This document shows positions 1 through 59,522 of a stretch of 59,522 bases of DNA, in pieces. Origin of the DNA: Cytophagaceae bacterium (GTDB lineage Bacteria; Bacteroidota; Bacteroidia; Cytophagales; Cytophagaceae). Under the pieces are notes generated by a model that saw only the letters and a program-made list of their open reading frames with translations, was not told the DNA's origin and ran no database searches. Position 1 is the first letter of the stretch. Each line of letters starts with the position of its first letter. Location of the stretch: NCBI GenBank assembly GCA_025455005.1, contig JALONH010000016.1, positions 1 through 59,522 of the forward strand, in the 5' to 3' direction. The position numbers were made by a program, and so were the translations under genes.

Positions 1-1065
1 CCACCTAGCTCCGGTAATTATAGTATACTCTTTTCTTTTGGTGGTTGTAGCACGACTGCTCCGGCTGTTATTAATCCTTCACCGGAAATTAGTATACAAG
101 ATGTTATTGCTTGTTCTACGGCTAATTTGTCCGCTTCTTCCTCTATAGCTGGATCTACTTGGAATTGGGAAGCACCACTCTCAGGATCAACTCCTACTAT
201 AACAGCACCGGCTATTGCGAATGATACTATTAAATATTTTGTAAACAATACTGTAGCCACAACCGGATGTTCAACTCGAGATAGTGTGTATGTTATCGGT
301 ATTCCTGTGCCACAAATGGTTGCTATTGATAGCACCAGTTGCCAAGGTTTAACGGTACGACTTACCGCGAGACCAACGAATATTCCTTATTTGGATTTAT
401 TAGTACCGGTTACTTTCGCTTGGAGAAATGGAGGTCCTGTAATATCGACGGACTCCGTTCTTACAGTAAACAGTCTTGGAACATTTGTTGGGACTGCCAC
501 TATAGGCCAATGTATAGGAGTATCTACGAATACGATACAGTTCTCCCCTAACCCTATTTCGAATTTAAGTGATCGTACAAAATACTGTATAGAAGATTCT
601 ACTGTTGTTACCTTAGATCCCGGTAATATAGGAGGTCCATATTCTTATCTTTGGTCTACTGGAGAAACGAGTCAAGTGATTCAAGTACAACCTGCAACTG
701 ATCAGTTCTTCCGTGTTAGGTTAACAAATGGCTCAAATTGTTTCACGAACGATAGTATATTAGTCCGCGTTGTATGTCCACCTAAAGTTCTTGCTCCTTC
801 TGCCTTTACACCTGGAAGTGGTACTGTAGATGCCCTATTTAGAGGTTTTGGTAAAGACCAATATTTAAGTAAATATGAAATTATGGTCTTTAATCGTTGG
901 GGAGAAATTATCTTTATCTCTAATGATAAAAATATGGGATGGGATGGAACTTATAGAGGCGAACCAATGCCTATGGGTGTCTACCCTTATGTAATACAAT
1001 ATGAGGGTAAAGAAGAATTCAAAGGACCTTATAAGCTAACGGGATCGGTTACGTTAATCCGATAA
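1..1065 (+). CDS. T9SS type B (gliding-motility C-terminal domain) secreted protein, 5' truncated
   Basis: The reading frame is open from the first base of the window, so this is the C-terminal 354 residues of a larger gene. A TTG at 127 is only an internal codon. The body is rich in Thr, Ser, Gly and Val with scattered cysteines, like repeated Ig/PKD-like modules of Bacteroidota surface proteins. The last ~90 residues match the gliding-motility-associated C-terminal (CHU_C, T9SS type B) domain: a 'PSAFTPG' entry, 'YEIMVFNRWGE', 'GWDGTYRG', 'MPMGVYPYVIQYEG' and a final 'LTGSVTLIR'. By family knowledge such domains direct export across the outer membrane by T9SS. The passenger function is unknown; adhesin-like is an inference. 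A bidirectional terminator follows directly. Confidence 0.9.
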   Translation, partial: PPSSGNYSILFSFGGCSTTAPAVINPSPEISIQDVIACSTANLSASSSIAGSTWNWEAPLSGSTPTITAPAIANDTIKYFVNNTVATTGCSTRDSVYVIGIPVPQMVAIDSTSCQGLTVRLTARPTNIPYLDLLVPVTFAWRNGGPVISTDSVLTVNSLGTFVGTATIGQCIGVSTNTIQFSPNPISNLSDRTKYCIEDSTVVTLDPGNIGGPYSYLWSTGETSQVIQVQPATDQFFRVRLTNGSNCFTNDSILVRVVCPPKVLAPSAFTPGSGTVDALFRGFGKDQYLSKYEIMVFNRWGEIIFISNDKNMGWDGTYRGEPMPMGVYPYVIQYEGKEEFKGPYKLTGSVTLIR

Positions 1066-1097
1066 AAAAAGAGGCCTTATAAAAGGCCTCTTTTTTT
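1064..1097. terminator. Bidirectional rho-independent terminator
   Basis: Stem of GAGGCCTT pairing with AAGGCCTC around a short AT loop, flanked by an A-tract on the left and a T-tract on the right. It overlaps the stop codons of two convergent genes (TAA at 1063-1065 and at 1098-1096), so it can serve both strands. Confidence 0.9.
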
Positions 1098-2973
1098 ATA
1101 ACCACTCGTATGCACTTCGATATCCGGATGATTGATCTATAAACTGTATCAACCCTTCGTAAAACGGATGTATACCTATAGTTCCGGAATCCCCTATTAT
1201 AACTAGTTTCTTTCGAGCTCGAGTTATCGCCACATTCATACGCCTTAAGTCCTTTAAAAAACCTATATCTTGTTTATCATTGGATCGAACTAAACTAATT
1301 ATAATGATATCTTTTTCTTGTCCTTGAAAGGAATCCACTGTTTGTACTTGAATATTTTTATGCTGTATGAAATCTTCTTTCAGTTGAAGAACCTGTTGTT
1401 TGTAAGGACTTATTACTCCTATTGAGACCGAATGGCTAAATTGTTCTAAAAGTTCATTAACTATTTTTCCTACTAGTACTCTTTCACCATCGTTTTTTAA
1501 TCCGAATGGACTTTTTACAAGTTGTTCTTCATATCCTGTACCGGCTGTATCGATAAAGGAAACAACAGGATCAGACAATTTCCGAGAAGCTACAGATTCG
1601 TGAGCTATAAGTTGATCTCCATAAAAATAACCGGACGAATACTGCATGATGGTTTGGTGCATCCTATATTGTGTTTTCAACATGCTGGATATACCTTCAA
1701 CGTAACTTAACTTTTCCATTAAGCTTATAGCTAGACCATTTTTTTGAGCCTCTTCCGATTTAACGGTTGGTGGAAGTTGTAAATGATCTCCACAAAAAAT
1801 TACTCTTGATACTTTTTTAATTGGTATCCAAGTAATGGGCTCTAGAGCTTGTCCAGCTTCATCAAAGAGTAAGACATCAAATTCAATATTCTTTAATTCT
1901 TTTTGCTCAGAAACAACCGGAGTACACGTTACGATTGAGCCTTGAGTTAATACTTGTTCTTGTATGTGAATACGATGGGATTCTGCTTGTTGTTTTAACG
2001 CTTTCGCTTCTTTTAGTATTGCTTTGCGTTGATCTCTTTCTTCTCTACCAAAATTCCTATGATACTTATTGGCCATTCTATAAAACTCGTCAGCTCTTTT
2101 ATGTAGCTCACGAACGACAGAATAATTCGTATGTCCTGTTACTTGCATAGAAAGAGAAAACTTAAGATTGTCTTCTGTCACTTTACTGGGATTACCTACT
2201 CGTACAGTTTTAATACCGGAGGCAGCTATTCTTTCGGTTAATACATCAACTGCAGCATTACTAGCAGCACAAACCAAGACCCGTTCTCCACGTTCATGCA
2301 AGGCTTTTACAATTTCAACTAGTGTTGTAGTTTTTCCTGTACCCGGAGGACCGTGAATAACAGCTACATCTTCTGTCTCCAATGCATGTTGAAAGCTTTC
2401 TTGCTGTGCTTTATCGAGCTGTTTGGGCAATAGTAGAGTCGTATTCTTCTTTCTACTGGGTAAAACTTCTTTTAATAAAACGGAACGTAATTTCTGTTTG
2501 GCAAGAGGCAATTTTAATTCTTTCCAATAATCCAAAGTAGATTCCATGACTTCATAGGAGTACAAATCAAACAAGCGATTAACTCCAATTTTACCTTCTT
2601 TCAACCAATGTGGTGCTTCATCCACTTGTAGTTGAATTGTCATAACATTACCGGAACAATTTAAAACTGTACCAATTAAAGCGTCTTCTTTATTGGATTC
2701 TTGTTGGGTAAAAACTTCGACCTTATCTCCTGTTGAGAACAATGAAATAGAGTCTGATTCGTATTTTCGCTCAATATCTAAACATAAATAATCTGCAAAT
2801 CCATAATATTCCGATTTTATAAATATAGGATACCATGTAATTCCGGATGCTTTTCTTTCTTGTATTGATTGATGTTTAATTTCTGTTTCATAAAGTTGCT
2901 GGTCTTCTTTTTTTTCAATCGATAGCAACTGTTTTAATCCATTAAAATAGGAGGTATAGATTTCTTCTGACAT
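1096..2973 (-). CDS. Superfamily 1B (UPF1/IGHMBP2-like) helicase
   Basis: 625-residue ATP-dependent nucleic-acid helicase of the DNA2/NAM7 (UPF1, IGHMBP2) group. Motifs are complete and in order: Walker A GPPGTGKT at 208-215, DEAG (Walker B) at 371-374, GDHLQLPP at 395-402, QYRMH at 435-439, SFQGQE at 548-553 and AITRARKKL at 582-590. The ~190-residue N-terminal part should carry the OB-like nucleic-acid-binding domain typical of IGHMBP2 relatives. The ATG lies 6 bases after the DUF3109 stop, so the two are probably co-transcribed from the promoter at 3576-3583. Whether the substrate is DNA or RNA cannot be told from sequence. Confidence 0.92.
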   Translation of the reverse strand: MSEEIYTSYFNGLKQLLSIEKKEDQQLYETEIKHQSIQERKASGITWYPIFIKSEYYGFADYLCLDIERKYESDSISLFSTGDKVEVFTQQESNKEDALIGTVLNCSGNVMTIQLQVDEAPHWLKEGKIGVNRLFDLYSYEVMESTLDYWKELKLPLAKQKLRSVLLKEVLPSRKKNTTLLLPKQLDKAQQESFQHALETEDVAVIHGPPGTGKTTTLVEIVKALHERGERVLVCAASNAAVDVLTERIAASGIKTVRVGNPSKVTEDNLKFSLSMQVTGHTNYSVVRELHKRADEFYRMANKYHRNFGREERDQRKAILKEAKALKQQAESHRIHIQEQVLTQGSIVTCTPVVSEQKELKNIEFDVLLFDEAGQALEPITWIPIKKVSRVIFCGDHLQLPPTVKSEEAQKNGLAISLMEKLSYVEGISSMLKTQYRMHQTIMQYSSGYFYGDQLIAHESVASRKLSDPVVSFIDTAGTGYEEQLVKSPFGLKNDGERVLVGKIVNELLEQFSHSVSIGVISPYKQQVLQLKEDFIQHKNIQVQTVDSFQGQEKDIIIISLVRSNDKQDIGFLKDLRRMNVAITRARKKLVIIGDSGTIGIHPFYEGLIQFIDQSSGYRSAYEWL

Positions 2974-2979
2974 TAGAGA

Positions 2980-3546
2980 TTATTTCGTTTCAATAGCTTG
3001 TACTAATTGTGTGTACCAAGCTTCACCATATTTACGTGTAAGGGGATTTTTCAAAAACTTATAAAGAGGAACACCTAATTCCTTACCATTAACACAAGCC
3101 GGTTTACAGATATTCCAACGCTCATAATTTAGTGCATCAAAGGAATCATATTGGGTTATTCGAATTGGATACAAATGACATGAAATCGGTTTTTGATAAC
3201 TTATCTTACCTTCTAAATACGCTTGTTCGATTCCACATTTTAAAATAGAATGGGAGTCATAAATAGCATAGGCACATTCTCGATTATTTCCGACTGTAGG
3301 TGTCACCCACTCTCCATCGGATAATTCAATACCGGTTCCCACCTTTTCTATAGTCTTTATTCCTTCAGCAGACAAATAGGGTTTAACTTTAGGATAAATT
3401 TCTTCTAAAATTAAAGCTTCTTCTATACTCAAAGGTGCACCCATATCGCCTTCTACACAACAAGCACCTTTACATTTGCTTAATTCACAAACAAAAAATT
3501 TATCGGCGATATCTTCACTTATGACGGTATTATCAATTGTAATCAT
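2980..3546 (-). CDS. DUF3109 family cysteine-rich protein
   Basis: 188 residues with nine cysteines (C20, C25, C29, C30, C91, C104, C123, C147, C151), including an N-terminal C-x4-C-x3-CC cluster and a '[11 protein letters not shown]' block. This matches the DUF3109 family common in Bacteroidota. The cysteine arrangement recalls YkgJ-type metal-binding proteins, so zinc or iron-sulphur binding is plausible but unproven. There is no signal peptide, so it is probably cytoplasmic. It is the first gene of a two-gene operon with the downstream helicase and is divergent from uvrD. Confidence 0.85.
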
Positions 3547-3575
3547 CTTTTTATCAACAAATAAGTAGAACCCTA

Positions 3576-3583
3576 CAAAGATA
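3576..3583 (-). promoter_or_regulatory. Bacteroidota -7 promoter element (TATCTTTG) for DUF3109-helicase
   Basis: On the minus strand this reads TATCTTTG, an exact match to TAnnTTTG, about 30 bases upstream of the DUF3109 ATG. No clear -33 TTG is seen at the usual distance. Confidence 0.65.
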
Positions 3584-3635
3584 ATGGTTTAAAAGAGTAT
3601 TAAATTGTAATTTTAGGAATAAATCCCACGTTTTC

Positions 3636-5882
3636 ATGAGTTACTTAGATAGTCTGAACCCTTCTCAACGAGAAGCAGCAGAGTCTACGGAAGGTCCCCT
3701 AATGATTATAGCCGGAGCCGGTTCCGGAAAAACAAGAGTACTTACTTACCGAATAGCTCATTTATTAGAAAAAGGAGTTGACCCTTTTCATGTATTAGCG
3801 TTAACATTTACCAATAAAGCTGCGAAAGAAATGCAACATCGTATTTCTAAAGTAGTAGGAAATGAGGCAAAAAATCTTTGGATGGGTACTTTCCATTCGG
3901 TTTTTTCCAAAATTTTACGCGTAGAAGCCTCTAAAATAGGGTTCCCCAGTAATTTCACTATATATGATACGGACGATTCGCGTAGCCTAATCAAAACGAT
4001 ATTGAAAGAACAAGGTTTAGATGACAAAGTGTACAAACCCTCTACTGTTCACAATAGAATATCAGGTGCAAAAAACCGTTTAATTTCGTATCAAGAATAT
4101 TTGAATAATGCCGCCTTTTTAGAAGACGATAAAGCTGCCTTGAAACCTCATATGGGGAAAATATATCAATGGTATCAAGAACGCCTTTTTAAAGCCGGTG
4201 CTATGGACTTTGACGATTTATTGTTTTTTACATTCAAACTTTTTAAAGACCATATAGATGTATTGAATAAATACCAACATCGTTTTCAATACATCATGGT
4301 AGATGAGTTTCAAGATACTAACATCGCTCAATATTATATAACACGAAAACTAGCAGCCGCTAATCGAAATATATGTGTTGTAGGAGATGATGCTCAAAGT
4401 ATTTACGCGTTCCGAGGTGCTGACATCCAAAATATTTTAAATTTTGAAAAAGATTACCCCGAATTAAAAGTGGTTAAACTCGAACAAAATTACCGTTCTA
4501 CTCAAACTATAGTAGAAGCAGCAAACGGTGTCATTAAAAACAATAGAGCACAATTAAGAAAAAATGTTTGGACACAAAATGAACATGGTGAAAAAATACA
4601 ATTGATTCGAGCTGCAAGTGACAATGAAGAAGGTCGACTAATAGCGACGGCTATTTTCGAATCAAAGATGGGTCAACAAGCCAAAAACAAGGACTTCGCC
4701 ATACTTTATAGAACAAATTCTCAATCGAGAGCCTTTGAAGAGTCTCTTCGAAAACTAAATATTAAGTATAGAATTATTGGTGGAATTTCTTTTTATCAAC
4801 GAAAAGAAATTAAAGATATTTTGGCCTATTTACGATATGCGATTAATCCAAACGATGAACAATCTTTACGTCGTATACTAAACTATCCTAAAAGAGGTAT
4901 TGGAGACACAACCGAGAATAAATTATTTGTGGCTGCAGACGAGCAAGGCGCATCCGTTTGGGATATACTGTGTAATGCCACCGCTGTTTTTGGCCCTAAA
5001 ACCGGTACATTATTAGAAAGTTTTGCCTTATTAATTAAAAATTTCCAACAATGGATTGCGCATCAAGATGCATTTGATGCTGCAAGTGAAATAGCTAAAA
5101 AATCCGGGTTATTAAAAGAACTGTATGATGATAAAACAGTAGAAGGTGTTGCACGTTATGAAAACGTACAAGAATTACTGAATGGTATAAAAGAATATGT
5201 TGATGATCCTGAAAAACAAGACAAATCTTTAGGTGCTTTTCTTCAAGAAATATCTTTATTAACAGATGCAGACGATACTAAAGATAAGGACGAAGATGTA
5301 GTCACAATGATGACGATACATGGTTCTAAAGGATTAGAATTTCCGCAAGTTTTTATTGTAGGTATGGAAGAAGATTTATTTCCATCCACCATGATGTTAA
5401 ACAGTAGAGCGGATTTAGAAGAAGAACGTCGATTATTTTATGTTGCTATTACTCGAGCTGAAAAGAAACTTACATTAAGTTTCGCCAATTCGAGGTATCG
5501 ATTTGGCATTTTAAAAAATTGTGAACCCAGCCGGTTTTTGAGTGAAATCGATTCTACCTTTATTGAAATGCCCACAAAAATGATGACTAGTAGCCATTTC
5601 GAAGATACCAGTAGAACCATTGTTAGAAAAACCAGTCCGATTAAACCACTAGCGCCTAAATCGACCTCTCAATCAACATACATACCTCCGGCTGATTTTA
5701 AACCAAGTGATACCAGTCAGCTATCTAATGGAATGCGTGTAGAACACCCAAAATTTGGCTTTGGACAGGTTAAAAAAGTGGAAATAAATGGTATGGACCG
5801 CAAAGCCACGATTGATTTTGAACTTGTAGGAGAAAAAACATTAATTCTAAGCTTCGCAAAACTGAGAATTCACGAATCTTGA
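3636..5882 (+). CDS. UvrD/PcrA-type 3'-5' DNA helicase
   Basis: 748-residue superfamily 1A helicase, the usual length for PcrA/UvrD. Visible motifs: Q-motif LNPSQREA (7-14), Walker A AGAGSGKT (26-33), DEFQDTN (223-229), GDDAQSIYAFRGA (250-262), EQNYRST (283-289), TIHGSKGLEFPQV (560-572) and VAITRAEKKL (603-612). The C-terminal ~50 residues (RVEHPKFGFGQV...) form the Tudor-like domain that in PcrA contacts RNA polymerase. Expected roles are nucleotide excision repair, replication restart and transcription-coupled repair. It is divergent from the DUF3109 operon and 30 bases upstream of the DUF4290-murA group. PcrA and UvrD cannot be separated by sequence alone. Confidence 0.95.
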   Translation: MSYLDSLNPSQREAAESTEGPLMIIAGAGSGKTRVLTYRIAHLLEKGVDPFHVLALTFTNKAAKEMQHRISKVVGNEAKNLWMGTFHSVFSKILRVEASKIGFPSNFTIYDTDDSRSLIKTILKEQGLDDKVYKPSTVHNRISGAKNRLISYQEYLNNAAFLEDDKAALKPHMGKIYQWYQERLFKAGAMDFDDLLFFTFKLFKDHIDVLNKYQHRFQYIMVDEFQDTNIAQYYITRKLAAANRNICVVGDDAQSIYAFRGADIQNILNFEKDYPELKVVKLEQNYRSTQTIVEAANGVIKNNRAQLRKNVWTQNEHGEKIQLIRAASDNEEGRLIATAIFESKMGQQAKNKDFAILYRTNSQSRAFEESLRKLNIKYRIIGGISFYQRKEIKDILAYLRYAINPNDEQSLRRILNYPKRGIGDTTENKLFVAADEQGASVWDILCNATAVFGPKTGTLLESFALLIKNFQQWIAHQDAFDAASEIAKKSGLLKELYDDKTVEGVARYENVQELLNGIKEYVDDPEKQDKSLGAFLQEISLLTDADDTKDKDEDVVTMMTIHGSKGLEFPQVFIVGMEEDLFPSTMMLNSRADLEEERRLFYVAITRAEKKLTLSFANSRYRFGILKNCEPSRFLSEIDSTFIEMPTKMMTSSHFEDTSRTIVRKTSPIKPLAPKSTSQSTYIPPADFKPSDTSQLSNGMRVEHPKFGFGQVKKVEINGMDRKATIDFELVGEKTLILSFAKLRIHES

Positions 5883-5912
5883 TTATCTTGTAAGCTAATT
5901 TAAATATATTTT

Positions 5913-6605
5913 ATGGCACTGATTAAAGGTGTTCCGGGAAAAGGAATGATTTTAAAAGAATATGGACAAAATATTCAAAAAATAGTAGACTGGATTCTTA
6001 CTATAGAGGACAAAGAACAACGTACTAAATACGCTTATGCTTGTATTGATTTAATGCGTCAACTAAATCCAAACATGAAGGATGGCGAAGATTACAGTGA
6101 AAAACTATGGGATCACCTGTACATTATGTCCGGTTTTGCACTCGACGTAGACTCCCCTTTTCCAAAACCGGACGAATCTATATTGACAAAAAAACCGAAC
6201 AAAGTTGATTATAATCAGAATAGATTGAGATATAAATACTACGGTAAAAATATAGAACTTTTAGTAAAAGAAGCATTAGCAAAAGATGATCCATTGGAAA
6301 AAGAAGATATAATAATCTATTTGGGTCGCTTAATGAAAAAATCCTACACCATTTGGAACAAAGAAAACGTGGACGATGATGTTATCATTGAACATTTGTC
6401 TGATTTGTCTAAAGGAGCATTAACCATTGAAAGTACTCGAGTTAAGGAGGAGAAATTATTTGACACCATAATGGTTCCCGAAACTAGAAACAACGGAACA
6501 TATGGTAATTCTATGCGTCAAACGTACTCGAATCACAACAATTCTAACAGACGTAGTTCCAACAATAACAATCGATTTGCAAATAAAAATAGACGCAAAA
6601 ACTAA
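5913..6605 (+). CDS. DUF4290 family protein
   Basis: 230 residues. The N-terminal ~165 residues are a folded, mainly helical domain starting 'EYGQNIQKIVDWILTIED', which fits DUF4290, a Bacteroidota-restricted family of unknown function. The last ~40 residues are an Asn/Ser/Arg-rich, probably disordered basic tail. The stop overlaps the murA start in TAATG, so translational coupling to murA is likely. The placement next to murA suggests a link to envelope synthesis, but that is inference only. Confidence 0.85.
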   Translation: MALIKGVPGKGMILKEYGQNIQKIVDWILTIEDKEQRTKYAYACIDLMRQLNPNMKDGEDYSEKLWDHLYIMSGFALDVDSPFPKPDESILTKKPNKVDYNQNRLRYKYYGKNIELLVKEALAKDDPLEKEDIIIYLGRLMKKSYTIWNKENVDDDVIIEHLSDLSKGALTIESTRVKEEKLFDTIMVPETRNNGTYGNSMRQTYSNHNNSNRRSSNNNNRFANKNRRKN

Positions 6606-7912
6606 TGGCCTCTTTTGAAATTACAGGCGGTACCAAATTAAAAGGTGAATTAATACCACAAGGTGCCAAAAATGAAGCATTACAAATACTATGTGCTGTT
6701 TTATTAACTCCCGAACCCGTTATAATTAAAAACATTCCTAACATCATCGATGTAAATAAACTAATCGATTTATTAAATGATTTAGGTGTATTAGTAACTA
6801 AAATTGATTCGACTACTTACCGCTTTGAAGCGAAAGATGTAAAAATTGATTTTCTAGATACCGATGATTTCAAAAAGAAAGCGTCTGCGTTAAGAGGCTC
6901 TATTATGATAATAGGTCCATTGTTAGCTCGATTTGGAAAAGCAAAAATGCCTAAACCGGGTGGTGATAAAATTGGAAGAAGACGTTTAGATACTCATTTT
7001 ATTGGCTTACAAAAACTAGGTGCAGAATTCAATTATGATGCAGGCGACTATTTTTACAATATTGAAACGAAAGGCCTAAAGGGCTGTTACATGTTATTAG
7101 ACGAAGCGTCTGTTACGGGTACAGCTAACGTAGTGATGGCCGCAGTACTAGCCGAAGGCAAAACAACCATCTACAATGCTGCTTGTGAACCTTATCTTCA
7201 GCAGTTATGTACAATGTTAAATCAAATGGGGGCTAACATTACAGGTGTTGGGTCCAATTTATTGCATATTGAAGGCGTTAAAGAATTAAAAGGTACGGAA
7301 CATACTATTTTACCGGATATGATTGAAATAGGTAGCTTTATAGGGATGGCTGCTATGACGGAATCAGAAATTACAATTAAAAATTGCCGGATTGATATGT
7401 TAGGAATTATTCCTAATGTATTTCAACGCTTAGGTATTAAAATGGAGTTTAGAGGAGATGATATTTTTATTCCCTCACAATCTTCTTATGAAATAGAGAC
7501 GTTTATCGATGGTTCTATCATGACAATTGCCGATCAGATATGGCCCGGGTTTACTCCGGACTTATTAAGTATTGTTCTGGTTGTGGCTACGCAAGCAAAA
7601 GGATCTGTTTTAATACATCAAAAAATGTTTGAAAGCCGATTGTTCTTTGTGGACAAACTAATTGATATGGGGGCTCAAATCATACTTTGCGATCCGCATC
7701 GAGCTACTGTTATCGGGTTAAACAAGCAAATGCCACTCCGGGGTATTTCTATGAGCTCTCCCGACATTCGTGCCGGTCAAGCATTGCTCATAGCTGCAAT
7801 GTCAGCACAAGGAAAGTCTATTATACATAATATCGAACAAATTGATAGAGGGTATCAAAATATCGATACCCGTTTAAATGCTTTAGGTGCCAAAATCAAA
7901 CGTTTAAGTTAA
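6605..7912 (+). CDS. murA: UDP-N-acetylglucosamine 1-carboxyvinyltransferase (MurA), Asp-type active site
   Basis: 435 residues, normal MurA length. It transfers enolpyruvate from PEP to UDP-GlcNAc, the first committed step of peptidoglycan synthesis, in the cytoplasm. Family features include the 'GAKNEALQILCAVLLT' N-terminus and the 'PDMIEIGSFIGMAAM' region. The catalytic-loop signature, which in Escherichia coli contains Cys115 (PGGCxIGxRP), reads KPGGDKIGRRR here, with Asp121 at the Cys position. In other bacteria that replacement is known to give intrinsic fosfomycin insensitivity. The start ATG overlaps the DUF4290 stop by one base, and the next gene begins one base after its stop. Confidence 0.96.
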   Translation: MASFEITGGTKLKGELIPQGAKNEALQILCAVLLTPEPVIIKNIPNIIDVNKLIDLLNDLGVLVTKIDSTTYRFEAKDVKIDFLDTDDFKKKASALRGSIMIIGPLLARFGKAKMPKPGGDKIGRRRLDTHFIGLQKLGAEFNYDAGDYFYNIETKGLKGCYMLLDEASVTGTANVVMAAVLAEGKTTIYNAACEPYLQQLCTMLNQMGANITGVGSNLLHIEGVKELKGTEHTILPDMIEIGSFIGMAAMTESEITIKNCRIDMLGIIPNVFQRLGIKMEFRGDDIFIPSQSSYEIETFIDGSIMTIADQIWPGFTPDLLSIVLVVATQAKGSVLIHQKMFESRLFFVDKLIDMGAQIILCDPHRATVIGLNKQMPLRGISMSSPDIRAGQALLIAAMSAQGKSIIHNIEQIDRGYQNIDTRLNALGAKIKRLS

Positions 7913-7913
7913 A

Positions 7914-8339
7914 ATGAACACTTTAATCGATTCTGTAAAATCATTCTTTAAAAAAGTAGCCTGGATTGTTGCTATAATTTTAGTATTAATTATACTTTTC
8001 TTTAGTTTCTTTCATTATAGCGATGGAGATCGAGCCGGAACGATTATAAAAATAAGTAATCGTGGTTACCTACTCAAAACTTGGGAGGGTGAATTAAATA
8101 TGGGTATGGTTATTACTGAAAGTGGAGGTGCTGCAGTAGGTGCTCAAAATAACATTTGGCATTTTTCCGTTAAGGATAATGAAGAATTAGTGAATAAAAT
8201 CAAAGAAGCAAATAAAACCGGAAAACGGGTTCAATTACATTATAAAGAACTCTATTTTAAATTACCATGGAAAGGTGAGACAACATACATCGTAACGGAT
8301 ATAAGTCTTACAGAGGTAACCGACTCCGTTGTACATTAA
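7914..8339 (+). CDS. Small conserved membrane-anchored protein
   Basis: 141 residues with one N-terminal membrane segment (about residues 15-38) and a C-terminal soluble domain that presumably faces the periplasm. The domain opens with 'GTIIKISNRGYLLKTWEGEL', a block I associate with a conserved Bacteroidota family of unknown function that is sometimes mislabelled 6-phosphogluconate dehydrogenase. No catalytic motif is visible. It starts one base after the murA stop and ends the operon before a bidirectional terminator. Confidence 0.75.
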   Translation: MNTLIDSVKSFFKKVAWIVAIILVLIILFFSFFHYSDGDRAGTIIKISNRGYLLKTWEGELNMGMVITESGGAAVGAQNNIWHFSVKDNEELVNKIKEANKTGKRVQLHYKELYFKLPWKGETTYIVTDISLTEVTDSVVH

Positions 8340-8445
8340 TAAAATTCTTAAATATTGAATCCTATCTTCTTTTGAAATTGTAATTCTTATTGTGGTTACA
8401 CCCCTTTACTACAATCATTGGATTCTATTCATTATCCTATAATAT

Positions 8446-8472
8446 AAAAAGCCCTTTAAAAAAGGGCTTTTT
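8446..8472. terminator. Bidirectional rho-independent terminator
   Basis: Stem AAAAAGCCCTTT pairs with AAAGGGCTTTTT around an AAA loop. It sits between the end of the murA operon (+) and dnaN (-), with A- and T-tracts on either side. Confidence 0.9.
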
Positions 8473-8494
8473 ATTTAATGTTATAAGTTGTTCA

Positions 8495-9619
8495 TTATGC
8501 GTAACTATTCAGCATAACAGGCATAACCAACATTAAGATATCTTCATTTTCGTCTTTATCAGCAGGTTTAATTATACCGGCGCGATTGGGAGCAGAAAAA
8601 TGCATTTCAATAGAATCGCTATCCAGATTACTTAACATTTCAATCAAGAATTTAGCATTGAATCCAATCTCAATATCTTGACCATTGTATTCACAAGATA
8701 ACCGCTCATTTGCTTCATTAGAAAAATCTAGATCTTCAGCACTAATTTGAAGCTCACTTCCTGCTATTTTCAAGCGAACTTGGTGCGTCGTTTTATTAGC
8801 ATAAATAGATATACGTTTTAACGAATTCAACATGTCCGTTCTACCAATAGTCATAACATTTGGATTGTTTACCGGTATAGCATTTTCATAATCCGGAAAA
8901 CGTTCGTCGATTAATCGACAAATCATTTTGATATTATTAAAGCTGAAGAAAGCATTCGATGCATTAAAATCAACCTTTACATTCGTATTATCGGAAGGAA
9001 GTGAAGCCTTTAATAAGTTTAGTGCTTTCTTAGGCACAATCAACGTATTGTTAACCTCAGCAGCTATATCCGTTCTTCTATATCGTATTAAACGATGACC
9101 GTCTGTAGCGACAAAAGTTGCATTTTGTTCCGTTAAATTTAAGAACACTCCCGTCATAGCAGGTTTTAACTCGTCACTACTGGCAGCAAAAATGGTAGAA
9201 GCAATCGCTCTATCCAAAACATCAGATGAAACATCTACGGAATATCCATTTTTTACTGCTGGTACTTTAGGAAAATCGGTTGCATTTTCACCGGACAACT
9301 TGTAACGACCATTATCGGAACTGATTTCAATACTGTAAGTTTCAGCGTCAATTGTAAATGTTACCGGTTGTTCCGGTAAATTTTTCAATGTATCTAAAAG
9401 TATTTTTGCAGGGACTGCAATACTTCCTTTAGCTTTTGCTTCAACATTGATTTCTGTAATCATAGATGTTTGCAAATCGGAAGCATATACAACTAACTTA
9501 CCGTCAGCTATTTCAAATAAGAAATTTTCTAAAATAGGAACTACCGGATTAGTAGTAATAACACCATTAATCGCTGTTAATTGCTTTAGGAGTACTGTGG
9601 ACGAAACTACAAATTTCAT
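8495..9619 (-). CDS. dnaN: DNA polymerase III beta subunit (sliding clamp)
   Basis: 374 residues, typical DnaN length, and recognisable over all three clamp domains: 'MKFVVSSTVLLKQL' start, 'VSSDVLDRAIASTIFAASSDELKPAMTGVFL' in the middle and the conserved C-terminus 'LVMPVMLNSYA' (equivalent to MPMRL). It forms the dimeric ring that tethers polymerase III to DNA. It stands alone here, without dnaA or recF. An 81-base gap separates its start from the end of the upstream DUF4340-like gene, so it probably has its own promoter. I found no exact TAnnTTTG there. Confidence 0.97.
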   Translation of the reverse strand: MKFVVSSTVLLKQLTAINGVITTNPVVPILENFLFEIADGKLVVYASDLQTSMITEINVEAKAKGSIAVPAKILLDTLKNLPEQPVTFTIDAETYSIEISSDNGRYKLSGENATDFPKVPAVKNGYSVDVSSDVLDRAIASTIFAASSDELKPAMTGVFLNLTEQNATFVATDGHRLIRYRRTDIAAEVNNTLIVPKKALNLLKASLPSDNTNVKVDFNASNAFFSFNNIKMICRLIDERFPDYENAIPVNNPNVMTIGRTDMLNSLKRISIYANKTTHQVRLKIAGSELQISAEDLDFSNEANERLSCEYNGQDIEIGFNAKFLIEMLSNLDSDSIEMHFSAPNRAGIIKPADKDENEDILMLVMPVMLNSYA

Positions 9620-9700
9620 TTCCGTTATAGGTTTATTAGTGTGTTAAAAATCAATTGTAAAAATAATAAAAGCAAAACGAAAGTTCTACACAATCCTAAG

Positions 9701-10642
9701 CTATTTATCCATAAAGATATCCTTTCTAACTAAAAGATATTGAAGTATTTTTGGATTTAATCGAACCAAATCATCTTTCTCCTCTATTTTACCATATAAA
9801 TACTTATCTCCAGGTAAAGCTTTGTATATGAGCAAAGTATTAGAACGTCGAATTTCTCTATCTTTTAACCGTATACGAACTTCTGGTTTTTCACCTACTA
9901 ACATTCTTTCCACAGAATCTCTCTCCTTATCCACCACATATCCATGCACTCCCACTTGACCATACAGTTGGGTGTAGGCATATAATTTACTGGAATCTAC
10001 CCTACTGGCTCCTTCCAACACTAATAAACCATTTTGATTCCTTATGACAAAACCATATTTAGGCTGATCTTTATACGATACTTCAAGTTCTTGAAGGGAC
10101 ATAACACTGCTCGTAAAAATATACGGATCACGTAAATCCTGGATATTCATCCTGAATATTTTAGAGTAATCACCCGTAAAACCAGGCACATGAATGACTA
10201 ATGGCGATTTGTTGGATTGATACCATGTACTATTAGGATCATTGCTATTCGGCCCAATAGTATATTCAACCGTTTGTTGTTCCCCTACTATGCTTATCTT
10301 AACGCCGTCTTTTATCAAGGATTGCTCCACAATTCTAATTTCTTCTTTCGTAACAAACATTTTAGGCTCCATTCTGCCTAATCCTATCTTTATTAACTGT
10401 ACGACATCTGGACGTAATATATACTTTCCATCAACGCGCCATTCATTATCCGATACTACATCTATTATATGTTTTTTCCCATTATAACTATATTGTATTT
10501 CTTGAATGTCCATAGTATCCACTGCTATAAAACCATCGAATACAGGACTCGTTTTACTGCTATTATTCCATAAAACACCAACCGCTCCTATAAGAGAAAC
10601 AGTAAATAGTGACATCCATAGTTTAATTCGTTTTGGGATCAT
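9701..10642 (-). CDS. DUF4340-like membrane-anchored protein, partner of the Gld-type ABC genes
   Basis: 313 residues with an N-terminal membrane anchor (about 9-25) and a long extracytoplasmic region. Repeating blocks such as 'IQEIQYSYNGKKHIIDV...NEWRVDGKYILRPD' and 'YTIGPNSNDPNSTWYQSNKSPLVIHVPG' fit DUF4340 (paired beta domains). Proteins of this type often sit directly after GldG-like ABC auxiliary subunits, as here (6-base gap), so it is probably an accessory component of the same complex. It is the last gene of the long minus-strand run. The molecular function is unknown. Confidence 0.7.
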   Translation of the reverse strand: MIPKRIKLWMSLFTVSLIGAVGVLWNNSSKTSPVFDGFIAVDTMDIQEIQYSYNGKKHIIDVVSDNEWRVDGKYILRPDVVQLIKIGLGRMEPKMFVTKEEIRIVEQSLIKDGVKISIVGEQQTVEYTIGPNSNDPNSTWYQSNKSPLVIHVPGFTGDYSKIFRMNIQDLRDPYIFTSSVMSLQELEVSYKDQPKYGFVIRNQNGLLVLEGASRVDSSKLYAYTQLYGQVGVHGYVVDKERDSVERMLVGEKPEVRIRLKDREIRRSNTLLIYKALPGDKYLYGKIEEKDDLVRLNPKILQYLLVRKDIFMDK

Positions 10643-10648
10643 ATTATA

Positions 10649-12304
10649 TTAGAAAGAACCGAATTTTTTCTTTCGTTGAAGATGTTGGTATACTGCAAAC
10701 GATACAACGATAAGGATAGGTAAAGCAATATTTAAGAATTGCCAGAAGAAGCGTTTAGATTGAATAGTAGTAACATCTAAAGGACGCATTACAACCTCTT
10801 TACTCCTTACTTCGATTACCTCTTGATTCATTAAATAATCGATTGAGTTTAATATTAAATCTTTAGAAGAAAATTGATACCGCATATCTTTATCGTAACC
10901 TAAAGCAATTGGCTTGTTTCGATAGGTATCCATTTCATTTAAAATTAAATCAGCATCCGAATACACAATTATCTTTCCATTAGAAGTTGTATTCGTATCC
11001 GAAGCAGGAACACCCCAAGGTGATGGTTTATTTTTATATAAGGAAGTAAATTTACCCTCCAATAATACACCTACTATCTGTTTCCCTGCTTGATAGGAAG
11101 AAGGATCAGAGGTTCGTTTTAAAAAATCCAAATCAATTTGAAAAGGCACATTTAATATTTTAGACTGAGAAGATGTAGTTAACAAAACAGTCTTTTTAAT
11201 ATTTTCAGATTTTACAGTATCTATAGTACCGGCTAACACTAACTTAATAGCATCTAAATTTTTAGTAATAACATGATCACTAAACTCATAAATGATAGGG
11301 TAATATGGAAAACTTAATGCTTGAACCTCTCCATTTAAACCGGTTTGTATAACCGTAGTGGCACAATTAATATCTGATACCGCATTTTGGTTCAAACGAA
11401 TACCGTATTTAAAAAACAAATCATTTAAATTCAATTGTTTTTCAAGTCCAAATGTAACACCATTTTTCAAACTGTCTTTTCTTATGTCTGCTTGGTCTAA
11501 TAAAACGAATAAACGTCCACCATTTACTACATATTGATCTAGAATATATTTTTCTTTTTCTGTAAAAGCTACTGTTGGATTAATCAATATTACAACATCA
11601 GATCCTTTTAAAGCGTTTAGTGAATCTAACTTTCTACGTTGTAATTTATATAATGAAGTTAGGGCATTACTGATTTCTAGCAATTTTTCTTTAGCAGGTT
11701 CCCCATGTCCGTCGATTAAAGTTATGGTTTTATAATTAACGGTCGACAATCGTCTAAGACCTTGCAAAATTTCATACTCCACCCCTTCAACCGATTGATT
11801 TAATTGCTCTTCAATCGATAATGTTTTATTTCCTTTTAAAAAACTAACGGGTGTTTCGCGATTCTTATAGGTTAATATTAGGCCAGGGAATAATAACCTT
11901 TCGGTTTTGCTGCCGTTACTCTCATCTAAGTAATAATGAGGCGTTATGCCTCTTTTATAAATTTGATTTTGAAATCGCTCCCGAATTATTTTATCCGGTT
12001 CTGCCGAAGGGTCAATAAATCTATAAGTTATATTTCGATTAGAATACGCTTTACATTGATCTAATTTTTCTTGTATAGCTTTTCTCAAACGCTCGAAATC
12101 CGAATTTAAAGTCCCACTCAAATAAACATCTACATATAAATCACTTTCTAATGATGACAGTATGTTTTTAGTAACAGGTGCTAAAGAGTGGCGTTTGTCT
12201 TCTGTAAAATCAATTCTAAAAAAATAAGTACTGAAGATGATGTTACAACAAATTAGTGTACCAACAATTAATAGATATTCCAAACAATCATAAACTCTTC
12301 TCAT
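10649..12304 (-). CDS. gldG: GldG-type ABC transporter auxiliary protein
   Basis: 551 residues from the ATG at 12304. A TTG nine bases upstream overlaps the gldF stop and is less likely. There is an N-terminal membrane segment (about 9-28), a large periplasmic region and a C-terminal membrane segment (about 520-540) with a basic tail. The opening 'RIDFTEDKRHSLAPVTKNILSSL' and the 'VILINPTVAFTEKEKYILDQYVVNGGRLFVLLDQ' region are characteristic of GldG / ABC-auxiliary (IFT52/GldG-like) domains. In Flavobacterium johnsoniae GldA-GldF-GldG form an ABC system needed for gliding. Homologues also occur in non-gliders, so gliding is not proven here. Confidence 0.85.
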   Translation of the reverse strand: MRRVYDCLEYLLIVGTLICCNIIFSTYFFRIDFTEDKRHSLAPVTKNILSSLESDLYVDVYLSGTLNSDFERLRKAIQEKLDQCKAYSNRNITYRFIDPSAEPDKIIRERFQNQIYKRGITPHYYLDESNGSKTERLLFPGLILTYKNRETPVSFLKGNKTLSIEEQLNQSVEGVEYEILQGLRRLSTVNYKTITLIDGHGEPAKEKLLEISNALTSLYKLQRRKLDSLNALKGSDVVILINPTVAFTEKEKYILDQYVVNGGRLFVLLDQADIRKDSLKNGVTFGLEKQLNLNDLFFKYGIRLNQNAVSDINCATTVIQTGLNGEVQALSFPYYPIIYEFSDHVITKNLDAIKLVLAGTIDTVKSENIKKTVLLTTSSQSKILNVPFQIDLDFLKRTSDPSSYQAGKQIVGVLLEGKFTSLYKNKPSPWGVPASDTNTTSNGKIIVYSDADLILNEMDTYRNKPIALGYDKDMRYQFSSKDLILNSIDYLMNQEVIEVRSKEVVMRPLDVTTIQSKRFFWQFLNIALPILIVVSFAVYQHLQRKKKFGSF

Positions 12305-12306
12305 AC

Positions 12307-13035
12307 TTACCAATGTCTGCTACCTAATTTTAGTTTCGTTAACCCTAACATTAAACCAATGACTGTTAGAAAATAAAATACATTACGAAAGTCCACTACT
12401 CCTTTACTAAGTGCAATGTAATGGTAATCTAAACTAATATATTGTAATAAAAATGCCTGACTAGTCCAAGAAGATACGGCGGATAAGTCATTAAGCCCTT
12501 TATACCAAACATAGGAAATGGACAAAGCGAGAATAAAAGAAACCACTTGATTTAAACTCATAACCGACGCAAATAAACCAATCGAAACGAAAACTAATCC
12601 CATTAATAGTAAGCCTACATAGGAAGAAAAAACAGCGGCTGAATCTATATTACCCACTGGTTTTCCTAAATAATACACAGAACCATAATAAATAAGTGTG
12701 GGTATTACAGCGACTACTACTATAGCACCTGAAGCGAAAAATTTACCTAATATTATATCCCAATCTGAGATGGGTTTTGTTAGCAGTAACTCTATTGTTC
12801 CATCTTTTTTCTCTTCGGCAAATAAGCGCATGGTAATAGCCGGAATTAATAACATAAAAGCTAAAGGAGCCAAGTAAAATAAAGTATCCAAATCTGCATA
12901 ACCATAGGACTCAATGGAGGTGGAAGGAATCACCCATAAAAAAACACCAATAAAGGTTAGAAAAACAATAATAGCTAAATACGCTACTAATGAATTTAAT
13001 AAAGTGGTAGTTTCTTTTCTAAATATAGCCCACAT
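12307..13035 (-). CDS. gldF: GldF-type ABC-2 permease
   Basis: 242 residues with about six membrane segments. The 'FAEEKKDGTIELLLTKPISDWDIILGKFFAS' block is the signature of ABC-2 permeases of the GldF/NosY kind. It starts one base after the gldA stop and ends two bases before the gldG ATG, so the three are clearly one operon. It should form the inner-membrane channel part of the complex with the GldA-like ATPase. The substrate is unknown. Confidence 0.88.
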   Translation of the reverse strand: MWAIFRKETTTLLNSLVAYLAIIVFLTFIGVFLWVIPSTSIESYGYADLDTLFYLAPLAFMLLIPAITMRLFAEEKKDGTIELLLTKPISDWDIILGKFFASGAIVVVAVIPTLIYYGSVYYLGKPVGNIDSAAVFSSYVGLLLMGLVFVSIGLFASVMSLNQVVSFILALSISYVWYKGLNDLSAVSSWTSQAFLLQYISLDYHYIALSKGVVDFRNVFYFLTVIGLMLGLTKLKLGSRHW

Positions 13036-13036
13036 A

Positions 13037-13960
13037 TCAACGTATCCCCTGTTGGGTTAATTCTCTAAATATTGTTTCTAAACTTCTTTCTTCTTCTTTC
13101 ATTTCAAGAATAGTCCATTGATGTTGAGCGCAAAATTGAAACACCTCTGAACGCACATCCGTGTCAGCTTGTATGGTTAATTCATATACCGCGAATGCAA
13201 AGGATTGTACTTGGGAAACAAAAGGGAGTTGTAACCATACATCAGAAGACACTTCTGATACCAATTGAATCCGCAATATTCGATTATTTAATTTTCCTTG
13301 TTTAAGGGCTGAAACGGTATCATTAGCCACAATCGTTCCACGATTAATAATCACCACTTGTTGACAAAGCGCCTGTACCTCCTGCATGATGTGCGTAGAC
13401 AAAATTACCGTTTTATTTTCTGCAATGGATGCTATAAGTTGACGTATTTCTACTATTTGATTGGGATCTAATCCGGTTGTTGGTTCGTCCAATATTAATA
13501 CGGAGGGATTAGGTAAAAGAGCTTGAGCTAAACCCACTCGTTGTCGATAGCCTTTGGACAAAGCTCCAATCTTTTTATTCTGTTCTAACGTTAGACCACA
13601 AACTTCTATCATTTCAGCGATACGTTTTGTCAGAACTTCTCCCTTCCATTGATACAGATGTCCAATAAATTGAAGATACTCAAAAACAAACATATCTACA
13701 TACAGAGGATTATGCTCGGGCAGATAACCGACTTGTCTCTTCACTTCCAATGGGTATTGTGCTACATCCGTTCCATTCACGAATACAGTGCCTGACGTTG
13801 GGGGAATATAACCGGTAGCAATCTTCATTGTTGTAGATTTACCGGCTCCATTAGGTCCTAAAAATCCTGTAATGATACCTTTAGGCGCTATAAACGATAT
13901 ATCGGAAACAGCTTGCTGTTTGCCATATTGTTTTACTAAATGTGAAACCTCAATAGACAT
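13037..13960 (-). CDS. gldA: GldA-type ABC transporter ATPase
   Basis: 307 residues. Walker A GPNGAGKS (35-42), signature LSKGYRQRV (134-142), Walker B LILDEP (155-160) and the switch His in STH (188-190) are all present. The C-terminal ~80 residues are the extension usual in GldA/CcmA-like ATPases. The signature has KGYRQR rather than SGGQ, as is common in the GldA group. It is coupled to gldF with a 1-base gap, and trmB lies 21 bases upstream. It energises the GldF-GldG complex. Confidence 0.88.
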   Translation of the reverse strand: MSIEVSHLVKQYGKQQAVSDISFIAPKGIITGFLGPNGAGKSTTMKIATGYIPPTSGTVFVNGTDVAQYPLEVKRQVGYLPEHNPLYVDMFVFEYLQFIGHLYQWKGEVLTKRIAEMIEVCGLTLEQNKKIGALSKGYRQRVGLAQALLPNPSVLILDEPTTGLDPNQIVEIRQLIASIAENKTVILSTHIMQEVQALCQQVVIINRGTIVANDTVSALKQGKLNNRILRIQLVSEVSSDVWLQLPFVSQVQSFAFAVYELTIQADTDVRSEVFQFCAQHQWTILEMKEEERSLETIFRELTQQGIR

Positions 13961-13981
13961 AATAGATTTTCAAAAATAACA

Positions 13982-14674
13982 CTATTTAATGGATTTATCA
14001 TGTGTATTATGACTAGGTAAAAACTTAAATCTTAAATAGTTAATTTTAAAGCCTACTTTTTTAAATTTTCGTTCATAGGTTGTCTCAATTCCCAAATGTT
14101 CTGATAGCATAGGAGATTGATCTAAATCGAAGGTGTAGTCTAATTCAGAAATACCCCATTCGGGATCTTGTAATACCTCCAAGGTATAATCAAACAATGC
14201 TCTATTATCCGTTTTAAAATGAACACTTCCACCTTGAGGCATTAGTCTTTTATAAATACTTAAAAACCGTCTTCCGGGTAACCTTAATTTTTCATCCCCT
14301 TCTTTAGGTCTGGGATCCGGGAAGGTAATCCAAATAGTATCAACTTCTCCGGGTTCGAAGAAATCTTCTAAAGACTGAAGTTTTGTTCTAAGAAATGCTG
14401 TATTATGTAATCCTAATTCAACAGAGAGAGAACTACCTTTCCATAATCGAGCTCCTTTAATATCAATACCAATAAAGTTTCGATCGGGATACTGTTGAGC
14501 TAAACCAGTAGTATATTCTGCTCTCCCACATCCAACTTCTAATGTAATAGGGTTATGGTTTCCAAAATGATGTTTCCAATTCCCTTTAATAGTAGCATAT
14601 TTTTCTTTACCGGGCTGTATAAAATTATATGCCTCTTCATTAAATTTAAATCGTAAGAGTTTTTTTCTAGCCAT
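13982..14674 (-). CDS. trmB: tRNA (guanine-N7-)-methyltransferase
   Basis: 230 residues, normal length. It makes m7G46 in tRNA using S-adenosylmethionine. Visible motifs: SAM-binding LEVGCG (45-50), GIDIKGARLWKG (69-80) and TFPDPRPK (117-124), followed by 'GRRFLSIYKRLMPQGG'. The start overlaps the folC stop by 8 bases, so the two are probably translationally coupled. It lies in the middle of the long minus-strand run, 21 bases ahead of gldA. Confidence 0.95.
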   Translation of the reverse strand: MARKKLLRFKFNEEAYNFIQPGKEKYATIKGNWKHHFGNHNPITLEVGCGRAEYTTGLAQQYPDRNFIGIDIKGARLWKGSSLSVELGLHNTAFLRTKLQSLEDFFEPGEVDTIWITFPDPRPKEGDEKLRLPGRRFLSIYKRLMPQGGSVHFKTDNRALFDYTLEVLQDPEWGISELDYTFDLDQSPMLSEHLGIETTYERKFKKVGFKINYLRFKFLPSHNTHDKSIK

Positions 14675-15974
14675 CTTTTCTCCAAATGGTTATATCGCCT
14701 AATAAATATATACTTCCTCCAATCCAGACTATATCCTCTTTTGAGGCAATAGAAAGAATATTTTCAATACATTGATTCACATTTTCATTAATTGTGTAGG
14801 TTCGACCAATTGCTTCAAAATAAGAGGCTAATTCTTTTACGGGCATTGCTCTGCCATTTTGAGCCGCTGTTAGATTACAATGAAAATCAGCAGGAATAAA
14901 GGAAAGCATTTTGTCAATGGATTTATCTTTCGAACAGCCTATAACCAAATAGATAGTATTCTTAGCTGTTTTTAAAAGTTTCAATTGTGTCATTGCTAGT
15001 TCGATTCCGGCATCATTATGGGCGGCATCTAAAATCACCATAGGTTGTTTCGACATAAGTTGCCAACGTCCCATAAAAGAAGTCAACATCACCACTCTCC
15101 TACATCCTTCATATATGGCTTCCAGAGGAATTTCAAAATCGGACAAAACTGTGAGCACTTGTAATACTGCTTTTATATTTGCTTTTTGGTAATGACCTAA
15201 TAACCCGCATTGCAAATGAGGTAAAAAGGGTTGTCCATATTGAAACACATTCCATTCTTGATATGAAACCGTTTCAGAGAGAGGTATTACTTCAAATGTT
15301 TCATCTGCAAAATAAATAGGACTTTTTTGTTTTAAAGCATTTTGGTGAATGATATCACTATATGGTAAGTGGGACTCTGATAAAACGATTGGTACGAAGG
15401 GTTTGATTATTCCACTCTTTTCATGTGCAATTTGTTCTACAGAATGACCTAAGTATTGAACGTGATCTAAACTAACATTCGTTATAACACTGATAAGAGG
15501 TTGTATGATATTTGTGGCGTCTAATCGCCCACCCATTCCGGTTTCTATGATAGCAATATCTACTGTATTCTTCCGAAAATAATCAAAAGCCATTACAGTC
15601 GTGATTTCAAAAAAAGATGCCGGTACATCTATATTTTTATCTAAAAATTCTTGAACAAAACGAATAACAGATGTTTCGTTTATCTGTTCCCCATTTATTT
15701 TAATGCGCTCTCTAAAGCTAAACACGTGCGGAGAAGTATATAATCCGACCTTATATCCGGCAGACATTAATATGGCTGCTAATAAGTGAGAGCAACTACC
15801 CTTTCCATTTGTACCTGCAATATGTATACAGGGAAATGTTTTTTCAGGCCGACCAAATGCTTCAGAGAGTTGGACTACATTGTCTAATCCAGGCTTATAC
15901 GCTAGTGCCCCATTTTTTTCAAAAGCGGGATGTGCGTTATATAAATAATCGATGGTCTCCTGATACGAAAGCAC
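14667..15974 (-). CDS. folC: Dihydrofolate synthase / folylpolyglutamate synthase
   Basis: 435 residues of the Mur-ligase superfamily. ATP-binding GTNGKGS at 54-60, 'ETGMGGRLDATN' at about 144-155 and the 'LDAAHN' loop are present. It adds glutamate to dihydropteroate and to reduced folates. The start is GTG at 15974 (GTG-CTT-TCG-TAT-CAG): there is no upstream ATG after the tonB stop 11 bases away, and the resulting N-terminus 'LSYQETIDYLY' matches the family. It is coupled to trmB by an 8-base overlap. Confidence 0.95.
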   Translation of the reverse strand: MLSYQETIDYLYNAHPAFEKNGALAYKPGLDNVVQLSEAFGRPEKTFPCIHIAGTNGKGSCSHLLAAILMSAGYKVGLYTSPHVFSFRERIKINGEQINETSVIRFVQEFLDKNIDVPASFFEITTVMAFDYFRKNTVDIAIIETGMGGRLDATNIIQPLISVITNVSLDHVQYLGHSVEQIAHEKSGIIKPFVPIVLSESHLPYSDIIHQNALKQKSPIYFADETFEVIPLSETVSYQEWNVFQYGQPFLPHLQCGLLGHYQKANIKAVLQVLTVLSDFEIPLEAIYEGCRRVVMLTSFMGRWQLMSKQPMVILDAAHNDAGIELAMTQLKLLKTAKNTIYLVIGCSKDKSIDKMLSFIPADFHCNLTAAQNGRAMPVKELASYFEAIGRTYTINENVNQCIENILSIASKEDIVWIGGSIYLLGDITIWRKDG

Positions 15975-15985
15975 TACAGGAGTGT

Positions 15986-16795
15986 TTAATAGGACTTTTT
16001 AATATTAAAAGTAACTGTTCCGGTTGAGCTGGGAGCTACATTGGCACCATTTGGTTCAAACTCTGCTGACCACAATATTTTTTCATATTGTTTAACCGTA
16101 GCAGGAGACACAGATGAATGATCCGTCACAATTGAAATAATCTGACCATCTTCATCTATTTTAATTTTGAATACAATTTGTCCTTCTTCTTGAGGGTTTT
16201 GAGGTAATGAAGGTTTTTTCTTCCATCTCCAACCCGACAAACTTAAACCATCACCTACAGAACCTGTACCGGAACCACCATCCCCGGTTCCACTTTTTCC
16301 ATAATAATTTTTTGAATTAGTTGATCCATTTGGATCTCCTTGATTCCCTGTAGTACCGGTGGTTCCATCTCCTGGATTCGGTTTCATTAAATTTTTAGGA
16401 TTTGTGGCAGGTTGGGTTGAACTTACTGAAGTAGTTTTTTGAGGTGTTGTAGTACTGGTTGAAACAGTAGTAGATTTTACTACGGTGTGTTCAGAAGGCA
16501 GTGTCGATGTAACGGGCGTGGTGGGTGCCTCTGTTGATTCAGTTGGCGTAATCGTTTCTACCGGAGTAGTTTCAGAAACAGTAGGCTCTGAAGCAGGTTC
16601 AGTAGAATTATTATCCCCGGAACCAGCGGCATCTAACCCGAAATTTAATTCAATTCCCGGCATACCCGGAGTAGGAGGATCCGGTTGACGCCATACTACA
16701 AAAAACAAAAACAAAAGCAACAATAGAGCATGAACTATAACTGTAGTTACAAATGCTTTTCTATCGTTTACATATTGTTCGTGTTTGGTCAACAT
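15986..16795 (-). CDS. TonB-like energy transducer
   Basis: 269 residues with TonB layout. A short cytoplasmic head is followed by a membrane segment (about 14-35), a long Thr/Ser/Pro/Gly-rich linker (about 40-190) expected to cross the periplasm, and a C-terminal domain (about 200-269) with 'EEGQIVFKIKIDEDGQI' and 'STGTVTFNIKKSY' strands. It follows exbD with a 3-base gap and exbB before that, so it should be the moving arm of a proton-motive-force motor. The C-terminal domain is divergent and could engage a specific partner, such as the barrel or SPOR protein of the same operon. Confidence 0.85.
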   Translation of the reverse strand: MLTKHEQYVNDRKAFVTTVIVHALLLLLFLFFVVWRQPDPPTPGMPGIELNFGLDAAGSGDNNSTEPASEPTVSETTPVETITPTESTEAPTTPVTSTLPSEHTVVKSTTVSTSTTTPQKTTSVSSTQPATNPKNLMKPNPGDGTTGTTGNQGDPNGSTNSKNYYGKSGTGDGGSGTGSVGDGLSLSGWRWKKKPSLPQNPQEEGQIVFKIKIDEDGQIISIVTDHSSVSPATVKQYEKILWSAEFEPNGANVAPSSTGTVTFNIKKSY

Positions 16796-16798
16796 AAA

Positions 16799-17200
16799 TT
16801 ATTTTTCTGTTACAGTGGCTAAGGATACTTTTAATCCTAAACTATTGCAAATACTGGCAACTTTTACAAAATATTCGGTTGGAACATCTTTATCTACGTG
16901 CAACGTAACGAAGGTATTTTTTATATCACCGGATATAGATGCTTTGATATCATTTTCCATTGTAGATAAAGAAGATTCTTTATTCCCAACTAAATAACGT
17001 AAATCTTTGCTTATTGTTATGGCAATTTCAGTAGGTTTAGTATTTACTTCTTTATCTGTAGATGGTAAACTAACAGGCAATGCAGAGGGTGTAACAAAAG
17101 TAGAGGTTAATAGAAAAAAAATCAAAAGCAGAAATACTAAATCTGTCATGGAAGACATATTAAATTCTGTAGTGATTTTATTCCTTCTTTTCAACTGCAT
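16799..17200 (-). CDS. exbD: ExbD/TolR-family biopolymer transport protein
   Basis: 133 residues with one N-terminal membrane helix (about 19-37). The sequence 'FNMSSMTDLVFLLLIFFLL' carries Asp20 at the position of the proton-conducting Asp of ExbD/TolR. The remainder is a small periplasmic domain. It sits between exbB and tonB with gaps of 9 and 3 bases. Confidence 0.93.
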   Translation of the reverse strand: MQLKRRNKITTEFNMSSMTDLVFLLLIFFLLTSTFVTPSALPVSLPSTDKEVNTKPTEIAITISKDLRYLVGNKESSLSTMENDIKASISGDIKNTFVTLHVDKDVPTEYFVKVASICNSLGLKVSLATVTEK

Positions 17201-17209
17201 ATTGAAAGA

Positions 17210-17896
17210 CTATTTATTAGGTTGCTGAAGTAATTCGAGAAATTCAATTGACGCATATTCCATTTGGTGAATAATACGTTGTACCTTCCCTACTAAAAAA
17301 TTGTAACTTGCCAACGCGATAATACCGACAACTAAACCGGCAACCGTTGTCACCATGGCTTCATACATACCGGAAGATAATAACTTAGGTGATATCGTAC
17401 CTTCTTCTTGAGCAATTGCAATGAAAGCTTGTATCATACCGGTTACGGTTCCTAAGAAACCTAACATGGGAGCAAGACCAGATATAGAGGCTAACCATGC
17501 CAAGTTCTTTTCAAGATTGTATAATTCAATCTTTCCAACATTTTCAATAGACGCTTCTATATTACTTAATGGAGATCCTATTTTAGATAATCCTTTATGA
17601 ATCATTCTAGAAAATGGGGTTTTAACTGTTTCGCAATGCATCATAGCGGACTTAACGTCCCCTTCCACTACATATCCTTTTATTTTATCTAAGAATGTTT
17701 GAGGATTACGATCGAATTTTAAATATGTTAAGTAGCGCTCAACTAATAAAAAAATAGAAACAAAAGACAATAAGAAGATAGGAATCATAATCCAACCTCC
17801 GGCTTGAATAAGTGACCATAAGGTAATTTCACTAACGGTTTCAGCAACATCAGATGCTGAAGTTGTATTGGTAGTTGTTATTTGCTGTAGGAACAT
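17210..17896 (-). CDS. exbB: ExbB/TolQ/MotA-family proton channel protein
   Basis: 228 residues with three membrane segments (about 30-50, 125-150 and 158-182). The 'ISGLAPMLGFLGTVTGMIQAF' and 'GMYEAMVTTVAGLVVGIIALASYNFL' blocks are diagnostic of the ExbB/TolQ/MotA family. It should form the stator pentamer around the ExbD helix. It starts 6 bases after the SPOR gene stop. Confidence 0.93.
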   Translation of the reverse strand: MFLQQITTTNTTSASDVAETVSEITLWSLIQAGGWIMIPIFLLSFVSIFLLVERYLTYLKFDRNPQTFLDKIKGYVVEGDVKSAMMHCETVKTPFSRMIHKGLSKIGSPLSNIEASIENVGKIELYNLEKNLAWLASISGLAPMLGFLGTVTGMIQAFIAIAQEEGTISPKLLSSGMYEAMVTTVAGLVVGIIALASYNFLVGKVQRIIHQMEYASIEFLELLQQPNK

Positions 17897-17902
17897 GTAA
17901 AC

Positions 17903-18922
17903 TTAAAACTTTTTAACCCAAATGCTTTCGCCTAATTCTGACACTAGCTCTAAACGTTTTGCTTTTGCCTCTTCTTTAGTTGTGTAACTTCCAATTGTAA
18001 CATAATGTAACCCTTTGGTTTCAGATGTATGTTTTTGGGGATCTAGAGAAGTGTATTTATTTACTAATTGATCCGCATTGCTTTCTTCCTTAAATACGCC
18101 TACGACTATAGCGTAAGATCCTTTGGAAATACCATAATTCTCCTCAATTGTTGATGTTTCAGATGGTGTTACCATCGTTTCAGGTGAATCATTCAATTGA
18201 ACCATACTGTCTGCTTGTTGAACAGAGTCTATCGTTTGTAATACTATTTCTTTCACCTCATTAGAATTTTCAAGGTTAGCAGTAGTGTCGGAACCAAATA
18301 CACTTGAGAATGAAAATCCAGCTATTTGCATCTCCGGGTTCTGTTTCATAATTATTAAACCGGAACCTAGTAATAGAATAACGGGAGCAATAAATAGCAT
18401 CACTTTCCAAACGTTACTTTTAGAAGCAGTAGTTGTTTGGTCGCTTTCTGCAACTACTTTTTTAGTTTGTGTTTTACGTCTATTTTCCATTGGTTTAGTA
18501 CTTCGGTCTATAGGTTTTAACATCAATTCAGGTAAGCCGTATACATCTGAAGAAGAGATTAATCGGCTTTCAGGAATAAATTCAACATTTCCTTCATCGT
18601 TGATATAAAATCTACCTACACCGGCTAAGGAATATTTTTTCTGTGTGTTTAATTCAGTTGTAACCCATTGAACCCAATTCTGAATCTGTTGATTCGCTTC
18701 AAAAAAAGTTATTTTTTCTTGAGTGGCAATATGTGACGATAACAAACCGTCATTAACCTTAACTTGCTTATTAAACCCAATGGTTTTACCCGGAGGTAAA
18801 ACTTTATGCGTAATGGGGTGAATTTCTGCAGATATTTTTTGAACTAATAGTGCACCCCAGCCAGGTATTATTACACAATCCTGATTTTCAATTAGTTGAC
18901 TAATATACTGACTAATATTCAT
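17903..18922 (-). CDS. HU-CCDC81-like and SPOR domain membrane protein
   Basis: 339 residues. The N-terminal ~135 residues ('QDCVIIPGWGALLVQ', 'YSLAGVGRFYINDEGNVEFIPE') match the paired HU-CCDC81-like domains found in Bacteroidota. One membrane helix follows (about 171-192), then an acidic linker, then a C-terminal SPOR domain (about 262-339, 'YAIVVGVFKEESNADQLV' ... 'HYVTIGSYTTKEEAKAKR'). By family knowledge SPOR domains bind peptidoglycan with denuded glycan strands, often at the septum. The HU-like part is predicted to be cytoplasmic, so the protein could link DNA or a cytoplasmic partner to the cell wall. Its place next to exbB-exbD-tonB argues for a shared envelope machine. Confidence 0.85.
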   Translation of the reverse strand: MNISQYISQLIENQDCVIIPGWGALLVQKISAEIHPITHKVLPPGKTIGFNKQVKVNDGLLSSHIATQEKITFFEANQQIQNWVQWVTTELNTQKKYSLAGVGRFYINDEGNVEFIPESRLISSSDVYGLPELMLKPIDRSTKPMENRRKTQTKKVVAESDQTTTASKSNVWKVMLFIAPVILLLGSGLIIMKQNPEMQIAGFSFSSVFGSDTTANLENSNEVKEIVLQTIDSVQQADSMVQLNDSPETMVTPSETSTIEENYGISKGSYAIVVGVFKEESNADQLVNKYTSLDPQKHTSETKGLHYVTIGSYTTKEEAKAKRLELVSELGESIWVKKF

Positions 18923-20548
18923 TTAAAAGCTATACGTAAATCCGGCTAAAACGTTGATACTCTTTTGAGTATAATACAAGTACCGTTGGTATTTCTGTGC
19001 TAATATATTATTAAATTCGATAAAAGCCGCAAAATCAGACGAGAATCTATATTCTGCTTGAATACTCAAGTCAATAATATTCTTAAGTTCTACCTCTCGA
19101 TTCGTTTGTCTATTCCATGCTTGTATACCACCTATATAGTATAATTCTGATCGAATGATTATTTTGTTTGACGCATTATAGGAAGCTCCTGCTGTTGCAA
19201 AAAAGGAAGGTCTATGCCATGCTTTTTGGAGTTGATCTGTAGTCCATTGATTCCATTCTAAAGAAGCATAAGTTCTCCATGTTTTAGAAAGATCATAAAA
19301 TAATTGTCCTTTAAGTGCTATTAAGGACGTTGTCCCTCTATCATAAAGTAGTTCAAATTGGCTAGAATCTACTATACTATTTGTAAAAAAGTATTGGTTT
19401 TTATAGGAAGCAAAGGAAAATTGTGTTTTATAATTAACTTTTTTAGAAATATTGCCTTTTGCACCAGCGTAGAATTCAATCGTATTGTTTGCATTTGCCA
19501 ATATAGAATTCTGACCCAAATATGGATTAAGCTGCACCATACTTCTATAAGTATTGTTTTGTAATTGACCATTAAGTCCTCCAAAAAAAGTTAATTTACC
19601 GGGTTGATAAAAGTAATCAAAATGGGCGTAAGGGTAAACATGAACCCCATCTGATCCTTTTAAGGTATCGGAAGAATAATTAAAAGTTGCCCCTACTTGT
19701 AAGATATAATTTGTTTTACTGATTTGATAAACAGGTCTACAATAAATTAATAATCTATTTTGATCTGAACTATCTTTTTTTGATGCATTAGACACATAGG
19801 ATTCCAACTTAACAGAACGTTCATCATTTATTTTATATGTTCCTTTGCCTTTCCATAATAATTCAAATTCGGAAGCATTTCTACTTGTAGTTAAATAAAA
19901 TAAATCAATACCGGTCGAATATTGAAAGGATTTACCAACCTGGATAGAATGCGTTGCTATTTGACCATGGAATAGTTGATACAATTGTCGAATGGTATCT
20001 TTATCAACTATAATATCTTGAGGTAGTCCATAGTAAAAATAGCGATCGCGACTATATGAAACATGTGAAGACCATTTATTCGTCTTTCCTATTCTTGACA
20101 CAAATCCTTCTATAAGTTGTTGACTAATTCCGGAGTTGTTTAAAACACCTTTTGCGGAAGAATAATGGCGGGCATGAGCGCCTACGCTCCATGTTTTAGA
20201 TCTTTTATTATGGACATAAGCATCTAAGTAGGGTGTAGTATAATTCCCAAATCCTACTTTAATATAATTGTTTTGAATCGCATTAATCGAATCCTCCGGC
20301 ATTTTTGGGATGGCTACTTTAGCATCAAATCGGGGGGGATTTATAGTATAGTCTCGTGCATCATACTGTTGAGGTTTAATATCCGGAACAGGTTGAACAT
20401 CCCCATTTTGTTCAAAGAATCGATTAGCCGGCTGAAGTTCTAAATCACCCACAACAACAACATCAAACGTTGCATCTTGCACTGATCCTTGTTGCCCAAA
20501 GGTTGTTACGGAAACTAGGAAAATCAACGGTATAAATAATTTATTCAT
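18923..20548 (-). CDS. Predicted outer-membrane beta-barrel protein
   Basis: 541 residues with a signal peptide (about 1-18, ending FG-Q). From residue ~90 it is a succession of alternating, Tyr-rich amphipathic strands with short turns, ending 'KSINVLAGFTYSF' with a C-terminal Phe, as expected of an outer-membrane barrel. I do not see a TonB-dependent-receptor plug domain, only a ~90-residue N-terminal region rich in Pro, Asp and Val. The start overlaps the TPR gene stop by 8 bases, and the SPOR gene ATG follows immediately after its stop. It is plausibly the outer-membrane partner of the ExbBD-TonB module in the same operon. Confidence 0.75.
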   Translation of the reverse strand: MNKLFIPLIFLVSVTTFGQQGSVQDATFDVVVVGDLELQPANRFFEQNGDVQPVPDIKPQQYDARDYTINPPRFDAKVAIPKMPEDSINAIQNNYIKVGFGNYTTPYLDAYVHNKRSKTWSVGAHARHYSSAKGVLNNSGISQQLIEGFVSRIGKTNKWSSHVSYSRDRYFYYGLPQDIIVDKDTIRQLYQLFHGQIATHSIQVGKSFQYSTGIDLFYLTTSRNASEFELLWKGKGTYKINDERSVKLESYVSNASKKDSSDQNRLLIYCRPVYQISKTNYILQVGATFNYSSDTLKGSDGVHVYPYAHFDYFYQPGKLTFFGGLNGQLQNNTYRSMVQLNPYLGQNSILANANNTIEFYAGAKGNISKKVNYKTQFSFASYKNQYFFTNSIVDSSQFELLYDRGTTSLIALKGQLFYDLSKTWRTYASLEWNQWTTDQLQKAWHRPSFFATAGASYNASNKIIIRSELYYIGGIQAWNRQTNREVELKNIIDLSIQAEYRFSSDFAAFIEFNNILAQKYQRYLYYTQKSINVLAGFTYSF

Positions 20549-23500
20549 TTTTCCCTCCTTCTCCTGTCATAGTATTTAATTCTACCCATCTTTTTTTGGC
20601 AGCAGTTTGAATCTCTGTATTTTTACTTCCATCAATTACTGATTGTATAATATCTTTAGCTTGTTTAATATCCCCTATGGATACATAATTTTCAGCAATC
20701 AATAAAAACGATCTGCCATACCAATAGTCGTAATTAAAATATATATTATTAAAATCATATAAGGTCTCAATCGAACTCTGATATTTTTTGGTATCATACG
20801 CTATCTGAGCAATCATAAAATGAGCTTCGGCAGAATATTTATCTTTAGCTCCATTTAAACAACGAATCCAACTATCAGAGGCTTGTTCCAAATCTCCCTT
20901 TTTATAAAAACTTTTTCCTTGATATAACAGTGCTTTATTTTCTGCTTCTGGTGAAGATGTCCCATTCGTCATCAGTTGTTGAGACATTACGATACAAGAG
21001 TCGAATTGATTCGTTTCAAAATAAGACTCCATTAATCCAGTCCAAGCATTCGTTTTGTCCTTAACCCCTGTAGCTATTGGCAATAATTTATTCCAATAAA
21101 CAATGGCATTCAAATAGTCTTTACTTGTTTGATAAAGTTCTGCTTGTCGGGAAATAGCTTTTTTATAATATTGATCCTGATTTGATTCAACTACTTTAAA
21201 TTGAAGTAAGGCTTTTTCTTTATTTCCGGAACGATAATAAGCATCTGCTAATAAATATGTAGCTTCGGCATATTCATCTTGTTTGGGATATTTAAGTAGA
21301 AATTGTTCTAAAGCAACACTCGCCGCACTATACTTTTCTGCACTATATAATCCTTTAGCATTACTATATTCAATATCTTTTAACTTTTGATCTTCCGGAT
21401 TAGCCGCTTGATATTGGGATAATACTGTTGCAAAAGCATCTTCTTTATTTTGTATTTGGTAAATTTGCTGTATACTTAATAAGGCATTATAGGCTTGAGG
21501 AGAACTACTGTATGTATTTAATATAGTTAAATTATCTGCTACAGCTTTATCATACTCTTTTAAATTATAATATGCAATACTTCTTTTTTCTAAGGCAATT
21601 ACTTTAAATCCTTTTGTATCTACCGGTTTTTCTATGATCTGTGTATATTCTTGAATCGCTGCTGTATACCGTTTAGCATTTAAATCGATATTCCCTTTTT
21701 GAAGTAATGCTTTTTCAACATATGCTGATGTAGGATTCTTCTGTATCAATTTAGAATACGACTGATAGGCCATTTCTTTTTTATCTGTAATATCATAAAT
21801 TGTAGCTTGTTGATACAAAATATATTCTTGTTGAACATCTGTTTCGACTATTGCATAATCGTATTGTTTTATAGCCTCCTGGAAACGACGTGTGATAAAA
21901 TATATATCTGCTATTCTCAGTTGAGCATCTGCATAATATTTTTCCTTTTTACCTTTGAGATCTGCCTGTTCGGTTATATAGATTCTAAAGTGTTTCAAGG
22001 CAGCATCCCATTCTTTTAGATTATAATGAGCATATCCTAAACTATAATGGGTTTTTACTACCGATTCATTTTCTAATCCGGAGCCATAATTTATTACCAT
22101 TTCATAAGGAGTAATTGCTTCAGTATATTTTTTTTGAATACTAAAAGATTCCCCTTTCCAATACAAACTTTGAATATGTATGGTTTTATCGAGTGGATAC
22201 TTCAATGACTTATCAAAATAGTCAATAGCAGTTGGATACGATGCTTTATTGAATAGTTCAACACCTTTATAGTAACAAATCCTTTGATACGCAATATTTA
22301 CCCGCATGCTTCTAGATTTCAAACCTTCTATAAGTGATATAGCATCGTCGTAATCTCTAGAACCTAAATAAGCCTCTGTAATAATTTCTATCGCTTCAGC
22401 ATATCTGCTTCCTTTAGGATATTGGGTTATATAACCCATTAGAATTTTTGTCGATTGCGTGAAACGACCTAATTCATAGGAAACTTTCCCTAATGTAAAT
22501 TGAGCTTCTTCGGTTATAGATGCATTAAAAGACGACTTTGTTGCCACCTCTAAATATTGAGCTGCGGCTATTTTATCATTCGATTTAAGAAAACTTAACC
22601 CGGTGATGTATGCACAACTTTGTCCAAGAGAATCCTTATCCGACGACATATCTTTAAGTAATCGTACCGATTGAGCATAATCACTTGTTTTATATGCTGC
22701 ATATCCCATTCTATATTTAATATCCGGAGTCAACCCTTTAACTCCAACAGATTCTACATACTCTTTAAATAAAGTATTTGACTTTATAAAATCCGATGTA
22801 AAGAAGTAGCTATCCGCCAAAATCAATTTAACGTCATTTGTATTAGGTCCTGCTAACTTCTTAGATAAAACATCTTCTGCATAAGGTATTACCTCTGAAT
22901 ATTTTCCTTGTCTATAAAAAATATTACAAATCAATACGGGTACTAATTTTGCATAATCAGTATGTTCTGATGCTTTTTTTAAATCTAATAAAGCGGTATC
23001 ATAATTACCTTTTTTAAATTCAATATAGCCGGCATAAAAATTAGCAGCATACATATACTTATGTTTATTGCTTTTGGCTTCATTAAAATTGGATAATGCG
23101 GAATCAAATTCTTTTTTTGTTAAATAAGAATATCCTAACTTAAAATAGGTTTCCAGTTTTTCTTCTGATGATAAAATACTAAGGTTTGCTTGAGTATAAT
23201 ATTCTATAGCTTTATCGTATTTTTTACTTCTATAGAAAAAATTTCCAACATCAAATCCTACTCTACCCGCTTTGATATGATAAGGATAGTTTTTTAAAAA
23301 GGTAACAAATCTGTATTCTGCATCATCGTGAAATAATTCCAGTGCACATAAAGCGGCATAATATTCTGATTCTATTTTACGGATATCATCGTCTACTGTT
23401 TGTAAACGAAATTTATCAAATAATTCTAATGCCGGTCCAAATTTTTCTCTATCATATAACTCAACAGCAGAATAGTAAAGTCTATCGGGAGCTTGATGTG

Positions 23501-23567
23501 TGGCTGTATTTTGAGCAAACACAACCGTAATACTACATAACCAAAGAATAAATCCAATTTTTTTCAT
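20541..23567 (-). CDS. Giant periplasmic tetratricopeptide-repeat protein
   Basis: 1008 residues with a signal peptide (about 1-19, ending FAQ). Nearly the whole mature protein is TPR-like helix pairs. Repeated signatures such as 'YDKAIEYYTQANLSI', 'YTEAITPYEMVINYG', 'FQEAIKQYDYAIVE' and 'YDKAVADNLTILNTY' recur roughly every 34-38 residues. It is therefore a long superhelical scaffold, most likely periplasmic. It is followed directly (8-base overlap) by the barrel gene and then the HU/SPOR, ExbB, ExbD and TonB genes. A role as a scaffold or peptidoglycan-proximal adaptor for that machine is inference. Confidence 0.85.
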   Translation of the reverse strand: MKKIGFILWLCSITVVFAQNTATHQAPDRLYYSAVELYDREKFGPALELFDKFRLQTVDDDIRKIESEYYAALCALELFHDDAEYRFVTFLKNYPYHIKAGRVGFDVGNFFYRSKKYDKAIEYYTQANLSILSSEEKLETYFKLGYSYLTKKEFDSALSNFNEAKSNKHKYMYAANFYAGYIEFKKGNYDTALLDLKKASEHTDYAKLVPVLICNIFYRQGKYSEVIPYAEDVLSKKLAGPNTNDVKLILADSYFFTSDFIKSNTLFKEYVESVGVKGLTPDIKYRMGYAAYKTSDYAQSVRLLKDMSSDKDSLGQSCAYITGLSFLKSNDKIAAAQYLEVATKSSFNASITEEAQFTLGKVSYELGRFTQSTKILMGYITQYPKGSRYAEAIEIITEAYLGSRDYDDAISLIEGLKSRSMRVNIAYQRICYYKGVELFNKASYPTAIDYFDKSLKYPLDKTIHIQSLYWKGESFSIQKKYTEAITPYEMVINYGSGLENESVVKTHYSLGYAHYNLKEWDAALKHFRIYITEQADLKGKKEKYYADAQLRIADIYFITRRFQEAIKQYDYAIVETDVQQEYILYQQATIYDITDKKEMAYQSYSKLIQKNPTSAYVEKALLQKGNIDLNAKRYTAAIQEYTQIIEKPVDTKGFKVIALEKRSIAYYNLKEYDKAVADNLTILNTYSSSPQAYNALLSIQQIYQIQNKEDAFATVLSQYQAANPEDQKLKDIEYSNAKGLYSAEKYSAASVALEQFLLKYPKQDEYAEATYLLADAYYRSGNKEKALLQFKVVESNQDQYYKKAISRQAELYQTSKDYLNAIVYWNKLLPIATGVKDKTNAWTGLMESYFETNQFDSCIVMSQQLMTNGTSSPEAENKALLYQGKSFYKKGDLEQASDSWIRCLNGAKDKYSAEAHFMIAQIAYDTKKYQSSIETLYDFNNIYFNYDYWYGRSFLLIAENYVSIGDIKQAKDIIQSVIDGSKNTEIQTAAKKRWVELNTMTGEGGKNE

Positions 23568-23610
23568 AACCTAGCCTTATAACGTATCGACTACTTTCTT
23601 TCTTATCTAC

Positions 23611-24645
23611 TTAATGTAAAATCTTATATAGCAACTCGCTAAGTATGGCATCTTCTTCCATTGTAGGGTATCCATATCCTTTAACCATTTTATCAGCTTC
23701 TCTTAAATAATGTATACAAGCCACACATTTATCTTTACTGTAAAGTTTACTTGCGGTAATATATTCAGATACAAAAAAAGGATGTACTGATAATAATTTA
23801 GCAACAGCTTCTTTGCTTTTATCAGCAGAAGAATGGAGCATTAAAAGTTTAACAAAATAAGTATACAGATTTGCTATTACCATTATAGGAGGAGCAACCT
23901 TAGGATTCAGAGCAAAATATCGAATGATAGTAAACACCTTTAAAGTATTTTTCTCACCTATTGCTTTTTGCAATTCAAATACATTGTATTCTTTGCTTAC
24001 GCCAATATATTCTTCAACTAAATTTTCATCGATCGGTTTATCGACTTGCTTAATATTGATTTTAAGTTTATCTATTTCATTTGCAATACGAGATAAATCA
24101 TTCCCAATAGATTCTGCGATTAGCTTTGTTGCTTGTGGGGTTATTTTTAATCCCTTTTCCGTAATTAAATTGGATACCCAAGCTTCAATTTGATTATCGT
24201 ATAATTTTGAAGATTCTACGACAACTGCATGAGCTTGTATGGATTTGCTCAGCTTCTTTCGAGAATCTATCTTTTTGTATTTATGACAAAACACTAGGAC
24301 TGTACTAGGCAATGGATTTTCCATATAAGCAGCTACTAGCTTTTCATTCTCTTCCTTAAATAACCCGGAAAGTTCTTGTGCCTCTTTTACGATTACTACT
24401 TGTCTATCCGAAAACATTGGAAATTTTCGAGCAGCTTGAATGACAGCTGACACTGTAGTGTCTTTGCCATACACTATGGTTTGATTAAACGATTTTTCCG
24501 TTTCTTGAAGGCAATGTTGTTCTATATAATTCGCAATCCAATCGACATAATACGGTTCTTCTCCATGTAAAAAATAGATAGGTGCATATTTCCCTGATTT
24601 CAGGTCTTTCATAACACTATCCGGAGAAGTTTGTACTTTGGCCAT
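23611..24645 (-). CDS. holA: DNA polymerase III delta subunit
   Basis: 344 residues from the ATG at 24645 (MAKVQTSPD). A TTG 18 bases upstream would only add a short extension. It is the clamp-loader delta subunit, which opens the DnaN ring. Family features: 'IYFLHGEEPYYVDWIANYIEQ' near the N-terminus, 'QVVIVKEAQELS' and the C-terminal collar 'MKGYG...AILSELLYKILH'-like region. It is the first gene of the long minus-strand run, 43 bases before the TPR gene, and divergent from tyrS. Confidence 0.9.
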   Translation of the reverse strand: MAKVQTSPDSVMKDLKSGKYAPIYFLHGEEPYYVDWIANYIEQHCLQETEKSFNQTIVYGKDTTVSAVIQAARKFPMFSDRQVVIVKEAQELSGLFKEENEKLVAAYMENPLPSTVLVFCHKYKKIDSRKKLSKSIQAHAVVVESSKLYDNQIEAWVSNLITEKGLKITPQATKLIAESIGNDLSRIANEIDKLKINIKQVDKPIDENLVEEYIGVSKEYNVFELQKAIGEKNTLKVFTIIRYFALNPKVAPPIMVIANLYTYFVKLLMLHSSADKSKEAVAKLLSVHPFFVSEYITASKLYSKDKCVACIHYLREADKMVKGYGYPTMEEDAILSELLYKILH

Positions 24646-24760
24646 AGTAGCAAAAATAAGCAAGGTTAAAGTATTAAAGTAGAGATGTGCATAAATCTAG
24701 TCAATAGTAGTTATCCACTAGGAATGCCTTGATCCTGTTTTATATTCGCAGAAATGCCCG

Positions 24761-24768
24761 TATATTTG
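24761..24768 (+). promoter_or_regulatory. Bacteroidota -7 promoter element (TATATTTG) for tyrS
   Basis: Exact TAnnTTTG match, 25 bases upstream of the tyrS ATG, implying a leader of about 20 bases. No TTG was found at the usual 19-22 base spacing. Confidence 0.65.
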
Positions 24769-24793
24769 ATGTTTATAAGCTTTAACGTGAGGA

Positions 24794-26080
24794 ATGAAAA
24801 CTAATTTTCTTGAAGAATTGAAATGGAGAGGCATGTTACACGATTGTATGCCTGAAACAGAAAACTATCTAAATCAACATATTACACCTGGTTATGTAGG
24901 ATTTGATCCCACCGCTTCTTCCCTTACCATAGGCAATCTTGTGACCATTATGTTATTGGTACATTATCAAGCCGCAGGTCATAAACCTATTGCTCTGGTT
25001 GGTGGAGCTACTGGTATGATTGGCGACCCTTCCGGGAAGTCTTCAGAACGGAATTTATTGTCTGAAGAAGCTTTACTTTACAACCAACAATGTATAAAAG
25101 CTCAATTAGAAAAGTTTTTAGATTTTGGCAAAGGAGCACAATCTGCTGAGTTAGTTAATAATTTTGATTGGTTTAAAGAAATAGGTTTTATATCTTTTTT
25201 ACGAGATGTTGGAAAACACTTAACCGTTAGTTATATGATGGCTAAAGATTCCGTTAAAAATCGATTGGAAGGTGGAATTAGTTTTACCGAATTTAGTTAT
25301 CAATTGCTCCAAGCTTATGACTTTTTATATTTATATAAAACCAAAGGTGTTCGACTACAAATGGGCGGTTCCGACCAATGGGGTAATATAACATCCGGAA
25401 CAGAACTCATACGTCGAATGGAAGACGGACAAGCTTATGCGTTAACTACACCATTATTGACAAAGTCAGACGGAACAAAATTTGGTAAGTCAGCAGGAGG
25501 AGCTGTTTGGTTAGATCCTAAACAAACCTCTCCCTATAAGTTTTACCAGTTTTGGTTAAATAGTGCAGATGACGATGTGGCAAGGTTTATACGAATTTTC
25601 ACTTTACTAAATAAAGAAGAAATTGAAGACTTAGAAAGTCAACATGCGAAAGCCCCTCAAGATCGAATTTTGCAAAAAACACTAGCAAAAGATATAACTT
25701 GTAGAGTACACAGCCTTCAAGAATATGAAAATGCGTTAAAAGCGTCCGAGATACTATTTGGGAAAAGCGTGACCGATGATATGAAATCGATTGATGAAGA
25801 TACGTTGCTATCCGTATTTGAAGGCCTTCCATTAGTGGATGTTCCAAAATCATTATATTTTAATCAGCCCAACATTGTAGATTTCTTAAGTACAGATACT
25901 GCAATGAAAATTTTCCCTTCTAAAACAGAAACTCGGAAAATGATTCAACAAGGTGGTATCAGTATTAATAAAGTAAAAGTAGAATCTACGGATGATATTC
26001 TTCAAGCTGACTTACTACACGACCGTTATTTAATTGTTCAAAAAGGCAAAAAGAATTATTTTCTAATTCGATTCCAATAA
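24794..26080 (+). CDS. tyrS: Tyrosyl-tRNA synthetase with altered HIGH motif
   Basis: 428 residues, class I synthetase charging tRNA-Tyr. The 'GFDPTASSL' entry, 'GGATGMIGDPSGKS', 'QMGGSDQWGNITSG', the KFGKS loop (229-233, the KMSKS equivalent) and a C-terminal S4 RNA-binding domain are all present. Length and order are normal. The usual HIGH/HIGN motif reads TIGN (45-48): the first His is Thr45 (codon ACC at 24926-24928), although Thr40 is kept. No other damage is visible, so it is probably functional. The SET gene follows after 3 bases. Confidence 0.95.
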   Translation: MKTNFLEELKWRGMLHDCMPETENYLNQHITPGYVGFDPTASSLTIGNLVTIMLLVHYQAAGHKPIALVGGATGMIGDPSGKSSERNLLSEEALLYNQQCIKAQLEKFLDFGKGAQSAELVNNFDWFKEIGFISFLRDVGKHLTVSYMMAKDSVKNRLEGGISFTEFSYQLLQAYDFLYLYKTKGVRLQMGGSDQWGNITSGTELIRRMEDGQAYALTTPLLTKSDGTKFGKSAGGAVWLDPKQTSPYKFYQFWLNSADDDVARFIRIFTLLNKEEIEDLESQHAKAPQDRILQKTLAKDITCRVHSLQEYENALKASEILFGKSVTDDMKSIDEDTLLSVFEGLPLVDVPKSLYFNQPNIVDFLSTDTAMKIFPSKTETRKMIQQGGISINKVKVESTDDILQADLLHDRYLIVQKGKKNYFLIRFQ

Positions 26081-26083
26081 ACT

Positions 26084-26677
26084 ATGACCAAAATCAACCA
26101 TACAATCGTCGTCCGTAAGCGCTGTACCTATGTGGACTCCAAAGGGAATCGTTGTACCAAAGAAACAACCGTTACGCATCCATATTGTCCACAACATACA
26201 CAAAAGGTTTTAGGACTAAAGGTGGCGAAGTCAACAGTCCCCTTTGCCGGACTTGGCCTATTCACGTTAAAACCTATCAAAAAAGGAGATATTGCTTTAT
26301 TTTATGAAGGTGAAAAGTTAACCGTGAAAGAATACAATAAACGATATGAAAAAGAAGGATTCGGCGAATATGGAATGACGTTAGGAGCTAGACATGTTAT
26401 TGATGCTCGTAAAACTTCTTCGGGTTTAGGTAGATATGTTTGTGATTATACCGGTAGTGGGCAGAAGGCCAATGTTAAATATTATGACAATAAGGGCAAA
26501 ATAGAAATTACAGCTAAACGAAATATTGAAGCAGGTGAAGAATTAATGGTCAGTTATGGCAAGGAAATGCGAACAGCTATGGGTTTTCAGCATATTAACG
26601 TAGAAGAGAAGAAAAGACTTAAGAAAGAAAAAAAGGCTCTTAAAAAGTCCAAAAAAGAGAAGAAACTAAAGAAATAA
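26084..26677 (+). CDS. SET-domain protein with zinc-finger-like N-terminus and poly-lysine tail
   Basis: 197 residues in three parts. Residues 14-38 hold a C-x9-C-x10-C-x2-H pattern (C14, C24, C35, H38), a likely treble-clef or C3H zinc site. Residues ~45-162 read as a SET domain: 'PFAGLGLFTLKPIKKGDI', then 'GRYVCDYTGSGQKANVKY', then 'ITAKRNIEAGEELMVSYGKE'. The usual NHS in the middle block is replaced. Residues 176-197 are a strongly basic tail with 14 lysines in 22 residues. SET proteins are lysine methyltransferases; the substrate here is unknown. It is 3 bases after tyrS and probably co-transcribed with it. A bidirectional terminator follows. Confidence 0.82.
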   Translation: MTKINHTIVVRKRCTYVDSKGNRCTKETTVTHPYCPQHTQKVLGLKVAKSTVPFAGLGLFTLKPIKKGDIALFYEGEKLTVKEYNKRYEKEGFGEYGMTLGARHVIDARKTSSGLGRYVCDYTGSGQKANVKYYDNKGKIEITAKRNIEAGEELMVSYGKEMRTAMGFQHINVEEKKRLKKEKKALKKSKKEKKLKK

Positions 26678-26706
26678 AAAAGGGCGGTATTTAACCGCCC
26701 TTTTTA
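26678..26706. terminator. Bidirectional rho-independent terminator
   Basis: Perfect 7-base stem GGGCGGT/ACCGCCC with an ATTTA loop, flanked by A5 on the left and T5 on the right. It separates the tyrS-SET pair from the convergent Cys-rich gene. Confidence 0.93.
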
Positions 26707-26707
26707 T

Positions 26708-27079
26708 TTATATAAGTACCTCCCCTACTGTAATGGGCTGAACCAAAGCCAATGGCGAAATCGTTTTTTCCAACTGTAGGCTTGTTGTTTTTACGCCACA
26801 ACAAGATTTGGATTTTGTTTTACAACATTTACGTTGATCGCAACAATCTACTTTACCACAACAAGCAGTTGTAGAACAACAATTGGTTGTTTTAACACTA
26901 CAGCAAGAAGAGGGTGTAGAAGACAGACCTGTCATATGGCTGCAGGTTGTAGGGTTTTTACAACACTTACTTTTTGCACAGCAGGATTTCGACTGAGTAC
27001 TATCTTGAACAGCTGCAGAAGCGACTCCGATGAACACTAGACATGATAATGTTATGATTAAAGAAATTATATTTTTCAT
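26708..27079 (-). CDS. Secreted cysteine-doublet-rich protein
   Basis: 123 residues. A clear signal peptide ends near residue 22 (VASAA). The mature part has 17 cysteines, 16 of them in eight CC doublets spaced by short Lys/Thr/Ser-rich segments, followed by a cysteine-free C-terminal tail. This composition is metallothionein-like, so extracytoplasmic binding of soft metals (Cu, Zn, Cd or Ag) is the leading idea, but I know no named family. It is the last gene of a three-gene minus-strand cluster with an HMA-type lipoprotein and a HYC_CC_PP-like protein. Confidence 0.8.
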   Translation of the reverse strand: MKNIISLIITLSCLVFIGVASAAVQDSTQSKSCCAKSKCCKNPTTCSHMTGLSSTPSSCCSVKTTNCCSTTACCGKVDCCDQRKCCKTKSKSCCGVKTTSLQLEKTISPLALVQPITVGEVLI

Positions 27080-27110
27080 AATGAGTTGATTTTAATAATT
27101 AAGAATAAGG

Positions 27111-27440
27111 CTACTCTCTAACTTTACAACATTCATGTAATTGTTCGTGTGCTACAGTATTCATTGGAACTAATTTAGTACCATGACCTACATTTGCTAC
27201 TGCTTCATGCACTTTCGATGAAGTAGTTTGTGTAGAATCAAAAGTTATAATTAAGTCCTTCGTTTCAACATTCCAGTCGGCTGTTGAAACACCTTTTATC
27301 GACAAGGCTGTTGTTTCAATGCGTTCCTTACACATCTCGCAATTTCCACGAACGTAAAAGGTATCTTTAGAATTTGGACTTGAACACGAAAACAATACTG
27401 TTCCACTTACTAAAACAGCGATAAATACTATATTTTTCAT
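27111..27440 (-). CDS. Heavy-metal-associated (HMA) domain lipoprotein
   Basis: 109 residues. The lipobox LFSC gives a lipidated Cys19. The mature part is a short ferredoxin-like HMA domain with the metal-binding C-x2-C in 'GNCEMCKERIETTALSIKGV' (soft-metal chaperone fold). An extra CC pair and His residues lie near the C-terminus ('HEQLHECCKVRE'). Copper or a similar cation is the expected ligand. It is probably anchored in the outer membrane or inner-membrane periplasmic face. It lies between the two other small metal-type genes. Confidence 0.85.
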   Translation of the reverse strand: MKNIVFIAVLVSGTVLFSCSSPNSKDTFYVRGNCEMCKERIETTALSIKGVSTADWNVETKDLIITFDSTQTTSSKVHEAVANVGHGTKLVPMNTVAHEQLHECCKVRE

Positions 27441-27507
27441 AGCAATGAATTTAATGATAAAGTTTTAAGAAATAGAATAATTATACAGACCGTAAATTGC
27501 TTGTCGA

Positions 27508-27882
27508 TCAAATTCGAAATACTTCTAAAGAAATAAAACGCTTTTTAGAATTGAAAAAAATGTCATAGGATTCCGACAAGAGACTGTTACTAGTATCATC
27601 TATTGTTGAACTAAATGAAATCAAAGAGAAGTAATAAGCCGGTTGAAAAAGAGAACCTTTTTCTAAAAGAACATAGGAAAAAAGAGCGTTATGTTCAAAT
27701 GCATCGGTAACTTTCAATATTATTTCATGAGAGGAACAACATGACTTCTTGTCACAACACTTTTTATCTAACAATCCGATGGCCACAAGCTCCCCATAGC
27801 AAAAATGCTGATACATTTTAATGCCTGTAGTAGACAAAATAAGTATAACAACTAAAAGAAATATGGAAAACTTCTTCATCAT
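27508..27882 (-). CDS. HYC_CC_PP-like small exported protein
   Basis: 124 residues with an N-terminal hydrophobic signal or anchor (about 5-22), then 'YQHFCYGEL' and 'DKKCCDKKSCC' (C28, C42, C43, C48, C49). This resembles a Bacteroidota family named for its H-Y-C and CC motifs. Here the first motif is HFC and the usual C-terminal PP is not seen. The rest is hydrophobic/aromatic without a recognisable fold. It is the first gene of the cluster, and its start faces efp across a 151-base divergent region. Function unknown; metal binding is suggested by the cysteines and neighbours. Confidence 0.7.
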   Translation of the reverse strand: MMKKFSIFLLVVILILSTTGIKMYQHFCYGELVAIGLLDKKCCDKKSCCSSHEIILKVTDAFEHNALFSYVLLEKGSLFQPAYYFSLISFSSTIDDTSNSLLSESYDIFFNSKKRFISLEVFRI

Positions 27883-28006
27883 GTTTATTTAACGATATAC
27901 TAATATAAAAAATTCCTTTCATATATACAAATATTTGACTTTCAAGCTAAGAATTGACTTCATCTAAAATTCCTGCGGTAAATTTTACATAGTTTACCGG
28001 ATTATG

Positions 28007-28014
28007 TACCTTTG
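28007..28014 (+). promoter_or_regulatory. Bacteroidota -7 promoter element (TACCTTTG) for efp
   Basis: Exact TAnnTTTG match, 19 bases upstream of the efp ATG, implying a short leader. Confidence 0.7.
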
Positions 28015-28033
28015 TAGTCCTATTTAAACTATT

Positions 28034-28594
28034 ATGGCTAAACCAAAAGACATTTCCAGAGGTTCATTTATTCGTTTTAACGGAGAATTGGTTAACGTTA
28101 TTGAAATTGAACACCGCACCCCGGGTAATTTAAGGGCTTTTTATCAAGCTAAAATGAAAAACGTTCGAAGTGGTAAATCTGCCGAAGCACGTTGGGGAGC
28201 AGATGAAGACATTGATTTAGTTCGCGTAGAAGTACGTGAATTACAGTATTTATATCGGGATGGGGAGAGTTTAGTTTGTATGGATAATGAAACATTTGAT
28301 CAACTTTACATTCCGGTAGAATTATTTGGGGATTCCATTGATTTTGTAAAAGAAGAACAGGTGATGTTGATTTCATTTGATGGATCTACTCCAATATTCG
28401 GAGAAATACCTTCTCATGTAGAAATGGTTATTGATTATACAGAACCGGGTATAAAAGGAGATACAGCAACAAAAACGTTAAAACCGGCCACATTAGAAAA
28501 CGGCACTCAGATCAGTGTTCCATTATTTGTTGATATTGGAGATAAAATACGAATAGATACTCGAACTCGTGCATATGTAGAACGTGTTAAATAA
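28034..28594 (+). CDS. efp: Translation elongation factor P
   Basis: 186 residues, full-length EF-P with KOW-like N-domain and two OB domains. The conserved 'TYTEPG'-type block reads 'DYTEPGIKGDTATKTLKPATLENG', and the C-terminus is 'IDTRTRAYVERVK'. EF-P relieves ribosome stalling at polyproline stretches. The loop tip that carries the modified Lys34 in Escherichia coli (PGKGQA) reads TPGNLRAF here, with Asn32 at that site and Arg at 34. No epm or ear modification genes are in the window. It has its own promoter and terminator. Confidence 0.96.
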   Translation: MAKPKDISRGSFIRFNGELVNVIEIEHRTPGNLRAFYQAKMKNVRSGKSAEARWGADEDIDLVRVEVRELQYLYRDGESLVCMDNETFDQLYIPVELFGDSIDFVKEEQVMLISFDGSTPIFGEIPSHVEMVIDYTEPGIKGDTATKTLKPATLENGTQISVPLFVDIGDKIRIDTRTRAYVERVK

Positions 28595-28597
28595 CCC

Positions 28598-28619
28598 AAA
28601 GCCCTTACGGGCTTTTTTT
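28598..28619 (+). terminator. Rho-independent terminator of efp
   Basis: Stem AGCCC/GGGCT with a TTAC loop followed by a run of seven T, directly after the efp stop. Confidence 0.88.
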
Positions 28620-28740
28620 ATTGCCTAAGCCACCAAGTGATGGTAATAAGCAAAAGGATTCCACAAAACATGATACCATACATAATAAGGTCGGTCATCA
28701 TGTATTTTTTGTATTTTTGATAAAAGGACTTTAATGACAT
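28618..28740 (-). CDS. Very small single-span membrane protein (40 aa)
   Basis: ATG at 28740 to TAA at 28618-28620 encodes 40 residues. A basic amphipathic head (MSLKSFYQKYKKYMMTDL) is followed by one strong hydrophobic helix (about residues 19-36) and ends WWLRQ. The layout looks like a genuine small Bacteroidota membrane protein rather than a chance frame, but I cannot name a family. Its start lies only four bases from the divergent gene at 28745, and its coding sequence contains the predicted promoter of that gene. The stop sits in the T-run of the efp terminator. Confidence 0.5.
   Translation of the reverse strand: MSLKSFYQKYKKYMMTDLIMYGIMFCGILLLITITWWLRQ
28712..28719 (+). promoter_or_regulatory. 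Candidate -7 element (TATTTTTG) for the 28745 gene
   Basis: Exact TAnnTTTG match, 25 bases upstream of the ATG at 28745. It lies inside the antisense 40-residue ORF. No -33 TTG is evident. Confidence 0.5.
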
Positions 28741-28744
28741 ACGT

Positions 28745-29005
28745 ATGAATATAGAACAAATCAAACTAAATACACCTAATGCTTGGGGTGAATTTATAGA
28801 ATATTACCAACAATCTTTAACTCCAAACACATCTACCCTGACCCCTGAAGCTATTCCTTTCCCCTTCTTTTTAGGAAGTTGTTTTTTATTTTTCAGAGAA
28901 GTATCGATTGAGTTAGATCTTAACAATACAGACACTTCGGTATTACCTACCATAATAATGGAAGCTTTCCAACTTCTTGAAAACAATATGGCCCACTTCT
29001 CTTAA
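28745..29005 (+). CDS. Small hypothetical protein upstream of a GT-C-like membrane protein
   Basis: 86 residues without signal peptide or membrane helix. It has an acidic/aromatic N-terminus ('AWGEFIEYYQQ'), a hydrophobic centre ('FPFFLGSCFLFFREVSIEL') and a C-terminal helix ('IIMEAFQLLENN'). I do not recognise the family. Its TAA (29003-29005) is one base before the ATG of the membrane protein, so the pair is very likely co-translated. Confidence 0.6.
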   Translation: MNIEQIKLNTPNAWGEFIEYYQQSLTPNTSTLTPEAIPFPFFLGSCFLFFREVSIELDLNNTDTSVLPTIIMEAFQLLENNMAHFS

Positions 29006-29006
29006 A

Positions 29007-30206
29007 ATGGTATCTTATTTTGAAAAAAAATCTACTATATTTTTTTTCAGCTATCTTCTTCTGTACGTAATCTTTCTACTGCTTTTTGTTGGTCTTGACC
29101 ATAGACCTTGGACAGATGAGTATCACTTTCATAGAACCATACGTTTGTTTATTACATCACCTAACCTTCAAACATTAAAAACGTATGAAGAAATGTCAAC
29201 TCCATTACCATTTATATTGTATGCATTATGGAGCAAATTAGGCACTGTTGAATTGGAATGGTTACGTGTTTTTTCTTTATTAATCTTTTGTACAACATCT
29301 ATAGTTTTAAGGCAGTATTTAGCTTTATTCTCCACACCTTGGTTATCTAATGTGGGAATACTTCTTTTTAGTTTAAACCCATATATTATAGGTTTAAGCT
29401 TATTTGTATATACCGATATGTTATGTATACTTTTCTTTATATCGGCTCTTTATTTTTATAAAAACAAAAACTACCACTATATGGCTTTAAGCATTACCGC
29501 TGCTATAGCTTGCAGGCAATATGCTGTATTTTTACCGATTGGACTTTTTATTACCTTGCTGATAGAAAATAACTTCAGATATAGAGTTATTTTAAAACCC
29601 ACTGTTTACTTGCTCGCTTCTTTGATGCCTTTCATACCTCTTGTTCTTTTATGGAATGGAATTCATCCGGACAACAACCTTCACAAGCTCTATATTCCCT
29701 ATGCCTTTTCTTATCATCCCTCCGCTACCGTTGCCTATATCATTAGCCTATTTTTATACAGTATCCCGATATCTTTACTCGTCCTGTTTACATCAAAAGT
29801 TAGTAGTAAAGTTGTTGCGATAAGTATATTCCTTTCGATTTTGTATTGGATTATACCTGTAAGACCATCAGAATGTAGTGTAGAAGGTGGATTTACAACT
29901 ATCGGGTTAATTGACAAAGCCCTTCATACCATTCTAGCAGAAACATGCTTAATCGATTGTTTCTATTTCATTGCTTTCGGATTAGGGATATATTTTCTGG
30001 GGATAATGACCTTAGAAAATATCAGGTATAAAAAGTATCTTACAGTAGTTATAATACTTTGTTATTTAGCTGTCATGCCCTTTTCTTATATAACTTGGGA
30101 AAAATATATACTGCCACTGCTACCGGTAGTGTTAGCATGGGGATTAGATAAAAACAATCAGTGGATTAGTTTCCTCTGTAATCGATTTCCGATACTTCGC
30201 TCTTAA
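29007..30206 (+). CDS. Polytopic GT-C-like glycosyltransferase (ALG10/PMT-like layout)
   Basis: 399 residues from the ATG at 29007; a TTG at 28977 would overlap the previous gene and is rejected. About ten membrane helices. An acidic pair in the first extracytoplasmic loop ('RPWTDEYHFHRTIRLF', D37-E38) is followed by 'STPLPFILYALW'. Further in are 'ACRQYAVFLP' and, near the end, 'WEKYILPLLPVVLAWG'. This arrangement fits GT-C enzymes, which use lipid-linked sugars, and is loosely reminiscent of ALG10-type glucosyltransferases. Substrate unknown. Its last 41 bases overlap the 3' end of the convergent PorT-like gene. Confidence 0.65.
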   Translation: MVSYFEKKSTIFFFSYLLLYVIFLLLFVGLDHRPWTDEYHFHRTIRLFITSPNLQTLKTYEEMSTPLPFILYALWSKLGTVELEWLRVFSLLIFCTTSIVLRQYLALFSTPWLSNVGILLFSLNPYIIGLSLFVYTDMLCILFFISALYFYKNKNYHYMALSITAAIACRQYAVFLPIGLFITLLIENNFRYRVILKPTVYLLASLMPFIPLVLLWNGIHPDNNLHKLYIPYAFSYHPSATVAYIISLFLYSIPISLLVLFTSKVSSKVVAISIFLSILYWIIPVRPSECSVEGGFTTIGLIDKALHTILAETCLIDCFYFIAFGLGIYFLGIMTLENIRYKKYLTVVIILCYLAVMPFSYITWEKYILPLLPVVLAWGLDKNNQWISFLCNRFPILRS

Positions 30207-30825
30207 TTCCAAAACTATAACCAATTGTAAATAAAAAACTTTGATTATACCATTGTGTATTTTTTTCTGCTCCTAAAGGGGTTTGAAAAATGGAAGTAAA
30301 ACCATGAGTATAACGAAATCCAATATTATACCGCTCTTTAAATTCGTATTCGATTCCGGCAACAAAACCTAGATCATATCTATTCTTATTGACCATATTA
30401 ACATCACTATATGTTTTAATAGAACCCGTAAGTGATTCAACGCTGTCCTTTTTTGATATTAATAATAAAGATACTGCAGGGCCTACAAAAGCTTGAAATC
30501 CTTTAAAATGAAAGGAGGGAGTAATAGGGTGAATATCTAAATAATAATAATTTTCTCTCAGCACTTGTCCATCAGAATCCGTTCTACTAAACGAACGATT
30601 CATATAATTGAATTCCGTTTTAATCCATAGGTATTTATCTAAATAATAATTCGCAAAAACACCGAAGGTGGGTTGTACCCTCGAATTAAAATAAGCAGCC
30701 GTATCTTTAAAATCTTTTCCTCGATATTCGCTCCAAGATATCCCACCTCTAAAACCTATATTAGCACGTTGAGCAAAGACATTTGCACAGCACAGAAGTA
30801 AAAAAACAAAAGTATATAATTTCAT
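30166..30825 (-). CDS. PorT-like outer-membrane beta-barrel protein
   Basis: 219 residues with a signal peptide (about 1-18, ending VFA-Q). The opening 'ANIGFRGGISWSEYRG' and alternating strands ('FGVFANYYLDKYLWIKTEFNYMNR', 'YDLGFVAGIEYEFKERYNIGFRY') match the PorT-type small outer-membrane barrel family. The start overlaps the MBL gene stop by four bases, and the gene ends 41 bases inside the convergent GT-C-like gene. Function unknown. Confidence 0.8.
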   Translation of the reverse strand: MKLYTFVFLLLCCANVFAQRANIGFRGGISWSEYRGKDFKDTAAYFNSRVQPTFGVFANYYLDKYLWIKTEFNYMNRSFSRTDSDGQVLRENYYYLDIHPITPSFHFKGFQAFVGPAVSLLLISKKDSVESLTGSIKTYSDVNMVNKNRYDLGFVAGIEYEFKERYNIGFRYTHGFTSIFQTPLGAEKNTQWYNQSFLFTIGYSFGIKSEVSEIDYRGN

Positions 30826-31664
30826 AATAACGTTTCAGCTAAAGTAAAGAAATGATGAGCTCGTACCCCTTTTTCAGTATGGATTAACGTACAACATTCA
30901 ACGTGAGGATCGTGTTCGAATATTATTATCCAATCTAAATCAACAGCCATTTGAAGAATTGACTTTTTCTCATCCATTGTTAATAATGGACGAACGTCAT
31001 AACTCATTACATAAGGAATAGGTATATGACCATGTGAAGGTATTAAATCCGCTGCAAACAAATACTTTTTTGTAGGTGTTTTTATGAGAGGTAATAATTG
31101 TTTTTCAGTATGACCGTCTACGGTTATCATTTCTAAGAAAGACCATTGAGGTAAATCTATATCCCAGAATTTTAACTGACCACTTTGTTGTATCGGTAAT
31201 ATATTTTCTTCTAAAAAGGAAGCTTTCTCTCTATCGTTAGGTTGAATAGCCCAGTTCCATTGACCACTATGCGTCCAATACGTAGCCTTGGGAAACGTTG
31301 TTGATATGCGTCCATCACCTTTTTTAATAGTTGCTCCTCCTACGTGGTCAAAATGAAGATGCGTCATTATGACGTCTGTAATATCATCCGGCGTAAGTGA
31401 CATTTCGCTTAATACATCTTCCCATGTGCGGGTATTGGTGCGATGATAATGTTTAAAAAAGGCTTCGGATTGTTTGTTACCTAAACCTGTATCAATGATT
31501 ATGTTTTTGTTTTCACACGAAATAAAAATGCACCTGGAAGCCCAGGTGCATAGATTATGTTCATCAGCGGTATTATATCGTGTCCAAATAGACTTAGGCA
31601 CTACGCCAAACATAGCTCCCCCATCTAATTTAAACGAACCTAAATTAAATGCTTTTACAATCAT
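30822..31664 (-). CDS. Metallo-beta-lactamase-fold hydrolase
   Basis: 280 residues. The zinc-binding HLHFDH motif is at 102-107, preceded by 'NIIIDTGLGNK' and followed by 'VDGHTEKQLLPL' and a late 'IIFEHDPHVE' block, so the two-metal MBL fold appears complete. It has no signal peptide and is probably cytoplasmic. Relatives include quorum-lactonase-like and general hydrolases, so the substrate cannot be named. It starts 2 bases after accA and is coupled to the PorT-like gene by a 4-base overlap. Confidence 0.85.
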   Translation of the reverse strand: MIVKAFNLGSFKLDGGAMFGVVPKSIWTRYNTADEHNLCTWASRCIFISCENKNIIIDTGLGNKQSEAFFKHYHRTNTRTWEDVLSEMSLTPDDITDVIMTHLHFDHVGGATIKKGDGRISTTFPKATYWTHSGQWNWAIQPNDREKASFLEENILPIQQSGQLKFWDIDLPQWSFLEMITVDGHTEKQLLPLIKTPTKKYLFAADLIPSHGHIPIPYVMSYDVRPLLTMDEKKSILQMAVDLDWIIIFEHDPHVECCTLIHTEKGVRAHHFFTLAETLL

Positions 31665-31666
31665 GA

Positions 31667-32617
31667 TTACCCTTCCACGGTAACACCCATGGACGCAAAT
31701 TTTTCAATACGTTTTGCAATCCTCTCTTTGGCGCTTAGTTCATTTAATTCCAATAACATTTTGGATAGTTCGTCTTTCAAAGTTTGATACATCCAAGATG
31801 GATCCTGATGTGCACCACCTAAAGGTTCACCAATTATACCATCGATTAAACCATGTTGCAACATGTCTTCAGCAGTCAATTTTAAAGCTTCTGCTGCTAA
31901 TTCTTTATAATCCCAACTTCTCCATAAAATAGAAGAACACGATTCCGGAGAAATAACAGAATACCATGTATTTTCCAACATCATCACTTTATCTCCGATA
32001 GCAATACCTAAAGCACCTCCGGAGGCACCTTCACCTATTATAATACAAATAACAGGTACTTTTAGCATAAACATTTCTTTTAAGTTTCTGGCTATGGCTT
32101 CTGCTTGTCCTCTTTCTTCCGCTTCTAAACCGGGATATGCTCCTGGAGTATCAATCAATGTTACAATAGGTTTATTAAACTTCTCGGCTAATTTCATTAA
32201 TCGAAGCGCCTTTCGGTAACCATCCGGATTTGCCATACCGAAGTTTCGAACTTGACGTTCTTTTGTTTTGCGTCCTTTCTGGTGACCAATAATCATAAAG
32301 GTTTGTTCTCCAATTGTGCCAAACCCTCCAACCATTGCCATATCATCTTTAACCGCTCGGTCTCCGTGTAATTCAATAAAAGTATCACACATCCCTTGAA
32401 TATAATCTAATGTATAAGGACGCTCCGGATGTCTAGATAACTGAACACGTTGCCAACGCGTGAGATTAGAATAAATATCTTTTTTTAATTCTAAAATTTT
32501 AGCTTCCAAGGATTTTACTTCTTTGGTTACATCCACTTCACTTTCTTCCGCTACTTGTTTCATTTCAGCTAATTTGGTTTCCAAATCGCCGATGGGTTTT
32601 TCAAAATCTAAATACAT
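31667..32617 (-). CDS. accA: Acetyl-CoA carboxylase carboxyltransferase subunit alpha
   Basis: 316 residues, standard AccA length. With AccD it transfers the carboxyl group from biotin to acetyl-CoA in fatty-acid synthesis. Signatures: '[20 protein letters not shown]', '[22 protein letters not shown]', '[11 protein letters not shown]', '[19 protein letters not shown]' and '[12 protein letters not shown]'. It is the first gene of the accA-MBL-PorT operon, with a TAnnTTTG promoter upstream. Confidence 0.97.
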
Positions 32618-32653
32618 AATTCTAGTATAGGTAAAACCTTATTTTAGAGAATA

Positions 32654-32661
32654 CAAAAGTA
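32654..32661 (-). promoter_or_regulatory. Bacteroidota -7 promoter element (TACTTTTG) for accA
   Basis: On the minus strand this reads TACTTTTG, exact TAnnTTTG, 36 bases upstream of the accA ATG. Confidence 0.65.
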
Positions 32662-32731
32662 GTAAAAAATGAATAAAGGCTGGATTAATAGAGTACATAT
32701 TAAATATTGTGGAAAATTTAGCCGCAAACTG

Positions 32732-32762
32732 TTGCAGAATAGGTCAAATTACTCTATTTTTG
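32732..32762 (+). promoter_or_regulatory. Promoter of tRNA-Asp (TTG-N20-TATTTTTG)
   Basis: A -33 TTG (32732-32734) and an exact -7 TATTTTTG (32755-32762) are separated by 20 bases, the best-formed Bacteroidota promoter in the window. It lies 30 bases before the mature tRNA 5' end. Confidence 0.8.
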
Positions 32763-32792
32763 CATCACAATTTAGGAAACGACCTAAATAAT

Positions 32793-32866
32793 GGAGTGGT
32801 AGTTCAGCTGGTTAGAACGCCTGCCTGTCACGCAGGAGGTCGCGGGTTCGAGTCCCGTCCATTCCG
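32793..32866 (+). tRNA. tRNA-Asp (anticodon GTC)
   Basis: A 74-base cloverleaf. Acceptor stem GGAGTGG/CCATTCC with one G-T pair, D-arm with AGTTCAGCTGGTTAGAAC, anticodon stem CCTGC/GCAGG with anticodon GTC at 32827-32829, and T-arm CGGGTTCGAGTCCCG. The discriminator base is G. CCA is not encoded directly after it (the genome reads CAC), so it must be added by the CCA enzyme. Confidence 0.97.
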
Positions 32867-32872
32867 CACCAA

Positions 32873-32898
32873 AGCCTCAGAAATTCTGAGGCTTTTTT
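32873..32898 (+). terminator. Terminator of tRNA-Asp
   Basis: Eight-base stem AGCCTCAG/CTGAGGCT around AAATT, followed by a T-run, six bases after the tRNA. Confidence 0.9.
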
Positions 32899-32935
32899 GT
32901 TTAACGATACCTACCTTCCATATCCTTTAGCGGCA

Positions 32936-32953
32936 TTTATACTATAGTATAAA
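32936..32953. repeat. 18-base perfect palindrome (TTTATACTATAGTATAAA)
   Basis: A perfect self-complementary 18-mer in the intergenic stretch after tRNA-Asp, with a second palindrome AATTGTACAATT at 32978-32989. It has no T-tract and no loop, so it looks like a protein-binding site rather than a terminator. No owner gene is obvious: the adjacent genes both end here. Confidence 0.5.
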
Positions 32954-32997
32954 CTACCGAAACTGATTTCCGGATTTAATTGTACAATTTGAGCAAT

Positions 32998-33023
32998 AAA
33001 AAAAGCCATAATACTATGGCTTT
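32998..33023 (-). terminator. Terminator of the 33065-34546 gene
   Basis: Stem AAAGCCATA/TATGGCTTT with a four-base loop. On the minus strand it ends in a T-run and lies about 40 bases after the stop. Confidence 0.8.
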
Positions 33024-33064
33024 AAAATCCCTTACTAACCTATTAGCTACTGCACAATTCCCGA

Positions 33065-34546
33065 TTAATAATTAACTTTATATACTCCTATTATCTTTTC
33101 TTTAGGGGCTTTCTTTTCTTCCCTTTGAATTTTATTTTGTATTAATATCAGATTATTTTCATACCACCAATTACCGGATACAAACGTAAAACTTTTAACC
33201 ACGTCATCTTTCTCTTTTCCAAAAACATTTTTCACTATTTCTTTTTCTTTTAAAAAAACCCCCTCAACTAAAGTGTAACTTTTGTATTCATATTTATTTG
33301 CAAACGAGACTATAACTTCATTTTTATTTAGTATTATATTTAAATGCGTTTGTGGGGTTTTGGGCATATAGTACATATTTGTAAGGATTGAATTACTCCA
33401 TAAAAAATTACATTTTTCATCAAATCCAACAATAGAGCCATGTGTGTATTGATACCCAAGAAAATAAGTAGAGGAAGTACCATCTCCGTTCACCCTTGAT
33501 ACATAATAGGGGTAATAAAACTCTACCGCCATTACATATTGATCATTTCCTCTTTTTAAATCATGAAACGTTGCGAACATATTTACATTCGTCTCCTCTC
33601 CGGTTTTAGAATTTTTTGCTTCTTGTTTATAATAAGCAGCTGCTTGAGTCCCTTGTAAATAGTCTGCAAAATTATTGATGGAGGTGAAATTGATATAATT
33701 GACATAAGATACTGTCCCATTCTGTATTCTTCCCATAAACACGCCATTAGGCCATCTTTTCAATCCATACATACCCATTATAGCATAATCTTCGGCTGTC
33801 ATTTTAGAGATAATATAAGAATGGATTTTATTTTCGGATGGAGGAAAATCTATAACAGAGGGTTGTCTTTTTAAATCACCGGTATGATTAAAAGTAAAAT
33901 AGACGCATTTTTTTCCTTCTTTGAAGGGAGCCATAAATTTAACAACGACTTCCTTTTGTAATTCAAAATCGGTTTCATTTACACCTTTATATTCTAAATA
34001 CAATTTTGTTAATTTAGTAAAATCGATAACCTCTGTTTGTTTAGTCATCAAATCGTAGGTTGTAACGTATACCTTATCTTTTTTCTTGGTAAGACTGGTA
34101 AGAATCGCTTTACCTTTTAACATAAAAAAATCATCCACTATAGTATTGGATTTGAACTTAAAATCAATCACCGACTCTTCAAATGTGATTAAATTAAACG
34201 TAATAACTTTAACGATACCGGTATTTTCATAACTCAGCACAACATAGAGGACATCCCCTACCCTTTTTTCAAAATACTCTTCATATGCAATATCATAAGA
34301 TATTTTTTTCTCTTTTATTTTATTTAAGTTTTCATCCAATAGGACGAATGCTTTCACTCTTAAACTGTTTTTATACTCTTTTTGTCTATAGCTAAAGATA
34401 GCTTCTTTTCTATCCGTTAGAACATATGTAGTATGTTCTTCTTCATTTTTAATGGACACCTCATATTTAGCTTGAATGGCATCACTTTGCGCATAGACAC
34501 GAAATAGTAATAAGGCATAAATAAAAAACGTTGATACAATTTTCAT
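33065..34546 (-). CDS. Secreted protein of unknown function
   Basis: 493 residues with a signal peptide (about 1-19, ending VYA-Q). The mature part alternates short beta strands and charged turns ('FYYPYYVSRV', 'SYENTGIVKVITFNLITFEES') and could be a beta-propeller-like fold. No repeats or catalytic motifs are obvious, and the end ('EKIIGVYKVNY') is not a clear T9SS tail. It is a single-gene unit bounded by terminators on both sides. I do not recognise the family. Confidence 0.75.
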   Translation of the reverse strand: MKIVSTFFIYALLLFRVYAQSDAIQAKYEVSIKNEEEHTTYVLTDRKEAIFSYRQKEYKNSLRVKAFVLLDENLNKIKEKKISYDIAYEEYFEKRVGDVLYVVLSYENTGIVKVITFNLITFEESVIDFKFKSNTIVDDFFMLKGKAILTSLTKKKDKVYVTTYDLMTKQTEVIDFTKLTKLYLEYKGVNETDFELQKEVVVKFMAPFKEGKKCVYFTFNHTGDLKRQPSVIDFPPSENKIHSYIISKMTAEDYAIMGMYGLKRWPNGVFMGRIQNGTVSYVNYINFTSINNFADYLQGTQAAAYYKQEAKNSKTGEETNVNMFATFHDLKRGNDQYVMAVEFYYPYYVSRVNGDGTSSTYFLGYQYTHGSIVGFDEKCNFLWSNSILTNMYYMPKTPQTHLNIILNKNEVIVSFANKYEYKSYTLVEGVFLKEKEIVKNVFGKEKDDVVKSFTFVSGNWWYENNLILIQNKIQREEKKAPKEKIIGVYKVNY

Positions 34547-34594
34547 AGGTAGTATTAGATTTAAATTAATTGAATAGTTAATCTTATAAAAGTC

Positions 34595-34628
34595 AAAAAA
34601 AAAGCCTGAAAAAAATTTCAGGCTTTTA
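34595..34628 (-). terminator. Terminator of the 34645-35439 gene
   Basis: Stem AAAAGCCTGAAA pairing with TTTCAGGCTTTT. On the minus strand it is followed by a run of eight or more T. Confidence 0.88.
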
Positions 34629-34644
34629 AAAAAGATAAATCGAA

Positions 34645-35439
34645 TTACTTTTTATAAACTTTAAATGTTTGATTATCACAGTTTAAGTAATATACACCGG
34701 CTGGAGAAGACGTTATATCAATTTCTTGACCAACACCCTTACGAATCATATTACCAAATGCATCTAAAATCTCGTATTCAACTTCTCTTGAAAGGAAAAT
34801 TTTATCTGTTACTCGTTTTGGATAAAACGTTACCGGAGGTAGATCAGATGTAAACTCAACTACAGGTGAATAAAACACTTGACCATCTGCTTGTAAATAT
34901 TTTATTCTATATTGGTTTAAACCGGAATGGTGAAAGCTCTCCACTTGATAGTTATTTAAAACGGCAGAACCTTTATTGGTTACTTCTTTAACGATAACCC
35001 AAGTATTCAATCGCATTTGTTCTATAAACATTTTACCCTTGGCAGCTTCTCCACGAGTTGACCAATAAATGTTATTTTTATCAACTGTAAACGACGCCCA
35101 TACAAAAGCACTCTTTGTAGTAAGTACTTGAGGATTTAATACTTTAGGTTTGCAATCATCCTTGTGAGCAATTTTAATAGTAACAGGATCACCGACTTTC
35201 AAAAAGCTTAAATCGATTTCATACGCACTGCTATTAATATTCACTTCTCGTTTTACATCATTAACATACACTTCATTTGTGCAATAATTGCGCATATCCC
35301 CTGTAAAAGGGTTTTGCACATATAAATTCTTGTTCTGATATACACCGGTTAGGGTTAAGATACCCGCCTGTGACACGAATGCTACCAAAACAGTTGCGGT
35401 TGCAAGCAATGATTTCATAGAAAAACGAATCTTTAACAT
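34645..35439 (-). CDS. Secreted protein with a T9SS type A-like C-terminus
   Basis: 264 residues. There are two ATGs near the start (35439 and 35418); either gives a signal peptide ending near 'FVSQA-G'. The middle has beta-rich segments ('VTFYPKRVTDKIFLSREVEYEILDAFGNMIRKG'). The end 'ITSSPAGVYYLNCDNQTFKVYKK' has the layout of a T9SS type A sorting domain (G-x-YYL ... F-K-V-x-K), so cell-surface export is likely. Function unknown. It is a single-gene unit with a promoter at 35485-35515. Confidence 0.75.
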   Translation of the reverse strand: MLKIRFSMKSLLATATVLVAFVSQAGILTLTGVYQNKNLYVQNPFTGDMRNYCTNEVYVNDVKREVNINSSAYEIDLSFLKVGDPVTIKIAHKDDCKPKVLNPQVLTTKSAFVWASFTVDKNNIYWSTRGEAAKGKMFIEQMRLNTWVIVKEVTNKGSAVLNNYQVESFHHSGLNQYRIKYLQADGQVFYSPVVEFTSDLPPVTFYPKRVTDKIFLSREVEYEILDAFGNMIRKGVGQEIDITSSPAGVYYLNCDNQTFKVYKK

Positions 35440-35484
35440 CGTTATGTTTGCTTAATTAAGTTTGGAAAAAGTAATCTTTCTGAG

Positions 35485-35515
35485 CAAATATGCCTATTTA
35501 TATTTTCTTTTACAA
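35485..35515 (-). promoter_or_regulatory. Promoter of the 35439 gene (TTG-N20-CATATTTG)
   Basis: On the minus strand a TTG (35515-35513) is followed by 20 bases and CATATTTG (35492-35485), seven of eight consensus positions, about 46 bases before the first ATG. Confidence 0.55.
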
Positions 35516-35615
35516 GTAAGAAAAGTAATAATTTTCAAACAAATGTATCGTTTTTAGACAAGATTAGTATAATTTAGTATGAGTTTAGTCAAAACGAACC
35601 GACATCTCCTAGTCT

Positions 35616-36893
35616 ATGCCTATAAAAGCGCGTCTTATAATCCCATTCCTAGTTTTATTTTTCTCCTACCAGACTGTTTTACAGGCAAATCAGGTTATAG
35701 TTCCAATGGATGATACTCAAACCAACCATTTAAAATCTTACGGGTTAGCTTATTGGATTTTGACCAAACAAGTACCGGTCGATTGGTTATTGAATTATAA
35801 AGGTGGCAGTTTTGGCTTTGCCTACCAGCCTTCTTTTGTTAGTGAACTGGTGATCCGTGGTATCAAATATGAAATTATAACAGATGCTTCCTACCAATCG
35901 ATTTCAGAACAAATCTCTCGACCTGAAATCAATATGGACTTGGTTAAATTGGAAGTGCCCCCCAAAATTGCTGTATATTCCCCAAAAACCAAGCTTCCAT
36001 GGGACGATGCGGTTACAATGGTATTAACGTATGCAGAAATTCCTTATACCGTCATTTACGATGATGAAATTATTGGTAACGACTTATTAAAATTCGATTG
36101 GCTGCATTTGCATCATGAAGATTTTACCGGTCAATATGGTAAGTTTTACAATAATTACCGCTTTCATCCTTGGTATATAAAACAACAGCAAGAGTATGAG
36201 GCTTCGGCTAAACGTCTAGGATTTGCAAAGGTTTCGCAACTTAAATTAGCCGTCGTTAAAAAGATTAGAGACTTTTGTGCCGGTGGAGGCTTTCTATTTG
36301 CCATGTGTTCTGCTACGGATACGTATGATATAGCCCTAGCAGCAGAAGGTGTAGATATTTGTGAAGCAATGTATGATGGTGATGCGGCCGATCCGAATGC
36401 CAATGCTAAACTCAACTTCTCCCAAACATTCGCTTTTCAACATTTCCGATTACGAATGGACCCTTATGAATACGAGTATTCGAACATTGATAATAATCCA
36501 CAGGATAGACTTGGCCTGAGAGAAGAAAATGATTATTTCACTTTGTTTGACTTTTCTGCAAAATGGGATCCTATACCTACTATGCTGACCCAAAATCATA
36601 CAAAGGTGATTAAAGGATTTATGGGACAAACTACCGGCTTTAAAAAATCACTCATTAAACCGGATGTATTAGTTATGGGAGAAACATCGGATATAAATGA
36701 AGCTCGGTATATACATGGAACGTATGGCAAAGGAACATGGACCTTTTATGGAGGGCACGATCCGGAAGACTATATGCATTTGGTTGAAGAAGAACCGACA
36801 GACCTAAATCTTCACCCCAATTCCCCCGGATTTCGATTAATCTTAAACAACATATTATTTCCGGCAGCAAAAAAGAAAAAACAAAAAACTTAA
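35616..36893 (+). CDS. Exported 'asparagine synthetase B-like' protein with a GATase-like fold
   Basis: 425 residues with a signal peptide (about 1-24, ending LQA). It belongs to a conserved Bacteroidota group often labelled asparagine synthetase B, but I see no synthetase (PPi-loop) motif. The segment 'FCAGGGFLFAMCSATDTYDIALAAEGV' looks like the nucleophile-elbow Cys of class I glutamine-amidotransferase / flavodoxin-like folds. 'GTWTFYGGHDPEDY' recalls the later catalytic-His region. An exported GATase-like hydrolase or binding protein is the best reading. It stands alone, convergent to miaE. Confidence 0.7.
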   Translation: MPIKARLIIPFLVLFFSYQTVLQANQVIVPMDDTQTNHLKSYGLAYWILTKQVPVDWLLNYKGGSFGFAYQPSFVSELVIRGIKYEIITDASYQSISEQISRPEINMDLVKLEVPPKIAVYSPKTKLPWDDAVTMVLTYAEIPYTVIYDDEIIGNDLLKFDWLHLHHEDFTGQYGKFYNNYRFHPWYIKQQQEYEASAKRLGFAKVSQLKLAVVKKIRDFCAGGGFLFAMCSATDTYDIALAAEGVDICEAMYDGDAADPNANAKLNFSQTFAFQHFRLRMDPYEYEYSNIDNNPQDRLGLREENDYFTLFDFSAKWDPIPTMLTQNHTKVIKGFMGQTTGFKKSLIKPDVLVMGETSDINEARYIHGTYGKGTWTFYGGHDPEDYMHLVEEEPTDLNLHPNSPGFRLILNNILFPAAKKKKQKT

Positions 36894-36903
36894 TATTCAA
36901 TCC

Positions 36904-37485
36904 TTAGTGCATGCGTTTTCTTTCAGGTCGCATACTTTCAATTATTAACGCTTCCGCTGCTAAAAATTCATCTAATCTATATTTTACTTTTGTTTCATCG
37001 ATATAGTTTTTAGCTATATCAATAAAAGTCATATAATGACCAGCTTCTGATTTCATTAATTCATGATAAAAAAGTTTTAAATCTGAATCCTCTATTTCTT
37101 CTGATAATATTCTAAATCGCTCACAACTCCTCGCTTCTATTAATGCATTAACTAAAAGCGAATCCAATAGTCGTTGTTCCGGAGACCCTCCTTTTGTTAT
37201 TAATGCCTGCAAAGCAATGACGTATTCATCTTTTCGTTGTGGCCCTAAACTATACCCTCTTGTATTCAATTCTTTTAATACCATCCTAAAATGACTCCAT
37301 TCTTCACTTACAATTGGTGTTAATGTGTCAACTAAATATTTTTTATCCGAATGGAGTACTATCAGAGAAATACAACTGGAAGCAGCTTTTTGCTCACAAT
37401 AAGCATGATCAACCAATATATCAACAATATTTTTAGTAGCAATATCAACCCATCTGGGGTCTGTAGGTAATTTCAATCCTAGCAT
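36904..37485 (-). CDS. miaE: tRNA-(ms2io6A37) hydroxylase
   Basis: 193 residues of the ferritin-like diiron MiaE family. Candidate iron ligands fall at E31 (AYCEQKA), E62/H65 (EEWSHF), E117 (IEARSCERF) and E147/H150 (KSEAGHY), the expected four-helix pattern. It hydroxylates the isopentenyl group of ms2i6A37 in tRNA, using O2. This fits with miaB, which makes ms2i6A, at 46815 in the same window. It precedes nothing on its strand: the convergent gene ends 10 bases away. Confidence 0.93.
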   Translation of the reverse strand: MLGLKLPTDPRWVDIATKNIVDILVDHAYCEQKAASSCISLIVLHSDKKYLVDTLTPIVSEEWSHFRMVLKELNTRGYSLGPQRKDEYVIALQALITKGGSPEQRLLDSLLVNALIEARSCERFRILSEEIEDSDLKLFYHELMKSEAGHYMTFIDIAKNYIDETKVKYRLDEFLAAEALIIESMRPERKRMH

Positions 37486-37497
37486 ACTGGTTTCGTG

Positions 37498-39369
37498 TTA
37501 ATCAAAGAATTTCCAACTAATTCCAAAATCAAAAGAGCGAGGCAATCCACTGTAATAAGGACTAGACATGTATCCGCCATCCAATACACCTTGAAGTGCA
37601 TTTGACAATTTTACAAATACCCGCGTTTTGCGGATTTGTATATTCATAAATACATCTGTATACCATAAAACAGGTAATGGATTACTGATACTTTGGGATC
37701 CGGTATAGTATTGCTGGAATACCGGGTTATAGGTGTAAGCAGTAAAAGCACTTCGTTGCCAAACATCAACACCAAATTGGACTAAAGTAGCTTTTTTAAA
37801 CAACCAAGATTCCCAGTAAAATTGTGTAGCATTTGTCCAAGAAGGAACTCTTAGAATTGTTTTTTCAGAACTATGTTGATAGGTGGTACTATGATGTACA
37901 TGGATTTTCTTTATGAACGTAAAATGAACCTCTATACCTGTTTTCCAATGTTCTATTTTTTGTTGTGCTTGAGTGGCAAGACCGTTGGAACCATAATAAA
38001 TAAAATAATTGTATTGAGCATAGGATACAAATGGTTTTACTTGTATCCAATTTAATTTACAATCGCCGCCAAGTTGCACCTGAGAAAGCACCGGATTCTC
38101 CAATTCATTTGTCCATTCTACCAAACCACTGGATGCTCTACTCATAAGTGATGTAGGACGTTGTGACGCGTGCATTCCACTAATATACCAACCTTTGCCT
38201 TGAGCTTTTAAAGCGGCTTTAAACATCCCTTCATTACCAATATCCATTTGAGCACCTACAATGAAGGAATCTTTTACTGTATAAGATAACTGAGAACCGA
38301 CATAGGTCTCTACAAACGATTTAGAATAGGTAGTCGAATCAAAAATTTGGGTTTTCCGATCTAACCATCGATTTCGTCCATACAATGCGTAAAAAAAACG
38401 ATTCGTAGATCCTTTTACCCCTCCTTTGATTTCTGACGTATAAAAATCTGTTCTATCCGAGATGAGATTCTGTGTTGACGGAATACTCCATTGAAAGGTA
38501 GTATCATAGAAAATCGAATTTGTCGATATGTTTAAATCATCGAAACGATTGGTTTGTCGAGTATGATCAAGGGATAAAAAAAGTTGGACTGCTTCTTTTC
38601 CTATAAGTGCTTGTTGTGCATACAATCGATATTGATAACGGCGATCCAATGTTCGCACTTTGCTCAACCATACACGTTCTAAATATTGATCATATAAATC
38701 GTCTAATACATCACCGGAGTCCGGCTTTATACCACCGGTTTCATTCAAAGTATAATAAAAATGATTAAACGATCCTAATACCATACGACGTGTATCTTTG
38801 GATAGGTGACTGAATTGAACCGCAGCAGTCCAATATTCAGCTAAACGATCGTTTCGATTTACTCTGCCAATAATCTTTTTAGATACAACACGACGCAAAT
38901 CAAAGCCTATATTCCATTGAGGATTAATATTTCGAGCAAAATTAACCTCCATCGATTGCTGTCCACGACTTCCTTGATAATATTGAATTTCGGTATACGG
39001 AGATCGAGTGGAATAATACCGCATCTTATCCGCTGAATAAACATATGGATCTAAACTATGGAAACCATTCGTTAGTCCTAAGGTATTCCAATGTTGAGCA
39101 ATAAGAACAGCTATAGGGGTAGCCCAATTTCCTAAATCTTGATAAATCAAACCGTTTTTGAAATTGGATTGATATCGTTGAAAGCTAAACAATGTACTAT
39201 CCAATGATCTTGTGTACGATTGATTCAAAAACATATCCGATTGTGTTGTATAACGAATAGATTGATAACCATACTTCTGACGGGTACTATCATCTTGTAG
39301 CTGAGCCATTAACTCAAGAGATATAAGGAATAGAAAAAAAGTATAACTATATTTTAATCTTAAACTCAT
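37498..39369 (-). CDS. Putative porin (Porin_10/DUF4289-like)
   Basis: 623 residues from ATG 39369; an alternative ATG at 39378 adds three. The 39369 ATG is preferred because it overlaps the lpxK stop as ATGA. There is a signal peptide (about 1-22, ending LMA-Q). A short N-terminal region ends in 'DLGNWATPIAVLIAQ', followed by a long series of Tyr/Trp-rich amphipathic strands finishing 'PRSFDFGISWKFFD', as in the Bacteroidota Porin_10 family. It should be an outer-membrane channel. It is downstream of and coupled to lpxK, which fits an outer-membrane theme. Confidence 0.82.
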   Translation of the reverse strand: MSLRLKYSYTFFLFLISLELMAQLQDDSTRQKYGYQSIRYTTQSDMFLNQSYTRSLDSTLFSFQRYQSNFKNGLIYQDLGNWATPIAVLIAQHWNTLGLTNGFHSLDPYVYSADKMRYYSTRSPYTEIQYYQGSRGQQSMEVNFARNINPQWNIGFDLRRVVSKKIIGRVNRNDRLAEYWTAAVQFSHLSKDTRRMVLGSFNHFYYTLNETGGIKPDSGDVLDDLYDQYLERVWLSKVRTLDRRYQYRLYAQQALIGKEAVQLFLSLDHTRQTNRFDDLNISTNSIFYDTTFQWSIPSTQNLISDRTDFYTSEIKGGVKGSTNRFFYALYGRNRWLDRKTQIFDSTTYSKSFVETYVGSQLSYTVKDSFIVGAQMDIGNEGMFKAALKAQGKGWYISGMHASQRPTSLMSRASSGLVEWTNELENPVLSQVQLGGDCKLNWIQVKPFVSYAQYNYFIYYGSNGLATQAQQKIEHWKTGIEVHFTFIKKIHVHHSTTYQHSSEKTILRVPSWTNATQFYWESWLFKKATLVQFGVDVWQRSAFTAYTYNPVFQQYYTGSQSISNPLPVLWYTDVFMNIQIRKTRVFVKLSNALQGVLDGGYMSSPYYSGLPRSFDFGISWKFFD

Positions 39370-40412
39370 AAACTCCATTTACCTGATTGTTTTAATACCG
39401 AATTCATAAATGAAATAAAGGAAGGTTCATCGTGTATAGAAAGTTCAATTGGTAAAAAGTACCAAGCAGAAGGTCGGCAAGACTTGGGAATAAAGGGTTT
39501 AATTTTATGCCAATCTTTTTCAGTTGTTATCACAATGGCGTCATCGTATTCTTTCAACCAAGTATCTATAGTGGTAAACGTATCGATGGAATACTTGTAA
39601 TGATCAATAAAAGAAAAGTGTTTAATTAAAGGATATTGCTCTCGAATATATTTTTCCAGAGGTTTTGGATTTCCCAAAGCAGAAACTAATAGAACCGGTG
39701 GTTTTTGTTGAACTGGTAAAATCTCCTGCTCGTTAGTAGGTGGCAAGTAGCGGATCGAGGAAAAGAATACGGGGGTTTCCGGATTAACCCAAGGGCGTAT
39801 TTTGGCTATCCACTTATTTTTATCCGGGTGTTCAGGAGATTTTGTAACCACAACAACATCTGCTCTGCGAGCATTAATACGGGCTTCACGTAACATCCCA
39901 CCCGGCAACAACATATCTTTATAAAAAGGATCTTTATATTCGGTAAGTAAAATCATAATATCCGGAGAGATGCTTCTATGTTGAAAAACATCATCCAACA
40001 CTACCGCTTGTAGTTCGGGTTTTGCTAAGGGTAGTTTTTCTAAACCAATTTGACGTTTTTCAGAAACGGCAACCGGTAATGTTCTATTAAATTTTTGATA
40101 CACCATAAAAGGCTCATCGCCGATTTCATTTGGTGATGTATTTTCATTAGCATATACATACCCTTTGGTTTTTCTACCGTACCCTCTACTTAAAAATGCC
40201 GTATCGATTTTCTTTTGTATAAAATAGTGCAATAGATAGATAGAAAAGGGAGTTTTGCCTGTACCTCCAACTTTTAAATTTCCTATTCCTAAAGTAAATA
40301 ATGGGGACGTATACGATTTTTTCCAACCTTGAGAATACAAGAAATTTCTACTGCCGGTTATACACCAATAGAGGATGGAGAAAGGGAACAGTATAATTTT
40401 TCGTAAAAACAA
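39366..40412 (-). CDS. lpxK: Tetraacyldisaccharide 4'-kinase (lipid A synthesis)
   Basis: 348 residues. It phosphorylates the 4' position of the lipid A precursor at the inner membrane. The P-loop 'GNLKVGGTGKTPF' and the 'SRGYGRKTKGYV' and 'LDDVFQHRSI' blocks are typical of LpxK. The start is TTG at 40412: a stop lies three codons upstream in frame, no ATG is available, and the N-terminus 'FLRKIILFPFSILYWCITGSRN' matches the family. It is divergent from nif3 and overlaps the porin gene. Confidence 0.93.
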   Translation of the reverse strand: MFLRKIILFPFSILYWCITGSRNFLYSQGWKKSYTSPLFTLGIGNLKVGGTGKTPFSIYLLHYFIQKKIDTAFLSRGYGRKTKGYVYANENTSPNEIGDEPFMVYQKFNRTLPVAVSEKRQIGLEKLPLAKPELQAVVLDDVFQHRSISPDIMILLTEYKDPFYKDMLLPGGMLREARINARRADVVVVTKSPEHPDKNKWIAKIRPWVNPETPVFFSSIRYLPPTNEQEILPVQQKPPVLLVSALGNPKPLEKYIREQYPLIKHFSFIDHYKYSIDTFTTIDTWLKEYDDAIVITTEKDWHKIKPFIPKSCRPSAWYFLPIELSIHDEPSFISFMNSVLKQSGKWSL

Positions 40413-40474
40413 CTTAACTTAGGTCTTAATTATGCAGCAAATTGCAAAGAGCACTTGAGATTAACAAATAAGAA

Positions 40475-41578
40475 ATGGCACAGGTAAACGAAATCGTACA
40501 ATTTTTAGATACAGAAATACCCAAAGGACTACAAGAAGAGTATGATAATGTAGGACTATTAATAGGTTCCGGACAAGGTGAATGTACAGGTATACTGACG
40601 ACATTAGACATTACCGAAGAAGTGATACAAGAGGCTATCCATAAAGGCTGTAATTTAATCGTAGCGCACCACCCTATTCTATTTAAAGGAATTAAAAAAT
40701 TAAATGGCAATAATTATGTAGAACGAATCATCATTAAAGCTATTCAACATGGACTTCATTTGTATGCATGCCACACTAATCTGGATAATCATGCTAAGGG
40801 AGTAAACTATGCTTGGGCAACTTTGCTTAACCTGTCCAATATTGAAGTCTTGGCACCCAAAACGAACAGCCTCGGAAAACTAATCGCGTATGTTCCGGAA
40901 CCTAATGTAACCGAGGTATTAGAGGCACTTTTTCAAGCCGGAGCCGGCCATATAGGAAACTATGACGCCTGTAGTTTTCAATCCACCGGAACAGGTTCCT
41001 TTCGACCTTTAGAGGGTAGCGAACCCACTGTAGGATCTATAGGAAATCGGAGCTTTGTACAGGAGTCTAAAGTGGAAGTGGTATATCCCTTATCAATAGA
41101 ACGAAACGTAATTAAAGCCCTTTTAAAAGCACATCCTTATGAGGAAGTTGCTTATGACACTATAACCCTTAGAAATGCATGGTCCACGACCGGAAGCGGG
41201 TGTATCGGGACACTTAAAGAACCAATGGAAGTACCTATTTTTTTAAGTTGGTTGTGTGAACAAATGGGCATACAACAATTAAAATATACTACACAGTATC
41301 AAGGTACAATAGAAAGAATTGCACTGTGCGGTGGATCCGGTAGTTTTCTTTTAAAAAACATAGAAACATCAGGTGCTCAAGCATTTATAACATCCGATAT
41401 TAAATACCACGATTTTTTTGAAGCTGAAAATAAATTTTTAGTAGTGGATTTAGGTCACTATGAATCAGAAATTCATACAAAAGCCTTAATAAAAGATATT
41501 TTAACCAAAAAATTTACTAATATTGCGGTCTATTTGTCCGAAAAAATTACAAACCCAGTCGGTTATTTTACCTTATAA
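40475..41578 (+). CDS. Nif3-like dinuclear metal-centre protein
   Basis: 367 residues, the long form with a central CutA/YqfO-like insertion. Metal ligands are visible in 'IVAHHPILFKG' (H65, H66), 'YACHTNLDN' and the C-terminal 'DLGHYESE'. The family is annotated as GTP cyclohydrolase 1 type 2 or as being of unknown function; I make no substrate claim. It starts the five-gene operon ending at 46632 and abuts the zinc-ribbon gene with no spacer. Confidence 0.92.
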   Translation: MAQVNEIVQFLDTEIPKGLQEEYDNVGLLIGSGQGECTGILTTLDITEEVIQEAIHKGCNLIVAHHPILFKGIKKLNGNNYVERIIIKAIQHGLHLYACHTNLDNHAKGVNYAWATLLNLSNIEVLAPKTNSLGKLIAYVPEPNVTEVLEALFQAGAGHIGNYDACSFQSTGTGSFRPLEGSEPTVGSIGNRSFVQESKVEVVYPLSIERNVIKALLKAHPYEEVAYDTITLRNAWSTTGSGCIGTLKEPMEVPIFLSWLCEQMGIQQLKYTTQYQGTIERIALCGGSGSFLLKNIETSGAQAFITSDIKYHDFFEAENKFLVVDLGHYESEIHTKALIKDILTKKFTNIAVYLSEKITNPVGYFTL

Positions 41579-42328
41579 ATGGAACATCTAACAATTGCAC
41601 AAAAATTAGAAGCCTTAGTAAAGCTTCAATCCATCGATTCTCAATTAAGTGAAATCATCACAGTAAGAGGTGACTTACCGGAAGAGGTAAGAGATTTAGA
41701 AGATGAGTTAGCCGGATATCAAACACGTCTTACCAAATACCAAGGCGACATAACAACAATGGAAGAATCCATTAAAAGCTATAAAAATGCTATAAAGGAT
41801 TCTGAAAAGCTCATAAAAAAATACGAAGAGCAACAAAAAAATGTACGTAACAACCGGGAGTTTGATGCTATCAGTAAAGAGGTAGAATTACAACAATTAG
41901 AAATCCAGATTTCGGAAAAAAAGATTAAGGAACAACAGTTCCAAATCGAACAAAAGAAAGAAGATATTAAGAAAACGGAGAACAATTTAAGCGAACGTTC
42001 TAAAGATCTAAAGAATAAAAAAGACGAATTAGAAGTTATTATATCGGAGAGCCAAGAAGAAGAAACAAAACTTCTAAAGGAAAGAGAAAAAGCGTCTAAA
42101 AATATTGAAGAACGTCTTTACCTGTCTTATGATAAACTTCGTAAAAATTACCGTAACGGTTTAGCAGTAGTATCCGTTCGTAGAGATGCCTGCGGCGGCT
42201 GCTTCAATACAGTTCCTCCACAACGCCAAGGTGAAATTCGTGAAAAGAAAAAAATTATCGTTTGCGAACATTGCGGAAGAATTTTAGCAAATGTTGAAAC
42301 GTATATTTTAGAAACTTCAAAAAAATAA
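41579..42328 (+). CDS. Coiled-coil C4 zinc-ribbon protein
   Basis: 249 residues. Positions ~30-190 form a long charged coiled coil (Lys/Glu/Gln heptads). The C-terminus is a C4 zinc ribbon with C205, C208, C229 and C232 ('ACGGCFNTVPPQRQ' ... 'VCEHCGRIL'). The combination matches the zf-RING_7 family that commonly sits next to nif3, as here. DNA or RNA binding is plausible but not shown. The ATG directly follows the nif3 stop. Confidence 0.88.
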   Translation: MEHLTIAQKLEALVKLQSIDSQLSEIITVRGDLPEEVRDLEDELAGYQTRLTKYQGDITTMEESIKSYKNAIKDSEKLIKKYEEQQKNVRNNREFDAISKEVELQQLEIQISEKKIKEQQFQIEQKKEDIKKTENNLSERSKDLKNKKDELEVIISESQEEETKLLKEREKASKNIEERLYLSYDKLRKNYRNGLAVVSVRRDACGGCFNTVPPQRQGEIREKKKIIVCEHCGRILANVETYILETSKK

Positions 42329-42338
42329 CACGTATCGA

Positions 42339-43838
42339 TTGATCCGTTTGTTTCACATAATAATTAGGAGGGTGCTTATTTATATGCACCCTCTTTTATT
42401 TTGTTTCGGAATCACTTTTTCCGTACAAGCGCAGTATTATTTTTCACCAGAACTACAAACAGCTTATTATACCATCATCAAATTAAAAACGAATGAAGGG
42501 CTTTCGATTCTTCACCCCTTCACTAGTGAAAAAGAAAAAAATGGTATTGCCCTATATTTACAATCGCTTGCCACCACTACAGAAATTTTTGTTTCGGAAG
42601 ACCCTGCCGTATACCTTCAAAAAAAACAATTCCGTAACTATTATATTAAAGCAATAGAAGATTTACCTAAAAACAACCCCTATTATCGATATTGTTTAGC
42701 AGAAGTTTATCTTCAATGGGCATTAGTACAAATTAAAGGTAAAGACGAAATGAATGCTGCCTTGGATGCTAAAAAAGCACTTCAATTACTCAACGAAAAC
42801 CTCACACTTTACCCCGCATTTATTCCAACCAAAAAATCATTAGGACTACTTAATATTTTAATAGGTTCAATACCTACACAATACAACTGGATTACAACCA
42901 CCTTAGGATTTAAAGGAAATATTACTATTGGAAAAAAATATTTACAAGAAGTTATTCAAGCTAAAATTATATTTAGTCAGGAAGCTCAACTATATTATGC
43001 CCTGACCCAACAATATGTTTTACAAGAAACAGCCGACCTACTTCCATTACAAAACTATGTTCAATCTAGACCGGATAATTTACTCTGGAATTATGTATTG
43101 AGTAGCTTATTATTAAAACAAGGTAAAGCTGCCGAAGCATTAGCAATAATTGAAAAACACCCTACCGGAATAGAATATACATCCTTTCCTTTTATCCAAT
43201 ACACTCATGGAGAAGCATTACTCATCACGGGTTCCTATGCAGTATCTAGAGTTTATTTCCTTCAGTTTATTCAGGAAAACAGAGGAAAAAATTTAATAAA
43301 AGATGCTTATTATAAACTTTTTCTTTCCTTTTGGTTAATGGATCAAGACGCGATAGCATTAACCTATTGGAATAAAGTAGATGAAGTAGGACAATTGGTT
43401 TATGAAGCCGATAAATATGCCCAAAAACAAATATTGAGTAATGAACTCCCTAATAAAATTTTGACTAAAATACGTTTATACACAGATGGTGGTTTGTTTC
43501 AAGAAGCAACCGAATTATTTAAAACTACGGGTATTCAACAAATGACTACCTACAAAGATAAACTAGAATATTATTATCGTTCGGCAAGACTCTATCATAA
43601 AATGGGACAACTGAACACCTCTGTTGATTACTACAAAAAAGTAATCCAACTTTCTAAAAACAACACCTATTATTTTGCTCCTAATTCTGCTCTACAACTT
43701 GGATACATATACGCACAATTAAAAAATACTCCGGTAGCAAAACATTATTTCCAACTCGCTATTAACTTTAAAAACCACGAATACGAAAATAGTATTGAAC
43801 AAAAAGCAAAAGCCGGATTAGCCGGGCTACCTAAATGA
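42339..43838 (+). CDS. Exported TPR-like protein
   Basis: 499 residues with TTG at 42339 as start. The alternative ATG at 42384 removes the basic n-region (RLFHIIIRRV) and would give a poor signal peptide. TTG is 10 bases after the previous stop, consistent with the tight operon. The signal sequence ends near 'FSVQAQ'. The mature part is helical with TPR-like pairs ('YHKMGQLNTSVDYYKKVIQ', 'LGYIYAQLKNTPVAKHYFQLAI'). A terminator-like hairpin (42368-42397) lies inside the signal-peptide codons. Function unknown. Confidence 0.7.
   Translation: MIRLFHIIIRRVLIYMHPLLFCFGITFSVQAQYYFSPELQTAYYTIIKLKTNEGLSILHPFTSEKEKNGIALYLQSLATTTEIFVSEDPAVYLQKKQFRNYYIKAIEDLPKNNPYYRYCLAEVYLQWALVQIKGKDEMNAALDAKKALQLLNENLTLYPAFIPTKKSLGLLNILIGSIPTQYNWITTTLGFKGNITIGKKYLQEVIQAKIIFSQEAQLYYALTQQYVLQETADLLPLQNYVQSRPDNLLWNYVLSSLLLKQGKAAEALAIIEKHPTGIEYTSFPFIQYTHGEALLITGSYAVSRVYFLQFIQENRGKNLIKDAYYKLFLSFWLMDQDAIALTYWNKVDEVGQLVYEADKYAQKQILSNELPNKILTKIRLYTDGGLFQEATELFKTTGIQQMTTYKDKLEYYYRSARLYHKMGQLNTSVDYYKKVIQLSKNNTYYFAPNSALQLGYIYAQLKNTPVAKHYFQLAINFKNHEYENSIEQKAKAGLAGLPK
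42368..42397 (+). terminator. Terminator-like hairpin inside the start region of the 42339 gene
   Basis: Perfect eight-base stem GAGGGTGC/GCACCCTC with a ten-base AT loop, followed by TTTTATTTTG. It lies 40 bases after the zinc-ribbon stop and overlaps the first codons of the next gene. It may be an operon-internal terminator or attenuator. Confidence 0.6.
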
Positions 43839-45103
43839 CCTTTAACTATCCTACAGAAAGATCATTTTTCATAGAGTATTGCCTACAACAGGCATTACAA
43901 GAATCACCCTATGTAGCATATTTTACCGACACCCAATATTCATCGTATCCGAACGGTGGATTTGATCATGTATTAGCATGGGGTAATGTAGAAGGTGTTG
44001 ATTCTAATTCCGAATCGGTAGATATACTTTCCTCTTTTTGGTTAAAAAATAGGTTTACATGCGGACACATCGGATATACTACCTATCAATATTGGAATCC
44101 TAATGTTCCGAATAAAAATAAAACACCAATAGATTTTCCTACTTTTTTTTGGTGGGAACCTGAAGTCGTATTACGTTTTAATGAAACGAATATCGAAGTG
44201 GTGCAAGGTCACTGGAATCCAGAACATACGAGATTATTTAAAAAGGAAACTACAACAGCAGTTAGTCAAATCATAGTAGAGCCTACTTGTTGCATACAAC
44301 CTGAAGTATATTTTCGATCAATTGAAAAGATTCAAGAATGGTTAAAAAGGGGCGATATATATGAAATAAATTATTGTTTACCTTTTTATGGAAAAGCAAA
44401 GTTAAATCCTTATGCCACTTATAAATTATTAGAACAAAAAACGCCGATGCCCTTTTCCGGATTGATGCGTTGGAATGATAACTATATTTTCTCTTTTTCA
44501 CCGGAAAGGTATCTTAAACAAGAACAAGATACCCTATGGTCTCAACCCATTAAAGGAACTGCGAAACGATCAATCCATCCGACAGAGGATAACCTATTGC
44601 GGACACAACTTCAACAATCTGAAAAAGAAAGGGCCGAAAACAGTATGATTGTAGATTTAGTCCGTCATGATCTATCCCAAAAAGCTATTCCCGGTAGTGT
44701 CCGTGTAAAGGAATGGTGCGGTGTTTATTCCTTTCCTACTGTTCACCAATTAATTTCAACTATTGAAGCTAAAATAGATGTACATACAACTACTTCATGG
44801 GATATGGTTCAAACTACGTTTCCAATGGGAAGTATGACTGGTGCTCCTAAACACAATGCGTTACAATTTATAGAATCGATAGAAGCGTGTGCTAGAGGCC
44901 CATTTTCTGGAACTATAGGATATAAATACCATCCCTATCATATGGATTTAAATGTTTTAATTCGGTCTTTATTTTACTCAGCACTATCACACGATGTATA
45001 TTGGGAAGCCGGCAGCGCTATCACTATATATGCTGATACTGAAGCAGAATATAGAGAATGTTTATTAAAAGCAGAAGTGATACAATCCCTTTTTAAAAAA
45101 TGA
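43835..45103 (+). CDS. pabB: Chorismate-binding enzyme, PabB-like (aminodeoxychorismate synthase component I)
   Basis: 422 residues. The chorismate-binding core is complete: 'GDIYEINYCLPF', 'FSFSPERYL', PIKGTAKR (238-245), 'ENSMIVDLVRHDL' (268-280), GSMTGAPK (332-339) and 'GPFSGTIGY' (355-363). The PIKGT lysine (K240) is the residue typical of PabB rather than TrpE, so p-aminobenzoate synthesis for folate is favoured. No pabA or pabC is in the window. It overlaps its neighbours by four bases on each side. Confidence 0.88.
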   Translation: MTFNYPTERSFFIEYCLQQALQESPYVAYFTDTQYSSYPNGGFDHVLAWGNVEGVDSNSESVDILSSFWLKNRFTCGHIGYTTYQYWNPNVPNKNKTPIDFPTFFWWEPEVVLRFNETNIEVVQGHWNPEHTRLFKKETTTAVSQIIVEPTCCIQPEVYFRSIEKIQEWLKRGDIYEINYCLPFYGKAKLNPYATYKLLEQKTPMPFSGLMRWNDNYIFSFSPERYLKQEQDTLWSQPIKGTAKRSIHPTEDNLLRTQLQQSEKERAENSMIVDLVRHDLSQKAIPGSVRVKEWCGVYSFPTVHQLISTIEAKIDVHTTTSWDMVQTTFPMGSMTGAPKHNALQFIESIEACARGPFSGTIGYKYHPYHMDLNVLIRSLFYSALSHDVYWEAGSAITIYADTEAEYRECLLKAEVIQSLFKK

Positions 45104-46632
45104 AAAAAGTTTTAGGCACCGCGGATTTAATCGTATTAGGCGTTGCCTCTATGGTGGGTGCAGGGATTTTTGCTACCATTGGTATTGCTTCTGCAGAGGC
45201 TGGCCCATCCGTGGTTATATTATTTTTAATTACAGGAATCACTTGTTTGTTTTCTGCTTGGTGCTATGCAGAATTAGCATCTGAATTCCCGGATGCCGGC
45301 AGTGCCTATACTTATGTTCATAGACGATTAGGTCCATGGATGGCCTGGATGATTGGATGGGATTTATTTCTAGAATATGCAGTAGGTAATATGGCTGTAG
45401 CACTATCTTGGTCTGATTATTTTTGTAATTGGTTGAATTCATTTGGAATATCATTACCGAATTGGATGACGATATCGTATACTGAAGTTCACGCTTTACC
45501 TCAACAAGCTGCTGATATAATTATTCATTCGGCTCCTACGTTTGGCTCATGGTATGTATTGCTCGATTTACCGGCTATTACTATTACCATATTAATAACA
45601 GGTATAGTTTTAATGGGAGTACAATTATCCAATCGATTAAATTGGATGTTATTCCTTCTTAAAGCGACGGTTCTTCTGGTATTTATAGGATGGGGATGGC
45701 AATACTGTACAGCATCCAACTGGAGTCCAATCTTTCCTAAAGGGTGGTCAGGTATGTTAAACGGAACAGCAGCTGTTTTTTTTGCCTATATAGGGTTTGA
45801 TGCTTTAACTACATTGTCCGGAGAAAGTAAAGAGGCCGGCAGAACCATTCCAAAAGCAATTTTTTGGTCATTGGGAATCGTCACTCTATTATATATCGTT
45901 CTAGCGATACTCTTAACCGGAATGGTACATCCCAGTAAATTAAACGTCGGAGATCCATGGTTATTAGCAGTTCAAGAAGTGGGTTGGTTTGCCTTTGAAC
46001 CTTGGGTCGCATCTACCGCTTTGATCTCCATGATAGGAGTATTGCTTGTGTTTCAAATGGGGCAACCCCGAATATGGATGTATATGAGTAAAGACGGTTT
46101 ATTACCAAAATGTTTTTCATCCCTTCACCCTAGGTTTAATACACCACATTGGTCAGTAGTGGCTACTGGAATTAGTATTCTTCTCCCTTTACTTTTTTTA
46201 AACTTAACTACAGTAATTGAACTGACTAGTATCGGAACTATATTAGCTTTCACCCTAGTTTGTTACTTAGTGTGGTCATCGCCCTCCTCTCCTTCTGCAT
46301 TTAAAGTATGGTATATTAACGGCCGATACGGAATCCTATGTTTTATTATCGGAGCTTTTGTTTATCTATATGTACACCCCATTCAATGGACACTATCAGT
46401 AAAACATAGCATTCCAATCTTATTAGGCTGTTGTTTGATAGTTATAGTAATTAAAACCATTTATCATCAACTTTCTCTCATACCTACACTAGGATTATGC
46501 AGTAACATACTTTTATTAATGACCATGAGTGTTCAAAATTGGCTCCGCGTACTCATTTGGTTAGGTATAGGTTTTCTTTTTTTTATAGCCTATCAACGAT
46601 TAAATAAAAAGAATTATACGAATTACAAATAG
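45100..46632 (+). CDS. APC-family amino-acid permease
   Basis: 510 residues and about 13-14 membrane helices. The first helix carries the unwound substrate/sodium-site motif 'VASMVGAGIFATIGIASAEAGP', and 'FFAYIGFDALTTLSGESKEAGRTIPKAI' is the other APC hallmark, closest to cationic-amino-acid-type carriers. It has a 4-base overlap with pabB and ends the operon. Substrate not predictable. Confidence 0.9.
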   Translation: MKKVLGTADLIVLGVASMVGAGIFATIGIASAEAGPSVVILFLITGITCLFSAWCYAELASEFPDAGSAYTYVHRRLGPWMAWMIGWDLFLEYAVGNMAVALSWSDYFCNWLNSFGISLPNWMTISYTEVHALPQQAADIIIHSAPTFGSWYVLLDLPAITITILITGIVLMGVQLSNRLNWMLFLLKATVLLVFIGWGWQYCTASNWSPIFPKGWSGMLNGTAAVFFAYIGFDALTTLSGESKEAGRTIPKAIFWSLGIVTLLYIVLAILLTGMVHPSKLNVGDPWLLAVQEVGWFAFEPWVASTALISMIGVLLVFQMGQPRIWMYMSKDGLLPKCFSSLHPRFNTPHWSVVATGISILLPLLFLNLTTVIELTSIGTILAFTLVCYLVWSSPSSPSAFKVWYINGRYGILCFIIGAFVYLYVHPIQWTLSVKHSIPILLGCCLIVIVIKTIYHQLSLIPTLGLCSNILLLMTMSVQNWLRVLIWLGIGFLFFIAYQRLNKKNYTNYK

Positions 46633-46724
46633 TACAAAGCCTTTCCTTCTTTTAGAACGAAAACGAAGAAGTGTGGTAACCTTCATTTTTCTATTGTTTT
46701 ATATAAAATCCCAACAAATCTATA

Positions 46725-46764
46725 TGACAGATTGTCAGTTTTAATACTAAAAGTAGTATATTTG
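46725..46764 (+). promoter_or_regulatory. miaB promoter with an operator-like inverted repeat
   Basis: TTG (46732-46734), 22 bases, then an exact -7 TATATTTG (46757-46764), 50 bases before the miaB ATG. The -33 TTG is buried in an inverted repeat TGACA-GAT-TGTCA (46725-46737), suggesting regulator binding at the promoter. Confidence 0.65.
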
Positions 46765-46814
46765 CAAGGTAAGACAGTACGATACGAACTGTATTGTTTA
46801 AATGTTAAAAAACT

Positions 46815-48257
46815 ATGAAACAAGTAGTTGAAGAATTACAAATATTACCCACAGCAGAAGAAAAAGCGGCCTGTGATTTACCGAGAATTTCAGAAGAAGT
46901 AAATACGGGAAAGCAAAGAAAATTATACATTGAAAGTTATGGCTGTCAAATGAATTTTTCTGATAGCGAAATTGTGACGTCTATATTAATCGATCAAGGA
47001 TTTGATACCACCTCTAGTCCGGACAAAGCAGATGTAGTGTTATTAAACACTTGTAGTATTCGAGATAATGCAGAGCAAAAAGTGCGCAATCGATTAGTAC
47101 AATTTCAGGCTATTAAAAGAAACAATCCGGATTTATTAGTAGGCGTATTAGGTTGTATGGCCGAACGCTTGAAATCTAAATTATTAGAAGAAGAGAAAAT
47201 TGTAGATATGGTGGTAGGTCCGGATGCTTACCGCGATTTACCCCGTCTTATAAGCGAAGTGGATGAAGGTAATAAGGCTGTTAACGTATTTTTATCTAGA
47301 GAAGAAACCTATGCCGATATTAATCCGGTTCGCTTAACCGGTAATGGAGTTTTAGCTTTTATCTCCATCATGCGGGGATGTGATAATATGTGCTCCTTTT
47401 GTGTAGTTCCGTATACTAGAGGAAGAGAGCGTTCCAGAGATGCGTATTCTATCGTATCTGAAGCAAAACAATTATTTGATCAAGGTTATCGTGAAGTTAC
47501 ATTGCTTGGACAAAATGTCGATTCATATAAGTGGAGCGCTACATCCGGAGAAGAACAAGTAAATTTTGCTCAACTCTTAGAAAAAGTAGCTTTAGTACAT
47601 CCAGATTTACGCGTTCGTTTTTCCACCTCTCACCCAAAAGACATAACCGACGATGTATTATTTACAATGAAAAAATATGAAAACATTTGTAAATATATAC
47701 ACTTACCTGCTCAAAGTGGCAACTCGCGAATCCTGGAGTTAATGAGTAGAACATATGACCGTGAATGGTATATACATAAAATAGATCGTATAAAGGAAAT
47801 ACTAGGCAATACATGCGGCATCTCTACAGATATGATTGCCGGATTTTGTTCCGAGACCGAAGCAGAACATCAGGACACCTTGTCTTTAATGCGTTATGCA
47901 GCGTATGACTTTGCCTACATGTTTTATTATAGCGAACGCCCGGGAACTCCTGCAGCTAAAAAATTGGTGGATGATATAGATATCGAAACGAAAAAAAGAC
48001 GTTTGAATGAAATCATTGAAGTGCAGACAGAGTTGTCTTATCAACGAAATCAACTACATGTGGGTCAAATTCAAAAAGTCCTTATAGAAGGGTATTCTAA
48101 ACGCTCAGAAGATTTTTTAAAAGGCAGAAACACACAAAACGCAATGGTTATATTTCCGAAATTACACTACTCTAAAGGACAATATGTGTATGTAAAAATT
48201 AAAGAAGCCAATAAAGCTACTTTATTTGGAGATATTGTAGAAGGTTACCAAGAATAA
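46815..48257 (+). CDS. miaB: tRNA-2-methylthio-N6-dimethylallyladenosine synthase
   Basis: 480 residues. A radical-SAM methylthiotransferase that converts i6A37 to ms2i6A37 in tRNA. UPF0004 cysteines are C44, C80 and C114. The radical-SAM cluster is C189-x3-C193-x2-C196 ('[21 protein letters not shown]'). The C-terminal TRAM domain ends '[13 protein letters not shown]'. It has its own promoter, and the sigma-54-type activator begins 8 bases after the stop. It pairs functionally with miaE at 36904. Confidence 0.96.
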
Positions 48258-48265
48258 TCGGTCGT

Positions 48266-49543
48266 ATGAATTTAACACAAGAAATACAAAGTGTAAAACA
48301 ACGATTTGGAATTATAGGAAATTCTAACACTCTGAACCATGCCATTCAGGTTGCTATTCAAGTAGCGCCTACGGATATGACAGTTCTGATCACCGGCGAA
48401 AGTGGTAGTGGAAAAGAATCCTTTTCCAAAATAATTCATCACCTAAGCACACGCAAGCACGGTCAGTTTATCGCTATAAACTGTGGTGCTATTCCGGAAG
48501 GCACTATAGATTCTGAATTATTTGGTCACGAAAAAGGTTCCTTTACGGGAGCTACAGATGCACGAAAGGGATATTTCGAAGTGACCAATGGTGGCACTAT
48601 TTTTTTAGATGAAATCGGTGAGATGCCATTAGGTACACAGGCTCGTTTGCTTCGTGTTTTAGAAAACGGTGAATTTATTCGAGTAGGTTCATCTAAGGTT
48701 CAAAAAACAGATGTCCGAGTAGTTGCGGCTACCAATGTAAATCTATACGATGCTGTACAAAAAGGTAAATTCAGAGAAGATTTATATTACCGCCTCAATA
48801 CTGTTCCCATTTACGTTCCTCCTCTTAGAGAACGAGGGGCGGATATAGATTTAATCTTTAGAAAGTTTGCAGGTGATTTTGCTGACAAGTACAAAATGCT
48901 ACCGATACGTTTAAGTGAGGAAGCGAAACAGATTTTATTGGCCTATCGATTTCCGGGTAATATCCGACAATTAAAAAACATGGTCGAACAGATGTCGGTT
49001 TTAGAATCTCAAAGAGAAATAGTTCCTATCCAATTAAAAAAATACTTACCGGAAGAAAAGGCTTTACCTATTTTAAATAGAGATGCAAAAACTTCCGATG
49101 ACTTTTCTGAACGAGAAATACTGTACAAAATATTATTTGACATGAAGAAAGACATGCACGAACTAAAAAAGTTAGTGTATGAAGCCTTACAAAATGAGTC
49201 CTATGGTAGCCAAATTATCCAACAACATTCCGGATTATTTGACAACGTTCAAACCGAGGATACAAAACGACTCCCCTCCTTTTCTCCCATCACCTCCTTT
49301 GTTCAATCACCGGATGTTAGTACTACCATTCGTTCGGAAGAAGCATTGGACATACCGGTTGAAGAAGTAACGCAAGACATGGAAATAGAAAGTGAATCTC
49401 TTTCCTTGGATGACAAAGAAAAAGAGATGATTGTAAAAGCTCTTAAAAAGCATCACAATAAGCGTAAATATGCTGCGCAAGATTTAGGCATATCCGAACG
49501 AACGTTATATCGAAAAATTAAAGAATATAAAATAGACGCATGA
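48266..49543 (+). CDS. Sigma-54-type AAA+ transcriptional activator without receiver domain
   Basis: 425 residues. AAA+ core: Walker A GESGSGKE (44-51), the sigma-54 contact loop GSFTGA (91-96, a variant of GAFTGA), Walker B TIFLDEIGE (111-119) and REDLYYRLN (170-178). An acidic, Pro/Ser-rich linker (about 265-380) precedes a Fis-type helix-turn-helix (about 385-425, 'HHNKRKYAAQDLGISERTLYRKI'). No N-terminal sensor domain is present, so activity must be controlled by level, partner or ligand binding elsewhere. It is in an operon with miaB and lptE (4-base overlap with lptE). Target promoters are unknown. Confidence 0.92.
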   Translation: MNLTQEIQSVKQRFGIIGNSNTLNHAIQVAIQVAPTDMTVLITGESGSGKESFSKIIHHLSTRKHGQFIAINCGAIPEGTIDSELFGHEKGSFTGATDARKGYFEVTNGGTIFLDEIGEMPLGTQARLLRVLENGEFIRVGSSKVQKTDVRVVAATNVNLYDAVQKGKFREDLYYRLNTVPIYVPPLRERGADIDLIFRKFAGDFADKYKMLPIRLSEEAKQILLAYRFPGNIRQLKNMVEQMSVLESQREIVPIQLKKYLPEEKALPILNRDAKTSDDFSEREILYKILFDMKKDMHELKKLVYEALQNESYGSQIIQQHSGLFDNVQTEDTKRLPSFSPITSFVQSPDVSTTIRSEEALDIPVEEVTQDMEIESESLSLDDKEKEMIVKALKKHHNKRKYAAQDLGISERTLYRKIKEYKIDA

Positions 49544-50037
49544 AAATACCCACTTACATATATCTATTTCTTTCTTTATTTTATGGCTGTTCCCCATCTA
49601 TTAATTTTACTGGAGGTAGTATAGACCCTTCGATTAAAACCATCGGTATACAATCGTTTTTTAATCAATCCGGTAATGGGCCTCCTTCTATAAGTTTACA
49701 GCTTACTGAAAAGATTCGTAGCTTTTATCAAAACAATACCAAACTAATAGTTACTAAAGAAAGTGGCGATTGGAATTTAGAAGGCAAAATAACAAAATAT
49801 TTTATCCAACCGGTTGCGCCCCAACAAGGCCAAACAGCAGGTCTTAACCGACTAACCATAACAGTCAACGCTACTTTTAGAGATGACATCAACAATCGAA
49901 AATTCACCAAAGATTTTACTTTTTTTGATGACTATTCTCAATCACAATCTCTGGCAACTGTTGAAAATGAAAAAGTAGACTATATTTTGAATGAGATCAC
50001 ACTTATGATTTTCAACGAAACGACCTCGAATTGGTAA
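49540..50037 (+). CDS. lptE: LptE-like LPS-assembly lipoprotein
   Basis: 165 residues. The lipobox gives a lipidated Cys17 ('LFYGC'). The mature domain 'INFTGGSIDPSIKTIGIQSFFNQSG', then 'LTEKIRSFYQNNTKL' and a late 'LNRLTITVNATFRD' strand, matches Bacteroidota LptE, the plug partner of LptD in outer-membrane LPS insertion. It overlaps the activator by four bases and precedes a TPR protein and secG. Confidence 0.85.
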   Translation: MKIPTYIYLFLSLFYGCSPSINFTGGSIDPSIKTIGIQSFFNQSGNGPPSISLQLTEKIRSFYQNNTKLIVTKESGDWNLEGKITKYFIQPVAPQQGQTAGLNRLTITVNATFRDDINNRKFTKDFTFFDDYSQSQSLATVENEKVDYILNEITLMIFNETTSNW

Positions 50038-50038
50038 T

Positions 50039-51259
50039 ATGAACAAGCAACGACTCATTGAACTAGTACAACATCCGCAGCTACATCAACCTGCAGATGT
50101 GTCGGATATGGAGTTGTTGATCCAACAATACCCTTATTGCCAAATTGGTCATGTTTTACTGGCAAAGATGCTTTCCGATAGTGGACATATGCAAGCAACA
50201 AAATCGATTCGAAAAGCAGCATTATACACTTCCGATAGACAGGGCTTAAAACTACTGATAGAAACGAAACATGCTCCGACTGTTTCAGTTGTTACTGCTT
50301 CCACAACGCTTGAGCCGGAAGAAGCGCATACTAGAGAAATACCGCTACCTTCTTCAATCGACGTTTCGAAAAACAATACTTTCGACACATCTACGACAAA
50401 TAAAGTAGATATCAAAAGAACTGAAGAAGTGGAATCGGTTCCCCAATATCGTCCATCCGCATCTGATCAAGCCGACGATTTTATTCAAAGCCTACATAAA
50501 CGATTAGAAGAACTTAGTAAACTAAAAGCAAAAGCAGCAGGGATAGTAGATCTTACCAACGATGAAACGCCTGTACCAAACACGTCACCTATTTCAGATG
50601 TGCCTGTAGTCGAAACGGATACGCCTACGTCTGAATCAGTGTCTACAAAAAGTACAGCCGAAGAAAAAAGAAAAAACATACCACAAATTCCTTCTTATAC
50701 TGCTCTCGGGAGCAAGGATGATATCATTGATATGATTTTGGGCTTTGACAACCGAGTAAAAGACTACTTTGACTTATCGTCAATGACGAATGCGGCCGGG
50801 GAAAATATTAACCAAACTACAATAGACAATCCTTCCGTACCGACTACTGAGGATGTCCAACTACCTCACTTTACGGTAAGAGATTGGACAATAGCAAATA
50901 GCCGGTTAGAAGAAAGCAGTACAGATTTGATAGCTAAGTATTTAGAATTTTTAAAAGAAGAAAAAAGTAAGAAGAAGCGTCCGGATAAAAAACGGGAACA
51001 GCTACTCCTACGAAAATTTATTTCAGAAGACCCCAGCATCCCCCCTATGCGGAACAAATCTACTGAAAATCATAACATTGATGATGAACCGGAAGATATC
51101 GAAACAGGCTTTGATGTATCATATGCCACTGAAACACTTGCAAAAATATTAATAGAACAAGGCAAATACCCTGAGGCAATTAAAGTATATGAAGCCCTGC
51201 TGTTGAAATATCCCGAAAAAAGTAGTTATTTTGCTTCTATTATTCAGACACTTCGTTAA
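50039..51259 (+). CDS. Hypothetical protein with a C-terminal TPR
   Basis: 406 residues with no signal peptide. The N-terminal ~80 residues are helical ('LIQQYPYCQIGHVLLAKMLSD'). A long acidic, Ser/Thr/Pro-rich, probably disordered centre follows. The C-terminal ~40 residues form one TPR ('LAKILIEQGKYPEAIKVYEALLLKYP'). The arrangement between lptE and secG is a familiar Bacteroidota neighbourhood, but the function is unknown. The ATG is one base after the lptE stop. Confidence 0.8.
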   Translation: MNKQRLIELVQHPQLHQPADVSDMELLIQQYPYCQIGHVLLAKMLSDSGHMQATKSIRKAALYTSDRQGLKLLIETKHAPTVSVVTASTTLEPEEAHTREIPLPSSIDVSKNNTFDTSTTNKVDIKRTEEVESVPQYRPSASDQADDFIQSLHKRLEELSKLKAKAAGIVDLTNDETPVPNTSPISDVPVVETDTPTSESVSTKSTAEEKRKNIPQIPSYTALGSKDDIIDMILGFDNRVKDYFDLSSMTNAAGENINQTTIDNPSVPTTEDVQLPHFTVRDWTIANSRLEESSTDLIAKYLEFLKEEKSKKKRPDKKREQLLLRKFISEDPSIPPMRNKSTENHNIDDEPEDIETGFDVSYATETLAKILIEQGKYPEAIKVYEALLLKYPEKSSYFASIIQTLR

Positions 51260-51269
51260 TACTCTATTT

Positions 51270-51572
51270 ATGATAATTGCAATTTCTATTTTATTAATCT
51301 TAGCCGCCGGCTTGATGGTTTTAGTTGTTTTGGCTCAAAATTCAAAAGGTGGCGTAGCCGATGGGTTCTCTTCCTCTACTCAAATTATAGGTACTCGTAA
51401 AACCGGTGATTTCTTAAGTAATTTCACTATGATTCTGGCGGTAGCTATTTTGGCTTTCTCTATCACATTTAATTACACAGCAAAACCTACAGACGACCTA
51501 GACACTACGGAACAAACCGAAAAGGATGAAGTCGCAGAAGAAGAACCAACAGAAGAAGATTCAACTAATTAA
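51270..51572 (+). CDS. secG: Preprotein translocase subunit SecG
   Basis: 100 residues from the ATG at 51270; the longer frame starting at 51231 overlaps the upstream gene and is rejected. Two membrane segments (about 2-22 and 48-68) flank the conserved loop 'VVLAQNSKGGVADGFSSSTQIIGTRKT', and the C-terminus is a Glu/Thr-rich acidic tail. It is part of SecYEG and lies 10 bases after the TPR gene, before a strong terminator. Confidence 0.93.
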   Translation: MIIAISILLILAAGLMVLVVLAQNSKGGVADGFSSSTQIIGTRKTGDFLSNFTMILAVAILAFSITFNYTAKPTDDLDTTEQTEKDEVAEEEPTEEDSTN

Positions 51573-51584
51573 TCATTATACTAA

Positions 51585-51612
51585 AAGCGAAGCCTACACT
51601 TCGCTTTTTTTT
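51585..51612 (+). terminator. Terminator after secG
   Basis: Nine-base stem AAAGCGAAG/CTTCGCTTT with a CCTACA loop and an eight-base T-run. Confidence 0.92.
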
Positions 51613-51615
51613 ATT

Positions 51616-52023
51616 ATGCACACTCAAGAATTAAGTTTAACCACTCCGGCTTTATTATTTCCAACCATCTCTTTATTGTTATTAGCCTATACCAATCGGT
51701 ATATTGCCATAAGCAATAGAATTCGGACCCTATACAGCACCTACAAAAATGAACCTTCTGATTTAATTATTGACCAAATCAGCATTCTGAAAAGAAGAAT
51801 GATTTTGATTCGCAATATGCAATTGATGGGAATTGGCAGTATGTTTTTTGCTGCCTTTACTATGACTATGTTTTATTTTGGATTTAAAACAGCTGCTGAA
51901 ATTCTATTCGAAGCAGCCCTTTTCTGTATACTTATTTCTCTTTTTCTTTGTGCTATTGAAGTATATTGGTCAAATAAAGCCCTTCTCATTCAAATACACG
52001 ATATTGAAGACAAACTGCGTTAA
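51616..52023 (+). CDS. DUF2721 family membrane protein
   Basis: 135 residues from the ATG at 51616; the upstream extension to 51526 runs through the terminator and secG and is rejected. It has an N-terminal helix ('PALLFPTISLLLLAYTNRY') and two more membrane segments (about 71-92 and 97-117), in the DUF2721 pattern with 'ISNRIRTL' and 'LKRRMILIRNMQLMGIGSMFF'. Function unknown. It starts only four bases past the secG terminator and could be fed by readthrough. Confidence 0.8.
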   Translation: MHTQELSLTTPALLFPTISLLLLAYTNRYIAISNRIRTLYSTYKNEPSDLIIDQISILKRRMILIRNMQLMGIGSMFFAAFTMTMFYFGFKTAAEILFEAALFCILISLFLCAIEVYWSNKALLIQIHDIEDKLR

Positions 52024-52182
52024 GTACAACCTATAACGGTTTTAACCGCATTCATAGGATATCCCAATTTAATTGTCGTTCTTTGTGAAGTCGTCAGTTG
52101 TATTTTTTGTCACAACATCGTCAGAGGACTTTCTCTATACTTTATTAGTTCCTAATACTTATATAAAAGCCCTTGTACAATG

Positions 52183-52201
52183 TGATTTGAAAGTCAAATC
52201 A
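52183..52201 (+). promoter_or_regulatory. Inverted repeat in the leader of the 52234 cold-shock-domain gene
   Basis: Perfect eight-base arms TGATTTGA and TCAAATCA around AAG, ending 32 bases before the ATG. The rest of the 210-base gap (52024-52233) shows only a weak CGGTT/AACCG repeat near 52036 and no exact TAnnTTTG. Confidence 0.5.
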
Positions 52202-52233
52202 TTATTATTAACTATTAACCAATACAAGTTACA

Positions 52234-52692
52234 ATGGCTAAATCCAGGGAAACGTATAGTAAAAAAGAAAAAGAAAAAAAGAAATTAAAGAAACGTCAAG
52301 ACAAAGAAGAGAAGCGCGAAATGCGCAAAAGCGACAATCAAAAAGGCCAAGACTTTGATTCTATGTTAGCCTATGTAGATGAAAACGGAAATTTAACCTC
52401 TGAACCTCAAGATTTACAAAAAAAGAATAGTATACCATTAGAATCGATAGTGTTGGGTGCAACAGTATCCATTGAACCAACAGAAAAAGTCTTACATACC
52501 GGTATCGTAACATTTTTCAACGAACAAAAGGGATACGGGTTTGTAAGAGATAGCGAAACCAAAGAAAGTTTGTTTTTACACTCAAAAGCCCTTTTAGAAA
52601 TGGTGCGGAATCAAGATAAAGTGAATTATTTCGTTGAAGATTCCCCTAGAGGTCCTGTAGCAGTAGAAGTACGCTTAAGTAAACAAAAATAA
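52234..52692 (+). CDS. Cold-shock-domain protein with a basic N-terminal extension
   Basis: 152 residues. The first ~35 residues are strongly basic ('KKEKEKKKLKKRQDKEEKR'). A linker 'AYVDENGNLTS' follows, then a cold-shock domain from about residue 87 ('GIVTFFNEQKGYGFVRDSETKESLFLHSKAL') with RNP1-like KGYGFV and RNP2-like LFLHS. The type is common in Bacteroidota. It should bind single-stranded RNA or DNA, with the basic arm adding affinity. It precedes a classic Csp by 74 bases. Confidence 0.9.
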   Translation: MAKSRETYSKKEKEKKKLKKRQDKEEKREMRKSDNQKGQDFDSMLAYVDENGNLTSEPQDLQKKNSIPLESIVLGATVSIEPTEKVLHTGIVTFFNEQKGYGFVRDSETKESLFLHSKALLEMVRNQDKVNYFVEDSPRGPVAVEVRLSKQK

Positions 52693-52708
52693 ATATAGAC
52701 ATTTGATA

Positions 52709-52733
52709 GGTAATGGATAACCTTATCCATACC
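52709..52733 (+). promoter_or_regulatory. Inverted repeat in the leader of the 52767 csp gene
   Basis: Arms GGTAATGGATAA and TTATCCATACC pair with one bulged A. As RNA the core is ATGGAT/ATCCAT around AACCTT. It ends 33 bases before the ATG, similar in position to the repeat of the preceding cold-shock gene. Confidence 0.5.
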
Positions 52734-52766
52734 TTGTCAACTATTAATCATCTTAAATTAAATTTC

Positions 52767-52958
52767 ATGCAAGGAACAGTAAAATTTTTTAATACAACCA
52801 AAGGTTTTGGTTTTATTTCTATGGAAAATTCATCCGAAGATATATTCGTGCATACGTCCGGACTTATCGATCGTATTAAGGAAAACGATAAAGTATCGTT
52901 CGAATTAGAAAGAGGTAAAAAAGGTATGAATGCCGTTAAAGTAACTGTTGTTCGTTAA
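52767..52958 (+). CDS. Cold-shock protein (CspA family)
   Basis: 63 residues from the ATG at 52767; the frame continues up to 52713 but the shorter start gives the standard Csp length. 'MQGTVKFFNTTKGFGFISMEN' and 'DIFVHTSGL' contain RNP1 KGFGFI and RNP2 DIFVH. It is a single-stranded nucleic-acid chaperone. A bidirectional terminator follows. Confidence 0.95.
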   Translation: MQGTVKFFNTTKGFGFISMENSSEDIFVHTSGLIDRIKENDKVSFELERGKKGMNAVKVTVVR

Positions 52959-52984
52959 TCGACATTCAACGTTTACATTTATAC

Positions 52985-53016
52985 AAAAAAGAGACAGCCA
53001 AGCTGTCTCTTTTTTT
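52985..53016. terminator. Bidirectional rho-independent terminator
   Basis: Stem GAGACAG/CTGTCTC with a CCAAG loop between A6 and T7 tracts, shared by csp (+) and the nitroreductase gene (-). Confidence 0.93.
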
Positions 53017-53674
53017 ATTCTATCCAAGTAACTACATCCTCTATTGGTCTCCTTGTTTTTTGTTTTGGTTCCACTACCCTGTAGCCAAAGGCAACCATAT
53101 AGGACAATCCATATAAAGAAGTATCAACACCCAATTGCTCCTGTAACACGTGTTCTGTTTCTTGTTGTTTAAATCCTTCTATAGGACAAGAATCTATTCC
53201 TATTATAGCGGCAGCCGTCATCATATTCCCTAAAGCTATATAAGATTGTTTGGAAGCCCAATCAAACATTTTTCGATCATCCAATAAATCAAAATCGCTC
53301 TCTTGAAATACCTTATAAAAACCTAAACGAGTGGCACACATTTCTTCTGTGTGCCCTTGGACATCGCGCATAAAGCGATGTATATAATCTGAATCCCACT
53401 GTAACAAGGGACGTTTCATGGTTAACCCCAACACAAAATGACTTGCCGTATCTAATTTTTTAGGAGCCCCCCAGGACGTAGCTTTCAATAATTCTCTCTT
53501 TTGAGGTTGCTGGAGGACAATAAAACGCCAAGGTTCAAACCCAAAGGAACTAGGCGATAATCGAGCGGTTTCAAGAATAAACGTCATATCGCTTTTACTG
53601 ATTTTTTTATCGGGATTAAACTCTTTGCAGTCGTGTCGAAAATGAAACGCTGCTATTATTTCCTCTTTCGTCAT
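53015..53674 (-). CDS. Nitroreductase-family NAD(P)H-dependent oxidoreductase
   Basis: 219 residues of the FMN-binding nitroreductase fold. 'TARLSPSSFGFEPWRFIVL' is the FMN-phosphate-binding segment, 'ALGNMMTAAAIIGIDSCPIEGF' is the dimer/FMN region, and the end 'VAFGYRVVEPKQKTRRPIEDVV' is typical. A quinone or nitro-compound substrate is likely but undefined. It is preceded by a -7 element inside an inverted repeat (53687-53707). Confidence 0.93.
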   Translation of the reverse strand: MTKEEIIAAFHFRHDCKEFNPDKKISKSDMTFILETARLSPSSFGFEPWRFIVLQQPQKRELLKATSWGAPKKLDTASHFVLGLTMKRPLLQWDSDYIHRFMRDVQGHTEEMCATRLGFYKVFQESDFDLLDDRKMFDWASKQSYIALGNMMTAAAIIGIDSCPIEGFKQQETEHVLQEQLGVDTSLYGLSYMVAFGYRVVEPKQKTRRPIEDVVTWIE

Positions 53675-53686
53675 GATACATTGTTA

Positions 53687-53707
53687 TTTAATACCAAAGG
53701 TATTAAA
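53687..53707 (-). promoter_or_regulatory. Nitroreductase promoter element within a perfect inverted repeat
   Basis: Nine-base arms TTTAATACC and GGTATTAAA around AAA. On the minus strand the repeat contains an exact -7 TACCTTTG (53702-53695), 21 bases before the ATG. A repressor-type operator is the simplest reading. It also covers the stop of the upstream lipoprotein gene but lacks a T-tract. Confidence 0.6.
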
Positions 53708-54908
53708 AAAACAAAGCATCTTTACTCCATCGATACATACAAATTCTTGTAAACCTTCCGGCAATTTCAGTGCTGCCAACAATGACCATTCCACCATCAG
53801 AAGTACGAATAAAATTAGACAATATAAAGGGGTTGGAATCACCTAAATATATAGTTTGAATGAGTTGTTTTGTATTTTCATTAAACGCCATCAATTGCAT
53901 TTGTTGGCTCTTTGTAGTACATCCATAGAGTAAATGAGGTACTTGACTATTATTTACTATTCGCTTTAAAATTACTGGTGCTGTTGCTTGCCATTCAGGA
54001 ACATAAACAGTAGGAATATCACTACTGGATGTAAAAGTACCGGAGGAAGTTGGAACAGTTGCCTCTATACCTATAAATTGTTTCCCGAAGTTAAAGGTAG
54101 CAGAAGCCACAGATGAGGAACCTGTAAACAATACAGCACTTAAACCTCTTTCATCTCGAAAACCTTGAACCGTAGCTGGGTAAGCATCCCAAGGCCAAGA
54201 ATACTGAAATTGAGCCAATGAAAAAGTATAATTTACAAATCCATTAAAGTAATAATTTCCATTGGGTGCTTGACCGCAATCAAAAGGATACACTCTTCCT
54301 GTTCGAGTTAAGTGATCAATAATCTTTTCTTCCACCGGAAAATCAAACGAAGCAATACTAAACGCTCTGGATTCTACTACTGCCCCATTTGTCTGTAACA
54401 CCGATACCAATGTAGTTATGTCGTCTTTATTATAATGTTGCAGTACGATTCGATTCGAATTATCGGTGTTTATTGCTAATGGAAAATAAACATCCGATAC
54501 GACATTGGATTGAAGTACTTGTCCCATATCTGATACTTGATGTATTACAGCCTCTGTTGTTAATCCTAACATGCTAACACAAAACATCTGATTGTTTACT
54601 TTAAGGAGATTGGATACCGGACTGACATATTCTGTACTCCATTCTGTCTCTGACAATACTTGACCCATTGCATCTGTTCGTAAAAAATAAATTCCTGGAA
54701 AGGGACTTTCTGAAATTTCTTTAGAACATAAAATTAAATATCCTCCTTCGGCCGTTTCTTCTACATCTAAGGCTGTATAATTAGCCGCATACGCGTCGGT
54801 ATTATAAATACGCAAAAAAGCATCCGGAGTGGCTTCCTTATTTTTCTTAATATCACATGCGGATATACCTACTACTATAAGAATATAAAATACAATTCGA
54901 TACGGCAT
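53703..54908 (-). CDS. Lipoprotein of unknown function
   Basis: 401 residues. Lipobox 'GISAC' gives lipidated Cys18. The mature part has WD/propeller-like repeating strands with 'DVEETAEGGYLILCSKE' near the start and 'FIRTSDGGMVIVGSTEIAGR' near the end. The 'GGY/GGM-x-I/V' phrase is typical of beta-propeller-like Bacteroidota surface lipoproteins. It is one base downstream of the barrel gene and last in the DUF1800-DUF1501-barrel-lipoprotein operon. Confidence 0.75.
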   Translation of the reverse strand: MPYRIVFYILIVVGISACDIKKNKEATPDAFLRIYNTDAYAANYTALDVEETAEGGYLILCSKEISESPFPGIYFLRTDAMGQVLSETEWSTEYVSPVSNLLKVNNQMFCVSMLGLTTEAVIHQVSDMGQVLQSNVVSDVYFPLAINTDNSNRIVLQHYNKDDITTLVSVLQTNGAVVESRAFSIASFDFPVEEKIIDHLTRTGRVYPFDCGQAPNGNYYFNGFVNYTFSLAQFQYSWPWDAYPATVQGFRDERGLSAVLFTGSSSVASATFNFGKQFIGIEATVPTSSGTFTSSSDIPTVYVPEWQATAPVILKRIVNNSQVPHLLYGCTTKSQQMQLMAFNENTKQLIQTIYLGDSNPFILSNFIRTSDGGMVIVGSTEIAGRFTRICMYRWSKDALFF

Positions 54909-54909
54909 A

Positions 54910-55776
54910 TTAATTCACTGCTTTAAATTGTTTGCTGGCTAAATACTTTAAAGGAAACAAACAGCCTACGGATAATTGTAAACTATTTAATAGCACATCA
55001 TCTGACACGTCACCGGATCCGACTAATGGATTTTTATCAAACCGATTGGCTCTATTCGTTATCACATGGGATCCCAACCGATACGTTATATCGGCTATCA
55101 CTCGTACATTCCCTACCTGGTAACTGGCGCCCGCTCCTAGGCCCCAGGATAGATAAGATGAGATATATAGATCATTTGCCCCTACCGTAGTAGCCAATTG
55201 TTCAAAATCCCTATTACTCCCGAATGCATTGTCCGTACCCGAAATGGTTAGTTGATGGGTGGCGGTATTTAAAATCCCATAACTGATTCCGGCCTGAATA
55301 AATGGTCGCAAATTATTTTTTAAGAATTCATATTTTAAAAATAATGGCAACTCTAAGTAATCCAACCGTACTTGTTGATCATATGCTAGTGTTAAAGTAG
55401 CACCGGATGTATCAGTCCAAGAGGTAGTATAATCATAAAAATAACGATACCTTCTATACGCCGGTTGAAACGATACTTGAAAACCTAAATAAGCAAACGT
55501 AAAATCAAGTCCGGCACTGCCACCTAACGAAGAAAAAGAATGGTAGTTCTTTTCCGGAAAAGGTGCGGTCCCTTGAATGGATTGAATCGCTTGATACGAT
55601 TCCTTCACCCGAACTGAAGTCCCCCCTATACCGGCTCTGATGCCAATATAAAATTGTGATTTTGTAAACGGGTCATTACTCTTTACGTAAGGCGATTTGC
55701 CGGAACGTTTGTTTACTTGCGCATTCCCTATCCCTACCAATACTAAGTAGAAGAAACTAAAAACTACGATTCGCAT
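54910..55776 (-). CDS. PorT-like outer-membrane beta-barrel protein
   Basis: 288 residues from the ATG at 55776. A TTG 15 bases upstream would overlap the DUF1501 stop; the ATG gives a clean signal peptide ending GNA-Q. Strands such as 'FYIGIRAGIGGTSVRVKESYQ', 'LGWGAGASYQVGNVRVIADITYRLG'-like stretches and the final 'LQLSVGCLFPLKY' fit the small PorT-like barrel family. It lies one base after the DUF1501 stop and one base before the lipoprotein start. Confidence 0.78.
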   Translation of the reverse strand: MRIVVFSFFYLVLVGIGNAQVNKRSGKSPYVKSNDPFTKSQFYIGIRAGIGGTSVRVKESYQAIQSIQGTAPFPEKNYHSFSSLGGSAGLDFTFAYLGFQVSFQPAYRRYRYFYDYTTSWTDTSGATLTLAYDQQVRLDYLELPLFLKYEFLKNNLRPFIQAGISYGILNTATHQLTISGTDNAFGSNRDFEQLATTVGANDLYISSYLSWGLGAGASYQVGNVRVIADITYRLGSHVITNRANRFDKNPLVGSGDVSDDVLLNSLQLSVGCLFPLKYLASKQFKAVN

Positions 55777-55777
55777 A

Positions 55778-57475
55778 TTACTTTTGAACAATTAGCGCTT
55801 TACTATCTTTTAATGAACCCGCTTCTACTTTATAAATATAGGAACCGGCTGGAATATCTTGTAGTTCGATTACTACAGAGGATTCGCCGGCCGGGAAGGT
55901 ACTTTTCACCAATTGCTTCACCCATTTACCTTGTACAGTATACAACTGTATTTGTACTTCTGCCGGTGTAATCATAAAAAACTTTAACGTGGTTTGAGTA
56001 CTAGCCGGATTAGGATAACAAGGGTGTACGTAAAAACGCTCTTTAGTAAAGGATTTCGAAGAGGTAACCAATGATTGTATCAAAGGTAATGTAACCCCTC
56101 TACCCGGATAATCTCCCCATAATATTCCAAATTCGGCATCTACTTTAGACGGCTCTACACACATCCAATCTTTTAAAATGGTTGCATAAATTTGTCTGTA
56201 ATCAAACTGCATGGCTACATTGTCTTCAGACATATCCGGCAAACTCCCTAATACACCACCTTGAACGGGTTGACCAAACAGTAACATAGGAGCTCCCTCT
56301 CCATGGTCTGTTCCATAAGAGCCATTCGAATAAATCCGTCGACCAAACTCTGATGTTGTGATCGTCAAGACTCTATCTGCTATACCACGTGCTTGTAAAT
56401 CTTGTTGAAACGCTTGCATAGTAGAAGATATGTGATACATTAAGGCAGCATGATTCCCCATGGTTGGATCATAGGATTCTACTTGACGAGCATGCGTGTC
56501 AAATCCACCCATGCGAACTAAAAACAGTTTTGTTTTAGAACCACCGTGAATTAAGTTGGCGATGATTTTAAATTGTTGACTAATTGGATTTCGAGCACGT
56601 TGAGCCGGAGCGTTTAAGGGGTAAGTAGTTGGATATACTATATTCGGATCCAATTGCTTACCTGCCTGATAGGTTTGAAGTATTCTACTATGGTACTCTT
56701 CTGTTTTTTGTTCTAAATTTAAAATCCAGCGTAATTCTTTAGCATATAACGTTTGCTCTAATGCAGCCGGAGGTATACCCCTTGGATCTACATTAGGTTT
56801 ATCTTCATAACCGGGCAAGGTATTTACTAAATCAAAAAACGATTCTGGATCACGAATAGCAATAGACGTAGGTATATTATCGTCTTGATGAAAAACTAAA
56901 GATAAATCATCGTTAAACTCTAAGGACAATGGATCCGGCATATCGGCATTCGGAAAATTTTCAGGGTAGCGTTGCGGGGCATACTGATCTTTTAAATAAC
57001 GGCCGGCCCAACCGGACGTTAAGTAATCATTTGACCCACCACCCATGAATAAAATATCACGCCCTCTAAAATGAGAACCATTGTTATTTTCATAGGATAC
57101 TCCTTGAATAAAATGTACCAAACCCTGATCATATAAACTTTTAACCCCCACCATATCCGGATGTAACGCTACCTGACTAGCGGAGGGCAAAGTTGAATCT
57201 AAGGGTATTATTTTTCGCGCTCCATTCTCCGGTAAACCGATGTTTGGTCGCACATTATAGTATTGGTCATAATTCGCCAATGGAATCAATGTATTAATGC
57301 CATCATTCCCTCCGTGTAATTGCAACAAAATCAATACCCGATCATTCGGGCATTGAGCTGCTAAGCGTTGAAGAGGACCTAAAGCATCCGCCATGGAATA
57401 AAAACTAATTCCTTGAAGTGTCATCGGAATAGCTGCTAGTGCAGGTAAATATTCCAAAAATTTTCTTCTATCCAT
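55778..57475 (-). CDS. DUF1501 protein with Tat-like signal and T9SS type A sorting domain
   Basis: 565 residues. The N-terminus MDRRKFLEYLPALAAIPM carries RRKFL, a twin-arginine-type signal. The DUF1501 body shows 'LILLQLHGGNDGINTLIPL', 'RMGGFDTHARQV' and 'TTSEFGRRIYSNGSYGTDHGEGAPMLLFG', the sulfatase/phosphatase-like metal-site pattern of the family. Residues ~483-565 ('HPCYPNPASTQTTLKF' ... 'GSYIYKVEAGSLKDSKALIVQK') are a T9SS type A sorting domain, so the protein probably ends at the cell surface. It is 11 bases downstream of DUF1800, its usual partner. Confidence 0.88.
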   Translation of the reverse strand: MDRRKFLEYLPALAAIPMTLQGISFYSMADALGPLQRLAAQCPNDRVLILLQLHGGNDGINTLIPLANYDQYYNVRPNIGLPENGARKIIPLDSTLPSASQVALHPDMVGVKSLYDQGLVHFIQGVSYENNNGSHFRGRDILFMGGGSNDYLTSGWAGRYLKDQYAPQRYPENFPNADMPDPLSLEFNDDLSLVFHQDDNIPTSIAIRDPESFFDLVNTLPGYEDKPNVDPRGIPPAALEQTLYAKELRWILNLEQKTEEYHSRILQTYQAGKQLDPNIVYPTTYPLNAPAQRARNPISQQFKIIANLIHGGSKTKLFLVRMGGFDTHARQVESYDPTMGNHAALMYHISSTMQAFQQDLQARGIADRVLTITTSEFGRRIYSNGSYGTDHGEGAPMLLFGQPVQGGVLGSLPDMSEDNVAMQFDYRQIYATILKDWMCVEPSKVDAEFGILWGDYPGRGVTLPLIQSLVTSSKSFTKERFYVHPCYPNPASTQTTLKFFMITPAEVQIQLYTVQGKWVKQLVKSTFPAGESSVVIELQDIPAGSYIYKVEAGSLKDSKALIVQK

Positions 57476-57486
57476 GAGTTGAACGG

Positions 57487-59232
57487 TTAATGAAGTTGAA
57501 ATTCCGGTGATTGTAAAATAGCATTGAATAAATCTTGCAACATACCTTGCGCATCCATCTTACTGGCAGGCATGGATTCGGCACTCAGCCAACTGATTTG
57601 CCAAAACAAGAGAGGACCTTGAGGATATGCTTGACCTAATTGATAAAAACGTTCTTTGAAATAATCTATACGTTCCGTTGTCAGCTCCGTCCCTTCTTCA
57701 TACCAAGGAAATACATAAGACAAAATGGTACGAATCAATAAATCCGGATCGGTCGCAATCGTTGACCAATATTGACGAACTAAGGCATACACATCAATCG
57801 AAATAGCATCCGGATCTGTTATCGTGTCGGTTCGTAACGAACGAAATATAAAATTATACCGTTGATTTAATGCATTGGGCGATATCCAAGAACGATGATA
57901 CAATGGGTATTGATGATAGGCTTCATATCCGGCTACATCAATTGGATTCATCAACGCATGTCCCATATCTTGAAGACTATCGATTATAGTCTTTTGTTTA
58001 GCGTAAAATGAAGATACTGCAGTGGTAGCAGAAGGAAAGCTATATTCAAAGAAATGTAAGGTCTCGGTTACTAGTTCTAACGGTGATTTTATGATAGCAC
58101 CAAAGCGATCATTATCGACTGTGGCATCCATAGAATCATAAAAATGTTGGGAAGCCAATAAGTGTCGAAGAACCGGTTCTAATTTAAAATTGGAACTGTT
58201 AAACACCTGTACCAACTCAGCAATTATCGTATTGTCTATAGTAGCCGTGATTTCATGGTGTACAAAGAATCGGTAAATTTTTCGACAAATAGAATAATGC
58301 GTTTCGGTCGATTGATACAATATTTCTATCAATTGATCGAGTTCATCTATTACACTGGCAGCTGTAGGCTGTGTACCATTCAATAAGGCTGGATTAGGCG
58401 TTACAACTGCATTGTTCAATCGTGCACTAAACGTTTTAACTCCGGAATCATGTTGTGAAGCAATAGAAGAAGCATTTACCTTTACTTTACCTTGAGGTAA
58501 TCCGGTTAGCGAATCGAGGGTAGTAAAGGTAGTATCCGTGTCATACCCGGTAAGAATTAATGCAGCGGCTCGCACATCCTGTTCGGTAAAATAAATATAA
58601 TCGCCTGGAGTTCCGGTGGCCGGAATAAAGCCTTGCAGCCCTTTACCTATCGTGTACAACTCGATTAATTCACGAGCATAATTTTCATTGGGGTCTCCTT
58701 TTACATTGAGTCGACCGTCTAATAAAATCAGCATGGCATTATCCATACTGATTTTTTTGGTCAACTCCTTCATGGAATACGTGGAAGGTAAGTTACTGTC
58801 CAGTGCGAATTTCCTAAACAACACATTTTGAAAATAAAGCGCTCGACTGTTGTTGACAGTGGATTGAATCGTTGTGAAATGAGTATGTAAAAAATAAATA
58901 ATTTTTTCTCTTGTGGTATACGCTAAGCGTTGCGCATCGGGAACGTCTACTGCCATCATTTGCCCAATCCACCAACTCTTCATGCAGGTTTGCAAGACAT
59001 CATCCGAACTGTTGGCCGGAGTGGAAGGTGCGTTTACCCAAGTTACACCGGTTCGCGGGTCAATGGGTGGAGGCGGCTCAGCTGTAGGTTGAAGTAGGGC
59101 ATCTAAGGCTTGTGCAGGAGTGTAAGTGGCGAAGGTGTTTATATCAGAAACCCTCGGCCCAAAGCTAAGCCGACGTAATAAATGAGCCGCACGCTTTTTA
59201 CCTAGCGGAGCCGTTAGAGCAGGTAGTGGCAT
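57487..59232 (-). CDS. DUF1800 family protein
   Basis: 581 residues from the ATG at 59232; the frame extends to a TTG at 59265 but the ATG start is preferred. Family blocks: 'AAHLLRRLSFGPRVSDI' near the start, 'YFLHTHFTTIQSTV' and 'NENYARELIELYTIGKGLQGF' in the centre, and 'LLASQHFYDS' later. DUF1800 and DUF1501 genes occur together across many bacteria; their biochemical role is not established. No clear signal peptide is visible with either start, so its location is uncertain. Confidence 0.88.
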   Translation of the reverse strand: MPLPALTAPLGKKRAAHLLRRLSFGPRVSDINTFATYTPAQALDALLQPTAEPPPPIDPRTGVTWVNAPSTPANSSDDVLQTCMKSWWIGQMMAVDVPDAQRLAYTTREKIIYFLHTHFTTIQSTVNNSRALYFQNVLFRKFALDSNLPSTYSMKELTKKISMDNAMLILLDGRLNVKGDPNENYARELIELYTIGKGLQGFIPATGTPGDYIYFTEQDVRAAALILTGYDTDTTFTTLDSLTGLPQGKVKVNASSIASQHDSGVKTFSARLNNAVVTPNPALLNGTQPTAASVIDELDQLIEILYQSTETHYSICRKIYRFFVHHEITATIDNTIIAELVQVFNSSNFKLEPVLRHLLASQHFYDSMDATVDNDRFGAIIKSPLELVTETLHFFEYSFPSATTAVSSFYAKQKTIIDSLQDMGHALMNPIDVAGYEAYHQYPLYHRSWISPNALNQRYNFIFRSLRTDTITDPDAISIDVYALVRQYWSTIATDPDLLIRTILSYVFPWYEEGTELTTERIDYFKERFYQLGQAYPQGPLLFWQISWLSAESMPASKMDAQGMLQDLFNAILQSPEFQLH

Positions 59233-59522
59233 AAAAAAAGAATTTATACTCTTTAATTTATACAATAAAAAAGCAAAATCATACTATAATGAAGAAAAGT
59301 AGACCAATAAAATAGAAATACGTTAAATTCGATATTTTAATAAGGTTTCAATTCTTAGACTAATAGTAAAAAAATAGGGCGTGCCCCCTCGCAGATACAT
59401 TATCGTTCTACGGTAAAGTATAGGACTCGGGGTCGGGCTCATATCTTTACTTTGTAAATAAATAATGCAATTTTTATTTATGTACATCTAACAACAAAGG
59501 GATAATTCTGAGGTCGGGCTAG
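59233..59522. other. Intergenic tail with a GC-rich repeat-like patch
   Basis: There is no credible ORF in these 290 bases. 59233-59370 is AT-rich and probably holds the DUF1800 promoter; a near-consensus TTG-N21-TATGATTTTG is seen on the minus strand. From 59376 the composition turns GC-rich: AGGGCGTGCCCCCTCGCAG at 59376-59394, then GGTCGGGCT at 59431-59439 and again at 59512-59520. This looks like one end of a dispersed intergenic repeat cut by the window edge. Confidence 0.5.

Follow-up and report, generated by a model that had tools for sequence, protein, structure and literature searches.

Diderm bacteria must draw in and hold their outer membrane at division, and Proteobacteria use the Tol-Pal system for this task. 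For Bacteroidetes, a 2025 survey reports that tol-pal loci could not be identified; it describes putative TolB-Pal fusions as well as PorE, and something else may thus fill the Tol role in this group (PMC12204202). The 59,522-nucleotide stretch of a Cytophagaceae contig analyzed here (the window) raises the question of whether six consecutive genes, coding for a giant TPR protein, a barrel, an HU/SPOR protein and a Ton-type motor with its transducer, form one machine, and what such a machine would do. Our answer, a tentative one, is that they constitute a single pmf-driven Ton-type trans-envelope machine that does Tol-like work at the outer membrane. That the parts of the set work together is very probable; the Tol-like role is put forward with reserve. 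The literature search found no published description of the six-gene set and none of an HU-CCDC81/SPOR protein within a Ton cluster.

ORF calls place all six genes on the minus strand, at positions 15986-23567 (Table 1). From the TPR gene to the TonB-like gene, the ORF coordinates give an 8-base overlap and then gaps of 0, 6, 9 and 3 bases, which agrees with the tight spacing (overlaps or gaps under 10 bases) noticed in an earlier, sequence-only reading of this DNA. The gene holA lies just upstream of the run, which goes on after the six genes with folC and trmB; all three are common to 10 of the 13 named loci that carry the six-gene chain. Matches above the Pfam cut-offs were obtained for TPR repeats, HU-CCDC81_bac_1, HU-CCDC81_bac_2, SPOR, MotA_ExbB and ExbD. 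Family profiles run over the nine genes between 13982 and 24663 detected neither TolB nor Pal, in line with the absence noted previously. Elsewhere in the source genome, there are 23 OmpA-domain matches.

Table 1. The six genes under study and their co-directional neighbors (positions in the window)
Feature	Position	Strand	Length	Basis or remark
holA	23611..24663	-		Co-directional, upstream of the six genes; context only
TPR protein	20541..23567	-	1008 aa	ORF, TPR families
Barrel	18923..20548	-	541 aa	ORF, structure model
HU/SPOR protein	17903..18922	-	339 aa	PF18174, PF18175, SPOR
ExbB	17210..17896	-	228 aa	PF01618, E 2.3e-29
ExbD	16799..17200	-	133 aa	PF02472, E 7.7e-25
TonB-like protein	15986..16795	-	269 aa	Fold by model, weak family matches
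folC	14667..15974	-		TIGR01499, 350.3 bits; frequent motor-block neighbor, outside the proposed machine
trmB	13982..14674	-		Co-directional neighbor; context only

The assignment of ExbB and of ExbD with its Asp20 holds: both proteins exceed their Pfam cut-offs, and every one of the 151 other sequences has Asp at the position aligned with Asp20. In ExbB, Thr is conserved at position 150 (147/147) and at position 183 (143/147), and we take ExbD Asp20 together with ExbB Thr150 and Thr183 to be the motor residues. Against the equivalog models of the Tol motor both subunits remain below cut-off (ExbB against TolQ, 80.2 bits vs 221; ExbD against TolR, 37.5 bits vs 127.3). The third motor gene had been read as TonB, and its fold supports this, although the family scores are below cut-off (TonB_2, 16.8 vs 22 bits; TIGR01352, 21 vs 27.1 bits). 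The structure model consists of a helix at residues 4-35, a low-confidence linker and a TonB-fold C-terminal domain at about 183-266, the latter modeled at block pLDDT 82-96. In Foldseek searches with this domain TonB domains come out best (6fip at E 2.9e-4, 2gsk and 1u07 near 4e-3), TolA appears only at E 0.2 or worse, and the score against TIGR02794 (TolA) is 18.1 bits at a cut-off of 59.45; by its model, the transducer end looks TonB-like rather than TolA-like in fold. According to the same survey, both TonB and TolA bind their motor through an SxHxLxS motif in the transmembrane helix (PMC12204202). The helix of the TonB-like protein carries His22 and Leu24 of this motif without the flanking Ser, and the His is kept in only 23 of 58 cluster rows and 48 of 74 other rows, which speaks against the proposed machine.

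The 1008-residue protein is indeed a giant TPR protein, as its ORF and TPR families indicate: TIGR02795 matches five of its stretches with 140.4 bits vs a cut-off of 90.1, the TPR matches being generic. It is predicted to be periplasmic because of a signal peptide judged by eye; Ala18-Gln19 are nearly invariant. The claim of an outer-membrane barrel next to it stands by the model but has to be corrected as to its type, which is a plugless TBDT fold of 22 strands (counted by hand, with short edge strands joined). Pfam and NCBIfam gave no match to this protein at E 0.01. In the structure search with the model, TBDTs fill the 50 Foldseek rows and the 50 VIA-align 2 rows listed, and among these BtuB is the best structural match (Z 22.6). 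The model is confident from about residue 93, residues 1-92 are unfolded, and the tail is of low confidence. No plug domain was recognized: the N-terminal residues, unfolded in the model, match no Pfam family at E 0.01, and about 73 mature residues precede the barrel, where a TBDT plug takes about 130. This unfolded tail contains a conserved motif, [DE]-[IV]-x-[IV]...[RK], at residues about 26-48. Across 110 aligned tails, position 28 is hydrophobic with V/I at position 30 in 92, E/D occupies position 27 in 72, R/K position 43 in 108 and P position 48 in 79; conservation per column is about 1.7 bits over residues 21-50 vs 1.1-1.3 over residues 51-90. The motif resembles a TonB box, which is a weak motif in general. 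It seems fairly probable that the TonB-like protein binds this tail of the plugless barrel.

A plugless 22-strand barrel is in principle an open pore, and the main rival reading, which we consider unlikely, makes the set a TonB-powered exporter in which the TPR protein and the barrel form a channel for surface lipoproteins or other envelope parts. TonB would then pull on the barrel tail or on a TPR-bound gate, and the HU/SPOR protein would only set the position. The near-universal presence of the TPR protein (190 of 197 genomes of the class searched) and of ExbB of the six-gene type (195 of 197 at E 1e-30; 189, counted by hand, at E 1e-50) would be expected of an essential exporter. The surface-lipoprotein flippase of Bacteroidota is described as likely essential and is treated as still to be identified (PMC12578637). 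Export, however, leaves the HU/SPOR gene between barrel and motor unexplained, and no substrate-binding part was recognized, the TPR matches being generic.

This intervening gene does join an HU-like part to a SPOR domain, as had been read from the sequence. HU-CCDC81_bac_1 (PF18174) scores 68 bits vs a cut-off of 26 (E 6.9e-19), HU-CCDC81_bac_2 (PF18175) 61.3 bits vs 35 (E 8.5e-17), and the SPOR domain, at residues 267-327, 39.6 bits vs 21 (E 6.5e-10) with a weak relationship to the SPOR domain of FtsN (E 0.0012). By its domains the product is a member of the HU-CCDC81/SPOR proteins. A single transmembrane stretch seen by eye at about residues 172-193 suggests an inner-membrane protein with cytoplasmic HU domains and a periplasmic SPOR domain. 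A different reading would make this protein a nucleoid or chromosome-partition anchor, with HU on DNA and SPOR on the septal wall, the Ton parts giving force or position for segregation without any outer-membrane work. The HU-CCDC81 domains have sequence kinship to HU and IHF, and Burroughs and others reportedly proposed in 2017 a chromosome-partition role for the bacterial HU-CCDC81 clade. FtsK adjoins the cluster in Balneolaceae: it was identified in locus L082, and 17 of the 24 regions of family f23, as well as two named loci of Balneolaceae (L209 and L248), have homologues on the upstream side of the barrel at a distance of at most 2 kb. FtsK adjacency is limited to one family. However, six aligned members outside the class show the second HU domain only, and the anchor leaves the barrel and the TPR protein unexplained; we regard it as highly unlikely.

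The earlier reading had proposed to look for conservation of the neighborhood, and the genes turn out not to be rarely adjacent in other genomes. Of the 80 named ExbB loci, 13 carry the six-gene chain. It is present in Cytophagales, and long portions also turn up beyond the class; in other lineages the chain has come apart into blocks with the original order preserved. Barrel and HU/SPOR genes adjoin in 46 of 72 HU-anchored regions and HU/SPOR and ExbB genes in 41 of the 72; the ExbB-ExbD-TonB-folC block occupies 12 of 19 ExbB-anchored regions, TonB and folC being adjacent in 25 of the 80 named loci. A further 14 class genomes from eight families have, as judged by eye, an HU match and ExbB less than 1 kb apart on the same strand and in the same order. 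The ExbB proteins of split lineages form one family, distinct from the other ExbB of the source genome. The genes for the TPR protein and ExbB share a contig and a strand, in the kept order and at a distance of 1.9-4.7 kb, in at least 53 of the 198 phylum genomes (16 families), a count that took in only same-contig pairs picked by eye from match lists; random placement would give about 0.001 such pairs per genome. The gene order is old. It would be extremely improbable that a housekeeping operon merely shares its transcription with envelope genes of no common function. In favor of that reading, the adjoining holA, folC and trmB are housekeeping genes, but the barrel directly follows the TPR gene in 45 of 49 TPR-anchored regions, only 5 of which hold folC, the blocks keep their order after splitting, and TPR protein and motor co-occur.

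This co-occurrence was counted separately over the 198 phylum genomes, where the TPR protein is found in 147 (E 1e-30). With ExbB at E 1e-50, TPR protein and motor are both present in 118 genomes, the TPR protein without the motor in 29, neither in 51 and the motor without the TPR protein in 0; these counts are raw, uncorrected for shared ancestry, and at E 1e-45 five of the 51 TPR-less genomes become motor-positive. Within the class, one assembly of 460 contigs (G224) has an ExbB match of 2e-80 and no TPR match. The counts bear on a reading in which ExbB-ExbD-TonB is a general energizer of many nutrient TBDTs, the TPR, barrel and HU/SPOR genes being separate envelope genes of the same operon. 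The TonB-like C-terminal domain speaks for it, as do many loci, four of Bacteroides included, with the motor block lacking TPR, barrel and HU/SPOR genes. We nevertheless find it distinctly unlikely: in the 198 genomes no strong motor of this type (E 1e-50) was found without the TPR protein, the same gene order is seen again both within the class and beyond it, and the source genome has one other ExbB, on a contig whose TonB_C match is the strongest of five, that of the window being the weakest (0.0129). The trans-envelope set with a force generator proposed earlier is conserved and largely co-inherited, but the idea of one fixed complex is not supported, since in 26 of the 72 HU-anchored regions the HU-family gene is separated from its five partners (23 of the 26 with a SPOR-like part) and two genomes of one genus (g191) keep long-frame HU matches without the TPR protein, their ExbB being absent or weak.

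For contacts, localization and role of a joint machine, we infer the following scheme. ExbB-ExbD, with Asp20 as the proton site, would drive the TonB-like transducer, the C-terminal domain of which would span the periplasm and bind the TonB-box-like barrel tail by strand addition. The pull would act on the barrel itself and on its companion, the 1008-residue TPR protein, and because the plug is absent it would move or tether the outer membrane instead of gating nutrients. Positioning would be the task of the HU/SPOR protein, whose SPOR domain would sit at septal peptidoglycan and whose HU domains would face the nucleoid or a cytoplasmic partner. Most likely the machine would act as a Tol-like system of Bacteroidota, holding the outer membrane in place and pulling it inwards when the cell divides.

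A Tol-Pal analogue or division-linked system, as first suggested, is plausible and fits the SPOR domain, the CpoB-like TPR repeats and the FtsK neighbor in one family. Like Tol-Pal, the cluster has a motor whose subunits belong to the ExbB/TolQ and ExbD/TolR families, a transducer with a single transmembrane segment, a TPR protein with CpoB/YbgF-like repeats and a SPOR protein suggestive of the septum; unlike Tol-Pal, it has no TolB or Pal gene, its transducer ends in a domain of TonB-like fold, a 22-strand barrel fills the outer-membrane place and the HU/SPOR protein is extra. With the Ton system and its TBDTs (BtuB, FhuA) it shares the motor, the TonB fold, the barrel fold and the TonB-box-like tail, whereas the missing plug, the TPR and HU/SPOR partners and the non-universal His of the TonB helix set it apart. 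PorE, according to the survey, is a proposed outer membrane-peptidoglycan tether of Bacteroidetes that has likewise been offered as a substitute for Tol-Pal there, and it also contains TPR; it differs in being a lipoprotein that combines CpoB-, TolB- and Pal-like parts and lacks its own motor (PMC12204202). The survey suggests that PorE may use a TolA/TonB-like transducer, and so PorE and the six-gene machine could work together.

TPR protein, barrel and motor are usually found in company, and the widespread set of motor, transducer, barrel, TPR protein and septum-type protein is a candidate for the Tol-Pal function apparently absent from Bacteroidota. That it is the missing Tol system itself, built on a different plan with a Ton motor, a plugless barrel as a handle, a giant TPR protein and an HU/SPOR tie to nucleoid and septal wall, is rather doubtful. 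If the role is export, the same genes bear on the surface-lipoprotein flippase, which is treated as still to be identified (PMC12578637); a Tol-like role or export would each answer an open question in the envelope biology of Bacteroidota. If this plan is true, a single machine would link the chromosome to the cell wall and the outer membrane as the cell divides, and what was once a transporter fold would now serve as a handle for mechanical work.

The six genes of the cluster were borne out by ORF calls as the sequence-only reading had described them. They lie on the minus strand in the order TPR, barrel, HU/SPOR, ExbB, ExbD and TonB-like transducer; the TPR and barrel genes overlap by 8 bases, and the remaining junctions measure 0, 6, 9 and 3 bases in gene order. 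The holA gene lies 43 bases upstream, and folC (at 11 bases) and then trmB lie downstream, followed on the same strand as trmB by the gliding-motility ABC transporter genes gldA, gldF and gldG. Pfam recognizes TPR repeats, HU-CCDC81_bac_1, HU-CCDC81_bac_2 and SPOR, MotA_ExbB, and ExbD; the barrel matches no family at E 0.01 in Pfam or NCBIfam, and the TonB end is below the cut-offs of both. Promoter and terminator scans gave chance-level results (46 versus a mean of 50.6, and 7 versus 5.2). The host genome (2.94 Mb, 45 contigs) contains one ExbB besides that of the window, on contig 43, as well as two proteins with SPOR. It has five TonB_C matches at E 0.1, and the one in the window ranks last in strength.

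Features of the window, in order of position
Feature	Position	Strand	Remark
gldA, gldF, gldG, DUF4340 protein and dnaN	8495-13960	-	after trmB; gld genes over NCBIfam cut-offs
Six-gene cluster	23567 down to 15986	-	
SET-domain protein with lysine-rich tail	26084-26677	+	directly behind a tyrosyl-tRNA synthetase-family gene
Small cysteine-rich proteins, secreted-looking	26708-27882	-	many CC motifs in one
Type IX secretion sorting domain (TIGR04183) protein adjoining DUF1800 protein	55778-59265	-	

The six-gene order recurs elsewhere, as a check of neighbourhood conservation showed. A pattern scan with ExbB found the complete chain in 13 of 80 named loci. In at least 53 of 198 phylum genomes, TPR precedes ExbB by 1.9-4.7 kb on one contig and strand, a count of same-contig pairs picked by eye from the printed coordinates of the matches listed. 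These pairs come from 16 families, 4 in the class and 12 outside it, with the intervening barrel and HU/SPOR genes left unread in families f14, f16, f18, f30, f33, f34 and f35 and for two f29 genomes out of three ("phylum" follows the genome collection; NCBI gives Balneolaceae a separate phylum). Complete chains in loci named to genus occur in Pontibacter, a member of the order Cytophagales, and in Fulvivirga, Algoriphagus, Arthrospiribacter, Indibacter and Rufibacter, which belong to the same order; holA, folC and trmB are common to the window and 10 of the 13 loci, which makes an origin of the window in Cytophagales probable.

PF18175 matches were found in 102/198 phylum genomes, and many of these matches are to plain HU proteins of short length. 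The HU-anchored set comprised 72 regions in 71 genomes with PF18175 frames of about 200 aa or longer, and its rates are not population rates: the barrel stands directly upstream in 46 regions and ExbB directly downstream in 41. The longest chains run from TPR to folC (7), to TonB (2), to ExbD (8) or to HU/SPOR (4), from barrel to TonB (24) or to HU/SPOR (1), and HU/SPOR stands apart in 26. The HU-family frame carries a SPOR-like part in 66 of the 72 (23/26 standing apart, 43/46 others); in the TPR-barrel-HU chains of loci L042, L054 and L084 this part was not found in the HU frame. At loci L041, L048, L061, L072 and L076, the HU/SPOR gene has another HU/SPOR-family frame in front of it (a short one at four of these loci), which may mean a split or a duplication of the HU part.

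The TPR alignment matches 190/197 class and 147/198 phylum genomes at E 1e-30, and the barrel adjoins TPR in 45 of 49 TPR-anchored regions; TPR alignment A5 was too varied for use in a pattern scan. At locus L097, the TPR gene has another barrel-like gene upstream of it, on the opposite strand. Among 19 ExbB-anchored regions, picked where the window-type ExbB stands away from TPR, 12 have ExbB-ExbD-TonB-folC, preceded by HU/SPOR in one case. Judged by eye, 14 class genomes from eight families (f50, f62, f70, f72, f84, f86, f88 and f92) have an HU match that precedes ExbB by less than 1 kb on the same strand. Two Balneolaceae loci (L209 and L248) have the order barrel-HU/SPOR-ExbB-ExbD-TonB, and four Bacteroides loci have ExbB-ExbD-TonB without the remaining cluster genes. 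Genomes recur across these region sets, and ORF calls miss frameshifted genes.

Clustered and split motors were compared in an ExbB tree of 82 rows taken in locus order (the window, 29/65 cluster rows, 25/26 folC rows, 25/57 others and two paralogues), from which the named Cytophagales clusters are absent. The three orthologue sets form one family, and the other ExbB of the host genome sits on a very long branch. All 22 rows from outside the class are clustered and lie on one side of the tree; the class rows, with clustered and split loci intermixed, lie on the other, together with L198 and L229, whose labels name other groups. Since the outside-class rows are all clustered and the class rows mix both arrangements, the tree fits a single old cluster that would have been broken up in some lineages, subject to a midpoint root, a long branch for the window row and only moderate support at the deepest forks (87/83 and 89/78). 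The L198 contig is labelled Candidatus Competibacteraceae (Pseudomonadota), yet it falls with Bacteroidota ExbB, and this label is likely a binning error.

The window-type ExbB was detected at E 1e-50 in 118 of 147 TPR-bearing and none of 51 TPR-less phylum genomes, by model E-values and in counts that ignore shared ancestry; the zero depends on the threshold, since five of the 51 have a match at 1e-45. TPR is missing in seven genomes of the class sample, of which two are without an ExbB match at 1e-30 and four match at just 1.7e-43 to 1.8e-35; in the seventh, G224 (an assembly of 460 contigs), a window-type ExbB is found at 2.3e-80. For two of the seven the barrel model gives no match, and for five just 3e-11 to 8e-7, compared with 3e-27 to 4e-78 in nine other class genomes tested. 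Because ExbB and barrel matches are absent or weak in most of these genomes, loss of TPR, barrel and motor tends to be joint, with a small number of independent events. HU matches occur in 172/197 class genomes (146 over the cut-off), plain HU proteins included, and two genomes of genus g191 (G332 and G353) retain strong ones in frames of 375-399 aa without TPR and with the window-type ExbB absent or weak. This retention argues against one obligate complex and favours a core of motor, barrel and TPR protein, partnered by HU/SPOR.

In the AlphaFold2 model of the TonB-like protein (32-sequence alignment), a helix at residues 4-35 leads into a linker of low confidence, which is followed by a confidently modelled C-terminal domain, whose best matches among solved structures are TonB C-terminal domains, with TolA far lower; canonical TolA was rejected on these fold matches. 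In PMC12204202, TonB and TolA domains are described as binding their targets by strand addition, and an SxHxLxS motif is given. In 35/58 cluster rows the transducer helix lacks the His, so motor coupling may differ from that of TonB and TolA.

The barrel model (46-sequence alignment) is confident from about residue 93, with residues 1-92 unfolded, and has 22 strands by our own count from the strand list. The 50 matches listed by each of Foldseek and VIA-align 2 are TonB-dependent transporters, led by BtuB (Z 22.6, 410 residues, 3.3 A); a FadL-type barrel such as BamG was rejected, the matches listed being TonB-dependent transporters. A plug is about 130 residues long, and the approximately 73 residues between the signal peptide (judged by eye) and the barrel are therefore too few for one. 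Conservation shows that the tail is non-random: the mean per column is about 1.7 bits for residues 21-50, as against 1.1-1.3 for residues 51-90. Most ten-residue barrel blocks fall at 1.0-1.7, the first and last strands are higher (up to 2.3), and the signal peptide is at 1.6-1.7. Among 110 barrels, position 27 is E/D in 72, 28 is I/V/F in 101, 30 is I/V in 97, 43 is R/K in 108 and 48 is P in 79, a motif that presumably resembles TonB boxes of the D-T-I-x-V kind and makes the tail a candidate box.

PDB sequence searches with the cluster proteins returned generic TPR, TonB-dependent transporter, HU/IHF and SPOR relatives. A known type IX secretion subunit was rejected for the TPR protein (57.2 bits to PorW/SprE, cut-off 250), as was a known BAM subunit, the word TPR being absent from the portions seen of the Bacteroidota BAM papers. 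No title or abstract opening among the papers listed by literature searches describes the gene set, and Burroughs 2017 or Pollet 2023 may contain a description.

Several division proteins bind septal glycan through their SPOR domains, and TIGR02795 (CpoB-like TPR repeats) is over its cut-off in five stretches of the TPR protein. UppS and BamA, guessed from gene lengths beside the Balneolaceae cluster, were rejected, as Pfam identifies 2-phosphosulpholactate phosphatase and FtsK; a 232-aa gene beside FtsK scores 14.9 bits for LolA, under the cut-off of 23.6. FtsK adjoins the cluster at locus L082; in 17/24 regions of family f23, and at L209 and L248, homologues are found no more than 2 kb upstream of the barrel. 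SPOR domain, CpoB-like repeats and FtsK adjacency point to division; the adjacency, confined to one family, is perhaps a single event.

Motors of the ExbB/ExbD and TolQ/TolR families run on the pmf. A barrel with a tail motif and no plug is unlikely to be a standard gated importer, which makes it more likely that the pull would perform mechanical work, either on the barrel or on whatever the TPR protein holds. A serious rival is a TonB-powered exporter, because the channel, plugless in the model, is powered and occurs widely, and PMC12578637 treats the lipoprotein flippase as not yet identified. In Bacteroides and many others, the motor genes stand apart from those of barrel and TPR; this, like the His missing from many transducer helices, counts against the reading that we favour, a pmf-driven Ton-type trans-envelope machine with a Tol-like role. 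The six-gene cluster is real, conserved and of the Ton/Tol kind, and it could supply the TolA/TonB-like transducer suggested for PorE of Bacteroidetes in PMC12204202.
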